Shown here: positions 1-64,000 of the stretch, piece by piece
Numbering within the stretch: the first letter of the stretch is position 1
Layout of the letters: each line of letters begins with the position of its first letter
Source: Lunularia cruciata
Taxonomy: Eukaryota; Streptophyta; Marchantiopsida; Lunulariales; Lunulariaceae
Assembly: GCA_948567375.1 (NCBI GenBank)
Contig: OX419758.1
Coordinates: 48,065,473 to 48,129,472 of the forward strand
Reading direction: 5' to 3'
Length of the DNA: 64,000 bases
Notes under the pieces: model-generated
The model's database searches: none
The model's input: only the letters and a program-made list of their open reading frames with translations
What the model was told of the DNA's origin: nothing
Translations under genes and position numbers: made by a program

Positions 1-1275
1 GATATGCCCACGGGAGAAATAATTTTCCAGACTGCGCATGACTGGAGCATTCCTGATCCCAACACATCTGTATTATTTGGCAACTGAGAAGGTTATTGTG
101 GACTAAGGAGGTTATAACAAGTAACACTTAAAAGGTTTGTAGCAGCCTGAACAATTTCTGAAACGTGGATTGGAAGCTAAAACTTGTGTCACTGGTTAGA
201 TGTTCGGCACAGATAGGTACCTGACCTACTCTAAAGCTGCTCATCATCGCCATATAAGTTGGGTATGTATGTTTCATGTTCCCTCAATGTTCGAAAATTG
301 TACAAAATTGAGTTGGTTCAACAATTGCCAAAAACCACACAAGCTGAAGACATCAGAAAATGAACCTTCAGGTGAAGTCGGATTCAAGCTCAGCCATAGA
401 GACTAGTAATCATGAATGGGCATGCAGTGCAGGCTGCATTACAAGTGAGATGATAACAGAAATTCGGGCTTAAATTGTTCGGCGATGAATAAATAAACAG
501 TCAGATTTGCGGTATGTGAAACTTCTTGAGTACAGTTATGGTAGCCTGAAAACGTTTGGCCGCTAGAGGTTTCAAAGAAGTCCAAATGAAGAAAACCAAC
601 TCTTTTGCATCATACAAATTGAGGGACACGGTTTGTAAAAATATAAATTTGCATCGAAGTATGAAATGGTGAGAGAGTAGTACGAGATTGGTAAACGAAG
701 AGAAAATCGAAGTGTGAAAATGAGTATAACGGGACCATTTCGGTTGGGGAGCCAGAAAGGGACGAAACCAAAACGGTAGAGACTACAAACCAAAAGCAGG
801 CTGCTATACTGCTGCCCGTCTGAGTGCTAACTGCCTCTGCTTGGTTCCGTGATTGATTGTGTTCTTGAGCACTGGGAGAGCTAGCAACACTCACAACAAG
901 GAGGCAAGGCAACAAGCCCAGAAGTGCCGGTGGTCATGGACAATAATGTGCTTCTGCAGGGCGCTGTAGCCCGTCTTCTCTTCCGCCCCTTCAGTTCCCC
1001 TCTCCTCTCAAACCTTTCCCAATTACTGCTGCACAGTTCGGCTAACATTCTGCTCGTGCTGGAAGAAGAAGAGTCTCTCGAGCAGAGTAGTAGACAACCA
1101 CCGTGGTGCATCAACGACGAGTGGGCAATGCCCCCGGACCCTAGCTGGTGACTAGAACAGCAGCGAAAGAGCGGTTGGTTGCACTAAAGGACGGCTGATG
1201 CAATTTACATTCACAGGTTGCAGAACTAAAACTAGTGGCTGTGGGTGCCCTTCACATCCCTAGTGCTCTAAGAAA
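1..1275 (+). other. Upstream region and probable 5' leader of the kinesin gene, with a candidate uORF
   Basis: No convincing protein gene is seen before the kinesin start at 1276. The stretch from about 900 to 1275 is richer in G and C than the DNA before it and probably holds the promoter-proximal region and 5' leader. An ATG at 924 opens a 75-codon frame closed at 1151. If transcribed it would be an upstream ORF, but its product resembles nothing I know and it may be chance. No TATA box could be assigned with confidence. Confidence 0.35.
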
Positions 1276-4200
1276 ATGACGGTCCCAATGTCTCCCTCAC
1301 ACGAGCAACCTCTTCCTCCGCCTCCTCCTTCTCCTCCTCTCCCTGCTCATGCTGCTGCTCTGATTGCTTCTGCTGCTCCTGCTCCTCCTTCTCTTCCTCT
1401 TTCTCTTCCTCCTCCCTTCCAACCTCCTTCTGAAGACTCAGCAGTGCGGGTGGCAGTGCGTGCTCGCCCTCTCATCGAGAAAGAAATTGTGGAGAAATGC
1501 CAAGAGTGCGTCTCATACTCAGTGGACGGTCGCCAGGTCGTCCTTGGCAAGGACCGCAGGTTCACTTTCGATTATGTGTTTCCTCCCATTGTGGGCCAAG
1601 AGGACGTCTACAATGACTGCGTCAAGCCTCTTGTGGACAGCTGCATTGCTGGGTATGGATCCAGCCCCTTTGTCCAAGTACTGCTTATTCATTTCTAAAA
1701 TTCCTGGGAACGTGATGACAGAATGTGGGTAATCATTACCATGGGCAGGGGACAGGGCTTAAGAATGTCTAAACTGAGAAACTCAGAATGAAAATCCTCC
1801 TGCAACTTTTGTTGGTCAACAGATGCCGTTAGAATTCACTAGTTCTGTGAAAGGGTTACTAGTTTAAACAGCTCGGAGTGCAGACGTTAGGCACAGAAAC
1901 TGAGCTGTTTTCATGACGAAATGAAAGGGTTCTGGATGTAAAGTGACAACAACCTGACGGCTAATTATGTCAACATGACGGGGGCCCAACCCCTTCATCA
2001 TCGTTGCCTTTACCTTCCACCAGGATTTGGCCAACAGATTGACTTAACGAGATGGCTCATTGATCTTTGTTGTCGAGATAAAACTCAGATGAGTGCAGTT
2101 AGATGTTTGCTTCTTAGAGTCTGAGTCTGAACCTCTCGTTTGTGTTTCAGGTACAATGCGACTGTTCTCGCGTATGGGCAGACAGGGTCCGGGAAGACTC
2201 ACACCATGGGTTGTGGAAACAATACATCACTTTTGGAAGAAGAGTTGGGCATACTCCCACGGGCCATCCGTCAGCTCTATGAAGCTATAGAAGAGCGCAA
2301 CAATCAGGCGGAGTTCCTCGTACGCTCGTTTTTCCTTTTCCAATCTTGGTGATGCTCCATAACAGTAAATCTCAGTCACAAGCTCACTGAATACTCTAGC
2401 TGCTCATTTGACATGTCGAGCTCCTAACGCTTATGCAACACTTTTCACCGCAAGAATTCAACAACTTGCACCGACAATGAGAATTCTAGTAATGTGGATC
2501 TGCTAGATCTCGAGAGAACGTGTTGATCGTGTCTTGCTGTTCATATGAGACCGGTCAGTAAAACCGTTTTACGAATTAAGAATGTCAGCATATTCATGTG
2601 TGCAAATCAATGAAATGTTCGTGATGAGTATTTACTGGATCCGAATAATATATTTTTTGAGTGCAGGTGAAATGTGCTTTCGTTGAGATTTACAATGAGG
2701 AGGTCAAGGATCTGCTTCATCCGGACACTCCATCCAAGCTGATTTCTATTAGAGAGGATGCTAATGGAGACATTATCCTTGCTGGAGTTAAAGAGGAGGT
2801 GGTTACAAATTTTGGAAGCATGATTCGGTGCGCATAGCTGTCTCTAAAGCTTGGATAATTCACCTAAAGAATATTCTCCTCCTCTGACTTTATTACGGCG
2901 ACTTTTCAACTCAAGATAATTCCGCAGGCTTGATCTTAAAATTTTGCCTCCTGCTGCAAAGTAGTGGTTTATCACAAGAGGAAAGACTGATAGTTTGTTC
3001 CGACGACGAGTTCTTTCTACCTTGAGGAACGTGATTAGCTGCAGAGCTGTCTCCCGTGCAAATAAACAACAGGAAGTAGCTGACGGTAATAAAAAGTGAG
3101 TTTTGAAGGTTTTTGGAGCATGGTTCCGTGTTTCGAACCACAGGGAGCACTCTCATGAATCAACAATCAAGTAGATCACATGCTATCTTCACCATTATAG
3201 TCGAGCAGCGTGCAGTCCAAGATGGTGCCCCGAGCACTGAGTGTATCACTGCAAAATTTCACCTGGTGTGCTTTTCCTATAAATGCTCAAACGCAGCCAT
3301 CTACTTTGATAGATCAGGATTTTCTTCTCACGCATACTTCTTCTCAAATAGACCCAGAGGTCTAGAAACGTTTTGTGGAGCGTCTTTCTTCAATGGCAGC
3401 CGTGAAAGTCCAGGTTTCAAGGATCTTCACAGTTTGAGGATTTTTAAAGAAACGCTATAATACTCGTAATTAATGGGTTTTGATTCCTCCACCAGGTTGA
3501 CTTGGCTGGGTCAGAGCGTGCCAAACGAACTGGTGCAGTAGGGTTGCGCTTCAAAGAATCTGTCACAATCAACTGTGGTCTACTAGCCTTGGGAAATGTC
3601 ATCAGGTAAGCATTAAACGTATCACCTTACTTCCAGTGTTTCTAAGGTTGTACTTTTAGTATCAAATGTTTAATTCGAACTACGGATGTTTACAAGGAAA
3701 ATTGTTCCATGTATACTTATGTTTACACGTCCCAACGTTACCTGGACAAACTATGATCACCCTTCAGTTGATGCTGCTGGCAAGCCCCATCCAGGATGTG
3801 CTTTTCTCATGATGCATGGATTAGGACGGATGCTTTTATGTGTAGTCATCTTCATCACTACTACTAACCTGAAAGGTAACAACAGGTTTACGTTTATCGT
3901 TTCTTGCTGTAACACTGACCACTGACAGATTGTCCATGTCCTTGAAAGTGCACTGGGTGACGAGCGCAAACGCGGGCAACATGTACCTTACAGAGAGTCG
4001 AAGCTCACTCGGCTGCTTCAGGTGTGAATCAACATCTTTATAGCTGGTCAACATCTCGGTAACGCTTCCTTTTGTGGAAGCTTAAATCGATTTTCAGAGT
4101 TCAACATTCTGAGCTCTTTTAGCAGTTCCATGTTTAAAATATGGGGGAGTTAGACGAGTTCTCAGAAGTATGATTGTTGCCTTTTCTTTATCTTCTCCTG

Positions 4201-7200
4201 TTCTTATAATAATCATGGAGTTATCAATTGATTATTATAAGAACCTCCTGTTATTATAATAATCGGGAGCTATAACCTGGAGAACATTCCATTCGCTTGT
4301 GTCTTGTGACTCCCGAGTGGACTTGACTTTACTGGAACTTGGTTTGCAGGACTCTCTTGGAGGGAACAGCAGAACTTGTATGATTGCTTGCATCAGGTAT
4401 GAGCACAGCCTGGTGAATTCTTCCTTCGATCAAGCTGCGCTTAAACACAGGACCGTACTAAGATTAATCAGTTTCGACGAATTTCTTTCGAGTGGTAGAT
4501 AACAGAACTAAGCACTCTTGTGCCCAGGCAAATTGGGGTCGAGTAATGTGTAGGTTCCATCTGAGCTGTGTGTGGATGCTAGGAAGTTGTTTAACCTGGG
4601 CTTAAAACCAAGAAGCCCCCGTGACTTCGATTCGCATCAGCTTCGACGCTTTTTAGGCACACACAATTTAAATGGATAAAACTTCTGCCTTCTCAGCTTT
4701 AAATGTAATATGCAACTCTGGTGAAGCTTCCAAAAAGGAAAATATGCTAATACGGAGGCCTGTCATATTGGAAACAGCACAGCAGATACAAACTTTGAGG
4801 AGACCTTAAATACCCTGAAGTATGCAAACCGTGCTCGAAATATTCACAACAAACCTATTATTAACCGCGATCCTCAGACAGCCCAGCTGAACCAGCTGAG
4901 ACATGAAGTTAGGGTGCGTTGTCAAGCGTTTAATCATAGATCTCCCTGTATCCAATGTATCATATATGTTTGAGTACGCTTAAAACTTTATATGTGAGCC
5001 ATCATTCATGTAGAAGGGAACGTGCTGAAATAGAAGAACCTGTTATGTAACAAAGAGAGTTGAAAACATGTGAAACGCTTCAGTGGAGCTGCAGGTCTTC
5101 AAGAGTGTGCCAAAGCCTCTGGTTCACATTTAACTAAAGGAAAATTGTGTTCTTACACTAGAATACTAAGCGGGGCCAATAATATTAGAACATGATCTGC
5201 TTCTTATGAGTATCAAAGATTCTTGGGGTCCGGTGTTTATGACCAAAGTACCCCAAATCTAACATGATCTCCCAGACATTAGATTTTCTGTGGACACTCC
5301 AGTTTCGGGTGTGATTAAAAGCAACAGAACCTTGTCCTTGTATTGAGGCATCGTAACAACTGCGGAAACTGGGTTTATTATTTCTTCGAAGTCAAATTTC
5401 CAGTTGACATCTACTTATGTTATGAATCTTTCTATCAATGAAAAATATGACCTAATCGTAACTGCTGGTTTTGGTCGTATAGGCGCTGCAAGTGGAGTTA
5501 CTAAACACGCGAATGAAGGACATGGGACTTGAGCCTGTTACTGGACCACAGAGTTTGGAGACACTTCTCCAAGACAAGTCACATCGACAATTTCTGGATG
5601 AAATTAGGTTAGTCTGCGCCTGTTCCCTACGACGCAGAGACGCCATAACTTGCATAATTTAAACATACCTATAAAAATAAATCCACAATTTTTTGTCCCT
5701 TAGTGGTTCATTCTTCTTTCCCCGTTTCGAATGATACAAGCAATATGCTTCAGTTTATCTCTCGCAAGCGGCCTTAGCTCTCGATTTATGTTTGTTCAAA
5801 GTTGTGCTTTGGAAACCAGCTTTGTTTCGCAATGATCAGCCAAGTTCCTTTCTAAAGTAGAAACTTTTTTTCTTTGAGCAGGTCGAGAGCAGATGCCTCA
5901 ACACATGTTTCCAGTGAACTCTCGACTGTTCGCCGCAAGAGTCGTGAGAGAGAGGCAGAGTGTATGAAATTGAAACAAGACATGAAGGTTTGCAGAAAAG
6001 AAAAATTCTTCGCTATTTCCCTGTTTATGTTTTATTTGGACGCTACGCTGCACCATAATTTCAACTTCAACATCTCATTCTTGCTGAGTGATGCTTGTAT
6101 GAGAGTCCTTTGACCGAGAGAAGATGTTTCCACCTTTCTTACATTGTGCAAGAACACCCAAGTGTTCTAGAAATTATCCTGTTGTTTACTTCGATATCAA
6201 TGTTTACCGAACTTAAACATCCAATTGTTCTATAGGTTTCAGGTTCACATCACCTTGATGAACGGAGAGGGTGATCTTTAACTACACAACCTTACAAGTT
6301 GAATGATAGCTGAAAGCCAAACATCAAAGGCTAAAAAGCTTTTGCAGATTTGCTCAGAGAATAATTTCTGAATCGTGTATCTGCTCTGCGGCTGTACGAG
6401 TTAATTCCAACTGAGTGAGGGTTTGAACGGGCAAAATCTCCAGAGTCAACGCAGAATTGGTAGTAAACACGCAGATGGCACTGCGTAGTGCTAGTTGGTG
6501 TTAGCTGACAGTGACTATCCCCTTTGTGCTCTACGCACCCTATGACTACTGGCAAGTTTGCTCAAAATTCTCCTGGTACTCTACTATATGACAAAAGTGT
6601 GCAAGTGAGTAAAGTGAGTAAAGTATCAGGCATACAATACACGCTACTCACTTTCTCGGAGTCTTTTTTTCACATCTTGGCGCTTTTTTGCAGTTCACTT
6701 GCCCCTACCGTTTAGCTATTAATCTTCCTTTGTTATTGCCTCTGATTAAACCAACTGGATAGGGTTTGAGCCTCAATCCTGCCTTTCATGGTGTTCAGAG
6801 GTGGAGAAGTCCGATCACCTCTTGTGCGAGACTCCGCTCCCTTCATGATGCAATGGTCAAAATCTGCAGACGCAGACCTCGTCCCTTTCTTGGACCCTTG
6901 GTATTCCTTGAGTTGCTAGATTCCTGCTCCTAATCATTCCCATGAAGCTGCTGACTTGTTGATCAACTCGTGGTAAACACACTACAGCATTGATGACTTC
7001 ATGGGTAACCCTCATGGACATGTCTTGACCAAAAATTGTTCCTACAAACTGGTTGTAGATGCCAGCCTTTGGTTTACCTTCTTTGTCTCTTATTGCATGC
7101 ATTGTGACAGAACTCATGGTGCATGCCTAAACCCAACGTTGGTTAGTTTACTACATTAATTTTCTGATCAGGACCTGGATTCCTTCTGCACAGGTCTCTG

Positions 7201-10200
7201 AATGTCGGCATAAATTAGATTCAGTTCGCTTTCTGATAACGGTTCTGTTATACTGCTCTCTGTTATTTTACACTTCTACCAGCCCCGTTGACAGATTTGT
7301 GATAGGAGTCTGCAGTCACAACTATATATGAAGTTTGAACGTCAAAACCATTTGTGAGGAGTCCGTGTTGATTGATAACAGACATCGGAGTCACTAATCG
7401 GCAAGCTTCAAGAGGAGATATTGGAGCTCCGCACAGAGCGAGATCATTACCAGGTTAGCCTTGAGAAATCTGTGGAACACATGTCTAATCAACAAGATAG
7501 AGTGATCAGAACCTCCAGTCTGAGAGTTCTAGAGATATTCAACAAACGAATTAAGAGATTAGATGCATGTAAGTACTACGTTGTTAAAGGACACTGCAGA
7601 GTTCAGTACTCGAATTATTGATTGGCAAGATGTACGTGGTGCAATCCTAGAACTGACAAAATTGTAAGTTATAGTGTTTGCTTCATTGGTTTATGAAAGG
7701 TCTCACACTAATTCTTTTGCTGTATTGAGGGCAACAGTTGAAGCTCGATGAAGTAAGTGCAGACATGGTGTCTCTTTCGAAACTTCTTCCAGACTGGGAA
7801 AGTTCAGGAGTCATTGGCTTGTCCCCAAGAACTCATTTGATGGAAATGACCAAGAGGTTAACTGGGGAAATCGATGCAGACGGGAACGGAACAGAACAGC
7901 CCTGCCCTTCTTCTAACGGCCTCATGGAGAAGTCAGGTGTGGAATGTGGAGTCCAGGAGAGATCTGAAACGGACCTCGACTCTTCCATTGAAGATAAAAT
8001 TACGGTAAGAAACTTCAGGTTTCCAGTTCCAGACATCAATTAACTCATCTATAATGACATTCCCCAGAACATTACTCGTGGCCCAGATGTCATGCAGTCA
8101 TGCCCCAATACTTTCACACTGCATTTTCCCTATTAAAACTGCTGTTAGCACCTCCTGTCACTACCTCCAGTAGTTTAAAAGCCTAGACTCTTGTGCGACT
8201 GATTGTGGTTGTATTGATGGATCACAGAGAATGAAAATTTACCTATTCCGTTGTGTACAACAGAAGTCACAAAAGTTTCAGTAAGTAATGGCTCGAGTTG
8301 TATTTGTGGGTAGGGTGTAGCAACAAGTTCGAATGGACGAGCTGCAAGTAGGGGCACAAGGAACGTAATTAACCAGCACTTGAGAAATATACGCATACTG
8401 GAAGAGCAACTTGCAGCAAAAGATACTGACGTGAGGGCAAGAGATGAAGCTTTGATGGAGGCAAAGGAAGATCTTGCCAGAGACGAGCGAATTTTTGCAG
8501 AGAAGGTGCGAGACTATTTTGTACAGTGTACATACGGGTGGGAGCTCTATGGGCATGAAAATTTGTGAATAAACTGTCAGCAATTCATAATTAAAATTTT
8601 GCTGTACTTTATGAGATCTTGTTCATACATAGCTTAGCAATGTCAGTCGAAACTAACGAGAGCACAAGTTCAGGTTCAACTGCTTAATCATTAACTTTGC
8701 ACGATCGCAGATGAAGGAGATAAAGAACTTGAGGAAGTTAGCACGGGACCTGGCTGATGAGAAACAGGAATTATTACTAAAGTTGGAGCACGATGCTGAG
8801 ATAATCTCACACATGTCCGAGGAGGCTATTGCTAAAGAAGAACCGCTTGCACGGTTGCGGACTTCTCTGGAGGCAATGCAATCAGGTCGCATGGATACGC
8901 ATACAGCTGGTGGTGGTGTTTTATATTCGTCCAAGTCGAAGCAGGAAAACGACCTCCGGTACTATGAAGATCGTCCTCAGGACAGCGATACTTGTGAGGT
9001 TCCTCGTGAGGTAAAACACTTCACTCCTTCTTGGTACACTTCCCCACAAAACTTTGATCTCGACAAGATCGGACGAGTTAATTAGACTTTCAAGAATTAA
9101 TGACCAAACTTTTCTTGGAAGATCCTCATTCACTCGTGCCCGCTCTCACTTTTTAAGGACTAAGAAAATTAGAATGCACCACTTTCGGGCTTGGCATTAC
9201 GCGAATGAATGTATATATTTGGCATAGATGGCTAGCTTGGCAACCCGCAGGGCACTGATGAATTCGTGAGTGTTATCGTGCAGACTTTCTATGAAAGGCT
9301 GCTCCTTCCTAGTTGTGTTTTGTAGCTGACGGACTCATGCTGACATAAAACCTGCTTGTGTTAATCCCAGTCCTCACATACTCGGCCCGGGGTGTCTCAT
9401 AATATTTGAGACGCGGGCAGCTACTGTCCTATGTACTAACATCTTCATGTTGCCATCGTAAAATTTCATCTTGTTTCCGAGTCATGTTTCTCTCCAGGTA
9501 ACAATCGGTAGCACGAGCAATACATTATAGGTACCGATGCATCATAAACTTCATGCTAACCCTGGCATGCAGATTTACGCACGCTTACCTCTCTAGGTAA
9601 TTGATACTTATGACGATCTTTACTAGACCTCAATTTGTCAGAGTCAGAGTCAGTCCGGTCAGACGAGGGTATGGAATTGGGTTGTTTACAACGGGTTCTG
9701 TATTCCATTTTACAAGTATATCTGGCATGGTTGGTGCACTTCACGTTGAGAATATCCAGCAGGTAACCTACAAATGTAGCTAAGTAATAAGTAGTCTCCT
9801 AGCAATGAAGATGTTATATCACTTATAATTAGCCCGAAAATTGCTAAATGAATTTCCTGACTGACCAAAGCTGCCTAGAACTTTGCTTTCTCTACGTCTA
9901 CAGCGCGAACATGAAATTGACTTAGTTTATGCAGGTCAAAGGAGACCTCTGTGATGCGGTTGATCCAGTACCTACATCAGGCTCCGATTCAGAAAAGCAT
10001 AAGATAGAGGAGCTTTCTGAGAGGATGAAGGTCCTGGTTGCTTTCAGCCTCTCAACTCATAGCTTGATATTCTTTCCTATCAGTTGAGATGTAGGACATT
10101 ATCAATTCCATCCTTTTACGATGTCATGGTCTCCAGCCCATAGACTGATATCGACACTGAGTTCCAGTATGCTTCGATTACGGATGCCAAACGGTATCAA

Positions 10201-13200
10201 CAAATGTTTGGGTACTGGAGTTTTGGTAGACTATATGAACGACTTGGTCAAATAAGGCTCACTTGAGTTCCATCTTACTCACTTCCACTGCCTCGATTAG
10301 TCAGATCTTAGTTGTCGCTGCAAACACATCAAATAGTTAAGAGGAAGACAAACAAACAAGATCAACAAACAACATGCAGTTCTGGAAGTGTGTATCTTCA
10401 ATGTTCATGACTACCGATCCCTATCAGCCAAGACATGACTCATCTTCTTTGGCCCGCATAGGGATGCAGATCTTTCACCTATTCTCAATACCAACATGGT
10501 TGTCTTGTGTACTGGTAGGCTGAGGAAGATGAGAAGGAAAGGTTATTGTGTGAAAAGCTTGCTATAGAGGAACAAAAATCACGCCTTGAAGAGGACGTAA
10601 GGCTGCAAACTCGTGAATTCAAGCGCAGCAAGCAGATCATGGATAAGCAGCTGCATGAGCTGGCCTTGAGTATTCATCAGAAAGAGGAACTTATCCAGGA
10701 GCTGGCTAGAAATGAAGCTGAAGCCAAACATTTGACTCAACAATATGAGTCACGAATGCTAGAGCTTGAAGCGGAGGTAACTAACAGTTCCCGATTTCCA
10801 AATGTATGTTTATGTCCATAAACAGAGTACCGCAGTGAACTTTTAATTATCTAGATTCTTTCCACCTCTCGGATGTACTACAAGTGCTGTGCACTGCCAG
10901 CACAGATGAGACGCAAAGAAGAGGAGGTGGAGGCATTGAAGAGAGAGTTGGATGCCATTGATAAGAACGCCGCTAGAGGGGTTGAAGAGAAGAAAAGACT
11001 TCGTGAGCAATACGAGGAGAAGGTGAAAAGAATTACAGGCCAGCTGATAGCACTTAAGAAACAAAGATGGGAACAGGAGTCACAAAGGCTTGAGCGGCAT
11101 AAAGCAAAGTCTGAAGTCAAAGTGAGTCCTTCCTACTGGTCATAAACATTAGACAAAGTTGAGAAGTTGACTGCTACATGAAGTAAAAAGAAAACCGAAA
11201 TCAATGTGCCCTTAGGCCTTAACGCTCACAGTGACCTATCTCGAAGTTTGAAAATTTGAGGCAGCCTTTGCTTTGTCCATGTTTGTATTTGAATCTTATG
11301 AGGACCATACTTCATCTCAGATGAGAAGGAGGCCACTTATGATCTATAGGTATACGAGAACAGTTCTGGGAACAGGTTATCCAGAACTCATGAAGTGCAA
11401 ATGATCAATAAGCAATATGTACATGAATCACAATGCTAGAGTAATGTTAAATCCCTAAGGTAGAATGCATCAAATGTATCCTGCAACAAAAGTATAATTG
11501 AAACAAATTTAGAATAACCGATGGCTTACAGACTAGTAAAGAACATGAAATCGAGAGCATCTATCTATGCAAACGATAGCGAGGAATAGGAAACGTGATG
11601 GAAGAACCTGCCAGTAAGCAGTGCATGAACAAAGATGAAGAACGTGGGCTGGAGTCGGGTAGGAACACTGTAGACACGTAGGAACACTGTAGACACGAGA
11701 GGGCAAAGCAGGAAGCAGTCAAAGAGCGCATGGGAAAACACTAGGGAAGGAATTAGTTGGGGGCCGGAGGAGTGGAACAAGAGTTCTCGGATGATGTGGC
11801 TGCAGAAACGGGTTGAAGTGTAACAGGGTAACGAGAGCGAGGCGGAAGAGGACAGGACATAAAGTATATCACAACCAGCACTATGGATGCTGGAGTCCTG
11901 ATCCGCTAAACAGCTAAGGGAAGCAGAAGGCGGCTATAGTAAACCTCCCCGAAAACACCTGCGACTTTCATCAGTGCCTCACGCAGTGCCGTAGTAGCTG
12001 AGCACTTGTCAGTACCCCACTTATGATATATATGCAGGTGCAAAGTCTACAATATGATATAAGCCGGATGAGGGCTCATCAAGATACTCTGAAGAAAACG
12101 ATCATTAAGACAACTGATAGGCATGGAAGATATGTGCAGGTGCAAAATTTACAACATGAAATTACTCGGATGAGAGCTCAACAAGACTCGTTGAAGAAAA
12201 AAATCAAAGAAACAACTGATAAGTATGAAGATCAGCATGAACGTCACTTGAAAAGTATGGCTGCTCTAAAGCGTGATTCTGAAACTCAACTGAAGAGGGT
12301 TCGGGAGCTTGAGGTATTGCATTAGTGTCAGTACAATCACTTTGAATCTCTTCCAGATTATTCCATCCTATTTGGCTAAATGTTTCTGTCAGCCATCGTT
12401 GCAATTTCAATCGTCTCTCATTCTTTACCTATTTTAGTGTTATGTATCGATATATTTGAATGTCTGGACTTTCTCAAGGTGGAGAACCAGAAGCAAAGAA
12501 TGGTGGTTAGAAGGAAAAACGAGGAAATGGCAGCCGCCAATAAGAAACTTAGGGAGCTTGGCATTCTCGAGGTGGATACTTCCTCAAAGTTGAGCAATCG
12601 AGACAGGAGGATGGCTTACGACCCAACTTCAAGAAGGGGTAATGCTGTTCCGGTTCTACCACTACCAGATGCATCATCTCCAGCTTTAGTCAGCAACGTC
12701 GAGAGAACAGTATCAACTCTTGACCAAGAAATTGGCAAGCTCCTCAAAATCAAAGAGGCAGTTGCGTTGAAGAACAAACAGGTAAAAATTACCAGAAGAT
12801 ATTGTAGATTGCACTAGAAAGATGATGATCCTGTGGAACGAATCCTGCTTCATCTACCGGGCATAGTAGTCCAGACTTACAGCTCCAGAAGGACAAAATC
12901 TCGATGCGAAGTTTACATTTTCAAAGTCATCGTAAGACATAGGCCAGCTGAATGAGGACATCAAATCCTTTTGATGAGGAGACGTTTACCAGCAAGAAGG
13001 CCACTAAGTAACCATCAACATGAACATGCTTCAGATATCTTCAGAGGCGCTCAGTACCTACCATTTTGCGAAAAATAACACCTGGACTTGAAATTTGTAA
13101 CAGGAGGCGAAGAAAGAAGAGATACTAATAGAGAAAGACGAATGTTTGAACGAACGCTCGAAATTAGACCTGAAACATGCAAGGGCAATCCATGACATAT

Positions 13201-16064
13201 CGCAAGAGTTGGAGAAGAAACTGGTAGCCGTCCAGGAAATGGAAAATAAAATTCAACTCCAACAAGCAAAAGCAGAAGAAGCCAAATCACAAGGCAAGAT
13301 TGCGCTTGCTCAGGAGATACTTGGAGAGGTATATCTATATAGTTCATAAAGCTATCCTCGACATTTGAAACTTGAAGCACCGAATCCCAAGCGCCAGGGT
13401 ATCATAGCTAGTGCGATACATAACTTCTAACTTGTATACATATTGATACAAGTTAGAAGTTTACCGACGTATGTCTCTATGAAACACTACAAACTCGACT
13501 TCATTCGAATCCAACTGAAATTATAGGCATGTTCTCACTTCAAAACAAACCCATTAGACAAACATCACAGAAACAAGCCACATGAACGGAAGCACATTTC
13601 GGTTATCGCCGCAATCGATGTTTGATCTGTAGTTGATCATATAAGAATACTATATCCCTTTTATAGGTTTCAAGCAGTTCCTCACTTATGGCAATGTGCT
13701 GTAGCTTGCATCCTTGAGAAATACATGCCAGCAGGAGAAACAAGAATGCGCAAAACTGGAAGAGAGACGGAAACCCCACAAACTCATGACGCAGGGAGAG
13801 GCATCATTGGTTGGAGAACTGGACGAACGTATTGAAGCTTTGGATGCTCAGGCAGAGTATGTTGCACTGTCCATCTCAGAGCAAGAAAAGAATATCCAAG
13901 ATCGAGGTACCACATTGTAAGTCAATGTCACCTTTACTGTATGCTGATTCAGCTTTACTCAGTTTCTAGTTATCAACCTACTGTGTCAATTGCAATCGTC
14001 GCTTCGATACGTACCAGAGGTGGTCCTGTCTTGGACACATCATAGTTTGGGTGGTTCCAGTGGAAGTGGAAAGGAATCTCGTTCTATGGCAACAATAGCT
14101 TATCACCTTGAGGTCTGGAAGAAAGTAGATCTTGTCTGCACGGAGACTAGATCAAGGAAGATGTTCCACCTCAAGCTAATATAATTCAACATGCTGTCTA
14201 TGACCGAGCGTGCTAAAAGCACATGTGGTGCAGGTCTTTTGGCAGTGCGGCCAAAAGACATGCACAGCCCGGATATTCCCTTGTAGCACACTCCTGAATC
14301 ACGTGGTTGCAATCTGCAGGGAGCTGGTGCAGTCTCAGCTGGAAACTCTAGGATTGCAAGAGGCCAAAGTTGTTCTGAAAAAGTACTTGGAGAAATTTGT
14401 AGAAATTAAAGACAAGCAGAGACAGGAAACTAAATTAGTGATTAACCTTGGGTTGCAATTAAAGGAGAAAAGCCAAGCTCTGGCCGAGGCAGAAAGCAAC
14501 TCCAGATTGAAGGAGCTGGAGTTTGATCGCAGGTATGGTCTTTCTGAATCCTCCCTTCACCGTACCTGCTGCTGTTCCTCCATTCTGTTTGCACGGGAAG
14601 AGTAGTGTACGTGACTCTACCTGAACAAATCATTGCTGATTTGTCTGTCTTCCCAGGTTAACAGAGCTACACTCGCAGCATGCAAAAGAGGTGCAGTACT
14701 TGCTGAAGCAAATTGAAACAATAGCAGTTAATCCAGTGGTCGAAAGGTGGGAATACCTTCTAAAACCTTCGTTGAAGAACACTATAGGATCCTTCATTGA
14801 TTGTGTTTCCTCTTATTAAGGTTTCGTCTTGAACCATTGTATTAGGGTCTGTTTCAATCCACCTGCAATTCTATAATTACTGTTCCTGTAGTTGAAAAGC
14901 CTGGTAAAACATACTTCAAATAAGGCAGCTAAAACCTGCTAATCAAATATATCTTTGAATGTTATTTGGTCTTCAAAGTCTAATGTACAACTTTGTTCTA
15001 TGTTGGTCAGTCGAGTTTCGATTTAGTTGCAGGTGGTCGACCTCAGCCTTGCACAAACACAAGGCTAAGGTTCTCCAATGCGGAGGCCCATCCTATATAG
15101 ATCCATCGGATAGCTCTTCTCAATACCGGATTGTCGATGAATAAATTCTTCCATACGAAGTCGTCAGTAAAGTTAAGCTCTCTGCATCATCGTCGCAGGT
15201 CGAACACTGGCAGGGAGCCAAAGGCAGCACCAGAGGTACAATGCCACGAACATGAGCGGAGAGAAGGCAATATAGACAATAAAGAAGGTATAGAGGAACA
15301 ACATATGGTAGAAGAAAACCAGAGACTTGCAGCTTCTCAGAAGGAGAACTTACAAGACAGGAAGACCAACAGTCTCTTGAAGAGAAAACTCCAAGAAATG
15401 ATCTCAGTTTGGGAGGCCGAGAAGAAGGTACATTTCGAGATGGCTCTTTGTATAGACCTGCCAAACCTGCGTTGAATCCCTCATCTCTGCTATTAACAAG
15501 ATAAAAGGACGTTTCAAATATTTAAAGCTGCACAAACCTGCTACTGGACTATAATCGGATCATCATATGTGAAATGAGAGCAGAAGCTGTTGGTAGAACG
15601 GGAAATCCAGACGTACTGAGAACGGGATCGACACAGGACCATTATAGCCCAGAACGTACATCAGTGATGAAAGGAGGGGAAAGGAGCAATGAATAAATCT
15701 GACATGTTTGACAGAGTTGTTTCACACAAATACAAGAGCGACAAAAACAGGATATGATCTTGTGCTGTATCGGCCATTGCAGGTTTTTGAAAATGTGGTC
15801 CAAGGTGAGAGACATTTATGGGAATCAGAGCGCAAGGCTTGGGACACTAGAGCGTGTACTTTCCTGAAGCAGCATGAACAACTAGAGAGACAGCATGACC
15901 AGCTGGAAAAGGACCATCAGGCACTGAAGGATGAGCTAGAAAATACCAAGTCCCTGCTTCACAAGGCTGGACTGGGGATCCGCTTGCCAGTTTGTAATGT
16001 GCGACAATTAACGGAGGGGGACGTGGATATCCGATCTGTGCCACCATCAAGAGGGCATTTGTAG
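1276..16064 (+). CDS. KIN4: KIN-4 family (FRA1/KIF4-like) plus-end kinesin, 25 exons
   Basis: Kinesin-4 microtubule motor; in plants this family works in cortical vesicle/cell-wall transport and midzone organisation. Exons: 1276-1652, 2151-2319, 2667-2827, 3109-3265, 3496-3605, 3949-4021, 4350-4396, 4778-4913, 5483-5607, 5882-5987, 7382-7453, 7738-8004, 8314-8505, 8711-9010, 9935-10030, 10519-10776, 10906-11121, 12038-12313, 12479-12781, 13104-13328, 13705-13916, 14320-14532, 14657-14746, 15199-15427, 15783-16064. All have GT/AG borders and consistent phases, giving about 1563 residues. The motor spans about residues 58-410: P-loop GQTGSGKT near 135-142, switch I SSRSH near 256-260, switch II DLAGSE near 290-295, then [15 protein letters not shown]. 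The rest is long charged coiled coil, including a KIN-4-like stretch [19 protein letters not shown]. The first 55 residues are a proline/alanine-rich extension. Exon 21 could instead start at 13732. The motor assignment is firm. KIN-4 is preferred for the coil pattern and the length. Confidence 0.93.
12038..12241 (+). repeat. Tandem in-frame duplication inside kinesin exon 18
   Basis: Two adjacent 102-bp copies (12038-12139 and 12140-12241) encode related 34-residue coiled-coil segments, one starting [16 protein letters not shown] and the other [16 protein letters not shown]. Each copy is preceded by its own TATGCAG-like or TATGTGCAG-like acceptor, so the duplicated unit included the splice site. 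Both acceptors are in the same phase, and either keeps the reading frame. Related KIN-4 proteins have, as far as I recall, a single such segment. Confidence 0.8.
15033..15142 (+). other. Possible alternative terminal exon of the kinesin gene
   Basis: A good acceptor (TTGCAG before 15033) opens a frame in phase with exon 23 that runs 36 codons to a TAA at 15140-15142. No donor of the phase needed to join exon 24 exists in it, whereas exon 23 joins exon 24 directly in phase. It would therefore be a cassette that ends the protein early, losing the last coil and tail, or it is a cryptic site. Transcript data are needed to tell. Confidence 0.35.
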
Positions 16065-16287
16065 ATCTGAGATCTCCTAGGCACTCTGTTACTCTTACCC
16101 TCAGTGGTGTCCCGACTATTTTGAGTTCTTCTTACCCATCTCCTCACACGTGTAGGACATGCTTTTGGTGAAGAGGTTTTGAGCTGCACCAATCCATAGG
16201 GTCGGTTTCAGCTGTACACCAGCTTTAAAGCTGTGTTGTTGTAGATAATTGCATACATGTACATATAACTGTACCATGACTCGTCTC

Positions 16288-16293
16288 AATAAA
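16288..16293 (+). terminator. Candidate polyadenylation signal of the kinesin gene
   Basis: A canonical AATAAA lies 224 bases after the kinesin stop codon. Plant signals are loose, so this is only a candidate. Confidence 0.4.
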
Positions 16294-16319
16294 TCCATCT
16301 TCGTGCAATTAACAGCTAC

Positions 16320-17757
16320 TGTGTATGCACTCCTGGAATGAAACTGATAATAATAAGTGGTGCTTGAGCGTTAGGTGCTCACAACCCTGGACAGTACTAC
16401 ACTGAAGAGGCAAAAGAATGCCAACAATTGACTGCTGGAACAGGGGACGACAAAACTGACTTTAAAACAAGGGGAGTCCTTGAGGCCACTGCAAATTTGT
16501 GAAAGTAAACTGGGTTCAGATTGACGTACTTGTCTCATACGGGGCTCAGAAGTAGGTAAAAAGAAACGATTTATAGAAGGGCGAAAAGCAGTATAGACAC
16601 CTTCAGGAGAAATGAGCCACGAGTTAACTTTGTCCTGAAGCCTTTGCAACAATTGCATTCTAAGGTCCTTAAGGAATGTAAGCCCAAAAATGGTTGAAGT
16701 CGAGATCCTAAGTATGCTCGCCTTCTCATCTTCTTCACTTGAGTAGTAATACGGCAGAAGAAATGGACTAAAACACTTCAACATTCAATTTTCTGATAAT
16801 CTATCTACGCACAAGTATCCTGAGGGATCGCATGACTAGGTATTATTCAAATCAGGCAAGCAATGAAGAAAACTAGGAGGAGTATTTGGAACATGCAAAA
16901 CACTCCTAATGGTTATGATAAACTATACACCGGAACAGATCAGAAGAACACCATTCATGTCACAGTTCATCATTCTAGTATTCTGGTAGATCACGTTCCC
17001 AGAATCAACTAAATCAAGTGTTACACTTAAAAGTTACCAGCATTACTATTTCGACCTTTTCATAACTGCTTCGAGAAGATACCCTCAGGTGATTCACAGA
17101 TTTATATCAAGATCAAAATTGGTGCCATCAGTAAAGGAACCTACATTTGAGGAGGTTGTCGGAAGACTTTATCTGAAAGCTCGAATTACTTCTTGAATGC
17201 CAAGGTTGGCTGATCTCTACCTTACTATACAAACTTCCTCACTTCTGTGGTACATTTGATTTTGACTTGTACACAGGCTTCTGTAGGTTTATCTAACCCA
17301 GTAATGTGCAAACAACAGAGCTTCCTGCACTTGCCAATGGTGATTGTTCGCCTCAGTCCATAGCTTCAACACTTCCGGAGAAGTAATTAGGTTACGTCTC
17401 GGCATCTAATTAACAACTGAGATGCCTCGCGTCCTGCAGATCGATGAGACTGTGTATCAGTCTCTATTAAGAGCGCATACCATATTTTCAGGACTAAGCA
17501 CGAAATTAATACACCTAGACAATAAATCACAGCAAAACATTCCGTGCTTAGGAAACTTGATGCCAAGACGTATCTAGCGCTAATTATCAAATAAGAAATA
17601 AGAGCAGAGAATTGCATATAAAGAAGGGGGAGGAGAAAAACAGAAATGCTAGTATGCAGAGCATAATATGTGGCAAACTTAATCCTACGGTATTCAGATG
17701 TTCTACTACAATAGAAGAAAAGGAAAAGCGGATGAGTAAAATCAGCAAGATCCATAC
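16320..17757 (-). other. Region between the two genes; probable 3' UTR of bL33 with an intron
   Basis: No confident protein gene. On the minus strand a donor-like CAG|GTATGG at about 17758 lies some 50 bases after the bL33 stop, suggesting a 3' UTR intron. A 137-codon minus-strand open frame ending at 16371 resembles nothing known to me and may be part of that transcript's untranslated end or chance. Confidence 0.3.
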
Positions 17758-17805
17758 CTGAAAGGACGATATTGAATGCACAGCCTCAGCTAAGCTCAGC
17801 TCATT

Positions 17806-17976
17806 TTATTTCATTTTCGCTTCAGTGAAGAGAACATGTCGCTTCACAACCGGATCATACTTGCGAAATTCGAGCTTCGTCGTCATTTTTCGTGGATTCT
17901 TCGTGGTGACGTAGAAGAATCCAGTTCCTGCCGCGGAGATCAATCGCACGAGAATCGCCCCCTTCCCCTTCGCCAT
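17806..17976 (-). CDS. bL33m: Large-subunit ribosomal protein bL33, organellar (mitochondrial-type) copy
   Basis: A 56-codon single-exon gene from ATG 17976-17974 to TAA 17808-17806. The product starts [20 protein letters not shown] and continues through [17 protein letters not shown] and ends [10 protein letters not shown]. It matches the short nuclear-encoded L33 family of plants (about 58 residues) in length and in the signature [19 protein letters not shown] and RHVLFTE blocks. The family binds 23S-type rRNA near the E site of bacterial-type ribosomes. There is no separate presequence, as in the plant mitochondrial members. It is divergent from the kinesin gene by strand (tail to tail), with about 1.5 kb between stop codons. 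The intended organelle is inferred from family resemblance. Confidence 0.9.
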
Positions 17977-18049
17977 AGTTTCGGATCTTAGAACGTTCGG
18001 TCCCCTAGTCTCTCAATCTCTCGATCTAGCTTCACAATTCGCAATCCGA

Positions 18050-20980
18050 GTGTCCCAGTCCGCATCCAGAGACGGAATTGAACTCGGACCCTAAAATTGG
18101 AGAACATTCCTCACGAGGGTTCTTCCAAGAGCCCTGTGTTATTCCAGTGGAGTTTCTATGGATACCGGCTCCTCGTAAACTGTCCGTTACTTTATCATTT
18201 TCCGGTAAGTTTCGGGAATCCTTTCCCGTAATTTTCAGAATCTCCAGAACTATTTGTATAACCCTCTCAAACAGAGATCGGCGCAACGTCGGGCGAATTC
18301 TGCAGGGACGAAATTGCCTCATCTCTCCACACTCTAAACTTGAGGGTTATATTTCGTATGTTAAAAAACAAATCATTCTAATCATCATAAAGTTATAAAA
18401 TTTGTATTATAGAGGATTTAAGAAGATATCTACCTCGTAGTGTCCTTGTTAGTAATTATCTAATTTTGTTTCCTCTGAAGTTGTAGAAGGCAATCTATAA
18501 ATTGAAAAAGTTGATTCCTTTAAGATGTCATGGCAAAAAAGATATTTCATTGTATAACTTTTGGAATTAAAACCTTTCATAGTACGAGTAAACATGTGTT
18601 GAAATACTGGCTGGAGGAGCAAAATTGCAAGATCTCTCTCACACCACAAGATAGGCTAATTACTGATCGGACATCCCAACGCTAACCAATTCAGTAAATA
18701 TGTTAATTCGATTAGCTCTTAATGTAATTTCGTACAGGATATTGAGATGATTTTTGTTGTTGATAGACTGCATGTATGAGGTTATCCATTTTAATAAATA
18801 TAATATTTAAACTATTTTATAATTATATTAAAAATCATTTAACCATTTTTCTGCTTTTCATTCTTAAGATTTTAAATTTATTTTGTAGTTAACATATAAT
18901 TATGGATAGAAGTTTATTAATTTGAGATTAATATTAATAGGGATATGCATCTAAATAGGAATTTTAATATATGGTTGTAAAAATCTAATTCCAATCAAAG
19001 GTGATTTTAATGGAGTATTATTGAAAGAGAGATGTATTATGAATTGATCCACTACTTTTTTATACATTTGATATATGATTGGTTTCTCATATGATTACAT
19101 ACAATTTAACATTATCATGAATTTTAAGATAGATATTTATATATTTTGGTCTAGTCATAATAGTATACTACTTTATAACTATCATAAATGTATCATCTAG
19201 ATCAACAACAACTTTTACATAATAATTAAAAATATTTTAAAAGTTTTATAAAAGAAATTTAGATGGAAACTTATATGAACTGTCTTAGAGAATCTACTAT
19301 CTACTAAAATTTTAATTATAGGGTATTGAAAACGTTCCTAAAGATTGAGCACCCTTCTTGATTAAGGAATAAGGTAGGAAGCTAATTTTCTAACTTCTCT
19401 AACAAGTGAACTTATATCTATGTGATGTATAAGTAATAAGGTGTAAAGATAATCTCCAAACATCTAGAATATATTCACTTCAAATTTTAAATATTTTTAG
19501 TTATAAATTGAATCAAATATTTCAAGGTGGTATGAATCCTTTAATAGTTTATGTATTTTATAAAAGAGAAAAAAGTCCAAACCAATGTGCTAAAAAATAT
19601 GAATATATTGTAAAAGTTATGAATGTATTATAAACGTTTCTGTTATACTATAAAATAGGGACATACAAACTAGTTATCTCTGTTAATTATTCTTACACAA
19701 CCAAGACATGATGTGTGGGTGTATCATGTTGGCAAGGGTTGTATTTATTAATCATGCGCAATGTCATTGGATTGATTTCAAAAGCAGACGGGTTCTGCCT
19801 TGTCAAATTTCCCCACCACCAAAAGTTTCATTTGCATCTAGAGAACTTCTCTTGGCACATTGCAGATAGCTTTACCCACCATTGGAAGCTCATTTGCTAA
19901 TATTTGTATTTAGGAGGTAATCTTATTTATTTATATTTCCCTAAATGTGATATTATTCTGTCGATTATAATATTTACACATATGATCAAAATAAGTTCTA
20001 TGAAGATTTATGTAATTTTATTTGATAATTCTTTGTTCATACATTTCTCATGTATAATTTGTGCACTATCTTAAGGTCTAACTTATTCATTTTAAGTTCA
20101 AGTGCACTTTACAATACGCATGTCATTGTTAATTTATGATAACATGTTTCATGTTGCAAGGGAGAAGTAGTGCAAAGGGAGAGATGAGAGAAAAGAAAAG
20201 AATAGAGAAATTTTGGAAATTTGAGGATATATTAGCATATATGAGCAAATTGACATTTTCTTTGTTTTTCAATTTGTATTATGTTGATACCTATTGAAGG
20301 TTATGGAGAATTCAATAAAAATGTATGAAGACATTTATTTTTTTAGTGTTTAAAGTGATTGCTTTATAACAAGAGTGATGAGTTAGGAATTTCTAATCTC
20401 TTGGTTTTTAGACTTTAGTTGCAATAGAACTTAGTTTGAAAATTATGGAGATATGAAGTATAAGAGCTCATATTCTTTGGGGTTTTCAAAGTTAGCATTT
20501 ACTCATTTGAGGTAAGATCTGAGTAGGTTGTGGTTTTGCAAGTATTGGGAGATACAAAACAGAAGCAGCGAGTGTTATTATCTTTATTATTGTCCTAGCC
20601 ATGGCTTCATTTCCCATGTGGGGCCACCTATAGCAGCTCAAGGTACACCATGCTAGGTAAAGAGAAGTAGATGCTAGATTTTGCAAATTCTTAGCAAAGG
20701 ATTGGGCTACCCTACCGGACAAAACTATTAGGGTTGCACATTGCAAGAGACAAGTTCAACCATATGTTACTATATATTTCACTTTATTATTATAATATAG
20801 GATATTGGGTTAGGTTAGAGAGTATTGTGGAGCAACATAAGCCCTACTTTCTTTGTTTATGGATAGTCTCACTAACAAAACTATTTTTTCCTAATGTATA
20901 TTATATTCTTTGGTTGGAGAGGGAGTACCATGAGAGGTCTTAAAACTATTAACCTAAGGAGCATTTCTATCTTGATAGAT
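18050..20980. other. AT-rich intergenic DNA with no gene recognised
   Basis: Upstream of bL33 the base composition changes sharply at about 18.35 kb to long A/T-rich stretches full of stop codons. Short open frames here (for example at 19715-19900 and 20492-20746) carry no motif I recognise. The first 300 bases probably hold the bL33 promoter. Confidence 0.5.
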
Positions 20981-20989
20981 CATTTTTTG

Positions 20990-21990
20990 CACATGCATTG
21001 TGCATTGCCTCACCTCTTTGTCTAGGAAGCTTGTCAAGGTTGGTTTATGAGCACCTTAAAGATTATTTCTAGAAAGATGATCTCTCTAATGGTTTTATCA
21101 AGCTATTCCAAGTGGCTACAATAATAACAATGAGACATATTCCTACATTAGTTAATCAAGTGCTAGATGTTAGTCACCTTCTTGCAATGGAGAAGGACAC
21201 AAAAGGCATTAGAAAAAATGCTCTTAGTGAGATCTTCTTGCATCTTGTTAGCTGCAAAATTGTCCTTTAGCATTGTTCTCACTTTCAATAGTACCTCAAT
21301 ATGCATCAAATTGGAGTTGCTATATTTGAAGGTTATGTGGATATATCTTTAGGTATCAAAGCTCTACTATAACCCAAGGTGTGTTGTTTTATAAGTAGAT
21401 GTTGAGAACGCTTTTAATAATATCTCATGTGAATCCATCATTAGAGGTTTTGGGAGCCCAATAGATCCTTGGCAAGTCTTATTCCTCACTTGTGCTTCTT
21501 CTATGGCTTCCTTCTTCCCTTTACTATCAACACCATCTTGAGATTAGATTGTTTGTAACAATAGAGAGATCTTTTAGGGGGGTTTTATTTTCCATGGCTC
21601 TCTTGAGAGCTCTCTTATCTACTACTTTGGCCATTCCTTGAGAGATCTTTTAGGGGGCTTTTATTTTCCATAGCTCTCTTTAGAGCTCTCTTATCTACTA
21701 CTTTGGCCATTCCCTAATGTGTATTTCCCTCCTTGGTAAATCATAATGTCCATCATGGTCCTATTGATTAGATTGTGCAAGATTATGACCACTTGAGTAT
21801 CAAGCTTCATCTTCTAGGCTTGTGAGTTAAAATATCAAAGTATGGAGCATGTTCCTTATTAGGTATCCTTCATCACCTCCAACTTCTACAAGGATGTATC
21901 ACCTCTACAAATGGCCTATGTATTTTAGAGTGCCAATAGGATATGAGCATTTTATCATACATTGCTTAGATATTGTCCTTATGGAAGATT
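20990..21990 (+). pseudogene. Decayed non-LTR retroelement reverse transcriptase fragment
   Basis: Broken translations in two frames follow the order of a LINE-like reverse transcriptase. First come SRLVYEHLKDYF and SGF-like NGFIKLFQVAT, then LLAMEKDTKGIRKNALSEIF, then LNMHQIGVAIFEGY. After a frameshift comes VENAFNNIS, the recognisable first catalytic aspartate block with D replaced by E, then CASSMASFFPLL. A later frame gives VHHGPID and DHLSIKLHLLGL, matching the region after the second catalytic block. Stops and at least two frameshifts show it is dead. The family is a non-LTR type known from plants and algae; assignment rests on remembered family patterns, so it should be tested by profile search. 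Confidence 0.55.
21564..21715 (+). repeat. Tandem duplication of about 76 bp
   Basis: Two adjacent near-identical copies begin with GAGAGATCTTTTAGGGG and end at TTTGGCCATTCC. They lie inside the decayed reverse transcriptase and add to its disruption. Confidence 0.85.
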
Positions 21991-22194
21991 CTTCATGTGG
22001 ATAACCTTCCTCTACTAGGAGGTCTATAGGTGGCATTAATGATACTCTTTGCTAGTAATGCTTTTCAACCAACTTATCTACTTTGCATTATTCCTCCTTC
22101 TCCAACCTCCCTATCACATGTGAGAAATTTTGATAGGGGGATCATAGGAGCCTTTAGTGATATCATTGGACAAGCATGTATTATATTCTCTCTT

Positions 22195-22561
22195 AGTTGA
22201 CTCATCCATTCCTTGCACTGCTTGTGCATGTTTTTGCTCTTGCTTTAGCAAGGATGTAAGCCCTTGGATCTTGTCTTGATTGTGCATTAGTGTATTCCAA
22301 TTTGTAGCAATATTTTCTTTATAATGATGAAGTTTTGCTTAAGTTTGGCCATCCATTCCTTACTCCTTAGGAGGCAAGCTTCTTTATCATATCCAAATTG
22401 TGCATTAGAGCATTCCAACTTGTGTCATCTAATTTCTCTATAAGTGGTGGATAGTGGATGTTGTGGTTAGAGATCCCAAGTATGATGTTGTTTTGGAAGA
22501 AGGGATTACTCATCCTCTTAGATAGATGGGCAAGTAAATCAACAATAGCCAAGGTCTCCAA
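22195..22561 (-). pseudogene. Remnant of an unidentified coding sequence with a repeated WNxLMHNxD segment
   Basis: On the minus strand two separate stretches translate to similar peptides: SWNALMHNLDMIKKL (about 22370-22420) and NWNTLMHNQDKIQGL (about 22260-22310), the second followed by KQEQKHAQAVQGMDES. The repeat suggests an old internal duplication in a real protein, possibly a coiled coil. I do not recognise the family. It ends just before element A, which may have cut it. Confidence 0.3.
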
Positions 22562-22591
22562 GTATAAGAGTCATCTCAACAAGGTCATCTC

Positions 22592-22970
22592 TGTAACAAT
22601 ATGGAGTTTAGCAATTAAGTTAGTTAGGGCTAATGAAGTAGAAAATAGGCCAAATTAGCTTAGAAGTATCTAAGAAGCTTCTTGGGAAGCTTCCTAGCTA
22701 GCTTAGCTTGCACTCCAAGTAGATAGCTTCTAGAAGCTTCCAACTAGCTTAGCTTGCATGCCAAGTAGGTGGCTTCTAAAGTTTGGCTTGGCTTGCACTC
22801 CAAGAAAGTGGCTCAAGGAAACTTCTTGAGAATCTTCTCAAGAGCCTTGTAAGCTCCTTATAAATACCAAATCCAAAGCTCATGCTAGGCATTTGGAGTT
22901 TCACTCATTCAAGTGTCCTAATGTGATTTTCTATTCTCCTATTTCTTTCCTCGGTCTTGGGTCTTTCACA
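22592..22970 (+). repeat. Element A 5' LTR
   Basis: Starts TGTAACAATATGG and ends GGTCTTTCACA. It has a TATAAATA box at about 22858-22865, with clusters of GAAGCTTC blocks in the 200 bases before it. This is the promoter-bearing LTR. Confidence 0.9.
22727..22741 (+). promoter_or_regulatory. Heat-shock-element-like trimer in element A LTR
   Basis: CTTCTAGAAGCTTCC reads TTC-2-GAA-2-TTC, a perfect three-unit inverted pentamer array as bound by heat-shock factors. It lies about 120 bases upstream of the TATA box. Binding is inferred. Confidence 0.6.
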
Positions 22971-22990
22971 TTGGTATCAAAGCAAAAATG

Positions 22991-23184
22991 GGATGGCTGG
23001 AATTTATGGATCACCAAACCATTGGGATTTTCATATCCAAGTACTATCCAAACATAATTTCACACAATTCATCACCTCACAAAATTGGGCAGAATTTTCT
23101 AAATACAATCACCTTGTCCAAGGAACCCTTGGTACTTTTGGTTGTAGCTTATGGAGAATGATGGACGTGTTGCTAGTAAATTAG
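22991..23184 (+). pseudogene. Frameshifted leader ORF of element A
   Basis: Directly after the primer site an ATG opens a frame starting MAGIYGSPNHWDFHIQ that matches the leader ORF of elements C and F up to FTQFITS. An inserted base in the ITS/QNW region then changes frame, so the conserved FG and ILPVV parts are lost. Confidence 0.6.
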
Positions 23185-23309
23185 GACTGGTATGATAGAG
23201 TGTAGCCATGGCAGCAATGCCTAAGGTTATCATTGTTATGCATCAACAAATCAAACATCTTACTTGATTGTTGGGTGAATGAGACTAGTAACGAGTAATG
23301 GGGTTAGGA

Positions 23310-23655
23310 TTATGGATTATTCTTCCCATGTCAAGATTGGTGCAACAAATTTCCTTTCAGCTTGCTCTACTCAAAATTGCCACTATAGCTTTGTTGCTCT
23401 GTCCAATTGCCTTGAAGCTAAGAGAATTTGTTTTTGTTCATCTTGAAGATTTGTAGCCTTGAAATAACATTTCACATTCAAATACAAAATTCTCCATTGT
23501 GCCCAAGAGATTCTTTCAATCAAATACCTTGGGTTTTGGAAATTGGATTCAGTCTTCTCCTTTTTGAAATGGTGCTCTCTCTACATGCTCTTGTCATTGT
23601 TGATCTCATTTATGCAACAATCATTGATTTGGTGCAATAATTGTGCAATTCCAAT
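23310..23655 (-). other. Inverted gag segment inside element A
   Basis: Compared with the same part of elements C and F, this 0.35-kb stretch is in the opposite orientation, while the DNA on both sides is in the normal one. For example CTTGGGTTTTGGAAATTGGA here is the reverse complement of the gag text in C at about 36210. Short inverted copies of the flanking LLDERDQ-coding text are present at both ends. A 46-bp tandem duplication follows at about 23677-23766. Confidence 0.8.
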
Positions 23656-24249
23656 CGATAAATACCACACTAGTTGCATGAGATAAGTTGGTAGAGTTGA
23701 AGCATATTGGTTCTGAGTTGCATGAGATAAGTTGGTAGAGTTGAAGTAGATTGGTTCTATAAGAAGCTACAACATGCAATTCCAAAACACCATTATGAAA
23801 ATTCTAGGTATAATGGATGGTGAAGCTCTGGATCAATTTGTGAGGGGCTTGAAGTCACAAACCAAATTAGAAGTGACTATGCAAGAGCCAAATACTTGGA
23901 AGAAGCCATGAAGCTAATAGAGCGCTTTGATTTCTTGGTCATGACAACTTGGTCTCAATCTCGACATTCACAAAACCAACTAGCACATTACACACGTGTG
24001 GAAGAGCCGGCACCAATGGAGATTGATGCCATCCAACGGAGACCACTTGGTATAATGGATTGAGAAAGATTGCAAAAAAATGGTGGTTGCTTTTATTATT
24101 GCCAGATTGGACATTGCATTGCTAAATGTCTACTCAAGAATGGGTGATCTTGACAAATCGCCAAAGTGGAGGATGTGGAGCAAAATGATCAAGAAAACAA
24201 GGAATCCTAATAGGAGATTTTGAGCCACCTATTGGGAACTTGATTAGTT

Positions 24250-27200
24250 CCAATGGGATTTAAGGCTCGATCTATGCAAGTTTGCTTCACTTGCAAGGTA
24301 TGATATCTAATTGTGGTTGTAGGATTTTGGTTGATTTTGGAATTTTAGAGACTTGCATGTCTATATAATTAGCAAAGGAATTGGTTATTCCTATCAAGCC
24401 AATAATTGGAAGTAGATTGATCATGGTAGATGGTAAAAAGAGTTTTTCATTTCGTACCTCGCATCTTATTACCTTGAAGATTGGGAAGAAGTATTTGGAG
24501 TGTATGAGGTTTGTAGTGGCACCTCTACACTATGGTGTCATTCTAAGACTACCTTGGCTTGAATATCATAAGGTTTAATTTGATTAGAACCAACAAAAAA
24601 ATTCAAGTACAACACCAAGGTAAGAATTTTTGATTAGGTTATCTGGCACTTTTGAATAAGACACCTAAGAGTTGTCAATCCCAAGATGGGAAGTTTGTCA
24701 AGAAAGAAGCCATAGAGTAAGCCTTGAAGGAAGATAGGTCCCGAGATAGGAAGTTTGTCAAGAAAGTAGCCATAGAGTAAGCTTTGAAGAGAGATAAGTC
24801 CCAAGATGTGAAGTTTATTAATAAAGTAGCCATAGAGTAAGCTTTGGAAGAAGATAAGTCTATTTTTGCAAATTGGATCAAGTTGATTGCACATGGAGAA
24901 TTTGAGGAAGATCAGAAGGCTCATCAAGCAATGGTTGATCAAATAGTTTAAGAGTTTATGGATTTGTTTTTGGATGATCTGCAAAAGGGATTACCTTTTG
25001 ATTATGGTATGCACTTCAAGATTGAATTATTGCCAGGGAGTACTCCAATGAGTAGACCAATCTATCAACTCTCACCAAAGAAGTTGGAGGAGCTTCCAAC
25101 AACACTTAGAGAGTTGTTGGAGAAGGATTTCATATGACATAGTATATCTCCTTGGGGAGCACCGGTACTATTTGTTCCAAAGAAGGATAGAGGACTTTGT
25201 ATTTGTATTGACTACCATGGGCTTAATAAAAAAAATGTGCAAAATGCATATCCCTTGCCTCAAATTGATGACTTGCTTGATCAATTGAGTGGAGCATGAT
25301 ACTTCTCCAAGTCTGATCTTCAAAGAGGTTATTGGAAAACTCCCATTAATAGGGACGATGTGCAAAAGACTACCTTTTGCACAAGGTATGGGCATTTTGA
25401 ATGGATAGTTCTACCTTTTGGGCTTACTAATGTTCTAAAAATCTTCATGGATCAGATGCATTGGGTGTTAGATGGACTATTGGATTGGTACGTGGTAGTG
25501 TTCTTGGATGACATTCTAATCTATAACAAGATGGAGGTAGAACATGCAAACCATGTGCAAAAAGTATTAAGACAACTACATCAATGGAAGTTTTATTGCA
25601 AGAAGTCAAAGTGTGTGTTTTGATAGAAGGAAGTTACCTTCTTGGGTCACAAGATCTCATCAGAGGGGATCAAGATGGAAGAGGAGAAAATCAAGGCCAT
25701 TATTGATTGGCCTACTAAAGGATGCTACAAAAGTACAAGCACTTAATGGATTGGAAATTTATTTAGCAATAGTTCATCCACTACTATGCTCATGTGGCCA
25801 CACCATTGACTGACCTCTTGAGGAAGAACTTGAGCTTTCAATGGACCACCAAGCACAAAGAAGCATTCTAGAAGTTGAAACATATGGTATCTTAAAGACC
25901 CATTCTTCAACCATATGACACTCAACTACCTTGTGTTGTTGATTTCAATGCTTCTAACTTTGCCATTGGAGCCATATTGTAGTAAGAATTTGCATATGTA
26001 TTACATCCCATTGCTTTGTGTCTCACCAATTAAACACCACAAAAAGGAATTACTTGCACAAGATCAAGAACAACTAGCAATGGTATATGCTACCAAGATA
26101 TGGAGGTATTATCTCTTGGTGAAACAAGTGGTCATGCAAACTGATTACAACTTTTATTGTAGACATTACACTTGGAACACATGAAGAGTTGGTATGATCA
26201 ATGGGAGGAACAACTACAATTTTTTGACATCAAACTTGACTACAAACCTAGTTGTTTCCATGTCATCCCCAATGCTCTATCACGACAACCTGATTTGAAG
26301 TCTCTTCCTCTCATCACGGTAGCAATTATGATGGTGTCAGTTGATTCCAAAGTCTAAATCAGTTGAAGACAACTCTACAACAAGATCCCTTCTTTTAGAT
26401 GATACAAGGTCATCTTGCAGCATGCGACAAGGAGTACAACACCTTCTCCTTCAAGGTAGTCCTTCTATTCCCAAGACTGGATCTATGTTCTAACCAAGGG
26501 TGATCTCCAACTTGTGTGCCTTCAAGAAACCCATGATTTACTAGTTGTTGGTCACATGGGTGTGGACAAGACCTTGGTTAATCTCCAATGCCAATGATGG
26601 TGGCCCAACATGACACAAGATATTTGAGAGTTTGTCCAATTTTGTGAGAGCTATCAATGCAACAAGGCCAACAACCAAAAACTGAGTGGACTCCTTCAAC
26701 CACTCTCTATTTCATCTGCTTGATAGGAACATGTGAGCTTGGATCTCATCACATCCTTACCAAAGACAAAGCAAGGTCACACAACAATCATGGTGTTTGT
26801 GGATAAGTTTAGTAAGAAAATCCATTTGGCATCAACCTTTGATATTGTGGATGCTCCAGCGTAGATCTACTTTGACATTGTTTTCAAGCATCATGGGATG
26901 CCTTGTGTACTCATTTCCAACTGTGATCCTTGATTCACTAGGAAATTTTAGCAAGCACTCTTCTAGATACTTGACACCAAGTTTGCTTTGCCCATGACCT
27001 ATCATCCTCATGTTGATAGAAAAATTGAATGTGCAAATTGCACCTTGAAGGATATGCTTCATGCCTTTGTCAACATCCACCATACCAATTGGAATGAATA
27101 TCTTGTAGTTGCGGAGTTTGTATACAATAATTCCAAATAGGCAAGCACCAGATTCTTTCCTTTCTTCCTCAATTTTGGCCAAGATCTCCTTGTTCTAGAT

Positions 27201-27815
27201 TCTATTCTTGCTCTTCCTCTATCTCATGTCCCTCATATTTCCACCATATTCCAATCCCTACAACAAGCCAAATCTCATCTCCTTGTTGCTCAAAATTGGT
27301 AGAAACAATATGCAGACCACCATCGTTTCGATCTCACCTTTCAAGTCAATGATAAGATCATGCTCTCCTCTAGTAACATACTCCTCCCACTTTATACCGA
27401 AGTTCATAAACTTGCTCCTAATTGGATAGGACCTTTTGATGTCACCCAAATCATCTCTCATGTTGCTTATCAACTTGCCTTGCCTTGTCATATGCGCATC
27501 CACCTTGTCTTTCATGTTTCCAAGTTGAAACCCTTTGTTCCTAACCCATCTTCTTTTTCCTCTTGTGTCCAACCTCCTCTTTCTCTCGTATCTATCAATG
27601 ATCATGAGGAGTACAAAGTTGATCCTATCCTTGCACGTCACCACATTCAACAAGGCCGCCGACCACATAAGGAGTACAAGGTCCTTTGGAAAGGGTATCC
27701 CCTTCATGATGCCACATGGGAGCCTCTTTCTCATCTCCATAATGCACAAACGGCCCTCCAAAAGTTTGAAGCTTCAATGGCAACAAGGACATCACCAACT
27801 AGCGGTGGGGGAATG
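24250..27815 (+). pseudogene. Element A protease, RT, RNase H, integrase and chromodomain remnants
   Basis: In order: protease-like region at 24250-24580; three 60-bp repeats at about 24680-24860; RT with [16 protein letters not shown] and VVFLDDILIYN (the FLDD active site) at about 25018-25730; RNase H at about 25900-26300; integrase with VVGHMGVDKTL at about 26520-27200; chromodomain including EYKVDPILARHHIQQ and VLWKGYPLHDATWEPL at about 27600-27790. Many in-frame TAG, TGA and TAA codons plus frameshifts break it. The family is Ty3/gypsy, chromovirus branch. Confidence 0.85.
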
Positions 27816-28217
27816 TGTAACAATATGGAGTTTAGAGATGAAGTTAATTAGGGCTAACAAAGTAGCAAATAGGCCAAATTAGCCTAGAATACTCTAGAAG
27901 TATCTAGGAAGCTTCTTGGGAAGCCTCCCGACGAGCTTAGCTTGCACCCCAAATAGGTAGCTTCTAGAAGCTTCCAACTAGCTTAACTTCCAAGTAGATG
28001 GCTTCTAGAAAGAAGCTTCTTGGAAAGCTTCCTAGTTAACTTGGCTTGCACTCCAAGAAAGTGGCTCAAGGAAGCTTCTTCAGAAGCTTCTCAAGAGCTT
28101 TCTATACTCCTTATAAATACCAAAGTTCATGCTAGACATTTAGAGTTTCACTCATTCAAGTTTCCCAATGTGATCTTCTATTCTCTTATGTCTCTCCTCA
28201 GTCTTGGGTTTTCTATA
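27816..28217 (+). repeat. Element A 3' LTR
   Basis: Starts TGTAACAATATGGAG and is followed by the ATCTC duplication. It has a perfect TTC-2-GAA-2-TTC trimer at 27961-27975. Its terminal bases have drifted to TATA in place of CACA. Confidence 0.9.
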
Positions 28218-28222
28218 ATCTC

Positions 28223-28650
28223 TTTGTTCCTCTAGCTAGGCTTGGAGTTGTGTGAAGCAATGGATATGGTGTTCAAGACATTTGTCAAGGCATAACACTC
28301 TCACTTTCCTACTTTGTAGCATACTTTAGACAATGTGTTCTATATAGAGCACTAGTTGATGCAATCCATAGGAGAGCAATGACACTAGGTGTTGCTTCTT
28401 TGGATGCTCCATACTATATGGACTATAAGATTTACATAGCTTAGATACCTAAGGTGGAGAAGGATAAATTTCTCATACTAGTTCTATTGGAGTTTAGTTT
28501 TATTTTTGTCTTATGTTTCATTTTTCATCCTTGCATGGCTTGATAGGATTTTCCCATCCTTCTTGTTATTCTACATGGTTGTACTTTTACATTTGTCTAT
28601 ATCTTTAATAGACATGGATTCTAATGTGGTCCTTAGCAATACTAGAATAT
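28223..28650. other. Short stretch with no recognised feature
   Basis: Host or old transposon DNA between element A and solo LTR D. It has no open frame or repeat that I can identify. It ends in GGTCCTTAGCAATACTAGAATAT, whose last five bases are the D target duplication. Confidence 0.4.
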
Positions 28651-28884
28651 TGTAATCTTTCAAGGATAAGAGATCTTAAGAGAAGCACCTGAGAATAAAC
28701 AAAAAGTTTCACACTCAATACTCTGATGCCCCAAGGAGCACCTTGTCTTTATCATATACCAAAGAGGATCCCCTCAAAGGAAGCTCCACCCTTGGATCAA
28801 ATACATGGATTGGTGACATGGTAGTGAGCTCACCCTTAGATTAGTTGCATGCATAGGTGACATTTTGGTTTTGGTCCTATCTAG
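28651..28884 (-). repeat. Solo LTR D (family 2), left part
   Basis: Starts TGTAATCTTTCAAGGATAAG, a diverged version of element B's LTR start. It is cut at 28884 by insertion of element B. The remainder is at 41134-41650. The target duplication AATAT flanks the reunited LTR (28646-28650 and 41651-41655). No internal region belonging to D is present, hence a solo LTR of about 750 bp. Confidence 0.85.
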
Positions 28885-29629
28885 TGTAATACTCCGAGGA
28901 CAAGAGAAGAGAGAAAACACAAATTGCACACTCAAACATTTGATGCACCAAAGGAGCACCTTCTCTTTATTATATAGACAAAGAAGATCTCCTCCAAGGA
29001 AGCTCCACCATAGGATTAGGGACACAGATAGGTAACATGTCAGCAAGCTCCACCCTTGGATTACTTACTTGGATGGGTGACATGTCTTGTCTAGGTCCTA
29101 TCTGGTTGCTCAAACAAGCTTTGATTGGAGGGAATCTTTTAGGGAATCTTCATGTAGGAATCTCATAATCACATTAGTAAGGTACCGTTGGAAAGCTCTT
29201 GATGAGACAAAGCAGGGAGGAGGGAAGGCCAGCCTATCCTCCATTTTGGGGGAGGGGGAGAAGTGCACATTTTTGAGGCCTAATTCATCCGTTTAGGCCT
29301 CTGAAATTGTCTTCAAAGATTTTAGGTATATTTTGGTTCCTACTCTATTAGTAGAAGTCCCCTTTTGGTAATACCTCTTTCTGATCTGTTTAGTCCATCA
29401 TGTGTAACATCCTTCTAGATGTTACCAACCCAATTCTCACCTTTAAATCATATGTCTAGCTATTGGTTCTAAGGTTCTCAAGTCTATTTTGGTTTCTGCC
29501 CTATTAGTAGAAGTACTCTTTTGGTGATAATTCTATCTTATCTATTTTGACCATCATGTATAAAATCATTCTAGATGTTACCAAACCAAATTTCACATCT
29601 AGATCATATGGCTAGCTCTTGGTATTAGA
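28885..29629 (-). repeat. Element B 3' LTR
   Basis: 745 bp, beginning TGTAATACTCCGAGG on the + strand and ending TTGGTATTAGA, a worn form of TTGGTATTACA seen in the other copies. The purine tract AAAAGGAGTGAGG adjoins it on the inside. Confidence 0.88.
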
Positions 29630-29726
29630 GACCTCACTCCTTTTAAGACACAACGTCCTCGTTGTGCAATTGTTGCTCAAATGCTTGCACCAACACCGGT
29701 GCATGTACCAAATTGGCAGTGGGCTC

Positions 29727-30716
29727 CTAGGTTGCTTCATAGAGGGGGTAACCTTTCCATTGTACTAGATAGTCCACCCGTGGATGGCGAGTACCACACA
29801 TGCATTTTTGGAGAATCCACTCCACTTCATATTCCTCTGTGCCATCAATGAGTGTCGGACAAGGTCGAATGTCTTGTGTGGAATGACCTTGGCCTGATTG
29901 GGGAGCATATCTACATAGGAGGGAGACATGGAACACTGGATGTATCTTCATGTGTGGTGGTAGCTCAAGGTGATAGGCCACAGCACCAATATGACGAAGA
30001 ATCGAGAAAGGCCTAATAAAACGAGGTCTGAGCTTACGAGGTCCAACTAATGTGAGGTTGGTTGTTGATAGCCACACTTGATCCCCAACATTGAACTCCA
30101 TGTGCCTATGGTGTGCATCAACATACTGCTTTTGTTGATTTTGCACAATCTATAATCTGTGCTTGGCGCTCTCAACACCTTGTTGGATTCTAGAAACAAA
30201 TGTGTTGATTGCATCAACCTTGGTAGCCACTGGACGGATCTTCATCAAGCTAGAAGGTGTGAAGGGATGTTCACCATACATGAGGAAGAACAGAGTGACT
30301 TGGGTGGATGCATTCACTGAATTGTTGTAAGTGAATTCCACCAATAGGAGTAGGGTGTCCCACCTGTCTTGCTCTTCTAAGGTGAAGCCGCGTAACATGT
30401 CTTCAATCGTGCAATTAGCCCGCTCTGTTTGGCCATCTGTTTGTGGGTGGTAAGCTGTGGACATGGCCAACTTGATTTTGAAGAGTGTTTGCCAAAACAA
30501 ACTGGTGAATCGGGTGCCTCTATCGATGATGAATACTCTAGACAAGCCATGGTGAGCAAAGACTGCATCTAAGTATAATTGAGCTAATTGTGGAGCGGTC
30601 ACCTCCTTGGTGGTAGTGCATACATGAATCATTTTGCTGAGCCGGTCCACAAAGACCACAATGGAGTCAAACCTTGAGGTGGTCTTGGGTAATTCATAGA
30701 CAAGATCCATACTCAC
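29727..30716 (-). pseudogene. Element B integrase core and chromodomain
   Basis: Two abutting open frames. The first (30716-30150) is the integrase core: DLVYELPKT, VFVDRLSKMIH, FAHHGLSRVFIIDRG and TAYHPQTDGQTERAN, i.e. the DDE-type catalytic region with the HPQTDGQTE block intact. A stop near 30147 separates the second (30146-29727): GDQVWLSTTNL, LRPRFIRPFSILRHIG, KIHPVFHVSLL, and a chromodomain EYEVEWILQ with VQWKGYPLYEAT near its end. The chromodomain is expected to guide integration to marked chromatin. A stop after YEAT ends it early. Confidence 0.9.
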
Positions 30717-31070
30717 TTGTTCCTAACGTTGGGTAGGAGTGGGGAGAGGTTGAAGGAGCCCTACAAGAGCTTGATTAGAAGCTTTGTTCTGTTGACAAAG
30801 TAGGCAGCTACGCACATAGTCCATCACATCATTGCTCATCTTGTGCCAATAGTAATGGCACTTGACTGCATCCAAGGTCTTGTCCACTCCGACATGAGCT
30901 GCAATGGCCGAATCATGACATTCCGCTAGAATGGTGGTGCGTAATTCTAGGACATTTGGGATCTATAATTTGCCATCCCAAAAGGTGAGTCCTTGGGTGC
31001 TGGTGACACATTTGGATGATTGTGCTTCTACAATCTATGGATCAGTTTTTGTAGAAGCCAGAATCTCTTG

Positions 31071-32962
31071 CTAGAATTCAGGGTTAGTCTTACCCTCTGC
31101 CACCAAGTTGTTTGCCATTGGCATGTGGGTGAATGCATCTGCAAGTTGCTTCTTACCTTCCATGTAGGTGATTGTCATGTTGAAGCGTTGTTGCCACTCT
31201 GCCCACCAAATTTGGCGATGAGATAGATCCTTTTGCATCTTGAGGTAGACTAGAGGTTTATGGTCTATCTCTACTACAAATGCCTTCTCGCCCAAGTAGT
31301 GCTTCCAATGCTTGGTTGCTAGAACAATAGCCAGCTCTTCTCATTCTATGGTGTGGTAGTTGCACTCTACTGGTAACAACTTTTGAGAGAAATATGCAAT
31401 TGGATGCCATCCGTCACGCCACTCTTGTTGTAGGACTACTCCTATTGCTACGCTTGATGCATTTGTAGGCAACTTGATTGGACATTTTGGGTCATACCAC
31501 TTCAAGATTGGTGCATGTAGCAAGGCGGCCTTCAATTCTTGAAAGGCCAACTCTTGTGCAGTTCCCCATGTCCACTTCTTCCCCTTGCCAAGTAGTGTTG
31601 TTAAAGGCTATGCAACCTTGGAGAAGTCCTTGACAAATCTACGATAGAATCCCATCAACCCCAAGAAGCTCTTAAGTTGAGTCTGATCTTTTGGGGCACT
31701 CCATTTTTGAATGACCTCTATTTTATCTGTCAATACTTGAATGCCCTTTGCACTTACTCTATGCCCCAAGTAGTCTACTTCAGACTTGCCAAACTCACAC
31801 TTTGAGATTTTGGCATACAATTGATTTTGTCTTAGAATCTGGAAGACCTCTCGTAGATGTTGTTTGTGTTTTGTCATTGTGCTACTATATACTAAGATAT
31901 CATCCAAGAAGACGATAACAGACTTATCCAAGTATGGAAAAAATATGTCATTCATTAGACTCATGAAAGTTGTAGGTGCATTGGTGAGGCCAAAAGGCAT
32001 CACAAGATACTCAAAGTGGCCATTCCTAGTTCAAAAGGCAGTTTTGTACACATCCTCCTCTACAATTCAAATTTGATTGTAACCGCTCCGCAAGTCCAGT
32101 TTGGTGAAGTATCTCACTCCATGGAGTTGATCAAACATGTCATCCATGTGAGGTAAGGGGTATTTGTTCTTCACTGTTTGTTGATTGAGACCCCGATAGT
32201 CAATGCACCTGCGCATTGTACCATCCTTCTTCTTCACAAACAAGATAGGAGCCCCATATGGTGATATGCTAGGTTGGATGAACCCTTTTTGAAACATCTC
32301 CTCAATTTGAGTCTTACACTCCTCCAACTCATGAGGTGATAGGCGATATGGGGCCTTACAAGGAGGTGTCTTCCCGGGAGTGTCTCAATTTTGTGATCTA
32401 CTCGCCTTTTTGGTAGTAATCCTGAGGGTAGATCATCGGGAAATACATCTTGAAACTCATCCACCACATCCTTCAATTTCTCAGGAATTTTTCCATTGAG
32501 TTGTGCAATCTGGATTTGTCTTATTAGACCCATAAAACATCTATCGGTCTTATAGATAGTTGCCATCCTTATGACATATAGAGGCAGTTTTTGCTTGTGT
32601 GATTTTTCTTTAACCCCAATGATTGACCATTGGTGGGTTCTCACTACTTTCTTCCTCCAATCCACCATAGGGTTGTAGTGCTCCATCCATGGCATGCCTA
32701 AAATTGCATCATAACGAGCTAACTGTATCACTCGCCACTCAATTGCTTCTTGATATTCTCCTATAGAGAGGGTTACATGTCTAGGTAATGATTCAATCCT
32801 CTCTATTTGCCCATTTGGTAACTCTACTTTTTCACTCCCATCTCTCTCTAGATTCATTCCCAATCTTATTGCAACAGAGCGAGACAAGAAATTCTCTATT
32901 ACTCTCGGATCTATTAATACTCTCACTTGATTACCTTCTAGGATTCTATTCACGACAATCAA
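31071..32962 (-). pseudogene. Element B protease, reverse transcriptase and RNase H
   Basis: Frame 32962-32234 holds the protease, with LIDPRVIENF where LIDSGATENF-like is normal (active-site DSG changed to DPR), then the DVFPDDLPSGLL linker. After a frameshift comes [19 protein letters not shown] and [10 protein letters not shown] (32327-32067), then [18 protein letters not shown] and [12 protein letters not shown] (FLDD active site, 32003-31608). RNase H follows in 31550-31341 and 31295-31071, including EIDHKPLVY and DAFTHMPMA. At least three stops or shifts disable it. Confidence 0.88.
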
Positions 32963-33189
32963 TTGTGAGGTTGCCTTTTGGGATCTTTGTGCATTATTCT
33001 TCTTCCTTCCCTTGCTCCTTTGCTTCCTTATTGAGCCAATAAGGCCGCGAGGTACATTTATTGGTGATCTTCTTTTTCCAAAATGATTTCCACCTCCTCC
33101 TCTTCAATGTGCCTCTCCATGTTGTTCAAGGATCGCCTGTACAAAGGCCAAGGGCCTCTAGGGAAACGAGTGCGACAGTTGATAGATAT

Positions 33190-34163
33190 GTGCTCAATAC
33201 GGCCACAATTGTAACAATTATGTTGTTCTCCTTGAGTCTCTTCTCCTTGTGGGACTCCATCTCTTTGTTATTCTACTTGTCTTTGCTCCCCTTGAAGCAA
33301 TCGTGCTCCTCGATCCCAGAATCAAAGGTTGCCCAATTCCATCGATACTGGTCCACCCATGTGTGGCATTTCTGCCCAATAATGTTGAGGTGGAACTACT
33401 CCTTCACCTCCACCTAATGCTCTTGCTATTCTCTATGCACAAGCAATGGCTTCAAATACCATGCGAGGATTTTGCACCATGACTTCTTGGCAAATCCGCT
33501 CTTTCAACCCTCGTTTGAAATTGTCAAGAGTCTCTACTGGACTCATGTCGGCAATTGTGACTTGTAGATCCAAAAATGCCTCCACATACTCTTGTATGCT
33601 ATTCTTCTGTCTCAATCCCATAGTCGGGTTTGAGCCATCTGCACAGAATCCACCAATTGGAAATTCTTCAGTAGTCCTTCTTGCATTGGTGTCCATGTGA
33701 CCTCCCTTCTCTCTACCAGCATGGATTATTCCCAAACATCATACCATGTGAGGGCTTTATTGGTCAAGTACCCACATGCAAACACGCCTGCAGCATGCTT
33801 TGTGATCTCTATTGAGAACAATCGGAAATATTGATTCATTCTTGAAATCCAATTTTCCACTACTCCCATCGTAAGTTGCCCCTTGTAAGGCTTGATGTTG
33901 CAGGTCTTCTTCATTCAGAGTAGCAATGTGGCTTCATTGTTGATAAGGTTTGTAGGCATGGGTGCCTCTCCAAGTACTTTAGTCGTAGGTATTGGGTTTT
34001 GAGACGGCTCTTCTTCTTGCATGGCTTGATCGTTCCTGAGGATTTGCACTTGACTTTGTAATGTCTCCATGGTCATCTTAATCTCTCGAAATTCATTCAA
34101 CATCCCTTGCATTCCTTGCACCAACTCTTGCAATTGCGGATCCATGGTCCCTACAACACTCAA
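33190..34163 (-). pseudogene. Element B gag with CCHC zinc knuckle
   Basis: Starts in a coiled-coil frame with MDPQLQELVQGMQGMLNEF. It continues through a gag-like block (WISRMNQYFRLFSIE, ALTWYDVWE, SIQEYVEAFLDLQVTIADMS) and ends in a zinc knuckle CYNCGRIEHISINC (C-x2-C-x4-H-x4-C) at about 33190-33235. The stops at about 33914 and 33726 mark frame changes. Gag would form the nucleocapsid. Confidence 0.8.
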
Positions 34164-34178
34164 TTGCTAATGTTTACT

Positions 34179-34382
34179 TCAATATAGAATCAATATAATC
34201 ACTTTGGAAGGCGCACAAACTATCAAAACTACCATTGGGACCTCAGAAGCTATCACTTGTTGATAACACTCCTCACCAAAATTCCTTACCACAAAATCTC
34301 TAAACATCACTTTCGGCCTCACTACATAACGGATTTCTACTCGAGTGTTGAAAGGGAGAGGATTTGGGACATTCATATCCAT
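34179..34382 (-). CDS. Element B second leader ORF (67 codons)
   Basis: Lies four bases after the stop of the first leader ORF and ends 15 bases before gag. The product includes FRDFVVRNFGEECYQQVIAS, with an F-x2-F, FG, S-x2-P and hydrophobic-run pattern weakly like the first ORF and like the leader ORFs of C and F. It may be a tandem duplicate. No known domain is recognised. Confidence 0.45.
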   Translation of the reverse strand: MDMNVPNPLPFNTRVEIRYVVRPKVMFRDFVVRNFGEECYQQVIASEVPMVVLIVCAPSKVIILILY

Positions 34383-34386
34383 TTTA

Positions 34387-34608
34387 TCATAATAGAATGT
34401 AGATTGTCAAATCCCACTCCTTGTCATATATCACTACAGGTAGAATCACCGGGTTTGGTGAGTTCATCACTCTATCCATAAATTCTGCACCAAAGTGATA
34501 AACTAGCAATAGCCTCATCTGTTCACGCTGGATGTACATAACCTTGATGTGGAATGGGTTTGCGAATAGAAAGCTAGGTGCGGGAAATTGTCCTCCCGGC
34601 GCATCCAT
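34387..34608 (-). CDS. Element B first leader ORF (73 codons)
   Basis: The first ATG-led frame after the primer site, starting MDAPGGQFPAP. Its second half, VYHFGAEFMDRVMNS then PVILPVVIYDKEW and IYILL, matches the leader ORF of family 1 (FGQDF, PLILPVVTYGERW, IYVL) at the same place in a different element family. It is intact from ATG to stop although all later genes are broken. No function is known to me; the position before gag recalls other small leader ORFs of LTR elements, but the sequence is not one I recognise. Confidence 0.6.
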   Translation of the reverse strand: MDAPGGQFPAPSFLFANPFHIKVMYIQREQMRLLLVYHFGAEFMDRVMNSPNPVILPVVIYDKEWDLTIYILL

Positions 34609-34735
34609 CCCATCCGCTCTCTAAAGTCCTTCCTAAGTCTAGCGATTACTCTATGTTCTCCACCTCAAATTACTCAGTTTCAGTAGTTCGTGCTATTCCA
34701 AGAGGGGTGATCCACTCTCCTAGACTAAAACACTT

Positions 34736-34747
34736 GCTCTTATACCA
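34736..34747 (-). promoter_or_regulatory. Element B primer binding site
   Basis: TGGTATAAGAGC on the minus strand, one base inside the LTR. It differs by one base from the plant initiator Met-tRNA site TGGTATCAGAGC. Confidence 0.8.
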
Positions 34748-34748
34748 T

Positions 34749-35379
34749 TGTAATACTCCGAGGACAAGAGAAGAGAGAAAACATAGATTGCACACTCAAA
34801 CATTCGATGCACCAAAGGAGCACCTTCTCTTTATTATATAGACAAAGAAGATCTCCTCCAAGGAAGCTCCACCGTAGGATTAGGGACACAAATGGTGACA
34901 TGTCAGCAAGCTCCACCCTTGGATTACTTACTTGGATGGGTGACATGTCTTGTCTAGGTCCTATCTGGTTGGTCAAACAAGCTTTGACCAAAGGGAATCT
35001 TTTAGGGAATCTCATGTAGGAATCTCATAATCACATTAGTAAGGTACCATTGGAAAGCTCTCGACAAGACAAAGTAGGGGGGAGGGAAAGCCAGCCTTTC
35101 CTCCATTGGGGGGGAGGGAGGACAACTGCACATTTTCGAGGCCTAATTCATCCGTTTAGGCCTCTGAAATTGTCTTCAAAGATTTTAGGTATATTTTGGT
35201 TCCTACTCTATAAGTAGAAGTCCCCTTTTGGTGATACTTCTTTCTGATCTGTTTAGTCCATCATGTGTAACATCCTTCCAGATGTTACCAACCCAATTCT
35301 CACCTTTAAATCATATGTCTAGCTATTGGTTCTAAGGTTCTCAAGTCTATTTTGGTTTCTACCCTATTAGAAGAAGTAC
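34749..35379 (-). repeat. Element B 5' LTR, main part
   Basis: The first 631 bp (in + strand order) of the LTR, cut at the AGTAC target site used by element C. The remaining 113 bp are at 41016-41128. Confidence 0.9.
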
Positions 35380-35805
35380 TGTAACAATATGGAGTTTAGC
35401 GATGAAGTCAGTCAGGCTCATGAAGTAGCATGTAAGACAAATTAGCCTAGAATATTCCAAAAGTATCTAGGAAGCTTCTTGGGAAGCTTCCCGGTTAGCT
35501 AAGCTTGCACCTTAAGTAAGTAGCTTCTAGAAGGAAGCTTCTAGAAGCTTCCAACTAGCTTAGCTAGCACGCCAAGTAGACGGCTTCTAGAAGGAAGGTT
35601 CTTGAGAAGCTTCCTAGTTAACTTGGCTTGCACTCTAAGAAAGCGGCTTGAGGAAGCTTCTTGAGAAGTTTCTCAAGGGCCTTGTATGCTACCTATAAAT
35701 ACCAAAGCTAAAGCTCATGCTAGGCATTCGGAGTTTTCCCTCATTCAAGTGTCCCAATGTGAGTTTCCATTCTCCTATTTCTCTCCTTGGTTTTGGTCTT
35801 TTACA
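35380..35805 (+). repeat. Element C 5' LTR
   Basis: 426 bp from TGTAACAATATGG to GGTCTTTTACA. TATA box TATAAATA at 35694-35701. The 230 bases before it are packed with GAAGCTTC/TTCTAGAA blocks. Confidence 0.93.
35523..35552 (+). promoter_or_regulatory. Perfect heat-shock-element array in element C 5' LTR
   Basis: GAA at 35534-35536, TTC at 35539-35541, GAA at 35544-35546 and TTC at 35549-35551 are spaced exactly two bases apart, a four-unit head-to-head array. A two-unit site (TTC 35525-35527, GAA 35530-35532) adjoins it. This is the consensus for heat-shock factor trimers. It lies about 150 bp upstream of the TATA box. Confidence 0.7.
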
Positions 35806-35806
35806 T

Positions 35807-35818
35807 TGGTATTAGAGC
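35807..35818 (+). promoter_or_regulatory. Element C primer binding site
   Basis: TGGTATTAGAGC, one base after the LTR and one mismatch from the plant initiator Met-tRNA site. Confidence 0.85.
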
Positions 35819-35827
35819 AAGAATGGG

Positions 35828-36043
35828 ATGGATGGAATTTATGGACCACCAAATCCACTTCCGCCAAACCATTGGGACTTTCATTTCCAAATATTACCAA
35901 AGCATCATTTCACACAATTCATCACCTCACGCTTTGGGCAGGATTTTCTACATATGATCATCGTGTCAGAGGAACCCTTGATACTTCCAGTTGTAACTTA
36001 TGGAGAACGGTGGACGTGTTGTATCTATGTGTTAATCAACTAG
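35828..36043 (+). CDS. Element C leader ORF (71 codons), conserved between element families
   Basis: Begins nine bases after the primer site with MDGIYGPPNPLPPNHWDFHF and ends IYVLIN. Middle blocks are FTQFITSRFGQDF and PLILPVVTYGERW. The same frame is open in element F (7 of 71 residues differ) and a related frame is open in element B of another family. In C and F the differences are mostly amino-acid changing (7 changed codons against 2 silent), so these two copies show no purifying selection since they parted. The likeness to B implies an older functional constraint. No signal peptide or known motif. Confidence 0.6.
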   Translation: MDGIYGPPNPLPPNHWDFHFQILPKHHFTQFITSRFGQDFLHMIIVSEEPLILPVVTYGERWTCCIYVLIN

Positions 36044-36075
36044 ATAAATTGAGAGTAGTGGAATAGAATAGTAGC

Positions 36076-36915
36076 AATGGCGGCAATACCGGATGTTATC
36101 CTTGCAATGCAACAACAAATTAAGCATCTTACTCGATTGTTGGATGAACGAGACCAGCAACGACAAGAATAGATAGACAGAGCGCCAGTTTGAGATGGAG
36201 AAGATTGCATTTGATTTTCAAAACCCAAGGTGTTTGAAGGCAAGAATCTTCCAGGCACAATGGAGAATTTTGTGTTTGATTGTGAACGTTACTTTAAAGC
36301 CACCAATCTTCAAGACGAGCGGAAACAATTCTCTTGGCTTCTAGCCAGTTGGATGGCATGGCAAAACTTTGGTGGCAATTCTGAGTAGAAAGAGCTGAAC
36401 GACAAATTGTTACACCGATTTTGACATGGGCAGAATTCAAGGATGCAATACTTGGTTGATTTCAGACTATAAATGCCACCCAAGCTGCATGAGATAAATT
36501 GGTGGAGTTGAGGCAGATTGGCTCAATGAGAAGCTACATCACACAATTTCAGAATATCATCATGCAAATTCCAGATATCCAAGAAGGTGAAGTTCTAGAT
36601 TGATTTGTGCAAGGATTGAAGTCACGAACCAGATTGGAGGTGACCATGCGAGAGCCACAAAATGTAGAAGAAGCCATGCAATTGGTTGAGTGTTTTGATT
36701 CCTTAGTTGCGACAACTTGGTCTTGACCTTGACCTACACAAAACCTACCAGTACCACGAGTGGAAGAACCGGTACCAATGGAGATTGATGCTATCCAATG
36801 AAGACCATTTAGCATAGTAGATAGAGAAAGATTACGACAAAATGGAGGTTGCTTTTATTGTCGCCAAGTTGGACATTGCATTGCTGAATGTCCACTTAGG
36901 AATGGGCAACCTTGA
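36076..36915 (+). pseudogene. Element C gag
   Basis: Starts with a coiled-coil segment MAAIPDVILAMQQQIKHLTR, then a gag block containing KVFEGKNLPGT and FVFDCERYF. It ends with a zinc knuckle CFYCRQVGHCIAEC (C-x2-C-x4-H-x4-C) at about 36850-36891. Several in-frame stops, including TGA and TAG codons, break it. Confidence 0.75.
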
Positions 36916-37029
36916 CAAGTTGCCCAGATGGAGTTTGTAGAACAGAATGATCAGGGAAACAAAGAATCCCAGTAGGAGATTTCAAGCCGCCTATTGGGAG
37001 CTTGATTAGTTCCAATGGGATTGAAGGCT

Positions 37030-39060
37030 CGACCTATGCAAGTTTGCTTCACTTGCAAGGTACAATATCTAATCAGGGTTGTAGGATTTTGGTTGATTCT
37101 TGAAGTTCAAAGAATTGCATATCTATGCAAGTAGCAAAGGAATTAGGTATTCCTATCAAGCCAGTGATTGGAAGTAGTTTGATGATGGCGGATGGTAGAA
37201 AAGGTTCTGCATTCCGCACCTCACATCTTGTTACCTTCAAAATTGGGAAGGAGTATTTGGAGTGTATGAGGTTTGTAGTGACACCTCTACACTATGATAT
37301 CATTTTGGGTCTACCTTGGCTTGAACGTCATAAGGTTCAATTCGATTGGACCCAACGTCAAATTCAAGTACAACACCAAGGTAGGAATTTCCGATTAGGT
37401 TGTCTGGCACCTCTAAGTAAGACACCTAAGAATAGTCAGTCCCAAGATGGGAAGTTTGTTGAGAAGGTAGCCATAGAGCAAATCTGGAAGGGAGATGAGT
37501 CCCAAGATGGGAAGTTTGCCAAGAAGGCAACCATGGAGCAAGCTTGGAAGAGAGATGAGTCCCTAGAAGGGAAGTTTGTTAATGAAGCAGCCATAGAGCA
37601 AGCTTTGGAGGAAGATAAGTCTGTATTCACGGTGTGGATCAAGCCGATTGCACAAGAACAATCTGAGGAGGGCCAGGTGCCACATCAAGCAACGGTTGAT
37701 CGGATAGTTCAGGAGTTTGCAGATGTGTTTCCAGATGATCTGCCAAAGGGATTACCCTCTGATTGAGGTATGCACTTCAAGATTGAGTTATTGCCAGGGA
37801 GTACTCCAGTGAGTAGACCAATCTATCGGCTCTCACCAAAGGAATTGGAGGAGTTGCGAACAACACTTATAGAGTTGTTGGAGAAGGATTTGATACGACA
37901 TAGTACCTCTCCGTGGGGAGCACCGGTACTATTTGTTCCAAAGAAGGATGGAGGACTTTGTTTCTGTATTGATTACCGTGGGCTCAATAAGCAAACCATG
38001 AAGAATGCATATCCCTTGCTTTGGATTGATGACATGCTTGACCAATTAAGTGGAGCACGCTACTTTTCCAAGCTAGATCTTTGTAACGCCTATTGGCAAA
38101 TTCCTATTGAAGGAGAGGACGTGCAAAAGACTACCTTTTGCACAAGGTATGGACATTTTGAGTGGAGAGTTCTACCTTTTGGACTCACTAATGCTCCAAC
38201 AGTCTTCATGGATCAGATGCATCGGGTGTTGGAGTGACTATTGGATCAGTACGTGGTAGTGTTCTTAGATGATATTTTAATCTATAGTAGGACAAAGGCA
38301 GAACACAAGAATCATGTGCGAGAAGTCCTAAGACGACTACGACAGTGGAAATTTTACTACAAGAAGTCAAAGTGTGCTTTTTGGCAGAAGGAGGTTACCT
38401 TCTTGGGTCATAAGATCTCATCAGAGGGATCAAGATGGAAGAAGAGAAGATCAAGGCCATTACTGATTGGCCTACCCTGAAGGATGCTACCAAAGTACGA
38501 GCATTTAATGGATTGGCCAGTTTTTACCAATGGTTCATCCACTATTATGCTCATGTGACTGCACCATTGACTGACCTCTTGGGAAAGAACTTGAGCTTCC
38601 AATAGACCACCAAGCATGAAGAAGCATTCCAGAAGTTAAAGCATATGGTGTCTTCAAGACCTATTCTTCAACCATATGATCCTCAACTACCTTGTGTGGT
38701 TGATTTTGATGCTTCTAACTTTGCAATTGGAGCTGTGTTGCAACAAGAATTTCCAGATGGACTACATCCTATTGCCTTTGTGTCTTGCCGACTAAATACG
38801 GCTGAAAGAAATTACTTTGCTCGAGATCAGGAACAACTTGCAATGGTATATGCCACCAAGGTATAGAGGCATTATCTCTTGGGGAAACAAGTGATCATGC
38901 GAACTGATCACAAGCCATTGTTGTAGACCTTACACCTAGAGCACATGAAGAGTCGACATCATCGATGGGAAGAGCAACTCTAATTGTTTGACATCAAACT
39001 TGAGTACAAACCAGGTCGGTTCCATGTCATCCCTGATGCTCTATCACAACAACCTGATTT
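37030..39060 (+). pseudogene. Element C protease, reverse transcriptase and RNase H
   Basis: Protease region about 37060-37330 (VAKELGIPIKP, MRFVVTPLHYDIILGLPW). Then comes a triple 60-bp repeat and the FADVFPDDLPKGL linker, ending at a TGA near 37764. RT (37770-38480) has [26 protein letters not shown] and VVFLDDILIYS, interrupted by a TGA at 38235-38237 and a one-base frameshift near 38430. RNase H (38645-39060) has CVVDFDASNFAIGAVLQQEF with stops at TGG/CAG-like positions. The enzymes would make and trim the cDNA; this copy cannot as it stands. Confidence 0.88.
37441..37620 (+). repeat. Three 60-bp in-frame tandem repeats between protease and RT
   Basis: Units begin at 37441, 37501 and 37561 and code for 20-residue charged repeats with cores DGKFVEK, DGKFAKK and EGKFVNE. 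The same three units exist in elements A and F, so the array is a family-1 feature older than the three insertions. Confidence 0.9.
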
Positions 39061-39277
39061 GAAGTCTCTTCCTCTCATTGCGGCAGCAATAACGACGGTG
39101 TCAATTGATCCCAAGATTCATAACGAGTTTTGGTTAGCTCTATAGCAAGATCCCTTCTTCCAAATGGTACATGGTTGGCTAACAACAGGTGACAAAGAGT
39201 ACAACACCTCCTTCAAGGAAGGCCTTCTATTCCATGCGGACCGGATTCATGTTCCAACCAAAGGTGATCTTTGACTT

Positions 39278-40597
39278 TTGCGCCTTCAAGAAGCCCATGA
39301 TTTACCCATCGTTGGTCACATGGGTGTGGACAAGACCTTGGGTACCCTCCAACGTCAATGGTGGTGGCCCAACATGACACGGGATGTTCAAGAATTTGTC
39401 CGATTGTGTGAGAGCTTCCAACGTAACAAGGCCAGCAACCAGAAGCCAAGTGGACTCCTTCAACCGCTTGTCGTTCCATCAGCTCGTTGCGAGCATGTGA
39501 GCTTGGATCTCATCACATCCTTGCCAAAGACAAAACAAGGACACACCGCCATTGTGGTGTTTGTGGATAAGCTTAGTAAGCAAATCCACTTGGCACCAAC
39601 CTGTGATATTGTGGATGCTCCAACCTTAGCGCAAATCTACTTCAACAATGTCTTCAAGCATCATGGAATGCCACACATACTCATCTCTGACCGTGATCCT
39701 CGCTTTATTGGGAAGTTTTGGCAAGCACTCTTTCAGATACTCGGCACCAAGCTTGCTTTGTCCACGGCCTATCATCCTCAAACTGATGGACAAACCGAAC
39801 GTGCAAATTGTACATTGGAGGATATGTTGCATGCCTTTGTCAATGTCCACCATACCAATTGGGATGAATATCTTGCCGTTGCCAAATTTGCCTACAACAA
39901 TTCCAAACAAGCAAGCACCGGATTCTCTCCTTTCTTTCTCAATTTTGGCCAAGATCCGCTTGTTCCAGATTCTCTTCTTGCTCCCCCTCCATCTCAGGTT
40001 CCTCATACTTTCACATTCTTGACCACTATATCCCAATCTCTCCAACAAGCCAAGTCTCACCTCCTTGTTGCTCAGAATCGCCAAAAACAATATGCGGACC
40101 ACCATCGTCGAGATCTCACCTTTGAAGTCGGTGATAAAGTCATGCTATCCTCTAGTAACCTCACTCTCCCACTTGATACCCAAGTTTGTAAACTTGCCCC
40201 TAATTGGATAGGACCCTTTGATATCACCCAAATTGTCTCTCCTGTTGCTTATTGTCTTGCCTAGCCTTGTCACATGCGTATCCATCCTATCTTTCATGTT
40301 TCCAAGTTGAAACCCTTTGTTCATAACCCCTCTTCCTTTTCCTCTTGAGTCCAACCTGCCCCTCTTCCTATCCCTATCAATGATCATAAGGAGTATGAAG
40401 TTGATCGTATCCTTGCGCCTCGCCACATTCAACAAGGCCGTCGCCAACATACGGAGTACAAGGTCTTTTGGAAAGGGTATCCCCTTCATGATGCCACTTG
40501 GGAACCTCTTTCTCACCTCCAGAATGCACAGACTGCCATCTAGGAATTCAAAGCTTCATTGGCAACGAGGACGTCACCAACTAGCGGCGGAGGAATA
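39278..40597 (+). pseudogene. Element C integrase and chromodomain
   Basis: A 328-codon frame (39278-40264) covers the end of the zinc-binding domain (VGHMGVDKTL, CESFQRNKA, where the expected second Cys is read as S), the catalytic core (SLDLITSLPKT, VFVDKLSKQIH, LISDRDPRF, TAYHPQTDGQTERANC) and the GDKVMLSSSNL C-terminal part. A TAG at 40262-40264, then a TGA near 40347, interrupt the reading into the chromodomain EYEVDRILAPRHIQQ and WKGYPLHDATWEPL. The frame would run over the purine tract into the 3' LTR. The start used here is an internal open frame; the native product is part of a longer polyprotein. Confidence 0.9.
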
Positions 40598-41010
40598 TGT
40601 AACAATATGGAGTTTAGCGATGAAGTCAGTCATGCTCACAAAGTAGCACATAAGACAAATTGGCCTAGAATATTCCGGAAGTATCTAGGAAGCTTCTCAT
40701 TAGCTTAGCTTGCACCTTAAGTAAGTAGCTTCTAGAAGGAAGCTTCTAGAAGCTTCCAACTAGCTTAGCTTGCACGCCAAGTAGGCGGCTTCCAAAAGGA
40801 AGCTTCTTGAGAAGCTTCCTAGTTAACTTGGCTTGCACTCTAAGAAAGCGGTTTGAGGAAGCTTCTTGAGAAGCTTCTCAAGGGCCTTGTATGCTACCTA
40901 TTAATACCAAAGCCAAAGCTTATGCTAGGCATTCGGAGTTTTCCCTCATTCAAGTGTCCCAATGTGAGTTTCCATTCTCCTCTTTCTCTCCTTGGTTTTG
41001 GTCTTTTACA
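40598..41010 (+). repeat. Element C 3' LTR
   Basis: 413 bp. It differs from the 5' LTR by a short deletion near 40700 and by many G/A and C/T changes, consistent with moderate age. Confidence 0.93.
40738..40757 (+). promoter_or_regulatory. Perfect heat-shock-element array in element C 3' LTR
   Basis: Four alternating units: GAA 40739-40741, TTC 40744-40746, GAA 40749-40751, TTC 40754-40756, each two bases apart. Confidence 0.7.
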
Positions 41011-41015
41011 AGTAC

Positions 41016-41128
41016 TCTTTTGGTGATACTTCTATCTTATCTATTTTGACCATCATGTATAACATCATTCTAGATGTTACCAAACCAAATTTCACATCTA
41101 GATCATATGGCTAGCTCTTGGTATTACA
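41016..41128 (-). repeat. Element B 5' LTR, remaining part
   Basis: Continues the B LTR directly after the second AGTAC and ends TTGGTATTACA, followed by TCTAG. Confidence 0.9.
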
Positions 41129-41133
41129 TCTAG

Positions 41134-41650
41134 TTGGTCAAAAAAGCTTGGATCAAAGGGAATCTTTAGGGGATCTTCCTATAGGAATCTCAAAATCACA
41201 TGGATGAGGTGTCATTGGAAAGCTCTCAATGAGACAAAGAAGGAGGAGGGAATGAAATCCTCTTCTTTTGTTTGGGGGGGAGGAATTTGCACATTTTTAG
41301 GCCTAATTCATCCATTTAGGCATCCAAAATTGCCTCTAAAATTTTTAGACTATTCTCAAGTCCTGCACTATTAGTAGAAGTACTCTTTGGTGATACCTCT
41401 ATCTGATCTACTTAGTACATTATCTATAAAATCCTTCCAGATGTTACAAAGAAAATTTTCACCTTTGGATAGTATGTCTAACTATTGATGTTACATTTCC
41501 ATGTTGTTTTTGGCTCCTACTCTATTAATAGAAGTACTCTTTTGGTGACACCTCTATCTGATCTACCTAGCCCATCATACCTAACATCCTTCTAGATGTT
41601 ACCAAGCCAATTTTCATGTAAAGATAATATGTATAGCTATTGGTATTACA
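41134..41650 (-). repeat. Solo LTR D, right part
   Basis: Continues the D LTR after the TCTAG duplication of B. It is colinear with B's LTR (GGGAATCTTT, AGGCCTAATTCATCC, AGATGTTACCAAGCC) but clearly diverged. It ends GGTATTACA, then AATAT. Confidence 0.85.
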
Positions 41651-41655
41651 AATAT

Positions 41656-43530
41656 GGTCCTTAGTGACAATTGGATTCTGGTGTTTCAATAGATAGAAGA
41701 ACAATCATTGGGATAGAACAGTTGGATTTTGATGTTATGGCAGAAAAATGGAGTGTTTCCTTTCATGGTGTACAAATAACATGCAATAGACTATTTAATA
41801 TATATTACTCAAAATACTTATAGCATACTTATGCAAAAAAATTGACAAATAAATATGTCTCTTAAGGATATACCAAATCTCATACTTTATGTTTCACCTA
41901 CATGTAGTTATAATATTTATAAATGATTTTAGATATATGTTTATAGGTTGGAATCTAGTGATTTATGAAATGTACTCATTTAGTCGGTTTTTCTTGGTAT
42001 AAATAGAACTGATTATAAGAATACATTGGATTATACAAGGAAAGGTCAAGAACCTTCATCATATTTATAAAGCAGTTGGATTATATGATGAAATAATAAT
42101 GATTAAATTTAATATTATATTTTATGAAATAAAATCTATATTAATAATAATTTCGATTAATTTATTTGTTAAATATAAGAGTCATTATTCTATGCTACGA
42201 GAATTATGTGGAGAGAATATGGAAGTGGTTGTTCGATGAAATGATATATTTTAATTATTTAATTATTTAATTATTATATTTTTGAGAAATATTTATCTCA
42301 AATTGGAATTTTTGTGTGATTCTTCTCCAAATTCTAGCATTAGTTTATTGGGAATATCTTTGATTTCTAATTTTAGACTTTTGATGAAGAAACTTTAAAA
42401 TTTTAAAAATTAATTTAAAATGAATAAATATATTTAAGAGGATCTATATATGCATTAAGGAGTTATAAAAATTATATATTTTATAATAAGGATACATGAA
42501 TACTTCCCAAGACTTGAAAGACTTTTGAACCTAACAACTTGTGATCCAAACACTTACATCTTAGACACATGCTAAAATACAACTATTTTGGGAGCAGATG
42601 TTGACAAAGGTAAGGAGATTAAGATAATAAAAATGAAAAGGAAACATAAATTGGATGAGTAGAGAAGTACACATTGATTATTCTTGAAAGAAATAATTAG
42701 TAATATGAGATTAAATAATTTTTTATAAAGAAAAGCAATAAGTAGTATTTAATAGATGAGAGCTTTAGGAACCTAGAGACCATAACATTATAAGTAGGGT
42801 AGAGAAAGTATATCACTACAGTGGTAAGTAATCAAGAAATAGGATTAAGGATAAAGTTATGAAGAAATAGGATTGAGAGTAAAGAAAAGAGTGGAGTAAT
42901 GTAAACCTAAAACAATGATAAGGGTATGTGTAAGAGGCAAATGTAAAATTTAATAATAAATTTACAAATAGGAATAATATACTTGAATAAAATGCTATCA
43001 TAAAAGAATGCACATGTATGGAGAGTATTAATCATAAAAGAGCTAGGAATAAAGGTGTTTTTATTATGCATAAAAATATAATACTATAATATATAATTTT
43101 ATTAATATATATAGAGTGTCAAATAAATTCTCAAGTAGACAAAGATCTTGGTTAGTATCCCCATTATAATAAGCTCCTTTTCTATCAGTCACTTGCATTT
43201 TAAGTTTCTTCAATACTCAAATTCAGGTTGTTTTCTAATGCTTAATTGATTGCTTGAGGATTTAACTTGTGTACACAACAAAGTTACTGATTTATTTCTC
43301 ATCTTGTGTGGACTTTGTCCATAAGGTTTACTAGCTAATGCCAATGGCTTTTACCACTTGTTCAAGCAAAAAGTGATCAATTTGGCTAGGTAGAATTTTT
43401 AGCAAATGTCATATCCTAAACATTATTTAGCAACATTGGAATAAAACTAATCCATAAAATATTGTAATATTTATTTTCCTACCTAATATGATTATGGCTT
43501 CCAAAATATCTATTAGATAAATGGCTCAAA
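41656..43530. other. AT-rich DNA with no recognised gene
   Basis: Very AT-rich and without meaningful open frames. It lies downstream of the Helitron helicase remnant in that gene's orientation and may contain the Helitron's other sequence, but no clear terminal hairpin or CTRR end was identified. Confidence 0.4.
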
Positions 43531-43539
43531 GGTATGCAA

Positions 43540-45650
43540 TTAAAAATTAATGAATGTTTGTCCAATACGACATTTTTTTAGTGTAAAGTACAAGTATGTA
43601 TACATAGTCATAAGTAAAGTTATAAAAAAACATTGGTTGTGATTAATCAAACCAAATGCACTATTTATAGACAACATTTTTTTGCAGTGAGTTCTCTCAC
43701 TAGGTAGGACTAATTGTTTGCTATTGGGTTTGATGAATACATGAGTGGATTTGAACAAATGAGAATGGCTAAGTGCCACATAAAGTTGACCATGCGTGAA
43801 AGACTTAGGAGTGAGGAAGTGGACAACCTTTTCCAAATACTTACCTTAGCTCTTGTTAATAGTCATTACAAGTGCCAAGTTTTGAATGTACTGCTTCCTT
43901 TGAATAGTTAATGGGATAGCTTGAGGCAAGAAATAAGCACTTGATCACCCTTGCTTGTGCTAATGAGGATTTGTGTTTTGTTTAGTCCCTTGGCCGTGTT
44001 TAGTCTGCATACCAAGAAGATGATTGTGTCACACTTGAAGATTAGCTTGTATCAACGGATTCTATTGATTTCTATGGAGTTAAGATACTCAATGCAAAAG
44101 GCAAGCTACTCCTCTATATCCTTAGATACAATCTCATCAATACTAAGGTAGGTCATGGATGTCCCAAGAATGTGGTCTAGGATGATATTGTTCACCTTAA
44201 TGCAATCATCATTGCAAGGTATGAGAATAGCTACCTCTAAAATCCATGAGGAGGATCTTGAAAAATAAAGTCCACAAGAGAGCTAATCCCCAATAGATGG
44301 GGATGAAGGATGGATTGCTTTGTATGGAAGATCTTAGTGAGTGTGCCACCACCCACTTGGAGCAAGTAGCATGCATAGTCATCCTCACCTTCTTGTACTC
44401 TTATATTGATTGTGAGTTTTAAGTACTTGATTTGAGCCTAAAGGCTCACATTTACTCTTCAAACTTGCTTGCACAACTCTATCTTGGCTACCATGTGGTA
44501 CAATAAAATAGCACTTTCAAAAGTCACCGCAAAAGAGAACAAGCTTGCCTTTCAAGGGAACATGAAATTTGCCAATAGGAGCAATATCCTAGAACAAATT
44601 ATTGATAATTGTGAGGACATTGGATGATAGTATGGAAGCCTCATCAATGATGATGAATGACACAAAGTAGACATTTTATGCATATGCAAATTATGACTAG
44701 ATGTTTGAAACCAACTTGTGGAATATTGATGAGGATCTTGAAGGTGCTGTGAAGAGTCCGCCCATTGTCTACCAAGCTTGCAAAAATACTAATGAATGTA
44801 TATAGGAGAGCAATGCAGTTCATTGCTATAACTTTGGCTAGGAAAAGATGCTAAACAAACATCTTCCCACAACTAGCTGCTGCATTAAGGTAAAAAACAT
44901 CATGGGCATTGGGATGTTTTGTCATACAATGCTACAAGTATCAAATCAATCACTATAAATCACTTGTTGTTGCTCTTTATTTGCCTTGCAATAAAGTTCA
45001 TCAAAGATACTTTTTCTTGGATGTTAATAAAAAAATGACAATGATTCCTATGTGGTGCTCTATGAACAATGAAAGTCCTTACAAGAAGTATTGTGTGTGA
45101 GTAAAATCTAATTGATCTTGATAAATAAAAGTTTTTTTGCCTCAAGAATAGAAATGCCATCAGGAATAAAATCCTTGATCCTTTCACTCAAGAAATCCTT
45201 CTAAAGAGTGTCAACCTTATCTGGTGCATTAAGGGTACATATGATGGCAAACAACTCACAACTCACAACTCTAACATGGGAATTGACCAATTATAACCTC
45301 TTGTAGAGTCTCTTGATGCTCTTTTATTTGAGAGGCAATTTTGCAAGTAATTGTTATGGCACATTGTTATGTAGGGATGTGTCACATTATTGAAGGTCTT
45401 GAGGTCCTAAAAACTTTTGGCACCTTGGATGTGAAGGAGTAAAAGTCAAAGGTGAAAATGCTCAATATTCTTGGGATTTATAGTGTAAATCCAAGACATT
45501 GTCTTTTTGTGCCTTGCTCTCATGGCTTCAAGTACTTTCTTGCCCAAGTGTGGTGTTGAGGAATCTCTATGTAAAAAAGTTTCCAAGCTTCTTTGTTGGA
45601 TTCATTCAAGCAGAACCACACTAAGAGTTTGGAGTTTGGATGAGCCATTG
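43540..45650 (-). pseudogene. Helitron (Pif1-like) helicase pseudogene
   Basis: Read on the minus strand, helicase blocks appear in correct order across frames. A linker comes first: ARHKKTMSWIYTINPKNIEH and LLLLHIQGAKSF (about 45400-45530). Then a worn Walker A, VFYLNAAASCGKMFV (about 44860-44905), NGRTLHSTFKILIN, Walker B SFIIIDEASIL (about 44635-44665), GKLVLFCGDF, and motif V MTINKS, ending with motif VI FTHGQLYVALSHS (about 43770-43810). These match the RepHel helicase of Helitron rolling-circle transposons. Walker A has lost its GTGKT consensus, and there are many stops and shifts. The Rep endonuclease part is not seen and may be missing. Confidence 0.8.
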
Positions 45651-45913
45651 TGATAGCACATTGTTGATTTTGGTATATTGGTATAACAATAAGAACAAGT
45701 TATTCCTTCAAGGATATGGGTTAGAAATGGCCAAATTTGAAGAGAAGTGTGACAATGTGTAGTTCTTTATTGTTACCTATTTAACCCTTAGAGGAGTGTA
45801 GTGTCACCAACTATGGTGCACTACGGGAAATGGAAAATTAAGAGATCACTTTCACTAAGAATGAGTTTCAATTATTTCCTTAAAGTGATGATTCAATCAA
45901 CTCCAAAGCAGTC

Positions 45914-46350
45914 ACGCCATTTCTAGTGTTGCATCTAGATTGCTCAGACAATGGAGTTGCAATGATAGTAGTTAGAGATATTTTAGCAATCACTCATAGA
46001 CTACTTTTTGACAGTCAGATTTTGTATTCAAGGTATCAACTTCATGGTGGGGTCCAATGTCACTTTGGACCATTTGCACCATTGGGTGCACCATCAACGA
46101 GACCGTTAGGGTTTCAGACTTAGCTCAAGTCTAGGGTATACTTTCAAAGTACAGGTCCAAAGAGCTCACTTCTTTGATGTTGAGCCTTTGAGTTCCTAGC
46201 TATGGTGGACACAAGTTGGCGAGCGTCACCTAGATTCTCTTAGCTAGAGTAGATGTGGCTTGATTGTAATTAGTGCCCAGTTGTTGGAAATTTATGGAGT
46301 GACAAATCAATACTTGATCTGAGTTGAGTTGATTTGGGTAGTGTAAAAAA
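45914..46350 (+). repeat. Element E 5' LTR, truncated at its left
   Basis: Matches the LTR-derived repeats at 62501-63480, for example TCTAGATTGCTCAGACA, GGTATACTTTCAAAGT and TTGATGTTGAGCCTTTGAG. It ends near GGGTAGTGTAAAA, matching GAGTGGTGTAAACA in the other copies. The left third, beginning TGTGGCACTTTAGAG, is absent. Confidence 0.7.
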
Positions 46351-47600
46351 ATTAAATACATCAGAGAACTGAGGTAAGGGAGAAATTGGATGCAAGAACT
46401 GCAAGTGTTGGTGGTATCTCCAAGCTTGGTGGATTGTTGGTAGCTTGATCAAAGTTTAGGTTTTCCTTGGTGTACAAAGGCTTGTTGATTGATATAGATT
46501 TTGTAGTGAGGAAGACGGTGTGCAAAAGCGTTGGCCAAATTTTGAGGAAAGAGAAGTAATTTTTGAGCAATGGTTGTGATTTTGAGCTTTGGAGGTGAAA
46601 GCAGGAACAATTTATTGCGAGTTGGGCTCAAAAAGTGAAGTTGAATGTGGAGTTGGGAACCTATCCTTGTGAATTTATGATTTGGAAAAACTCATCATTT
46701 CAGTTTGGCCCGAGTTGAGAGTTAGCTGAGGTTTTGGCGGTCAACCAACTTTAGGATTTATGTCAAATTTTTGCTGGAGTTTACATTAGATTTTGGCCAG
46801 ATTTGGAAGATTTGGAGAATTTGGAGGAGTTTTGCTAGATTTGGAGAGAGTTCAAAGTGGCAAGAAGAAAGGCCTCATTTGGTTGAATTTTGACATTTAG
46901 AGGCTTTGAGGCATAGGGCTGTGGGCTACGAGAGGCCTAGAAGAGCAAGCAAGCCAACTTGCTAGTGTGAGGCTAGCTAGTTTAGAGTAGATCTTGGTCA
47001 TTGTTTGGCAAAATCTACCCATCTTGCTAGATTGTGTGCAACAAGGTTTGATCCCTCAATCTTTGGTTCCTAGATTGGTGCCCTAGCCAATTGGTCCATC
47101 CTCACTTGTTGTCCTAGTGATTGGCCCACTATTATCTATACACTTATAGCTTTGGCTAGGAGAGGCAATTGGATCCCATTCTTGGTGATCCTTGTAGCTT
47201 AAGACATAGATAGGAACTCCTATTATGTCAAATGCCAAATGGTGGAAGAATAAGTCTCATGTTGCTTTATGAGATGGAGTGTTTTTGTTTAGATTTCTTG
47301 TGATTGAACCCCCTCCATTCTTTGATTCCTTTTTTTGCACCACATTTGTGTGAGGTGTCATGAATTTAGAGCGTTGGTGCTCTGGTGTGCTCTCGATGGT
47401 GAGTCTAGAGTGATGACCTATAGATCGTGAGAGAGCGTGTTGTGATGGTAGGTTATTGGTTGCCCTTTCCCCTAGTGTAGCTGTCTCAATTAGAGTTACA
47501 TCAATAGGTAGGGTTCAATTGGTATTGGCACTTGGTGGTGCTCAGTTGGTGTCGGTACTTGGTGGTGTTCGATTGGTGGTGTTGGTTCTTGGTAGAGTAC
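46351..47600 (+). other. Probable leader of element E
   Basis: No recognised coding region. From 47500 it has short direct repeats built on TTGGTGTCGGTACTTGGTGG-like text. The initiator-tRNA primer site seen in families 1 and 2 was not found here. Confidence 0.4.
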
Positions 47601-47613
47601 TTGCGGTTGGCGG

Positions 47614-48765
47614 TTGGCGGTTTGTGGTTTCTTTATCATGAAGGAGTTCTTTGGGGATTCTAGAGGAGATAGCCATGCAGTCTGCAATGGGTTTACTCAG
47701 AGTGGCACTTGGTATCAACCTATATCTCAAGTCCCAATGAGAGAGGAGATTGATTCTAAGTTAGAGTTTGATATAGGAGCTGATTCAATTGAGAGTGTGC
47801 TTGGCATGCCCACACCATTGTTGTGGGACATGGACAAGATTTATGGGGACCTCCAAAGGCCCTAGGAGTTACTTTGGTACAATGGGTACCATTGAGTTGT
47901 ATGACTTCATCTAGGAGTTTGATAGTTGGTGTGATCTGTAGCAAATGCAAAACCCAACTTTGCTCACACTTTTCATGGCATAGAAGAGATAATTTCAACA
48001 CTTGGAGGTCCACCAATGGACAACTACCATGAGTTCAAGAGAGCTTACTTGAAGGATATTGAGTTGTGGAGACAATAGTGGTCTCCAAACTATGTCTCTA
48101 TCACTTTAGGCTTGGTTGCCAAGGGTAGATTGGCTATATCCACAAGTTCTAGCTTGAGTAGCATTGGTGGAGCTAGTGGAGGTGCACTAGTTAGAAATAG
48201 TGCTACTACAAGTAGAGGTATTGCTATAGGAGGTGGTGTAGTACCCGGGTTAACCCTTAGTAGAGTTCTTCCAATGTTTGAGGCAGAACTACCAAGGAGT
48301 GCGGATTGACAAGCTGAGAAGCTTGCAAGAGTTCTAGCGGAAGGCTGGAGAGAGCCTATGCAAGGTATACACTTGCATAAGGCACTTGCATAAGGCAACT
48401 GATCAGTTTCACTCAAGGAGTTATTGAGGCCAAAGAAATCCAGTTTTGGTATGGGATACTAGACAAGGAGGTGTGACGTAGAGTTTATGATGCTACATTG
48501 TTACAAGCTACTTTGCCTACTTTGGTGGTGGTCTTCGGTTTGGCTAAGCATATTGAGCTCAACATGATGGAGGAGAGAGTGGTGACATCTGGATTGGTAG
48601 GGAGACCTCATCCACAACTATGACTTCTTCTAGAGTGCAACAAAGTGCACCATGCCCAATTGGTTTTTGAGGACAAGGTGGATAGCTTAGATCCCATGGA
48701 GCAAGTAGAGGGCCTAGTGGAGCTAGATCCTGACCTTCATTTTTGTGTTACAGATTACATGGTGA
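47614..48765 (+). pseudogene. Element E gag remnant
   Basis: Broken frames give KIYGDLQRP, a stretch rich in Gly/Ser/Ala, FWYGILDKEV, RRVYDATLLQATLPTLVVVF and LAKHIELNMMEE. Then follow a basic Gly/Arg-rich part and CYRLHGDFRRQ, which looks like the first half of a zinc knuckle. The rest of the knuckle is missing because the sequence runs straight into the RNase H region of E1. The gag identity is by position and composition; several TAG and TGA stops are present. Confidence 0.6.
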
Positions 48766-50540
48766 TTTTAGAAGACAAGGAGGCTCTCAAGCTTTTGAGG
48801 AGCTCAAGCAATCCCTTTTTGTAGCTCCAATTCTTGCTAAACCTGATTGGAGAAAGCCTTTCATCCTCTACAATGATGTTTCTAATGTAGCTATAGGATG
48901 CAATCTTAGTCAATTAGACCAAGATGGGCTTGATCATCCAATAGCTTATGCTAGTAGGCAAATGGTTTTAACAGAAAAGAACTACTCTATCATGGAGAGA
49001 GAAGAGTTGGTAGTGATCTTTGGTCTCAAGAAATTTAGACATTACTTGATTGGAGGAAAAGCCACCATTTTCACAAATCACAAGGCTTTGAAGTACATCT
49101 TCAACTAGCCTAATGTGGAAGGGAGGTTAGCAAGGTGGATGATACTCTTTTTTGAGTATGACTACACCATTGAGGATCGGTAAGGAAAGAAACATGCACA
49201 TGCTGATTTGTTATCTAGGGCCTATGATCATGATGGAGATGAGCTAATGGATGATTTCTTCCCAAATGAGGAGCTCATGACAATCTCAATCACTCAAGAG
49301 GTTTCAACGGAGTACAAGGAGATATTGGATTTTGTGACAAGAGGTTACTATCCAAAAGGGATGCATGCTAGGGAGAGGAAGGCCCTTGCAACAAGAACTA
49401 GACCTTGCACAATGGTGGAGGATATTCTTTTTCACCAAGGAGCATATGGTCTACTTCAAAGAGATGTGGGTAAGAAAGAGTCTATCCTACTCATAAAGGA
49501 GTTTTATGAAGGTTTAGTGTGTGGAGGACACTTTGCAAGAAAGGTAGCTACTTTCAAGATTCTAGATGCAGGTTACCACTGGAGAAGGATTTTCAAGGAT
49601 TGTCTTGATTATTGCAAAACTTGTTATGTTTGTCAAGCTTTTTCTAGAAAGTCTACTTCCACTCCACCACTTAGATCAATTCCATTGCTAGGACCTTTTG
49701 AGAAGTGGGGAATTGATTTGTAGGTCCTCTCAATAGAATCCCAAGGAACAACCCCAATGAACGCATTATCACTAGGTTTGGATACCCTTTGGAGTTAGTT
49801 TCTAATAGAGGAGAAGAGTTTACAAGAAATATCAATATAGCCATGCTACAACATTTCAAGTCACATAGAGTAACTACATCCTACGACACATAGAGTAACT
49901 ACATCCTACGACACATAGAGTAACTACATCTTATAAGCCAAATTTTAATGGCTTGGTAGAGAGAACCAATCAGACCTTGTGCATAATGTTGGCCAAAGAT
50001 GCAGAAATGGAAGAGGCTAAACATCATTGGGATACAAAGATTCATGCAATTTTGTGGGAGTATAGGACAACCATGAAGACTTCCACCGGATATTCTCCAT
50101 TTCAATTTGTATTTGGTATTGAGTCTATCTTACCTATTCACTTTGATCTTCCTACCTTCCAAAGTATTCATAAGAGATTGAAGAAAGCACAAGGAGGTGA
50201 TGTAGAGAAGTCAAAGAAGGATTGACTCATGGAATTGGAAGAGGTAAGAGCAGTTGTTATGGTTTGGGTGGAGCAAGACCAAAGGAAAAAAAAGGAGAGC
50301 TATGACAAGAGGCAAGGCAAGGAGAAGGTGATTGGGTAATGTTATTTGATTTTATTCGATTCAAGAGAGTGAAAAAGAAGTTTTTGCCTAAGTGCTTTGG
50401 ACTTTTCAAACTAGAGAAGGTGTAGGGAAATTACACCTATGATCTCAAGGAGTTGGGAAGAAGAAAATTTGATAGGATTAACCATGATAAGTTGAAGATG
50501 TATCATAGAAGATAGAGAGACCTTCACTTGAGGACAAAGT
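48766..50540 (+). pseudogene. E1 RNase H and integrase
   Basis: RNase H: AFEELKQSLFVAPIL, AIGCNLSQLDQDG and NYSIMEREELVVIFGLKKFR. A TAG after LKYIFN is followed by YDYTIEDR and HADLLSRAY. The integrase zinc region has GGHFARKVATFK and CKTCYVCQ, then LGPFEKWGIDL. After a deletion in the catalytic core, RFGYPLELVSNRGEEF follows, then a triplicated 25-mer and NGLVERTNQTL. The end has GRRKFDRINHDKLK. The deletion, stops and triplication inactivate it. Confidence 0.8.
49862..49934 (+). repeat. Three copies of a 25-bp tandem repeat in the E1 integrase
   Basis: The unit CACATAGAGTAACTACATCC plus TACGA occurs three times (the last with a changed end). It covers the codons for HRVTTSY, just before the NGLVE part of the core. 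As 25 is not a multiple of three, each extra copy shifts the frame. Confidence 0.9.
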
Positions 50541-50562
50541 GAAAACTTAGTCCGGAGGTAAA

Positions 50563-51225
50563 TGTAACACCATTTGTGCATGTGTGTGGTACTATGATAT
50601 CTAGCTTGGTATTATGATATTTAGCTTGGTATTATAAATACTTGAGAGATATTATTTATACAGAGATAAATGATGGTTCTACATTACTCATGATTAGCTA
50701 AATTTAATCATAGCTAAGATAGTGGGGATCTTAATTTAGAGGAAGTGGAAAAGATGAGCACCATTATTTTGGATTCTAGTATGTTGACTTGGTATTATTC
50801 TTAGGTGTTTGGCTTTGAGGAAAGAGTTGAGAACTCTTAGGCCCGCAAGCCTTTTTGTTTTGGATTCTTCTATAGTCCAAGGATAGCACATGCAAAGGAA
50901 TCCTTGACTTAATGGTTGGGTCAAGATAAGATCACATGCTTAGTGGAATATGCCCATGTGTATGGATATTCCTTTATACTTTTTGACTTTACTTGAATTT
51001 TAGCTTAGTGACTTGAGTTACTCTAGTAATTAGTAACTTTGGTGCATAACTATTTCATAAGTATATAAAAAAAGGGTGAGGAGGTACTCATCATCCTTTC
51101 ATTTGCAACTATCTCTCTCTCATTGAGTTCTCTAGTGAGCAATGTTTTGAGTCTTGGAGTGTTAGCATTGGAGGAGTATGATAGAGTTGGGGTTCCTTAC
51201 CTTCTTAGTCCATTGTGCGTTACCA
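50563..51225 (+). repeat. E1 3' LTR
   Basis: Starts TGTAACACCATTTG after a purine tract and ends about GTGCGTTACCA. It contains a TATATAAAAAAAG box near 51061. It shares no evident similarity with the LTRs of families 1, 2 or E. The right border is approximate. Confidence 0.6.
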
Positions 51226-51251
51226 TAATAGCCATCAGAGGTTCATCCTGA

Positions 51252-53003
51252 ATGAAAGACAAGCCGGCTCACAGAGTTGACTTGGTTGAGGAGCATGGGA
51301 TCCGCTCAACAACCAATGGTTTATGGCAGGCAACAATGGCTAGATTGGAGGAGTTGCTAGCTAGACCGGCCTTTGAGAGAGCATGGTTCATACTTGGTGT
51401 TGTCTTATTGGATAACCAAAGGGGATTTTCTATTTGTTGAGACCTTTAGGGAAGGCCTATAGACCACAAGGAGTCTTATTAGACTTTGTTGAGGAAGGTT
51501 GCAATTATCAATCTAGGGTTACGGAAGACCATTGTGGAGAGGTGTCCATTTTAGATCCATATAACTTTAGGTGGTGGTTTGACACAGGAGATCACACGTG
51601 GAGAGCTAGTTGTTTAGACTCAGCCTGGTCATCCGACTGATAGCTTGGTGGTGAGAGCTCAGGCTATTGTGACAATAGTTGAGTCATATGATGTGTTAGT
51701 CAAAGGAGTAACATTATACCCCATGGATTTCAGTATTGACTATTGGGAGGAGACAACCTCCTATGGACCAGGTTGGCAGTCAGGTGAGGGATGAGTATAT
51801 TGCCTACCAATACGCTTCAATAGTAGCAGTCTTGGCTCACAATAGTCCGAGACCATGGCAACATTAGTTTTAGCTTTTAGTGGTGCAATTACTTGGCTTG
51901 GTGATTTATTGGAGGGGAACGCCCATGCAAAGGATACTCCAGTACCAAAGGAGATCACTTGGATTTGGGGTACAAGTGGGATTGTTCCATCCACCTTGGA
52001 TGTTCCATTGTGGAGTTTTGAGGAGGCATTGCAACAATATGCAGATTGGTTGGTGCAACAAGCTTAGAGTGGAGCTTTTGTACTACCAAGAGATGAGTAT
52101 GAGGATGAGCCTCAAGAGTCAATTACCTTGACACCTCTGGATACCGCATTCATTGCTTGGCAGTATCCAATAGAGGGAGTATGTCTATTGGAGTTGTTCG
52201 GTGAGATTAACACCGGACTAGCTACTATACTATAGGCAGGTATATGAGTACAGAGGTACTTGTATGTGGAGAGAGATGAGACTACCAGGAAAATCTCTCT
52301 CCGTCATGTGGCACACTTGGTCTATTGGTATCCTAAGTTATTACCAATGTCAGAAGTCAGGGGTTACCAAAAGTCTTTACTAGCAGACATTTCTTTGCTG
52401 GGGCCGCATGATCTAGAGCAACATAGGCTTGTTCATTTGGTGATTTTTGGATGGCCATGTTAGGGACATACACGTGTTGGCCAAGGTTTAGGTCTTTAGG
52501 ATCCCCATTCTGGTGTGTTTTGGGAGATGTTATGGATACTACAACATCTCCAAGTTCATTAGACCGTTTCTCCAACTTACATTTTTGAAAACTTCCCTTT
52601 GATAGGTGATTCTTGCACCCAGGTGGTGGCGAGTACACATCAAGTCCATCCTTGGATGGGACCTACTGTTTTGTTAGATGCAACCAAAGTGAGATCACGA
52701 TCTCATCATCTTTGTCTCTGGTGGATGAACCTCTTACCTAGAGAGGTTCTATAGTGTGCTTATGATAGGATTCAACGACTAGACCACATCATTGTTGATG
52801 TCATCTTGGATGTTGGGTGTCAATCTCAAATGATGGTAGTGGCTGATAGGTCACCTATGGTAGTGGTGAACCTAGTTGGACAGCCTAGAGCCGCACTTAT
52901 GAGTTTCACAGGCTCTCATGCTTTCAAGAGGGATGTCTTGGATTGGTTTGGGACTCACAATTACAGCAGTTGGTGGAGCCCAAGGCCAATGAGAGAGAGT
53001 AGA
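51252..53003 (+). pseudogene. Retrotransposon-encoded cytosine-5 DNA methyltransferase segment (element E)
   Basis: From about 51660 to 53003 a single frame is preserved, broken only by stops (TAG and TGA, no TAA). The upstream part (RVDLVEEHGIRSTTNGLW, AYRPQGVLLDFVEEGCNYQS, LDPYNFRWWFDTG) is an unidentified domain. The C5-methyltransferase motifs then appear in order: motif I LLELFGEINTGL (52184-52220, AdoMet site), motif II YLYVERDETTRKI, and motif IV GWPC with the catalytic Cys codon at 52458-52460, followed by a TAG where the usual Gln should be. Next are motif VI YIFENFPLIGD (52581-52610), the VRSRSHHLCLWWMN block for motif VIII, and a target-recognition-like SFTGSHAF. The enzyme class methylates the C5 position of cytosine in DNA. 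It lies between gag and RT, so it is part of the element polyprotein. Inactive as it stands. Confidence 0.8.
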
Positions 53004-53670
53004 TGATGGGTTTTTGCACTAGTATTATTTTTGTTCTAGTAATGTTAGAGATATCTAGGCATCAAGTTTAGGTCAAGCTATAGACCTGAATTGTTTGATC
53101 TAGACTATGAGCTTTTGCTTGGTAAAGCAACGTAGAATGCGCTTGATAGGCATCACCACTCGGACACTTGTGAGCCTTGTGCCTATGGAGACAATTCAGG
53201 CACATGTTGGGGGTGATGGACCAAGTAGACATGGTATTCTTGGGACACAACTGATAGCTACTAGGGAGAATGGTCTACTTGGAGTCCATCCAAGTGAGCA
53301 TGGGCTACTTGGATTACACTCTTGCTCTACTTGGGATGTTGCTAGAGGTGTGTGGAGTTTGTAGGCAAAGTAAAGGAAGTTTTTCACACTGAGATTGGGA
53401 CCTCTAGTGCTTGGGAGCATGATACTATTACTCAGTGTAGCAACTAGTAAGTATGTCTTCCACTCCTATGATAGTTACAAAGGATGCTTGGGAGCTAAAT
53501 CTTGGACCCAAGCTTATTGGAGAGGAAAGATAAAGGGTCTGGAGGTTCTTGAAGAGCTACAAAAGTTGTTTTGCCTTTAGTATGAAGGATTTGGGTGCTC
53601 TAAAGGGACCTAGTATATGGATTGAGCTGACTAGTCATACACTAGTTTTCTAACGTCCTTACGATATAGT
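53004..53670 (+). other. Spacer between methyltransferase and RT of element E
   Basis: Continues the broken polyprotein (FHTEIGTSSAWEHDTITQCS, SYKGCLGAKSWTQAYWRGK). A protease would be expected here, but no DSG/DTG active site could be recognised, so its presence is undecided. Confidence 0.4.
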
Positions 53671-53673
53671 GAT

Positions 53674-54989
53674 ATGGAGAGGATATTGATTCAAAGTCGG
53701 GGTAGTGACCTTTTTGAGGTTGGTTTGGTGGAGATTTCACATGGAGAGTATGCATCAACTACAATGATGCTAGCCAAGAAGGATATGCCTGGCAACTACA
53801 CATATAGGCAGATGTATAAAGATTACCATTCTATCAACCGACAGGCTAGGGCTGATTGGTATGCAATGCCTACACCGGAAGAGATCTTTGATGTGATTGG
53901 GTATGCAAAGGTCTTCAATACTTTGGATCTTGGAGCAGGATATCATTAATTGATGATCAGGGAGGAAGATAAGTCCAAGATAGCATTTTGGGCTATTGAT
54001 CCTCACGGTAAGGATGTGTTATATTAGTGGAGGTTCTTACCATTTGTTTTAAAGAATGCTCCTCTTGAGTTCCAAAGGGTCATGGACATGATCCTAGTTG
54101 GATTGGATTTTTCTTGGTGCTATATTGATGACATTTTAGTCTATAGCACTATTGTGGAGGAGCATGAGAGATAGTTGTTGGAGGTCTTTGAGAGGTTGAG
54201 ATCTCATGGACTCAAATTACATCTTGGGAAGTGTAGTTCTTCCACGAGTAGGTTGAGTACTTGGGTCACACTATCTACCTTGGAGGACTTGGTGTTCAGC
54301 ATACCAAGGTGGAAGCTATTGCACGTATTCCTTGGCCTACAGATGTGAGCAGCATGTGAGCATTCCTTGGGTTGTTGAACTTCTATCATCAATATGTTAG
54401 AGGATTTAGTGCCATTTCCAAGGCCTTGATGAAGTTGACCAAGCTTACACATGAGTGGTGTTGGGGAGATGAGCAAGAGAGAGCTTTTGTAGAGCTCAAG
54501 GAGAGGTTGACATTTGCTCCTATTTTGACTAGACCAATTAGAGGACAACCATCTTAGGTTCACACTGATTAGAGTATGTCGGGGCTTGGAGCAATGCTTA
54601 CCCAAGATGATGATGAGGGGAAGGAGTTTGTGGTGGCCTATGCTAGTCGCTCCAAAAACTCAATGGAGGCACAATATAGTTCATATGAGGGAGAGTGCTT
54701 GGCAACAATTTGGGCAGTTGCTCATTTCCGATGTTACTCATTTGGTAACCCCTTCATTCTCATCATTGATCATCAGCCACTGAAGCGATTGATGGAGTCC
54801 AACAAGCTTTTAGGGAAACTTGCGCAATGGACTCTGATTTTACAAGAGTATGATTTCATGGTTGATCATAGATATGGAGTGGTGAACCATGATGCAGATG
54901 AGTTGAGTAGAAATCCATGTCTCAACCAGCAAGATCAGACCGGACCACATTGGCATGGTAACTTAGATGAGGAGATGGTGCAAGGTTGA
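53674..54989 (+). pseudogene. Element E reverse transcriptase and RNase H
   Basis: RT: LVEISHGEYASTTMMLAKKD, CDYR-like KDYHSINRQ, WYAMPTPEEIFDVIG, VFNTLDLGAGYH, FLPFVLKNAPLEFQRVMDMI and the active site CYIDDILVYS (about 54118-54147). RNase H: PILTRPIRGQPS, a stop, GLGAMLTQDDDEGKEFVVAY, YSSYEGECLATIWAVAHFR, IIDHQPLKRLME, and DADELSRNPC to 54989. Stops occur after AGYH, at the QWRF-like position, and in the DWS block of RNase H. This RT lineage differs clearly from families 1 and 2 (YIDD in place of FLDD). Confidence 0.85.
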
Positions 54990-55004
54990 CATGCATTTGC
55001 CTTT

Positions 55005-56392
55005 TTGTGTATATTTTTTGAGGCTTTGGTGGTATCTCTCTCATTGCATGCAAGAAAAGTTATTGAGGTCATAGATCCAAAGAGTGAAGATATTGGTATA
55101 GTTCAGCAAGACATTCATGATGATGTCTTAGTGATGGACTATCTTTGCACTGGTGTTGTGGGTGGCATAGTTGGGGCCAAGGAGAGAGACCATGTTCTTC
55201 AGCAAGCTAGATGGTTTAGATGGGAGGGTAGACACCTTTTGCGTGTATGGGAGGATAGTAAAGTGTGAGTAGTACCACTTTCATCTTAGAGACTATAATT
55301 GGTCCGTCATGCTCACGAGGAGCTAGAACATTTTGGAGTAAAGCATACCTATAGCTTACTCTAGAGTCATTATTGGTGGCGTAGTATGCAGACCAAGGTA
55401 TAACAATTTGTTGCTAGATGTGTGGTTTGTGATTGAGTTAGAGCATCAATACTCCTATGCTAGAATTACACCCATTACTTATTATGGGATTGGATTACCG
55501 ACTTTGCTAGACCTTAACCGTTGATTGTGAGGAATCATCAATATGTTTTGGTGATGGTGGAGCACTTCTCCAAGTGGATTGAGTTGGTGGTACTTCCTGA
55601 AAAGTCTAGTGAAGGGATGGCTTATTTGTTCCTAGATCGGGTTCTTAGTCATTTTGGTGCACCAATTGAGGTTTTGATCAAGGTATAGAGTTCTTGGGAG
55701 AGTTTCAAGTCTTGTGTGACAAAGCTTTGATTGAACATCATACTACCTCCCGAGATCAACTTAAGGCAGATGGATTAGCAGAGAGAGTGGTTCAGACGGT
55801 GAAGAGAGGATTGCAAAAGTACAATTTGCAGAGAGGCCACTTAAGAGATTGGGATCTCCAATTACCTTGGTTGGCCATGGGCTATTAGTTCAGCCGGCAA
55901 GCTCCCTTAGTATCCTTCTCTTCTTACTTTCTATGTTATGGACAAGATCTAGATTTACTTGTAGCCATTTGTTGAGATGCTATTGAAGTTTTGGACTTAG
56001 ATGATCCAAATGTATGGATGAGCACATGTTCTTAATGTGCAAAGATCTTTTGGAGAGTGATGCCAATGGCCTTTGAGAACTTGGCAATTGCTCAGCATAG
56101 AGATACCTTACACTATGCTACTATTCAAGGAGGAGGTTATAGACCCTTGATCCGTCAATTTCATCCAGGAGACTATGCATATCTATAGTAAAAAACACCA
56201 ATGACACTTGGTGTTTCTATAGGCTGCACTATCTTGAGAGTGTGTGAGGTTTTGCCATCTGGAGTCCTTGTGTTGGAAGGACATGATGGAGTTTTTTGGA
56301 AGTATCATATACGCAATTGTGTGCCATGCCACCTCTTAAAGATTGATGGTACTATGGACCCAATCTTGGCACTTGTACGTGCAGGCTTGAGG
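55005..56392 (+). pseudogene. Element E integrase
   Basis: Begins with linker DVLVMDYLCTGVVGG and HLLRVWEDSKV. The zinc domain follows: HEELEHFGVKHTYSLL and ARCVVCD, an HH-CC pattern. Core: VLVMVEHFSKWIELVVLPEK, YLFLDRVLSHFGAPIEVL, GEFQVLCDKALIEHHTTSRD and ADGLAERVVQTVKRGLQKY, with the third catalytic acidic residue in GLAE. Then FSRQAPLVSFSSYFLCYGQD. The C-terminal part has TILRVCEVLPSGVLVLEGHD and RNCVPCHLLKIDG. Frameshifts occur near 55490 and 55690, and there are several stops. Confidence 0.8.
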
Positions 56393-56527
56393 TGTATGTT
56401 ATGTGGCTCTTCAGGTGGAGCTGCTATTATGTTAGTGTGTGATACCTATTCAAGATGATGGCATATGGCATGTTTGACTCTTCCCTTCATGGTGGCTCCT
56501 TTGGGACAGCAGTAATGTCATAGATGT
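56393..56527 (+). pseudogene. PHD-finger-like module at the C terminus of element E pol
   Basis: The frame after the integrase gives CMLC, then a 14-residue loop, CDTY, WHMAC, a Pro/Leu-rich LTLPF, and CHRC. This is the C4HC3 zinc-ligand order of PHD fingers, with seven of eight ligands kept (the fourth Cys is Tyr here), the W-H-x2-C core, and stops before W and before the last pair. PHD fingers usually read histone H3 tails. In chromoviruses a chromodomain occupies this place. The call is by motif pattern only. Confidence 0.62.
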
Positions 56528-56703
56528 ACTTGACATATAGCTAGTTCATCCTTTATATGGTATAGATTGTAGATATGCGACTAACAATGGGGCTCAATAG
56601 CACTCGGCCTCCTGATCTTTGCCCATCATTAGGGTATACCATATACTTGGAGTAGATGGCTATTTGGAGTAAGAGGGACCTAACCGCCAGCTAGGGAGGC
56701 AAT

Positions 56704-56864
56704 TGTGGCACTTTAGAGTCTATGTATGACTTATGTGTGAGTAATATGTCTATAGTGTATGATGTTGACAATGATGTATGTTGTGTAGCAATGTATATAC
56801 GCACGACAACTATCACACCATTTGTAGTATCACATCTAGATTGCCCGGACACTGGAGTTGCAAT
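56704..56864 (+). repeat. Element E 3' LTR, part before the F insertion
   Basis: Starts TGTGGCACTTTAGAGTC after the purine tract and runs to GAGTTGCAAT, where element F enters. It resumes at 62501. Confidence 0.75.
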
Positions 56865-57287
56865 TGTAAAAGACCAAAACCAAGGAGAGAAATAGGAGAA
56901 TGGAAACTCACATTGGGACACTAAAATGAGGGAAAACTCCAAATGCCTAGCATGAGCTTCAGCCTTGGTATTTATAGGTAGCATACAAGACTCTTGAAGC
57001 TTCTCAAGAAGCTTCATTGAGCCGCTTTCTTGGAGTGCAAGCCAAGTTAATTAGGAAGCTTCTCAAGAAGCTTCCTTCTAGAAGCCGCCTACTTGGCATG
57101 CAAGCTAAGCTAGTTAGAAGCTTCTAGAAGCTTCCTTCTAGAAGCTACCTACTTAGGGCGCAAGTTAACTAGTTAGGAAGCTTCCCAAGAAGCTTCTTAG
57201 ATGCTTCTAGAATATTCTAGGCTATTTTGTCTTATTCTCTACTTTGTAAGCCCGACTAACTTTGTCTCTAAACTCCATATTGTTACA
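56865..57287 (-). repeat. Element F 3' LTR
   Basis: On the + strand TGTAAAAGACCAAAACC to CCATATTGTTACA, with the TATA box in inverse form (TATTTATA) near 56970. Heat-shock-like blocks fill 57000-57200. Confidence 0.93.
57116..57135 (-). promoter_or_regulatory. Perfect heat-shock-element array in element F 3' LTR
   Basis: GAA 57117-57119, TTC 57122-57124, GAA 57127-57129 and TTC 57132-57134, two bases apart, with further TTC/GAA pairs at both sides. Confidence 0.7.
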
Positions 57288-57743
57288 TATTCCCCCGCTG
57301 CTAGTTGGTGATGTCCTCGTTGCCAGTAAAGCTTCGAAGTCCTTGATGGCCATCTGTGAATTCTGGAGGTGAGAAAGAGGTTCCCATGTGGCATCATGAA
57401 GGGGATACCCTTTCCAAAGGACCTTGTACTCCGTATGTTGGCGACGGCCTCGTTGAATATGGCAACGCGCAAGGATACGATCAACTTTGTACTCCTCATG
57501 ATCATTGATAGGGATAGGAAGAGGGGGAGGTTGGACTCGAGAGGAAAAGGAAGAAGGGTTAGGAACAAAGGGTTTTAACTTGGAAACATGAAAGACAGGA
57601 TGGATACACATGTGACAAGGTAAGGCAAGTCGATAAGCAACAAGAGAGATAATGTGGGTGATATCAAAGAGTCCTATCCAATTAGGAGCAAGTTTACAAA
57701 CTTGGGTATCAAATGGGAGAGGGAGGTTACTAGAGGATATCAT
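57222..57743 (-). pseudogene. Element F integrase tail and chromodomain
   Basis: A 173-codon frame with KLAPNWIGLFDIT, HMCIHPVFHVSKLKPF, and the chromodomain EYKVDRILARCHIQRG and VLWKGYPLHDATWEPL. It continues through the purine tract into the 3' LTR, so the last residues (about CNNMEFRDKV onward) are encoded by LTR sequence. The chromodomain is complete here. Family knowledge suggests it targets heterochromatin marks. Confidence 0.85.
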
Positions 57744-57848
57744 GACTTTATCACCAACTTCAAAGGTGAGATCACGACAATGATGGTCTGCATATTGTTT
57801 TTGGTGATTCTAAGCAACAAGGAAGTGAGATTTGGCTTGTTGGAGAGA

Positions 57849-58388
57849 TTAGGATATAATGGTCAAGAATGTAGAAGTATGAGGAACTTGAGAGGGAGGG
57901 GGAGCAAGAAGAGAATCTGGAACAAGCGGATCTTGGCCAAAATTGAGAAAGAAGTGAGAAAATCTAGTGCTTGCCTGTTTGGAATTGTTGTAGGCAATTT
58001 CCACAATTGCAAGATATTCATCCCAGTTGGTATAGTGGACATTGACAAAGGCCCGCAACATATCATCTAATGTACAATTGGCGCGTTTGGTTTGTCCATC
58101 AGTTTGAGGATGATAGGCCGTGGATAAAGCAAGCTTGGTGCCAAGTATCTGGAAGAGTGCTTGCCAAAACTTCTCGGTAAATTGAGGATCTCGGTCGAAG
58201 ATGAGTGCACATGGCATCCCATGATGCTTGAAGACATTGTTGAAGTAGATTTGCGCTAAGGTTGGAGCATCCACGGTATCACAGGTTGGTGCCAAGTGGA
58301 TTTGCTTACTAAGCTTATCCACAAACACCACAATTGCGGTGTGTCCTTGTTTTGTCTTTGGCAAGGATGTGATGAGATCCAAGCTCAC
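57849..58388 (-). pseudogene. Element F integrase core
   Basis: Frame with SLDLITSLPKTKQGHTAIVV, VFVDKLSKQIH, ALIFDRDPQF (second catalytic Asp) and TAYHPQTDGQTKRANC, where the conserved catalytic Glu of the TERAN block is Lys. That change alone would abolish activity. Stops bound it on both sides. Confidence 0.88.
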
Positions 58389-58520
58389 ATGCTCCCAATG
58401 AGCGGATGGAATGGCAAGTGGTTGAAGGAGTCCACTCGGCTTCTGGTTGTTGGCCTTGTTCCGTTGGTAACTTTCACATGATCAAACAAAGTCTTGAACA
58501 TTTTGTGTCATGTTGGGCCA

Positions 58521-59108
58521 TCACCATTGGCGTTGGAAGGTGACCAAGGTCTTGTCCACTCCCATGTGACCAGCTATTGGTAAATCATGGGCTTCTTGAA
58601 GGCGCACAAGTCGAAGATCACCTTTGGCTAGAACATAGATTTGGTCTACATGGAATAAAAGGCCTTCCTTGAAAGAGAAGGTGTTGTACTCCTTGTCGCG
58701 TGCTGTCAGACAACCGTGTACCATTTGGAAGAAGGGATCTTGTTGTAGAGCTGATTGAAACTCATTATAGACCTTAGGGTCAATGGACACCGTTGTAATT
58801 GCCGCCGTGATGAGACAAAGATCCTTCAAATCAAGTTGTCGTGATAGAGCATCGGGGATGACATGGAACCGACCTAGTTTGTACTCAAGTTTGATGTCAA
58901 ACAATTGGAGTTGCTCTTCCCATTGATGATGCTGACTCTTCATGTGCTCCAAGTGTAAGGTCTGCAACAATGGTTTGTGATCAGTTTGCATGATCACTTG
59001 TTTCCCCAAGAGATAATGCCTCCATACCTTGGTGGCATATACCATTGCAAGTTGTTCCCGATCTTGAGCAGAGTAATTTCTTTCAGCTGTATTTAGTTGG
59101 CGAGACAC
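58521..59108 (-). pseudogene. Element F RNase H end and integrase zinc-domain start
   Basis: Frame with LNTAERNYSAQDREQLAMVY, TDHKPLLQTLHLEHM, FHVIPDALSRQLDLK (the RNase H end) and then LQEAHDLPIAGHMGVDKTL (the first part of the integrase zinc region). Confidence 0.85.
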
Positions 59109-59255
59109 AAAGGCAATAGGATGTAGTCCATCTGTAAATTCCTATTGCAACACAACTCCAATTGCAAAGTTAGAAGCATCAAAATCAACCACACAAGGTA
59201 GTTGAGGATCATATGGTTGAAGAATAGGCCTTGAAGACACCATATGCTTTAACTT

Positions 59256-59891
59256 CTAGAATGCTTCTTCATGCTTGGTGGTCCACTGGAAGCTCGAGTT
59301 CTTTCCCAAGAGGTCAGTCAATGGTGTAGCCACGTGAGCATAATAGTGGATGAACCGTCGATAAAAACTAGCCAATCCATTGAATGCTTGTACTTCTATA
59401 GCATCCTTCAAGGTAGGCCAATCAGTAATGGCCTTGATCTTCTCTTCTTCCATCTTGATCCCCTCTGATGAGATCTTATGACCCAAGAAGGTAATCTCCT
59501 TTTGCCAAAAAGCACACTTTGACTTCTTGCAGTAAAATTTCCACTGTCGTAGTCGTCTTAGAACTTCTTGCACACGATTCTTGTGTTTTGCCTCTGTCCT
59601 ACTATAGATTAAGATATCATCTAAGAACACTACCATGGACTGATCCAATAGTCCCTCCAACACCCAATGCATCTGATCTATGAAGACTGCTGGAGTATTA
59701 GTGAGTCCAAATGGTAGAACTCTCCACTCAAAATGTCCATACCTTGTGCGAAAGGCAGTCTTTTGCACGTCCTCTCCTTCAATAGGAATTTGCCAATAGC
59801 CGCTACAAAGATCCGGCTTGGAAAAGTAGCGTGCTCCACTTAATTGGTCAAGCAAGTCGTTGATCCGAAGCAAGGGATATGCATTCTTCAC
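59256..59891 (-). pseudogene. Element F reverse transcriptase core
   Basis: 211-codon open frame with [52 protein letters not shown] (active site FLDD) and FLGHKISSEGIKMEEEKIKA. The first catalytic Asp is retained in PDLCSGYW. Upstream, a stop near 59894 and the frame change at about 59990 separate it from the WGAPVLFV block. Confidence 0.9.
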
Positions 59892-59990
59892 GGTTTGCTT
59901 ATTAAGCCCACGGTAATCAATATAGAAATGAAGTCCTCCATCCTTCTTTGGAACAAATAGTACCGGTGCTCCCCATGGAGAGGTACTATG

Positions 59991-60887
59991 TCATATGAAA
60001 TCCTTCTCCAACAACTCTGTAAGTGTTGTTTGTAACTCCTCCAACTCCTTTGGTGAGAGCCAATAGATTGGTCTACTCAATGGAGTACTCCCTGGCAATA
60101 ACTCAATCTTGAAAGGCATACCTTGATCAGAGGGTAATCCCTTTGGCAGATGATCTGGAAACACATCTACAAACTCCTGAACTATCCGATCAGCCGTTGC
60201 TTGATACGGCACCTGGCCCTCCTTAGATTGTTCTTGTGCAATTGGCTTGATCCACACCGCAAATACAGACTTATCTTCCTCCAAATCTTGCTCTATGGTT
60301 ACTTCATTAACAAACTTCCCTTCTAGGGACTCATCTCTCTTCCAAGCTTGCTCCATGGTTGCCTTCTTGGCAAACTTCCCATCTTGGGACTCATCTCCCT
60401 TCCAGATTTGCTCTATGGCTACCTTCTCAACAAACTTTCCATCTTGGGACTGACTATTCTTAGGTGTCTTACTCAGAGGTGCCAAACAACCTAATCGGAA
60501 ATTCCTACCTTGGTGTTGTACTTGAATTTGACGTTGGGTCCAATCGAATTGAACCTTATGACGTTCAAGCCAAGGTAGAACCAGAATGATATTATAGTGT
60601 AGAAGTGCCACTACAAACCTCATACACTCCAAATACTCCTTCCCAATCTTGAAGGTAACAGGATGCAAGGTGCAGAATGCATAACCTTTTCTACCATCCG
60701 CCATCATCAAACTACTTCCAATCATTGGCTTGATAGGAATACCCAATTCCTTTGCTACTTGCATAGATATGCAATTCTTTGAACTTCCAGAATCAACCAA
60801 AATCCTACAACCCCGATTAGATATTGTACCTTGCAAGTGAAGCAAACTTGCATAGGTCAAGCTTTCAATCCCATTGGAACTAATCAA
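59991..60887 (-). pseudogene. Element F protease and linker to RT
   Basis: 298-codon frame. The aspartic protease has ILVDSGSSKNCIS (DSG active site intact) and a second half NIILVLPWLERH. Then follow three 20-residue repeats, VDVFPDHLPKGLPSD, and the RT start [19 protein letters not shown] to LEKDFI. The protease active site looks intact. Confidence 0.88.
60272..60451 (-). repeat. Three 60-bp repeats of family 1 in element F
   Basis: Same array as in C at 37441-37620, with period 60 bp and cores DGKFVEK, DGKFAKK and EGKFVNE. Confidence 0.88.
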
Positions 60888-60989
60888 GTTCCCAATAGGC
60901 GGCTCAAAATCTCCTACTTGGATTCTTTGTTTCCTTGATCATTCTGTTCCACAAATTCCATCTGGGCAACTTGTCGAGGTCACCCATTC

Positions 60990-61822
60990 CTAAGTGGACA
61001 TTCAGCAATGCGATGTCCAACTTGGCGACAATAAAAGCAACCTCCATTTTATCATAATCTTTCTCTATCTACTGTGCCAAGTGGTCTTTGTTGGATAGTA
61101 TCAATCTCCATTGGTACTGGTTCTTCCACTCGTGGTAATGGTAGGTTTTGTGTAGGTCAAGGTTGAGACCAAGTTGTTGCAACTAAGGAATCAAAACGCT
61201 CAGCCAATTGCATGGCTTCTTCTACGTTCTGTGGCTCTCACATGGTCACCTCCAATCTGGTTCGTGACTTCAATCCTTGCACAAATCGATCCAGAACTTC
61301 ACCTTCTTGGATATCTGGAATTTGCATGATGATATTCTGAAATTGTGTGATGTAGCTTCTCATTGAGCCAATCTGCCTCAACTCCGCCAATTTATCTTGT
61401 GCAACTCGGGTGGCATTTATAGTCTAAAATTGACCAAGTATTGCATCCTTGAATTTTGCCCATGTCAAAATTAGTGTAACAATTTGTCGTTCAGCTCTTT
61501 CTACTCGGAATCGCCACCAAAGTTTTGCCACACCATCCAATTGGCTAGAAGCCAAGAGAATTTGTTTCCACTTGTCTTGAAGATTGGTGGCCTCAAAGTA
61601 ACATTCACAGTCAAACACAAAATTCTCCACTGTGCCTGGAAGATTCTTGCCTTCAAACACCTTGGGTTTTGGAAATCGAATGCGATCTTCTCCATCTCAA
61701 ACTAGCGCTCCGTCTATCTGTTCTTGTCGTTGCTGGTCTTATTCATCCAACAATCGAGTAAGATGCTTGATTTGTTGTTGCATTGCAAGGATAACATCCG
61801 GTATTGCCGCCATCGCTTCTAC
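60990..61822 (-). pseudogene. Element F gag
   Basis: Broken frames. They include KNLPGTVENFVFDCECYFEA and LASSQLDGVAKLWWRF (61660-61424), and a zinc knuckle C-x2-C-x4-H-x4-C at about 61003-61045. Several stops are present. Confidence 0.75.
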
Positions 61823-61846
61823 TCTATTCCACTACCCTCAATTTAT

Positions 61847-62062
61847 CTATTTGATTAACACATAGATACAACACGTCCACAGTTCTCCATAAGTTACAAC
61901 TGGAAGTATCAAGGGTTCCTCTGACACGGTGATCATATGTAGAAAATCCTGCCCGAAGCGTGAGGTGATGAATTGTGCGAAACAATGCTTTGGTAATATC
62001 TGGACATGAAAGTTCCAATGGTTTGGCGGAAGTGGATTTGGTGGTCCATAAATTCCATCCAT
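61847..62062 (-). CDS. Element F leader ORF (71 codons)
   Basis: ATG at 62062, about 12 bases after the primer site, to the TAG at 61847. Same length and same motifs as the element C leader ORF (FGQDF, PLILPVV, IYVLI). It is open although gag is not. Confidence 0.6.
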   Translation of the reverse strand: MDGIYGPPNPLPPNHWNFHVQILPKHCFAQFITSRFGQDFLHMITVSEEPLILPVVTYGELWTCCIYVLIK

Positions 62063-62084
62063 CCCATTCCTACTTTGATACCAA

Positions 62085-62495
62085 TGTAAAAGACCAAAAC
62101 CAAGGAGAGAAATAGGAGAATGGAAAATCACATTGGGACACTTGAAAATAAGGGAAAACTCCAAATGCCTAGCATGAGCTTCAGCCTTGGTATTTATAGG
62201 TAGCATACAAGACTCTTGAAGCTTCTCAAGAAGCTTCCTTGCGCCACTTTCTTGGAGTGCAAGCCAAGTTAACTAGGAAGCTTCTCAAGAAGCTTCCTTC
62301 TAGAAGCTACCTACTTGGCATGCAAACTAAGCTAGTTAGAAGCTTCTAGAAGCTACCTGCTTAGGGCGCAAGTTAACTAGTTGGGAAGCTTCCCAAGAAG
62401 CTTCTTAGATGCTTCTAGAATATTCTAGGCTATTTTGTCTTATTCTCTACTTTGTAAGCACGACTAACTTTATCTCTAAACTCCATATTGTTACA
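62085..62495 (-). repeat. Element F 5' LTR
   Basis: About 411 bp, ending CCATATTGTTACA. A three-unit heat-shock-like array GAA-TTC-GAA lies at 62338-62352. Confidence 0.9.
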
Positions 62496-62500
62496 ACAAT

Positions 62501-63590
62501 GATAGTAGTTAGAGGTATTTTAGTAGTCACTTATAGACTACTTCCAGATGGTCAGATTTGTGTTTGGGGTAGTGACTTCATGGTAGAGCCCACCATGACT
62601 TTGCACCATTCGCACCATTGGGTGTGCCATCAGCGGGACCGTTAGGGTTTCAAACCTAGCTTGAGTCCAGGGGTATACTTTTAAAGTGCAACTATAGAGA
62701 GCTCACTTATCATGCCATTTGTACTGTCACATCTAGATTGCTCAAACACTGGAGTTGCAATGATAGTAGTTAGAGTTATTTCAACAGTTTCTCAAAGACT
62801 ACTTTCTGATAGTCAGATTCGGTGTTTGGGGTATTGCCTTCACGGTGGGGCCCACCACCACTTTGCACCGTTTTCATCGTCAAGTGTGCCATTAGCAAGA
62901 CTATTAGGGTTTAAAACCTAGCTCAAGTCCTAGGGTATACTTTCAAAGTGCAACTCCAGAGAGCTCACTTCTTTGATGTTGAGCTTTTGAGTTCCTGGCT
63001 ATCGTGGACAGAGGCCGGTGAGCATCACTTGGATTCTCTTAGCTAGAGTGGGTATGGCTTGATTGTAATCAATGCCCAGTTGTTTGCAATTTATAGAGTG
63101 ATAGATCAAGTATTGATCTGAGTTGAGTGGATTCAAGAGTTGTAAACAATCTGATTATTGTGGCACTTTAGAGCCTATGTATGACTTATGTGTGAGTTGT
63201 GTTTCTATAATGTATGATGTTGTGTAGCGATGTATATACGCGATGTATATACACAATGCATGTTGTGTAGCGATGTATATACGCACAACATACTTCTCTG
63301 ATGTTGAGCCTTTGAGTTCTTGGCTATGGTGGACAGAAGCCGGCGAGCGTCACTTGGATTCTTTTAGCTAGAGTGGGTGTGGCTTGACTGTAATAAGTGC
63401 CCAGTTTTTGGCAATTTATGGAATGATAGATCAAGTACTGATCTAAGTTGAGTTGATTTGAGTGGTGTAAACAAACTGATTATTGTGGCACTTTAGAGTG
63501 TATGTATGACTTATGTATGAGTTATATGTCTATATTGTATGATGTTGACAGTGATGTATGTTGTGTAGAAATGTATATACGCACAACAAA
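62501..63590 (+). repeat. Cluster of partial, tandemly arranged element E LTR sequences
   Basis: Begins with the rest of E's 3' LTR (62501 to about 62700). A second copy starting ATCATGCCATTTGTACTG runs to GTTGTAAACA (about 63150). Then come a short TGTGGCACTTTAGAG-led copy from about 63159 and another TGTGGCAC start near 63486. The 10-base spacers ATCTGATTAT and AACTGATTAT separate the LTR end from the next TGTGGCAC. Each copy lacks a different part, which suggests repeated unequal recombination or nested decay. Confidence 0.65.
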
Positions 63591-64000
63591 GGGGCTGCTC
63601 ACCACAAAAATGCTCAACACTAAAGATTGTATTCTATTCTTCCCAAAAAGCACAACTTGGAAGGAAATTTGCATTGATAATAAGACTTTGCCTTTTGATT
63701 CAACAATCACTTTCAACACTATAGTTTATTGCTTTTCTATCAAGGTATTGCACTGCTCTTTTAGAACACTCAATGATCATTACTTAATAATTACCTTAAT
63801 TATAAGTACAAATGATCAATCCAACTTAAGCACTTAGGTTTGTAATATGAAGTTCCTCACCAATATTTATTAGAAAAAAGAAAATACAACCAATAATCAA
63901 AAGTTAAGCAAAAGCAACAAAGGGGATTTGACCCTTTGGCTTTATTCCTAGTCAATGGATTGAATGAAATATTTACAACTAGGCCATTGCCTTAAATAAC
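63591..64000. other. End of window, nothing recognised
   Basis: AT-rich DNA after the LTR cluster. A 111-codon frame starting in LTR sequence continues to 63837, but its product is not recognisable. Confidence 0.4.

Follow-up and report, generated by a model that had tools for sequence, protein, structure and literature searches.

Does a retrotransposon in the genome of Lunularia cruciata carry its own DNA methyltransferase? The question arises from a C5-cytosine methyltransferase (MTase) domain found at 52179-53100 on the forward strand, directly upstream of a Ty3/Gypsy-type reverse transcriptase (RT), in the 64,000-nucleotide stretch of contig OX419758.1 analysed here (the window, to which all positions refer). 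We place a probability of roughly 80% on the reading that the element concerned, element E (~45.9-63.6 kb, forward strand), derives from a Ty3/Gypsy-type retrotransposon and is by now an old, dead copy, with a pol running from MTase to PHD finger and with DIRS-like split repeats, in whose ancestor the MTase and PHD finger would have had the roles proposed below. The features of the locus are collected in Table 1.

Table 1. Features of element E, of the element nested in it and of adjoining remnants (window positions; X and Y, terminal repeat units)
Feature	Position	Strand	Evidence and remarks
Left terminal repeat X (remnant)	45910-46351	+	82% (347/422) to 62710-63133; 88% (161/183) to 63292-63475
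Gypsy remnant distinct from E (RNase H, H2C2 integrase)	48734-50550	+	between left X repeat and MTase
Coding-like remnant, in MTase frame	51642-52121	+	3 stops/160 codons
C5-MTase motifs I to VIII	52179-52751	+	191 codons, 5 stops; PC and EN residues kept
MTase motif I LLELFGEINTGL	52185-52220	+	motif search, frame of first-pass annotation
MTase motif IV VIFGWPC	52440-52460	+	same frame as motif I
MTase motif VI YIFENFP	52578-52598	+	same frame as motif I
MTase motif VIII RSRSHH	52692-52709	+	same frame as motif I
MTase, probable motif IX region	52934-53014	+	other frame; 1 stop/27 codons; no separate score
MTase, probable motif X region SSLGQAIDLNCLI	53062-53100	+	third frame; no separate score
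Reverse transcriptase	53845-54243	+	PF00078 E 2.4e-16 and 2.6e-17, profile from position 37; 3 stops/133 codons
RNase H	54462-54851	+	PF17917 E 4.5e-29, PF17919 E 1.1e-27; 2 stops/130 codons
Integrase: H2C2 zinc binding and rve core remnant	55284-55670	+	PF17921 E 1.1e-13; PF00665 E 0.0034, below cut-off; 6 stops/113 codons
PHD finger, downstream of integrase core	56393-56527	+	2 stops/45 codons
Terminal repeat unit Y1	56702-56809	+	93.5% (101/108) to 63482-63589
Head of right X unit, cut by nested element	56811-56864	+	84.6% (44/52) to left X
Nested Gypsy with chromodomain, within right X unit, not part of E	56865-62495	-	Chromo E 1.5e-13
Remaining right X unit	62496-63156	+	internal tandem duplication of ~262 bp
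Terminal repeat unit Y2	63157-63290	+	89.7% (96/107) to Y1
Partial X unit X'	63292-63475	+	88% (161/183) to left X
Terminal repeat unit Y3, right end	63482-63589	+	93.5% to Y1

The Ty3/Gypsy order of RT, RNase H and integrase was found in E, the pol of which starts with the MTase, continues through these three domains and closes with the PHD finger. The PHD finger matched PF00628 with an E value of 0.019 when a 418-codon stretch was used as the query. Following an initial weak match (E 0.018), a piece of 64 codons was excised, and this gave a full-length match to PF00628 (E 6.5e-5) at 23.3 bits against a cut-off of 24. When the same piece was searched against the PDB using phmmer, 69 sequences were matched at E≤1, the best being DPF3 (1.6e-7).

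The terminal repeats of E look split as in DIRS elements. Their pattern, X-coding-Y-X-Y-X'-Y, as read from one old copy, fits the A-coding-B-A-B arrangement known from DIRS elements, with one incomplete unit added. The pentanucleotide CAAAG occurs at 45904-45908 and again at 63587-63591; as the second occurrence runs into the final 3 bases of Y3, the word is no more than a candidate 5-bp target duplication. The LTRs of the nested Gypsy element (56865-57287 and 62085-62495) are 93% alike, as compared with 82% for the left and right X units of E, and the insertion is flanked by GCAAT and ACAAT, with the chromodomain in its C-terminal integrase frame. Since the nested element sits inside the right X unit, E is the older of the two. 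The nested element is also one of three related Gypsy elements in the window (23715-28207, 35380-41011 and 56865-62495), which are 81.7-91.3% alike over 4.5-5.7 kb; Chromo matches in the window comprised a significant one at 57225-57809 and one below the cut-off at 29730-30149.

A similar arrangement could have arisen without split repeats, in an ordinary LTR element, through loss of the Y unit from the left LTR and gain of tandem copies in the right one; alternatively, the left X could be an unconnected member of the same repeat family. Such a history would suit the internal tandem duplications within the right repeats, as well as the age of the copy and the disturbance of its 5' half. However, the left X starts a few bases from the position of the Y/X junction and stops, when aligned to X', 7 bases short of Y3 or, when aligned to X, 24 bases short of Y2, and repeat comparison by blastn found no Y unit beside it. 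We regard unsplit repeats as unlikely, though as retaining a real share of the probability, and prefer the split, DIRS-like arrangement. We infer that the left X, and hence the left limit, belongs to E.

The 5' half of the element is less clear, and the first-pass annotation, which had placed the MTase between gag and RT, was borne out on the RT side only. Pfam searches of the forward frames of 44001-53801, a decayed region, found no gag or protease domain, and a gag domain directly upstream of the MTase was rejected. The coding-like remnant that precedes the MTase is possibly an unrecognised domain of E; the stretches of it that were tried had no family match in Pfam, PHROGs or NCBIfam, and 51621-52046 had no match in the PDB or among phages. 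Debris of another forward-strand Gypsy element lies between 46.4 and 51.6 kb, showing that the 5' half of E has been disturbed. CpG is very low in 48000-50230, at 0.12 of the expected frequency.

This debris, just upstream of the MTase and containing RNase H and integrase, is one reason to ask whether the MTase is instead a fragment of a host gene (e.g. from a processed copy of DNMT3) or part of some other mobile element, and came to lie beside the RT by chance. The parts are tied together neither by a gag nor by a common open frame, which is no longer visible in the decayed copy, and both blastn and a six-frame search with a profile of ten phage MTases found a single MTase in the window. On the other hand, the MTase adjoins the RT on one strand, the RT match beginning ~0.75 kb past the last MTase piece with no repeat boundary found in the gap; decay is comparable between MTase and pol; and the combination of an MTase with a Gypsy pol agrees with published Gypsy-Dnmt3 elements. 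A chance landing of this kind is improbable, and the MTase is treated here as part of E.

Stop density is comparable across the five coding domains of E (Table 1), which fits an element that lost its function as a whole once it had inserted, and not inactivation of the MTase alone. The copy is dead. Its MTase had been annotated as lying in one reading frame over 51660-53003, but this interval contains 9 stops, two frame changes cross the domain, and pieces resembling motifs IX and X occur in two other frames. The claims that the element encodes its own methyltransferase and could itself write DNA methylation are thus not supported for this copy, the frame of which is broken.

What survived of the MTase was examined by motif and profile searches. 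The quoted C5-MTase motifs I, IV, VI and VIII were indeed located in a single frame and in canonical order (52185-52709), and the pieces at 52934-53014 and 53062-53100 are those that we take to be motifs IX and X. When the MTase was aligned with ten phage enzymes, two of which (L003 and L007) are incomplete at the sequence end, 20 columns were invariant, including the catalytic PC, the EN of motif VI and W-x-N after motif VIII. An HMM of the ten phage enzymes, run over the six-frame translation of the entire window, scored the MTase locus at 38.4 bits (E 3.1e-11), with a second, overlapping chunk of the locus at E 5.2e-10; the best score elsewhere in the window was 3.7 bits, and 30 random first-order Markov windows reached at most 9.4 bits. 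As the phage enzymes had been found by similarity to the MTase query, this test somewhat favours the MTase, and the same applies to a six-frame search with a DNMT3A segment, itself the query's own PDB match, which ranked the locus first (E 0.0014).

Free of this selection bias were the PHROGs and tblastn searches. The sole PHROGs families at E≤1 were 363 and 116 (1.8e-4 and 2.4e-4), both named DNA methyltransferase. Using tblastn against phages, the best E value was 6e-6, and among 40 rows listed from 313 records, 35 were named methylase or methyltransferase, the other 5 being hypothetical. Matches in a plasmid collection, all with E values of 0.03 or weaker, lay under a methylase-type name in 5 of 5 records, or in 18 of 23 with a shorter MTase query. 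The Pfam DNA_methylase profile, to which the first-pass annotation had pointed, gave a mixed result: PF00145 was the best family for cut-out pieces of the MTase but stayed below its gathering cut-off in this decayed copy (12.7-14.8 bits against 22), and it had no match at E≤0.1 when the entire 1200-codon frame was the query. In NCBIfam, TIGR00675 scored 11.4 against a cut-off of 100.65. Structure prediction from the single MTase sequence was uninformative (mean pLDDT 34), and no relatives were found in viral contigs (MTase and RNase H frames) or genome contigs (RNase H frame). Judged from sequence, the identity of the locus as an MTase, the core of the original observation, holds beyond chance resemblance. 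That the motifs are a chance likeness in noncoding DNA, as the Pfam and NCBIfam scores below cut-off might suggest, was rejected as exceedingly improbable on the six-frame profile result with its control windows and on the PHROGs matches, and the names of the phage matches likewise speak against it.

By its best matches the MTase looks DNMT3-like. In a PDB search, DNMT3A was the only methyltransferase matched, in 16 of 18 rows at E≤1 (E 0.023 and up), which is weak evidence because a cytochrome P450 chain (0.0097) ranks above DNMT3A (0.035) with a longer query. A profile built from the MTase and its ten phage relatives placed DNMT3A/B/C in the first 29 of the best 60 of 85 rows, a ranking that speaks mainly for the phage relatives. 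Assignment to DRM was rejected, since the motifs follow the canonical order I-IV-VI-VIII and are not rearranged.

A footprint of self-methylation was also sought in base composition. Observed/expected values for CpG and CHG were 0.22 and 0.56 in E (51100-56700), 0.17 and 0.23 in the Gypsy element at 23.7-28.2 kb, 0.40-0.42 and 0.53-0.54 in two other Gypsy elements, and 0.61 and 1.42 in the kinesin region. No such footprint was seen, the depletion in E being within the range of the window's other elements; as all measured transposons are depleted relative to the kinesin region, the CG and CHG data neither support nor exclude self-methylation. That the measured transposon stretches are poorer in CG and CHG than the kinesin region is as expected of plant-type transposon methylation. 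The kinesin region contains an exon of a kinesin motor gene (1264-1698, forward strand; PF00225, E 3.5e-8), and a weak match to a neurobeachin region, below the cut-off, lies at 14204-14602 (E 0.0025). Together with the chromodomain Gypsy elements, the kinesin exon suggests a streptophyte host.

The first-pass annotation had referred to rare captures of MTases by retrotransposons in some protists and streptophyte algae, and for one such alga, Klebsormidium nitens, capture is in print. According to the accessible text of PMC5890265, Dnmt3 lies in the pol of Gypsy elements of this alga, with DIRS-like repeats and under purifying selection. By that description, KnitGypsy-Dnmt3 resembles E in its Gypsy domains, its unrearranged Dnmt3-type MTase with pol and, apparently, its DIRS-like repeats. 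It differs in that the copy of E is dead and in that E has a PHD finger, whereas the word 'PHD' is absent from the main text of PMC5890265. The KnitGypsy enzyme showed no activity in yeast, a result its authors deem inconclusive, and two SymbioDIRS-Dnmt3 enzymes methylated CG there (accessible text of PMC5890265). SymbioDIRS-Dnmt3 and SymbioLINE-Dnmt of Symbiodinium are, as described in the same text, retrotransposon-borne C5 MTases like that of E, and the former appears to share the DIRS-like A-coding-B-A-B repeats, but they use tyrosine recombinase or LINE machinery and E an H2C2/rve integrase. The accessible text of PMC12344493 assigns DNMT3 to elements of the type 'LTR Copia and DIRS', with reference to this same 2018 paper (PMC5890265), which says Gypsy. 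Plant DNMT3 and DRM have a DNMT3-like catalytic domain in common with the MTase of E but are host genes, and the motifs of DRM are rearranged whereas those of E are not (PMC6453930, accessible text). Chromodomain Gypsy elements (chromoviruses) share with E an RT, as seen in the element with the significant Chromo match, and a C-terminal domain of the chromatin-reader type, which is a chromodomain in them and a PHD finger in E; the six-frame profile detected no MTase in the window besides that of E.

Titles, the openings of abstracts and the accessible text of PMC6453930, PMC12344493, PMC9477723, PMC8226279, PMC7602945 and PMC3286476, from a literature mostly outside subscription journals and so leaving absence from print unproven, mentioned neither a further Gypsy-Dnmt3 element from a land plant nor a Gypsy element bearing a PHD finger of its own. 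We infer that E is the fossil of an element of the known Gypsy-Dnmt3 kind and was once active; given its PHD finger, it may be a variant of that kind.

While still alive, the ancestral element would have made its DNMT3-type domain together with RT, as suggested by PMC5890265 and by the domain order. Before integration or in the course of it, the MTase could then have methylated the new cDNA of the element, with CG sites as the most likely target. The PHD finger, in the place where the nested neighbour has a chromodomain, may have bound histone tails and steered integration. More broadly, and at something short of even odds, there may have been a Gypsy lineage outside Klebsormidium, possibly an ancient streptophyte one, that joined a DNMT3-type writer and a PHD reader in one pol, had DIRS-like split repeats, methylated the cDNA that it made and selected the chromatin it entered.

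Retrotransposons are usually the targets of DNA methylation. An MTase and a PHD finger in one element form a rare combination, similar to elements described in a green alga that is a relative of the land plants. If Gypsy-Dnmt3 elements occur in one more host, this would show that such capture either spread or took place repeatedly in the plant line. The pairing of MTase and PHD finger suggests how methylation of cDNA might be coupled with the choice of target.
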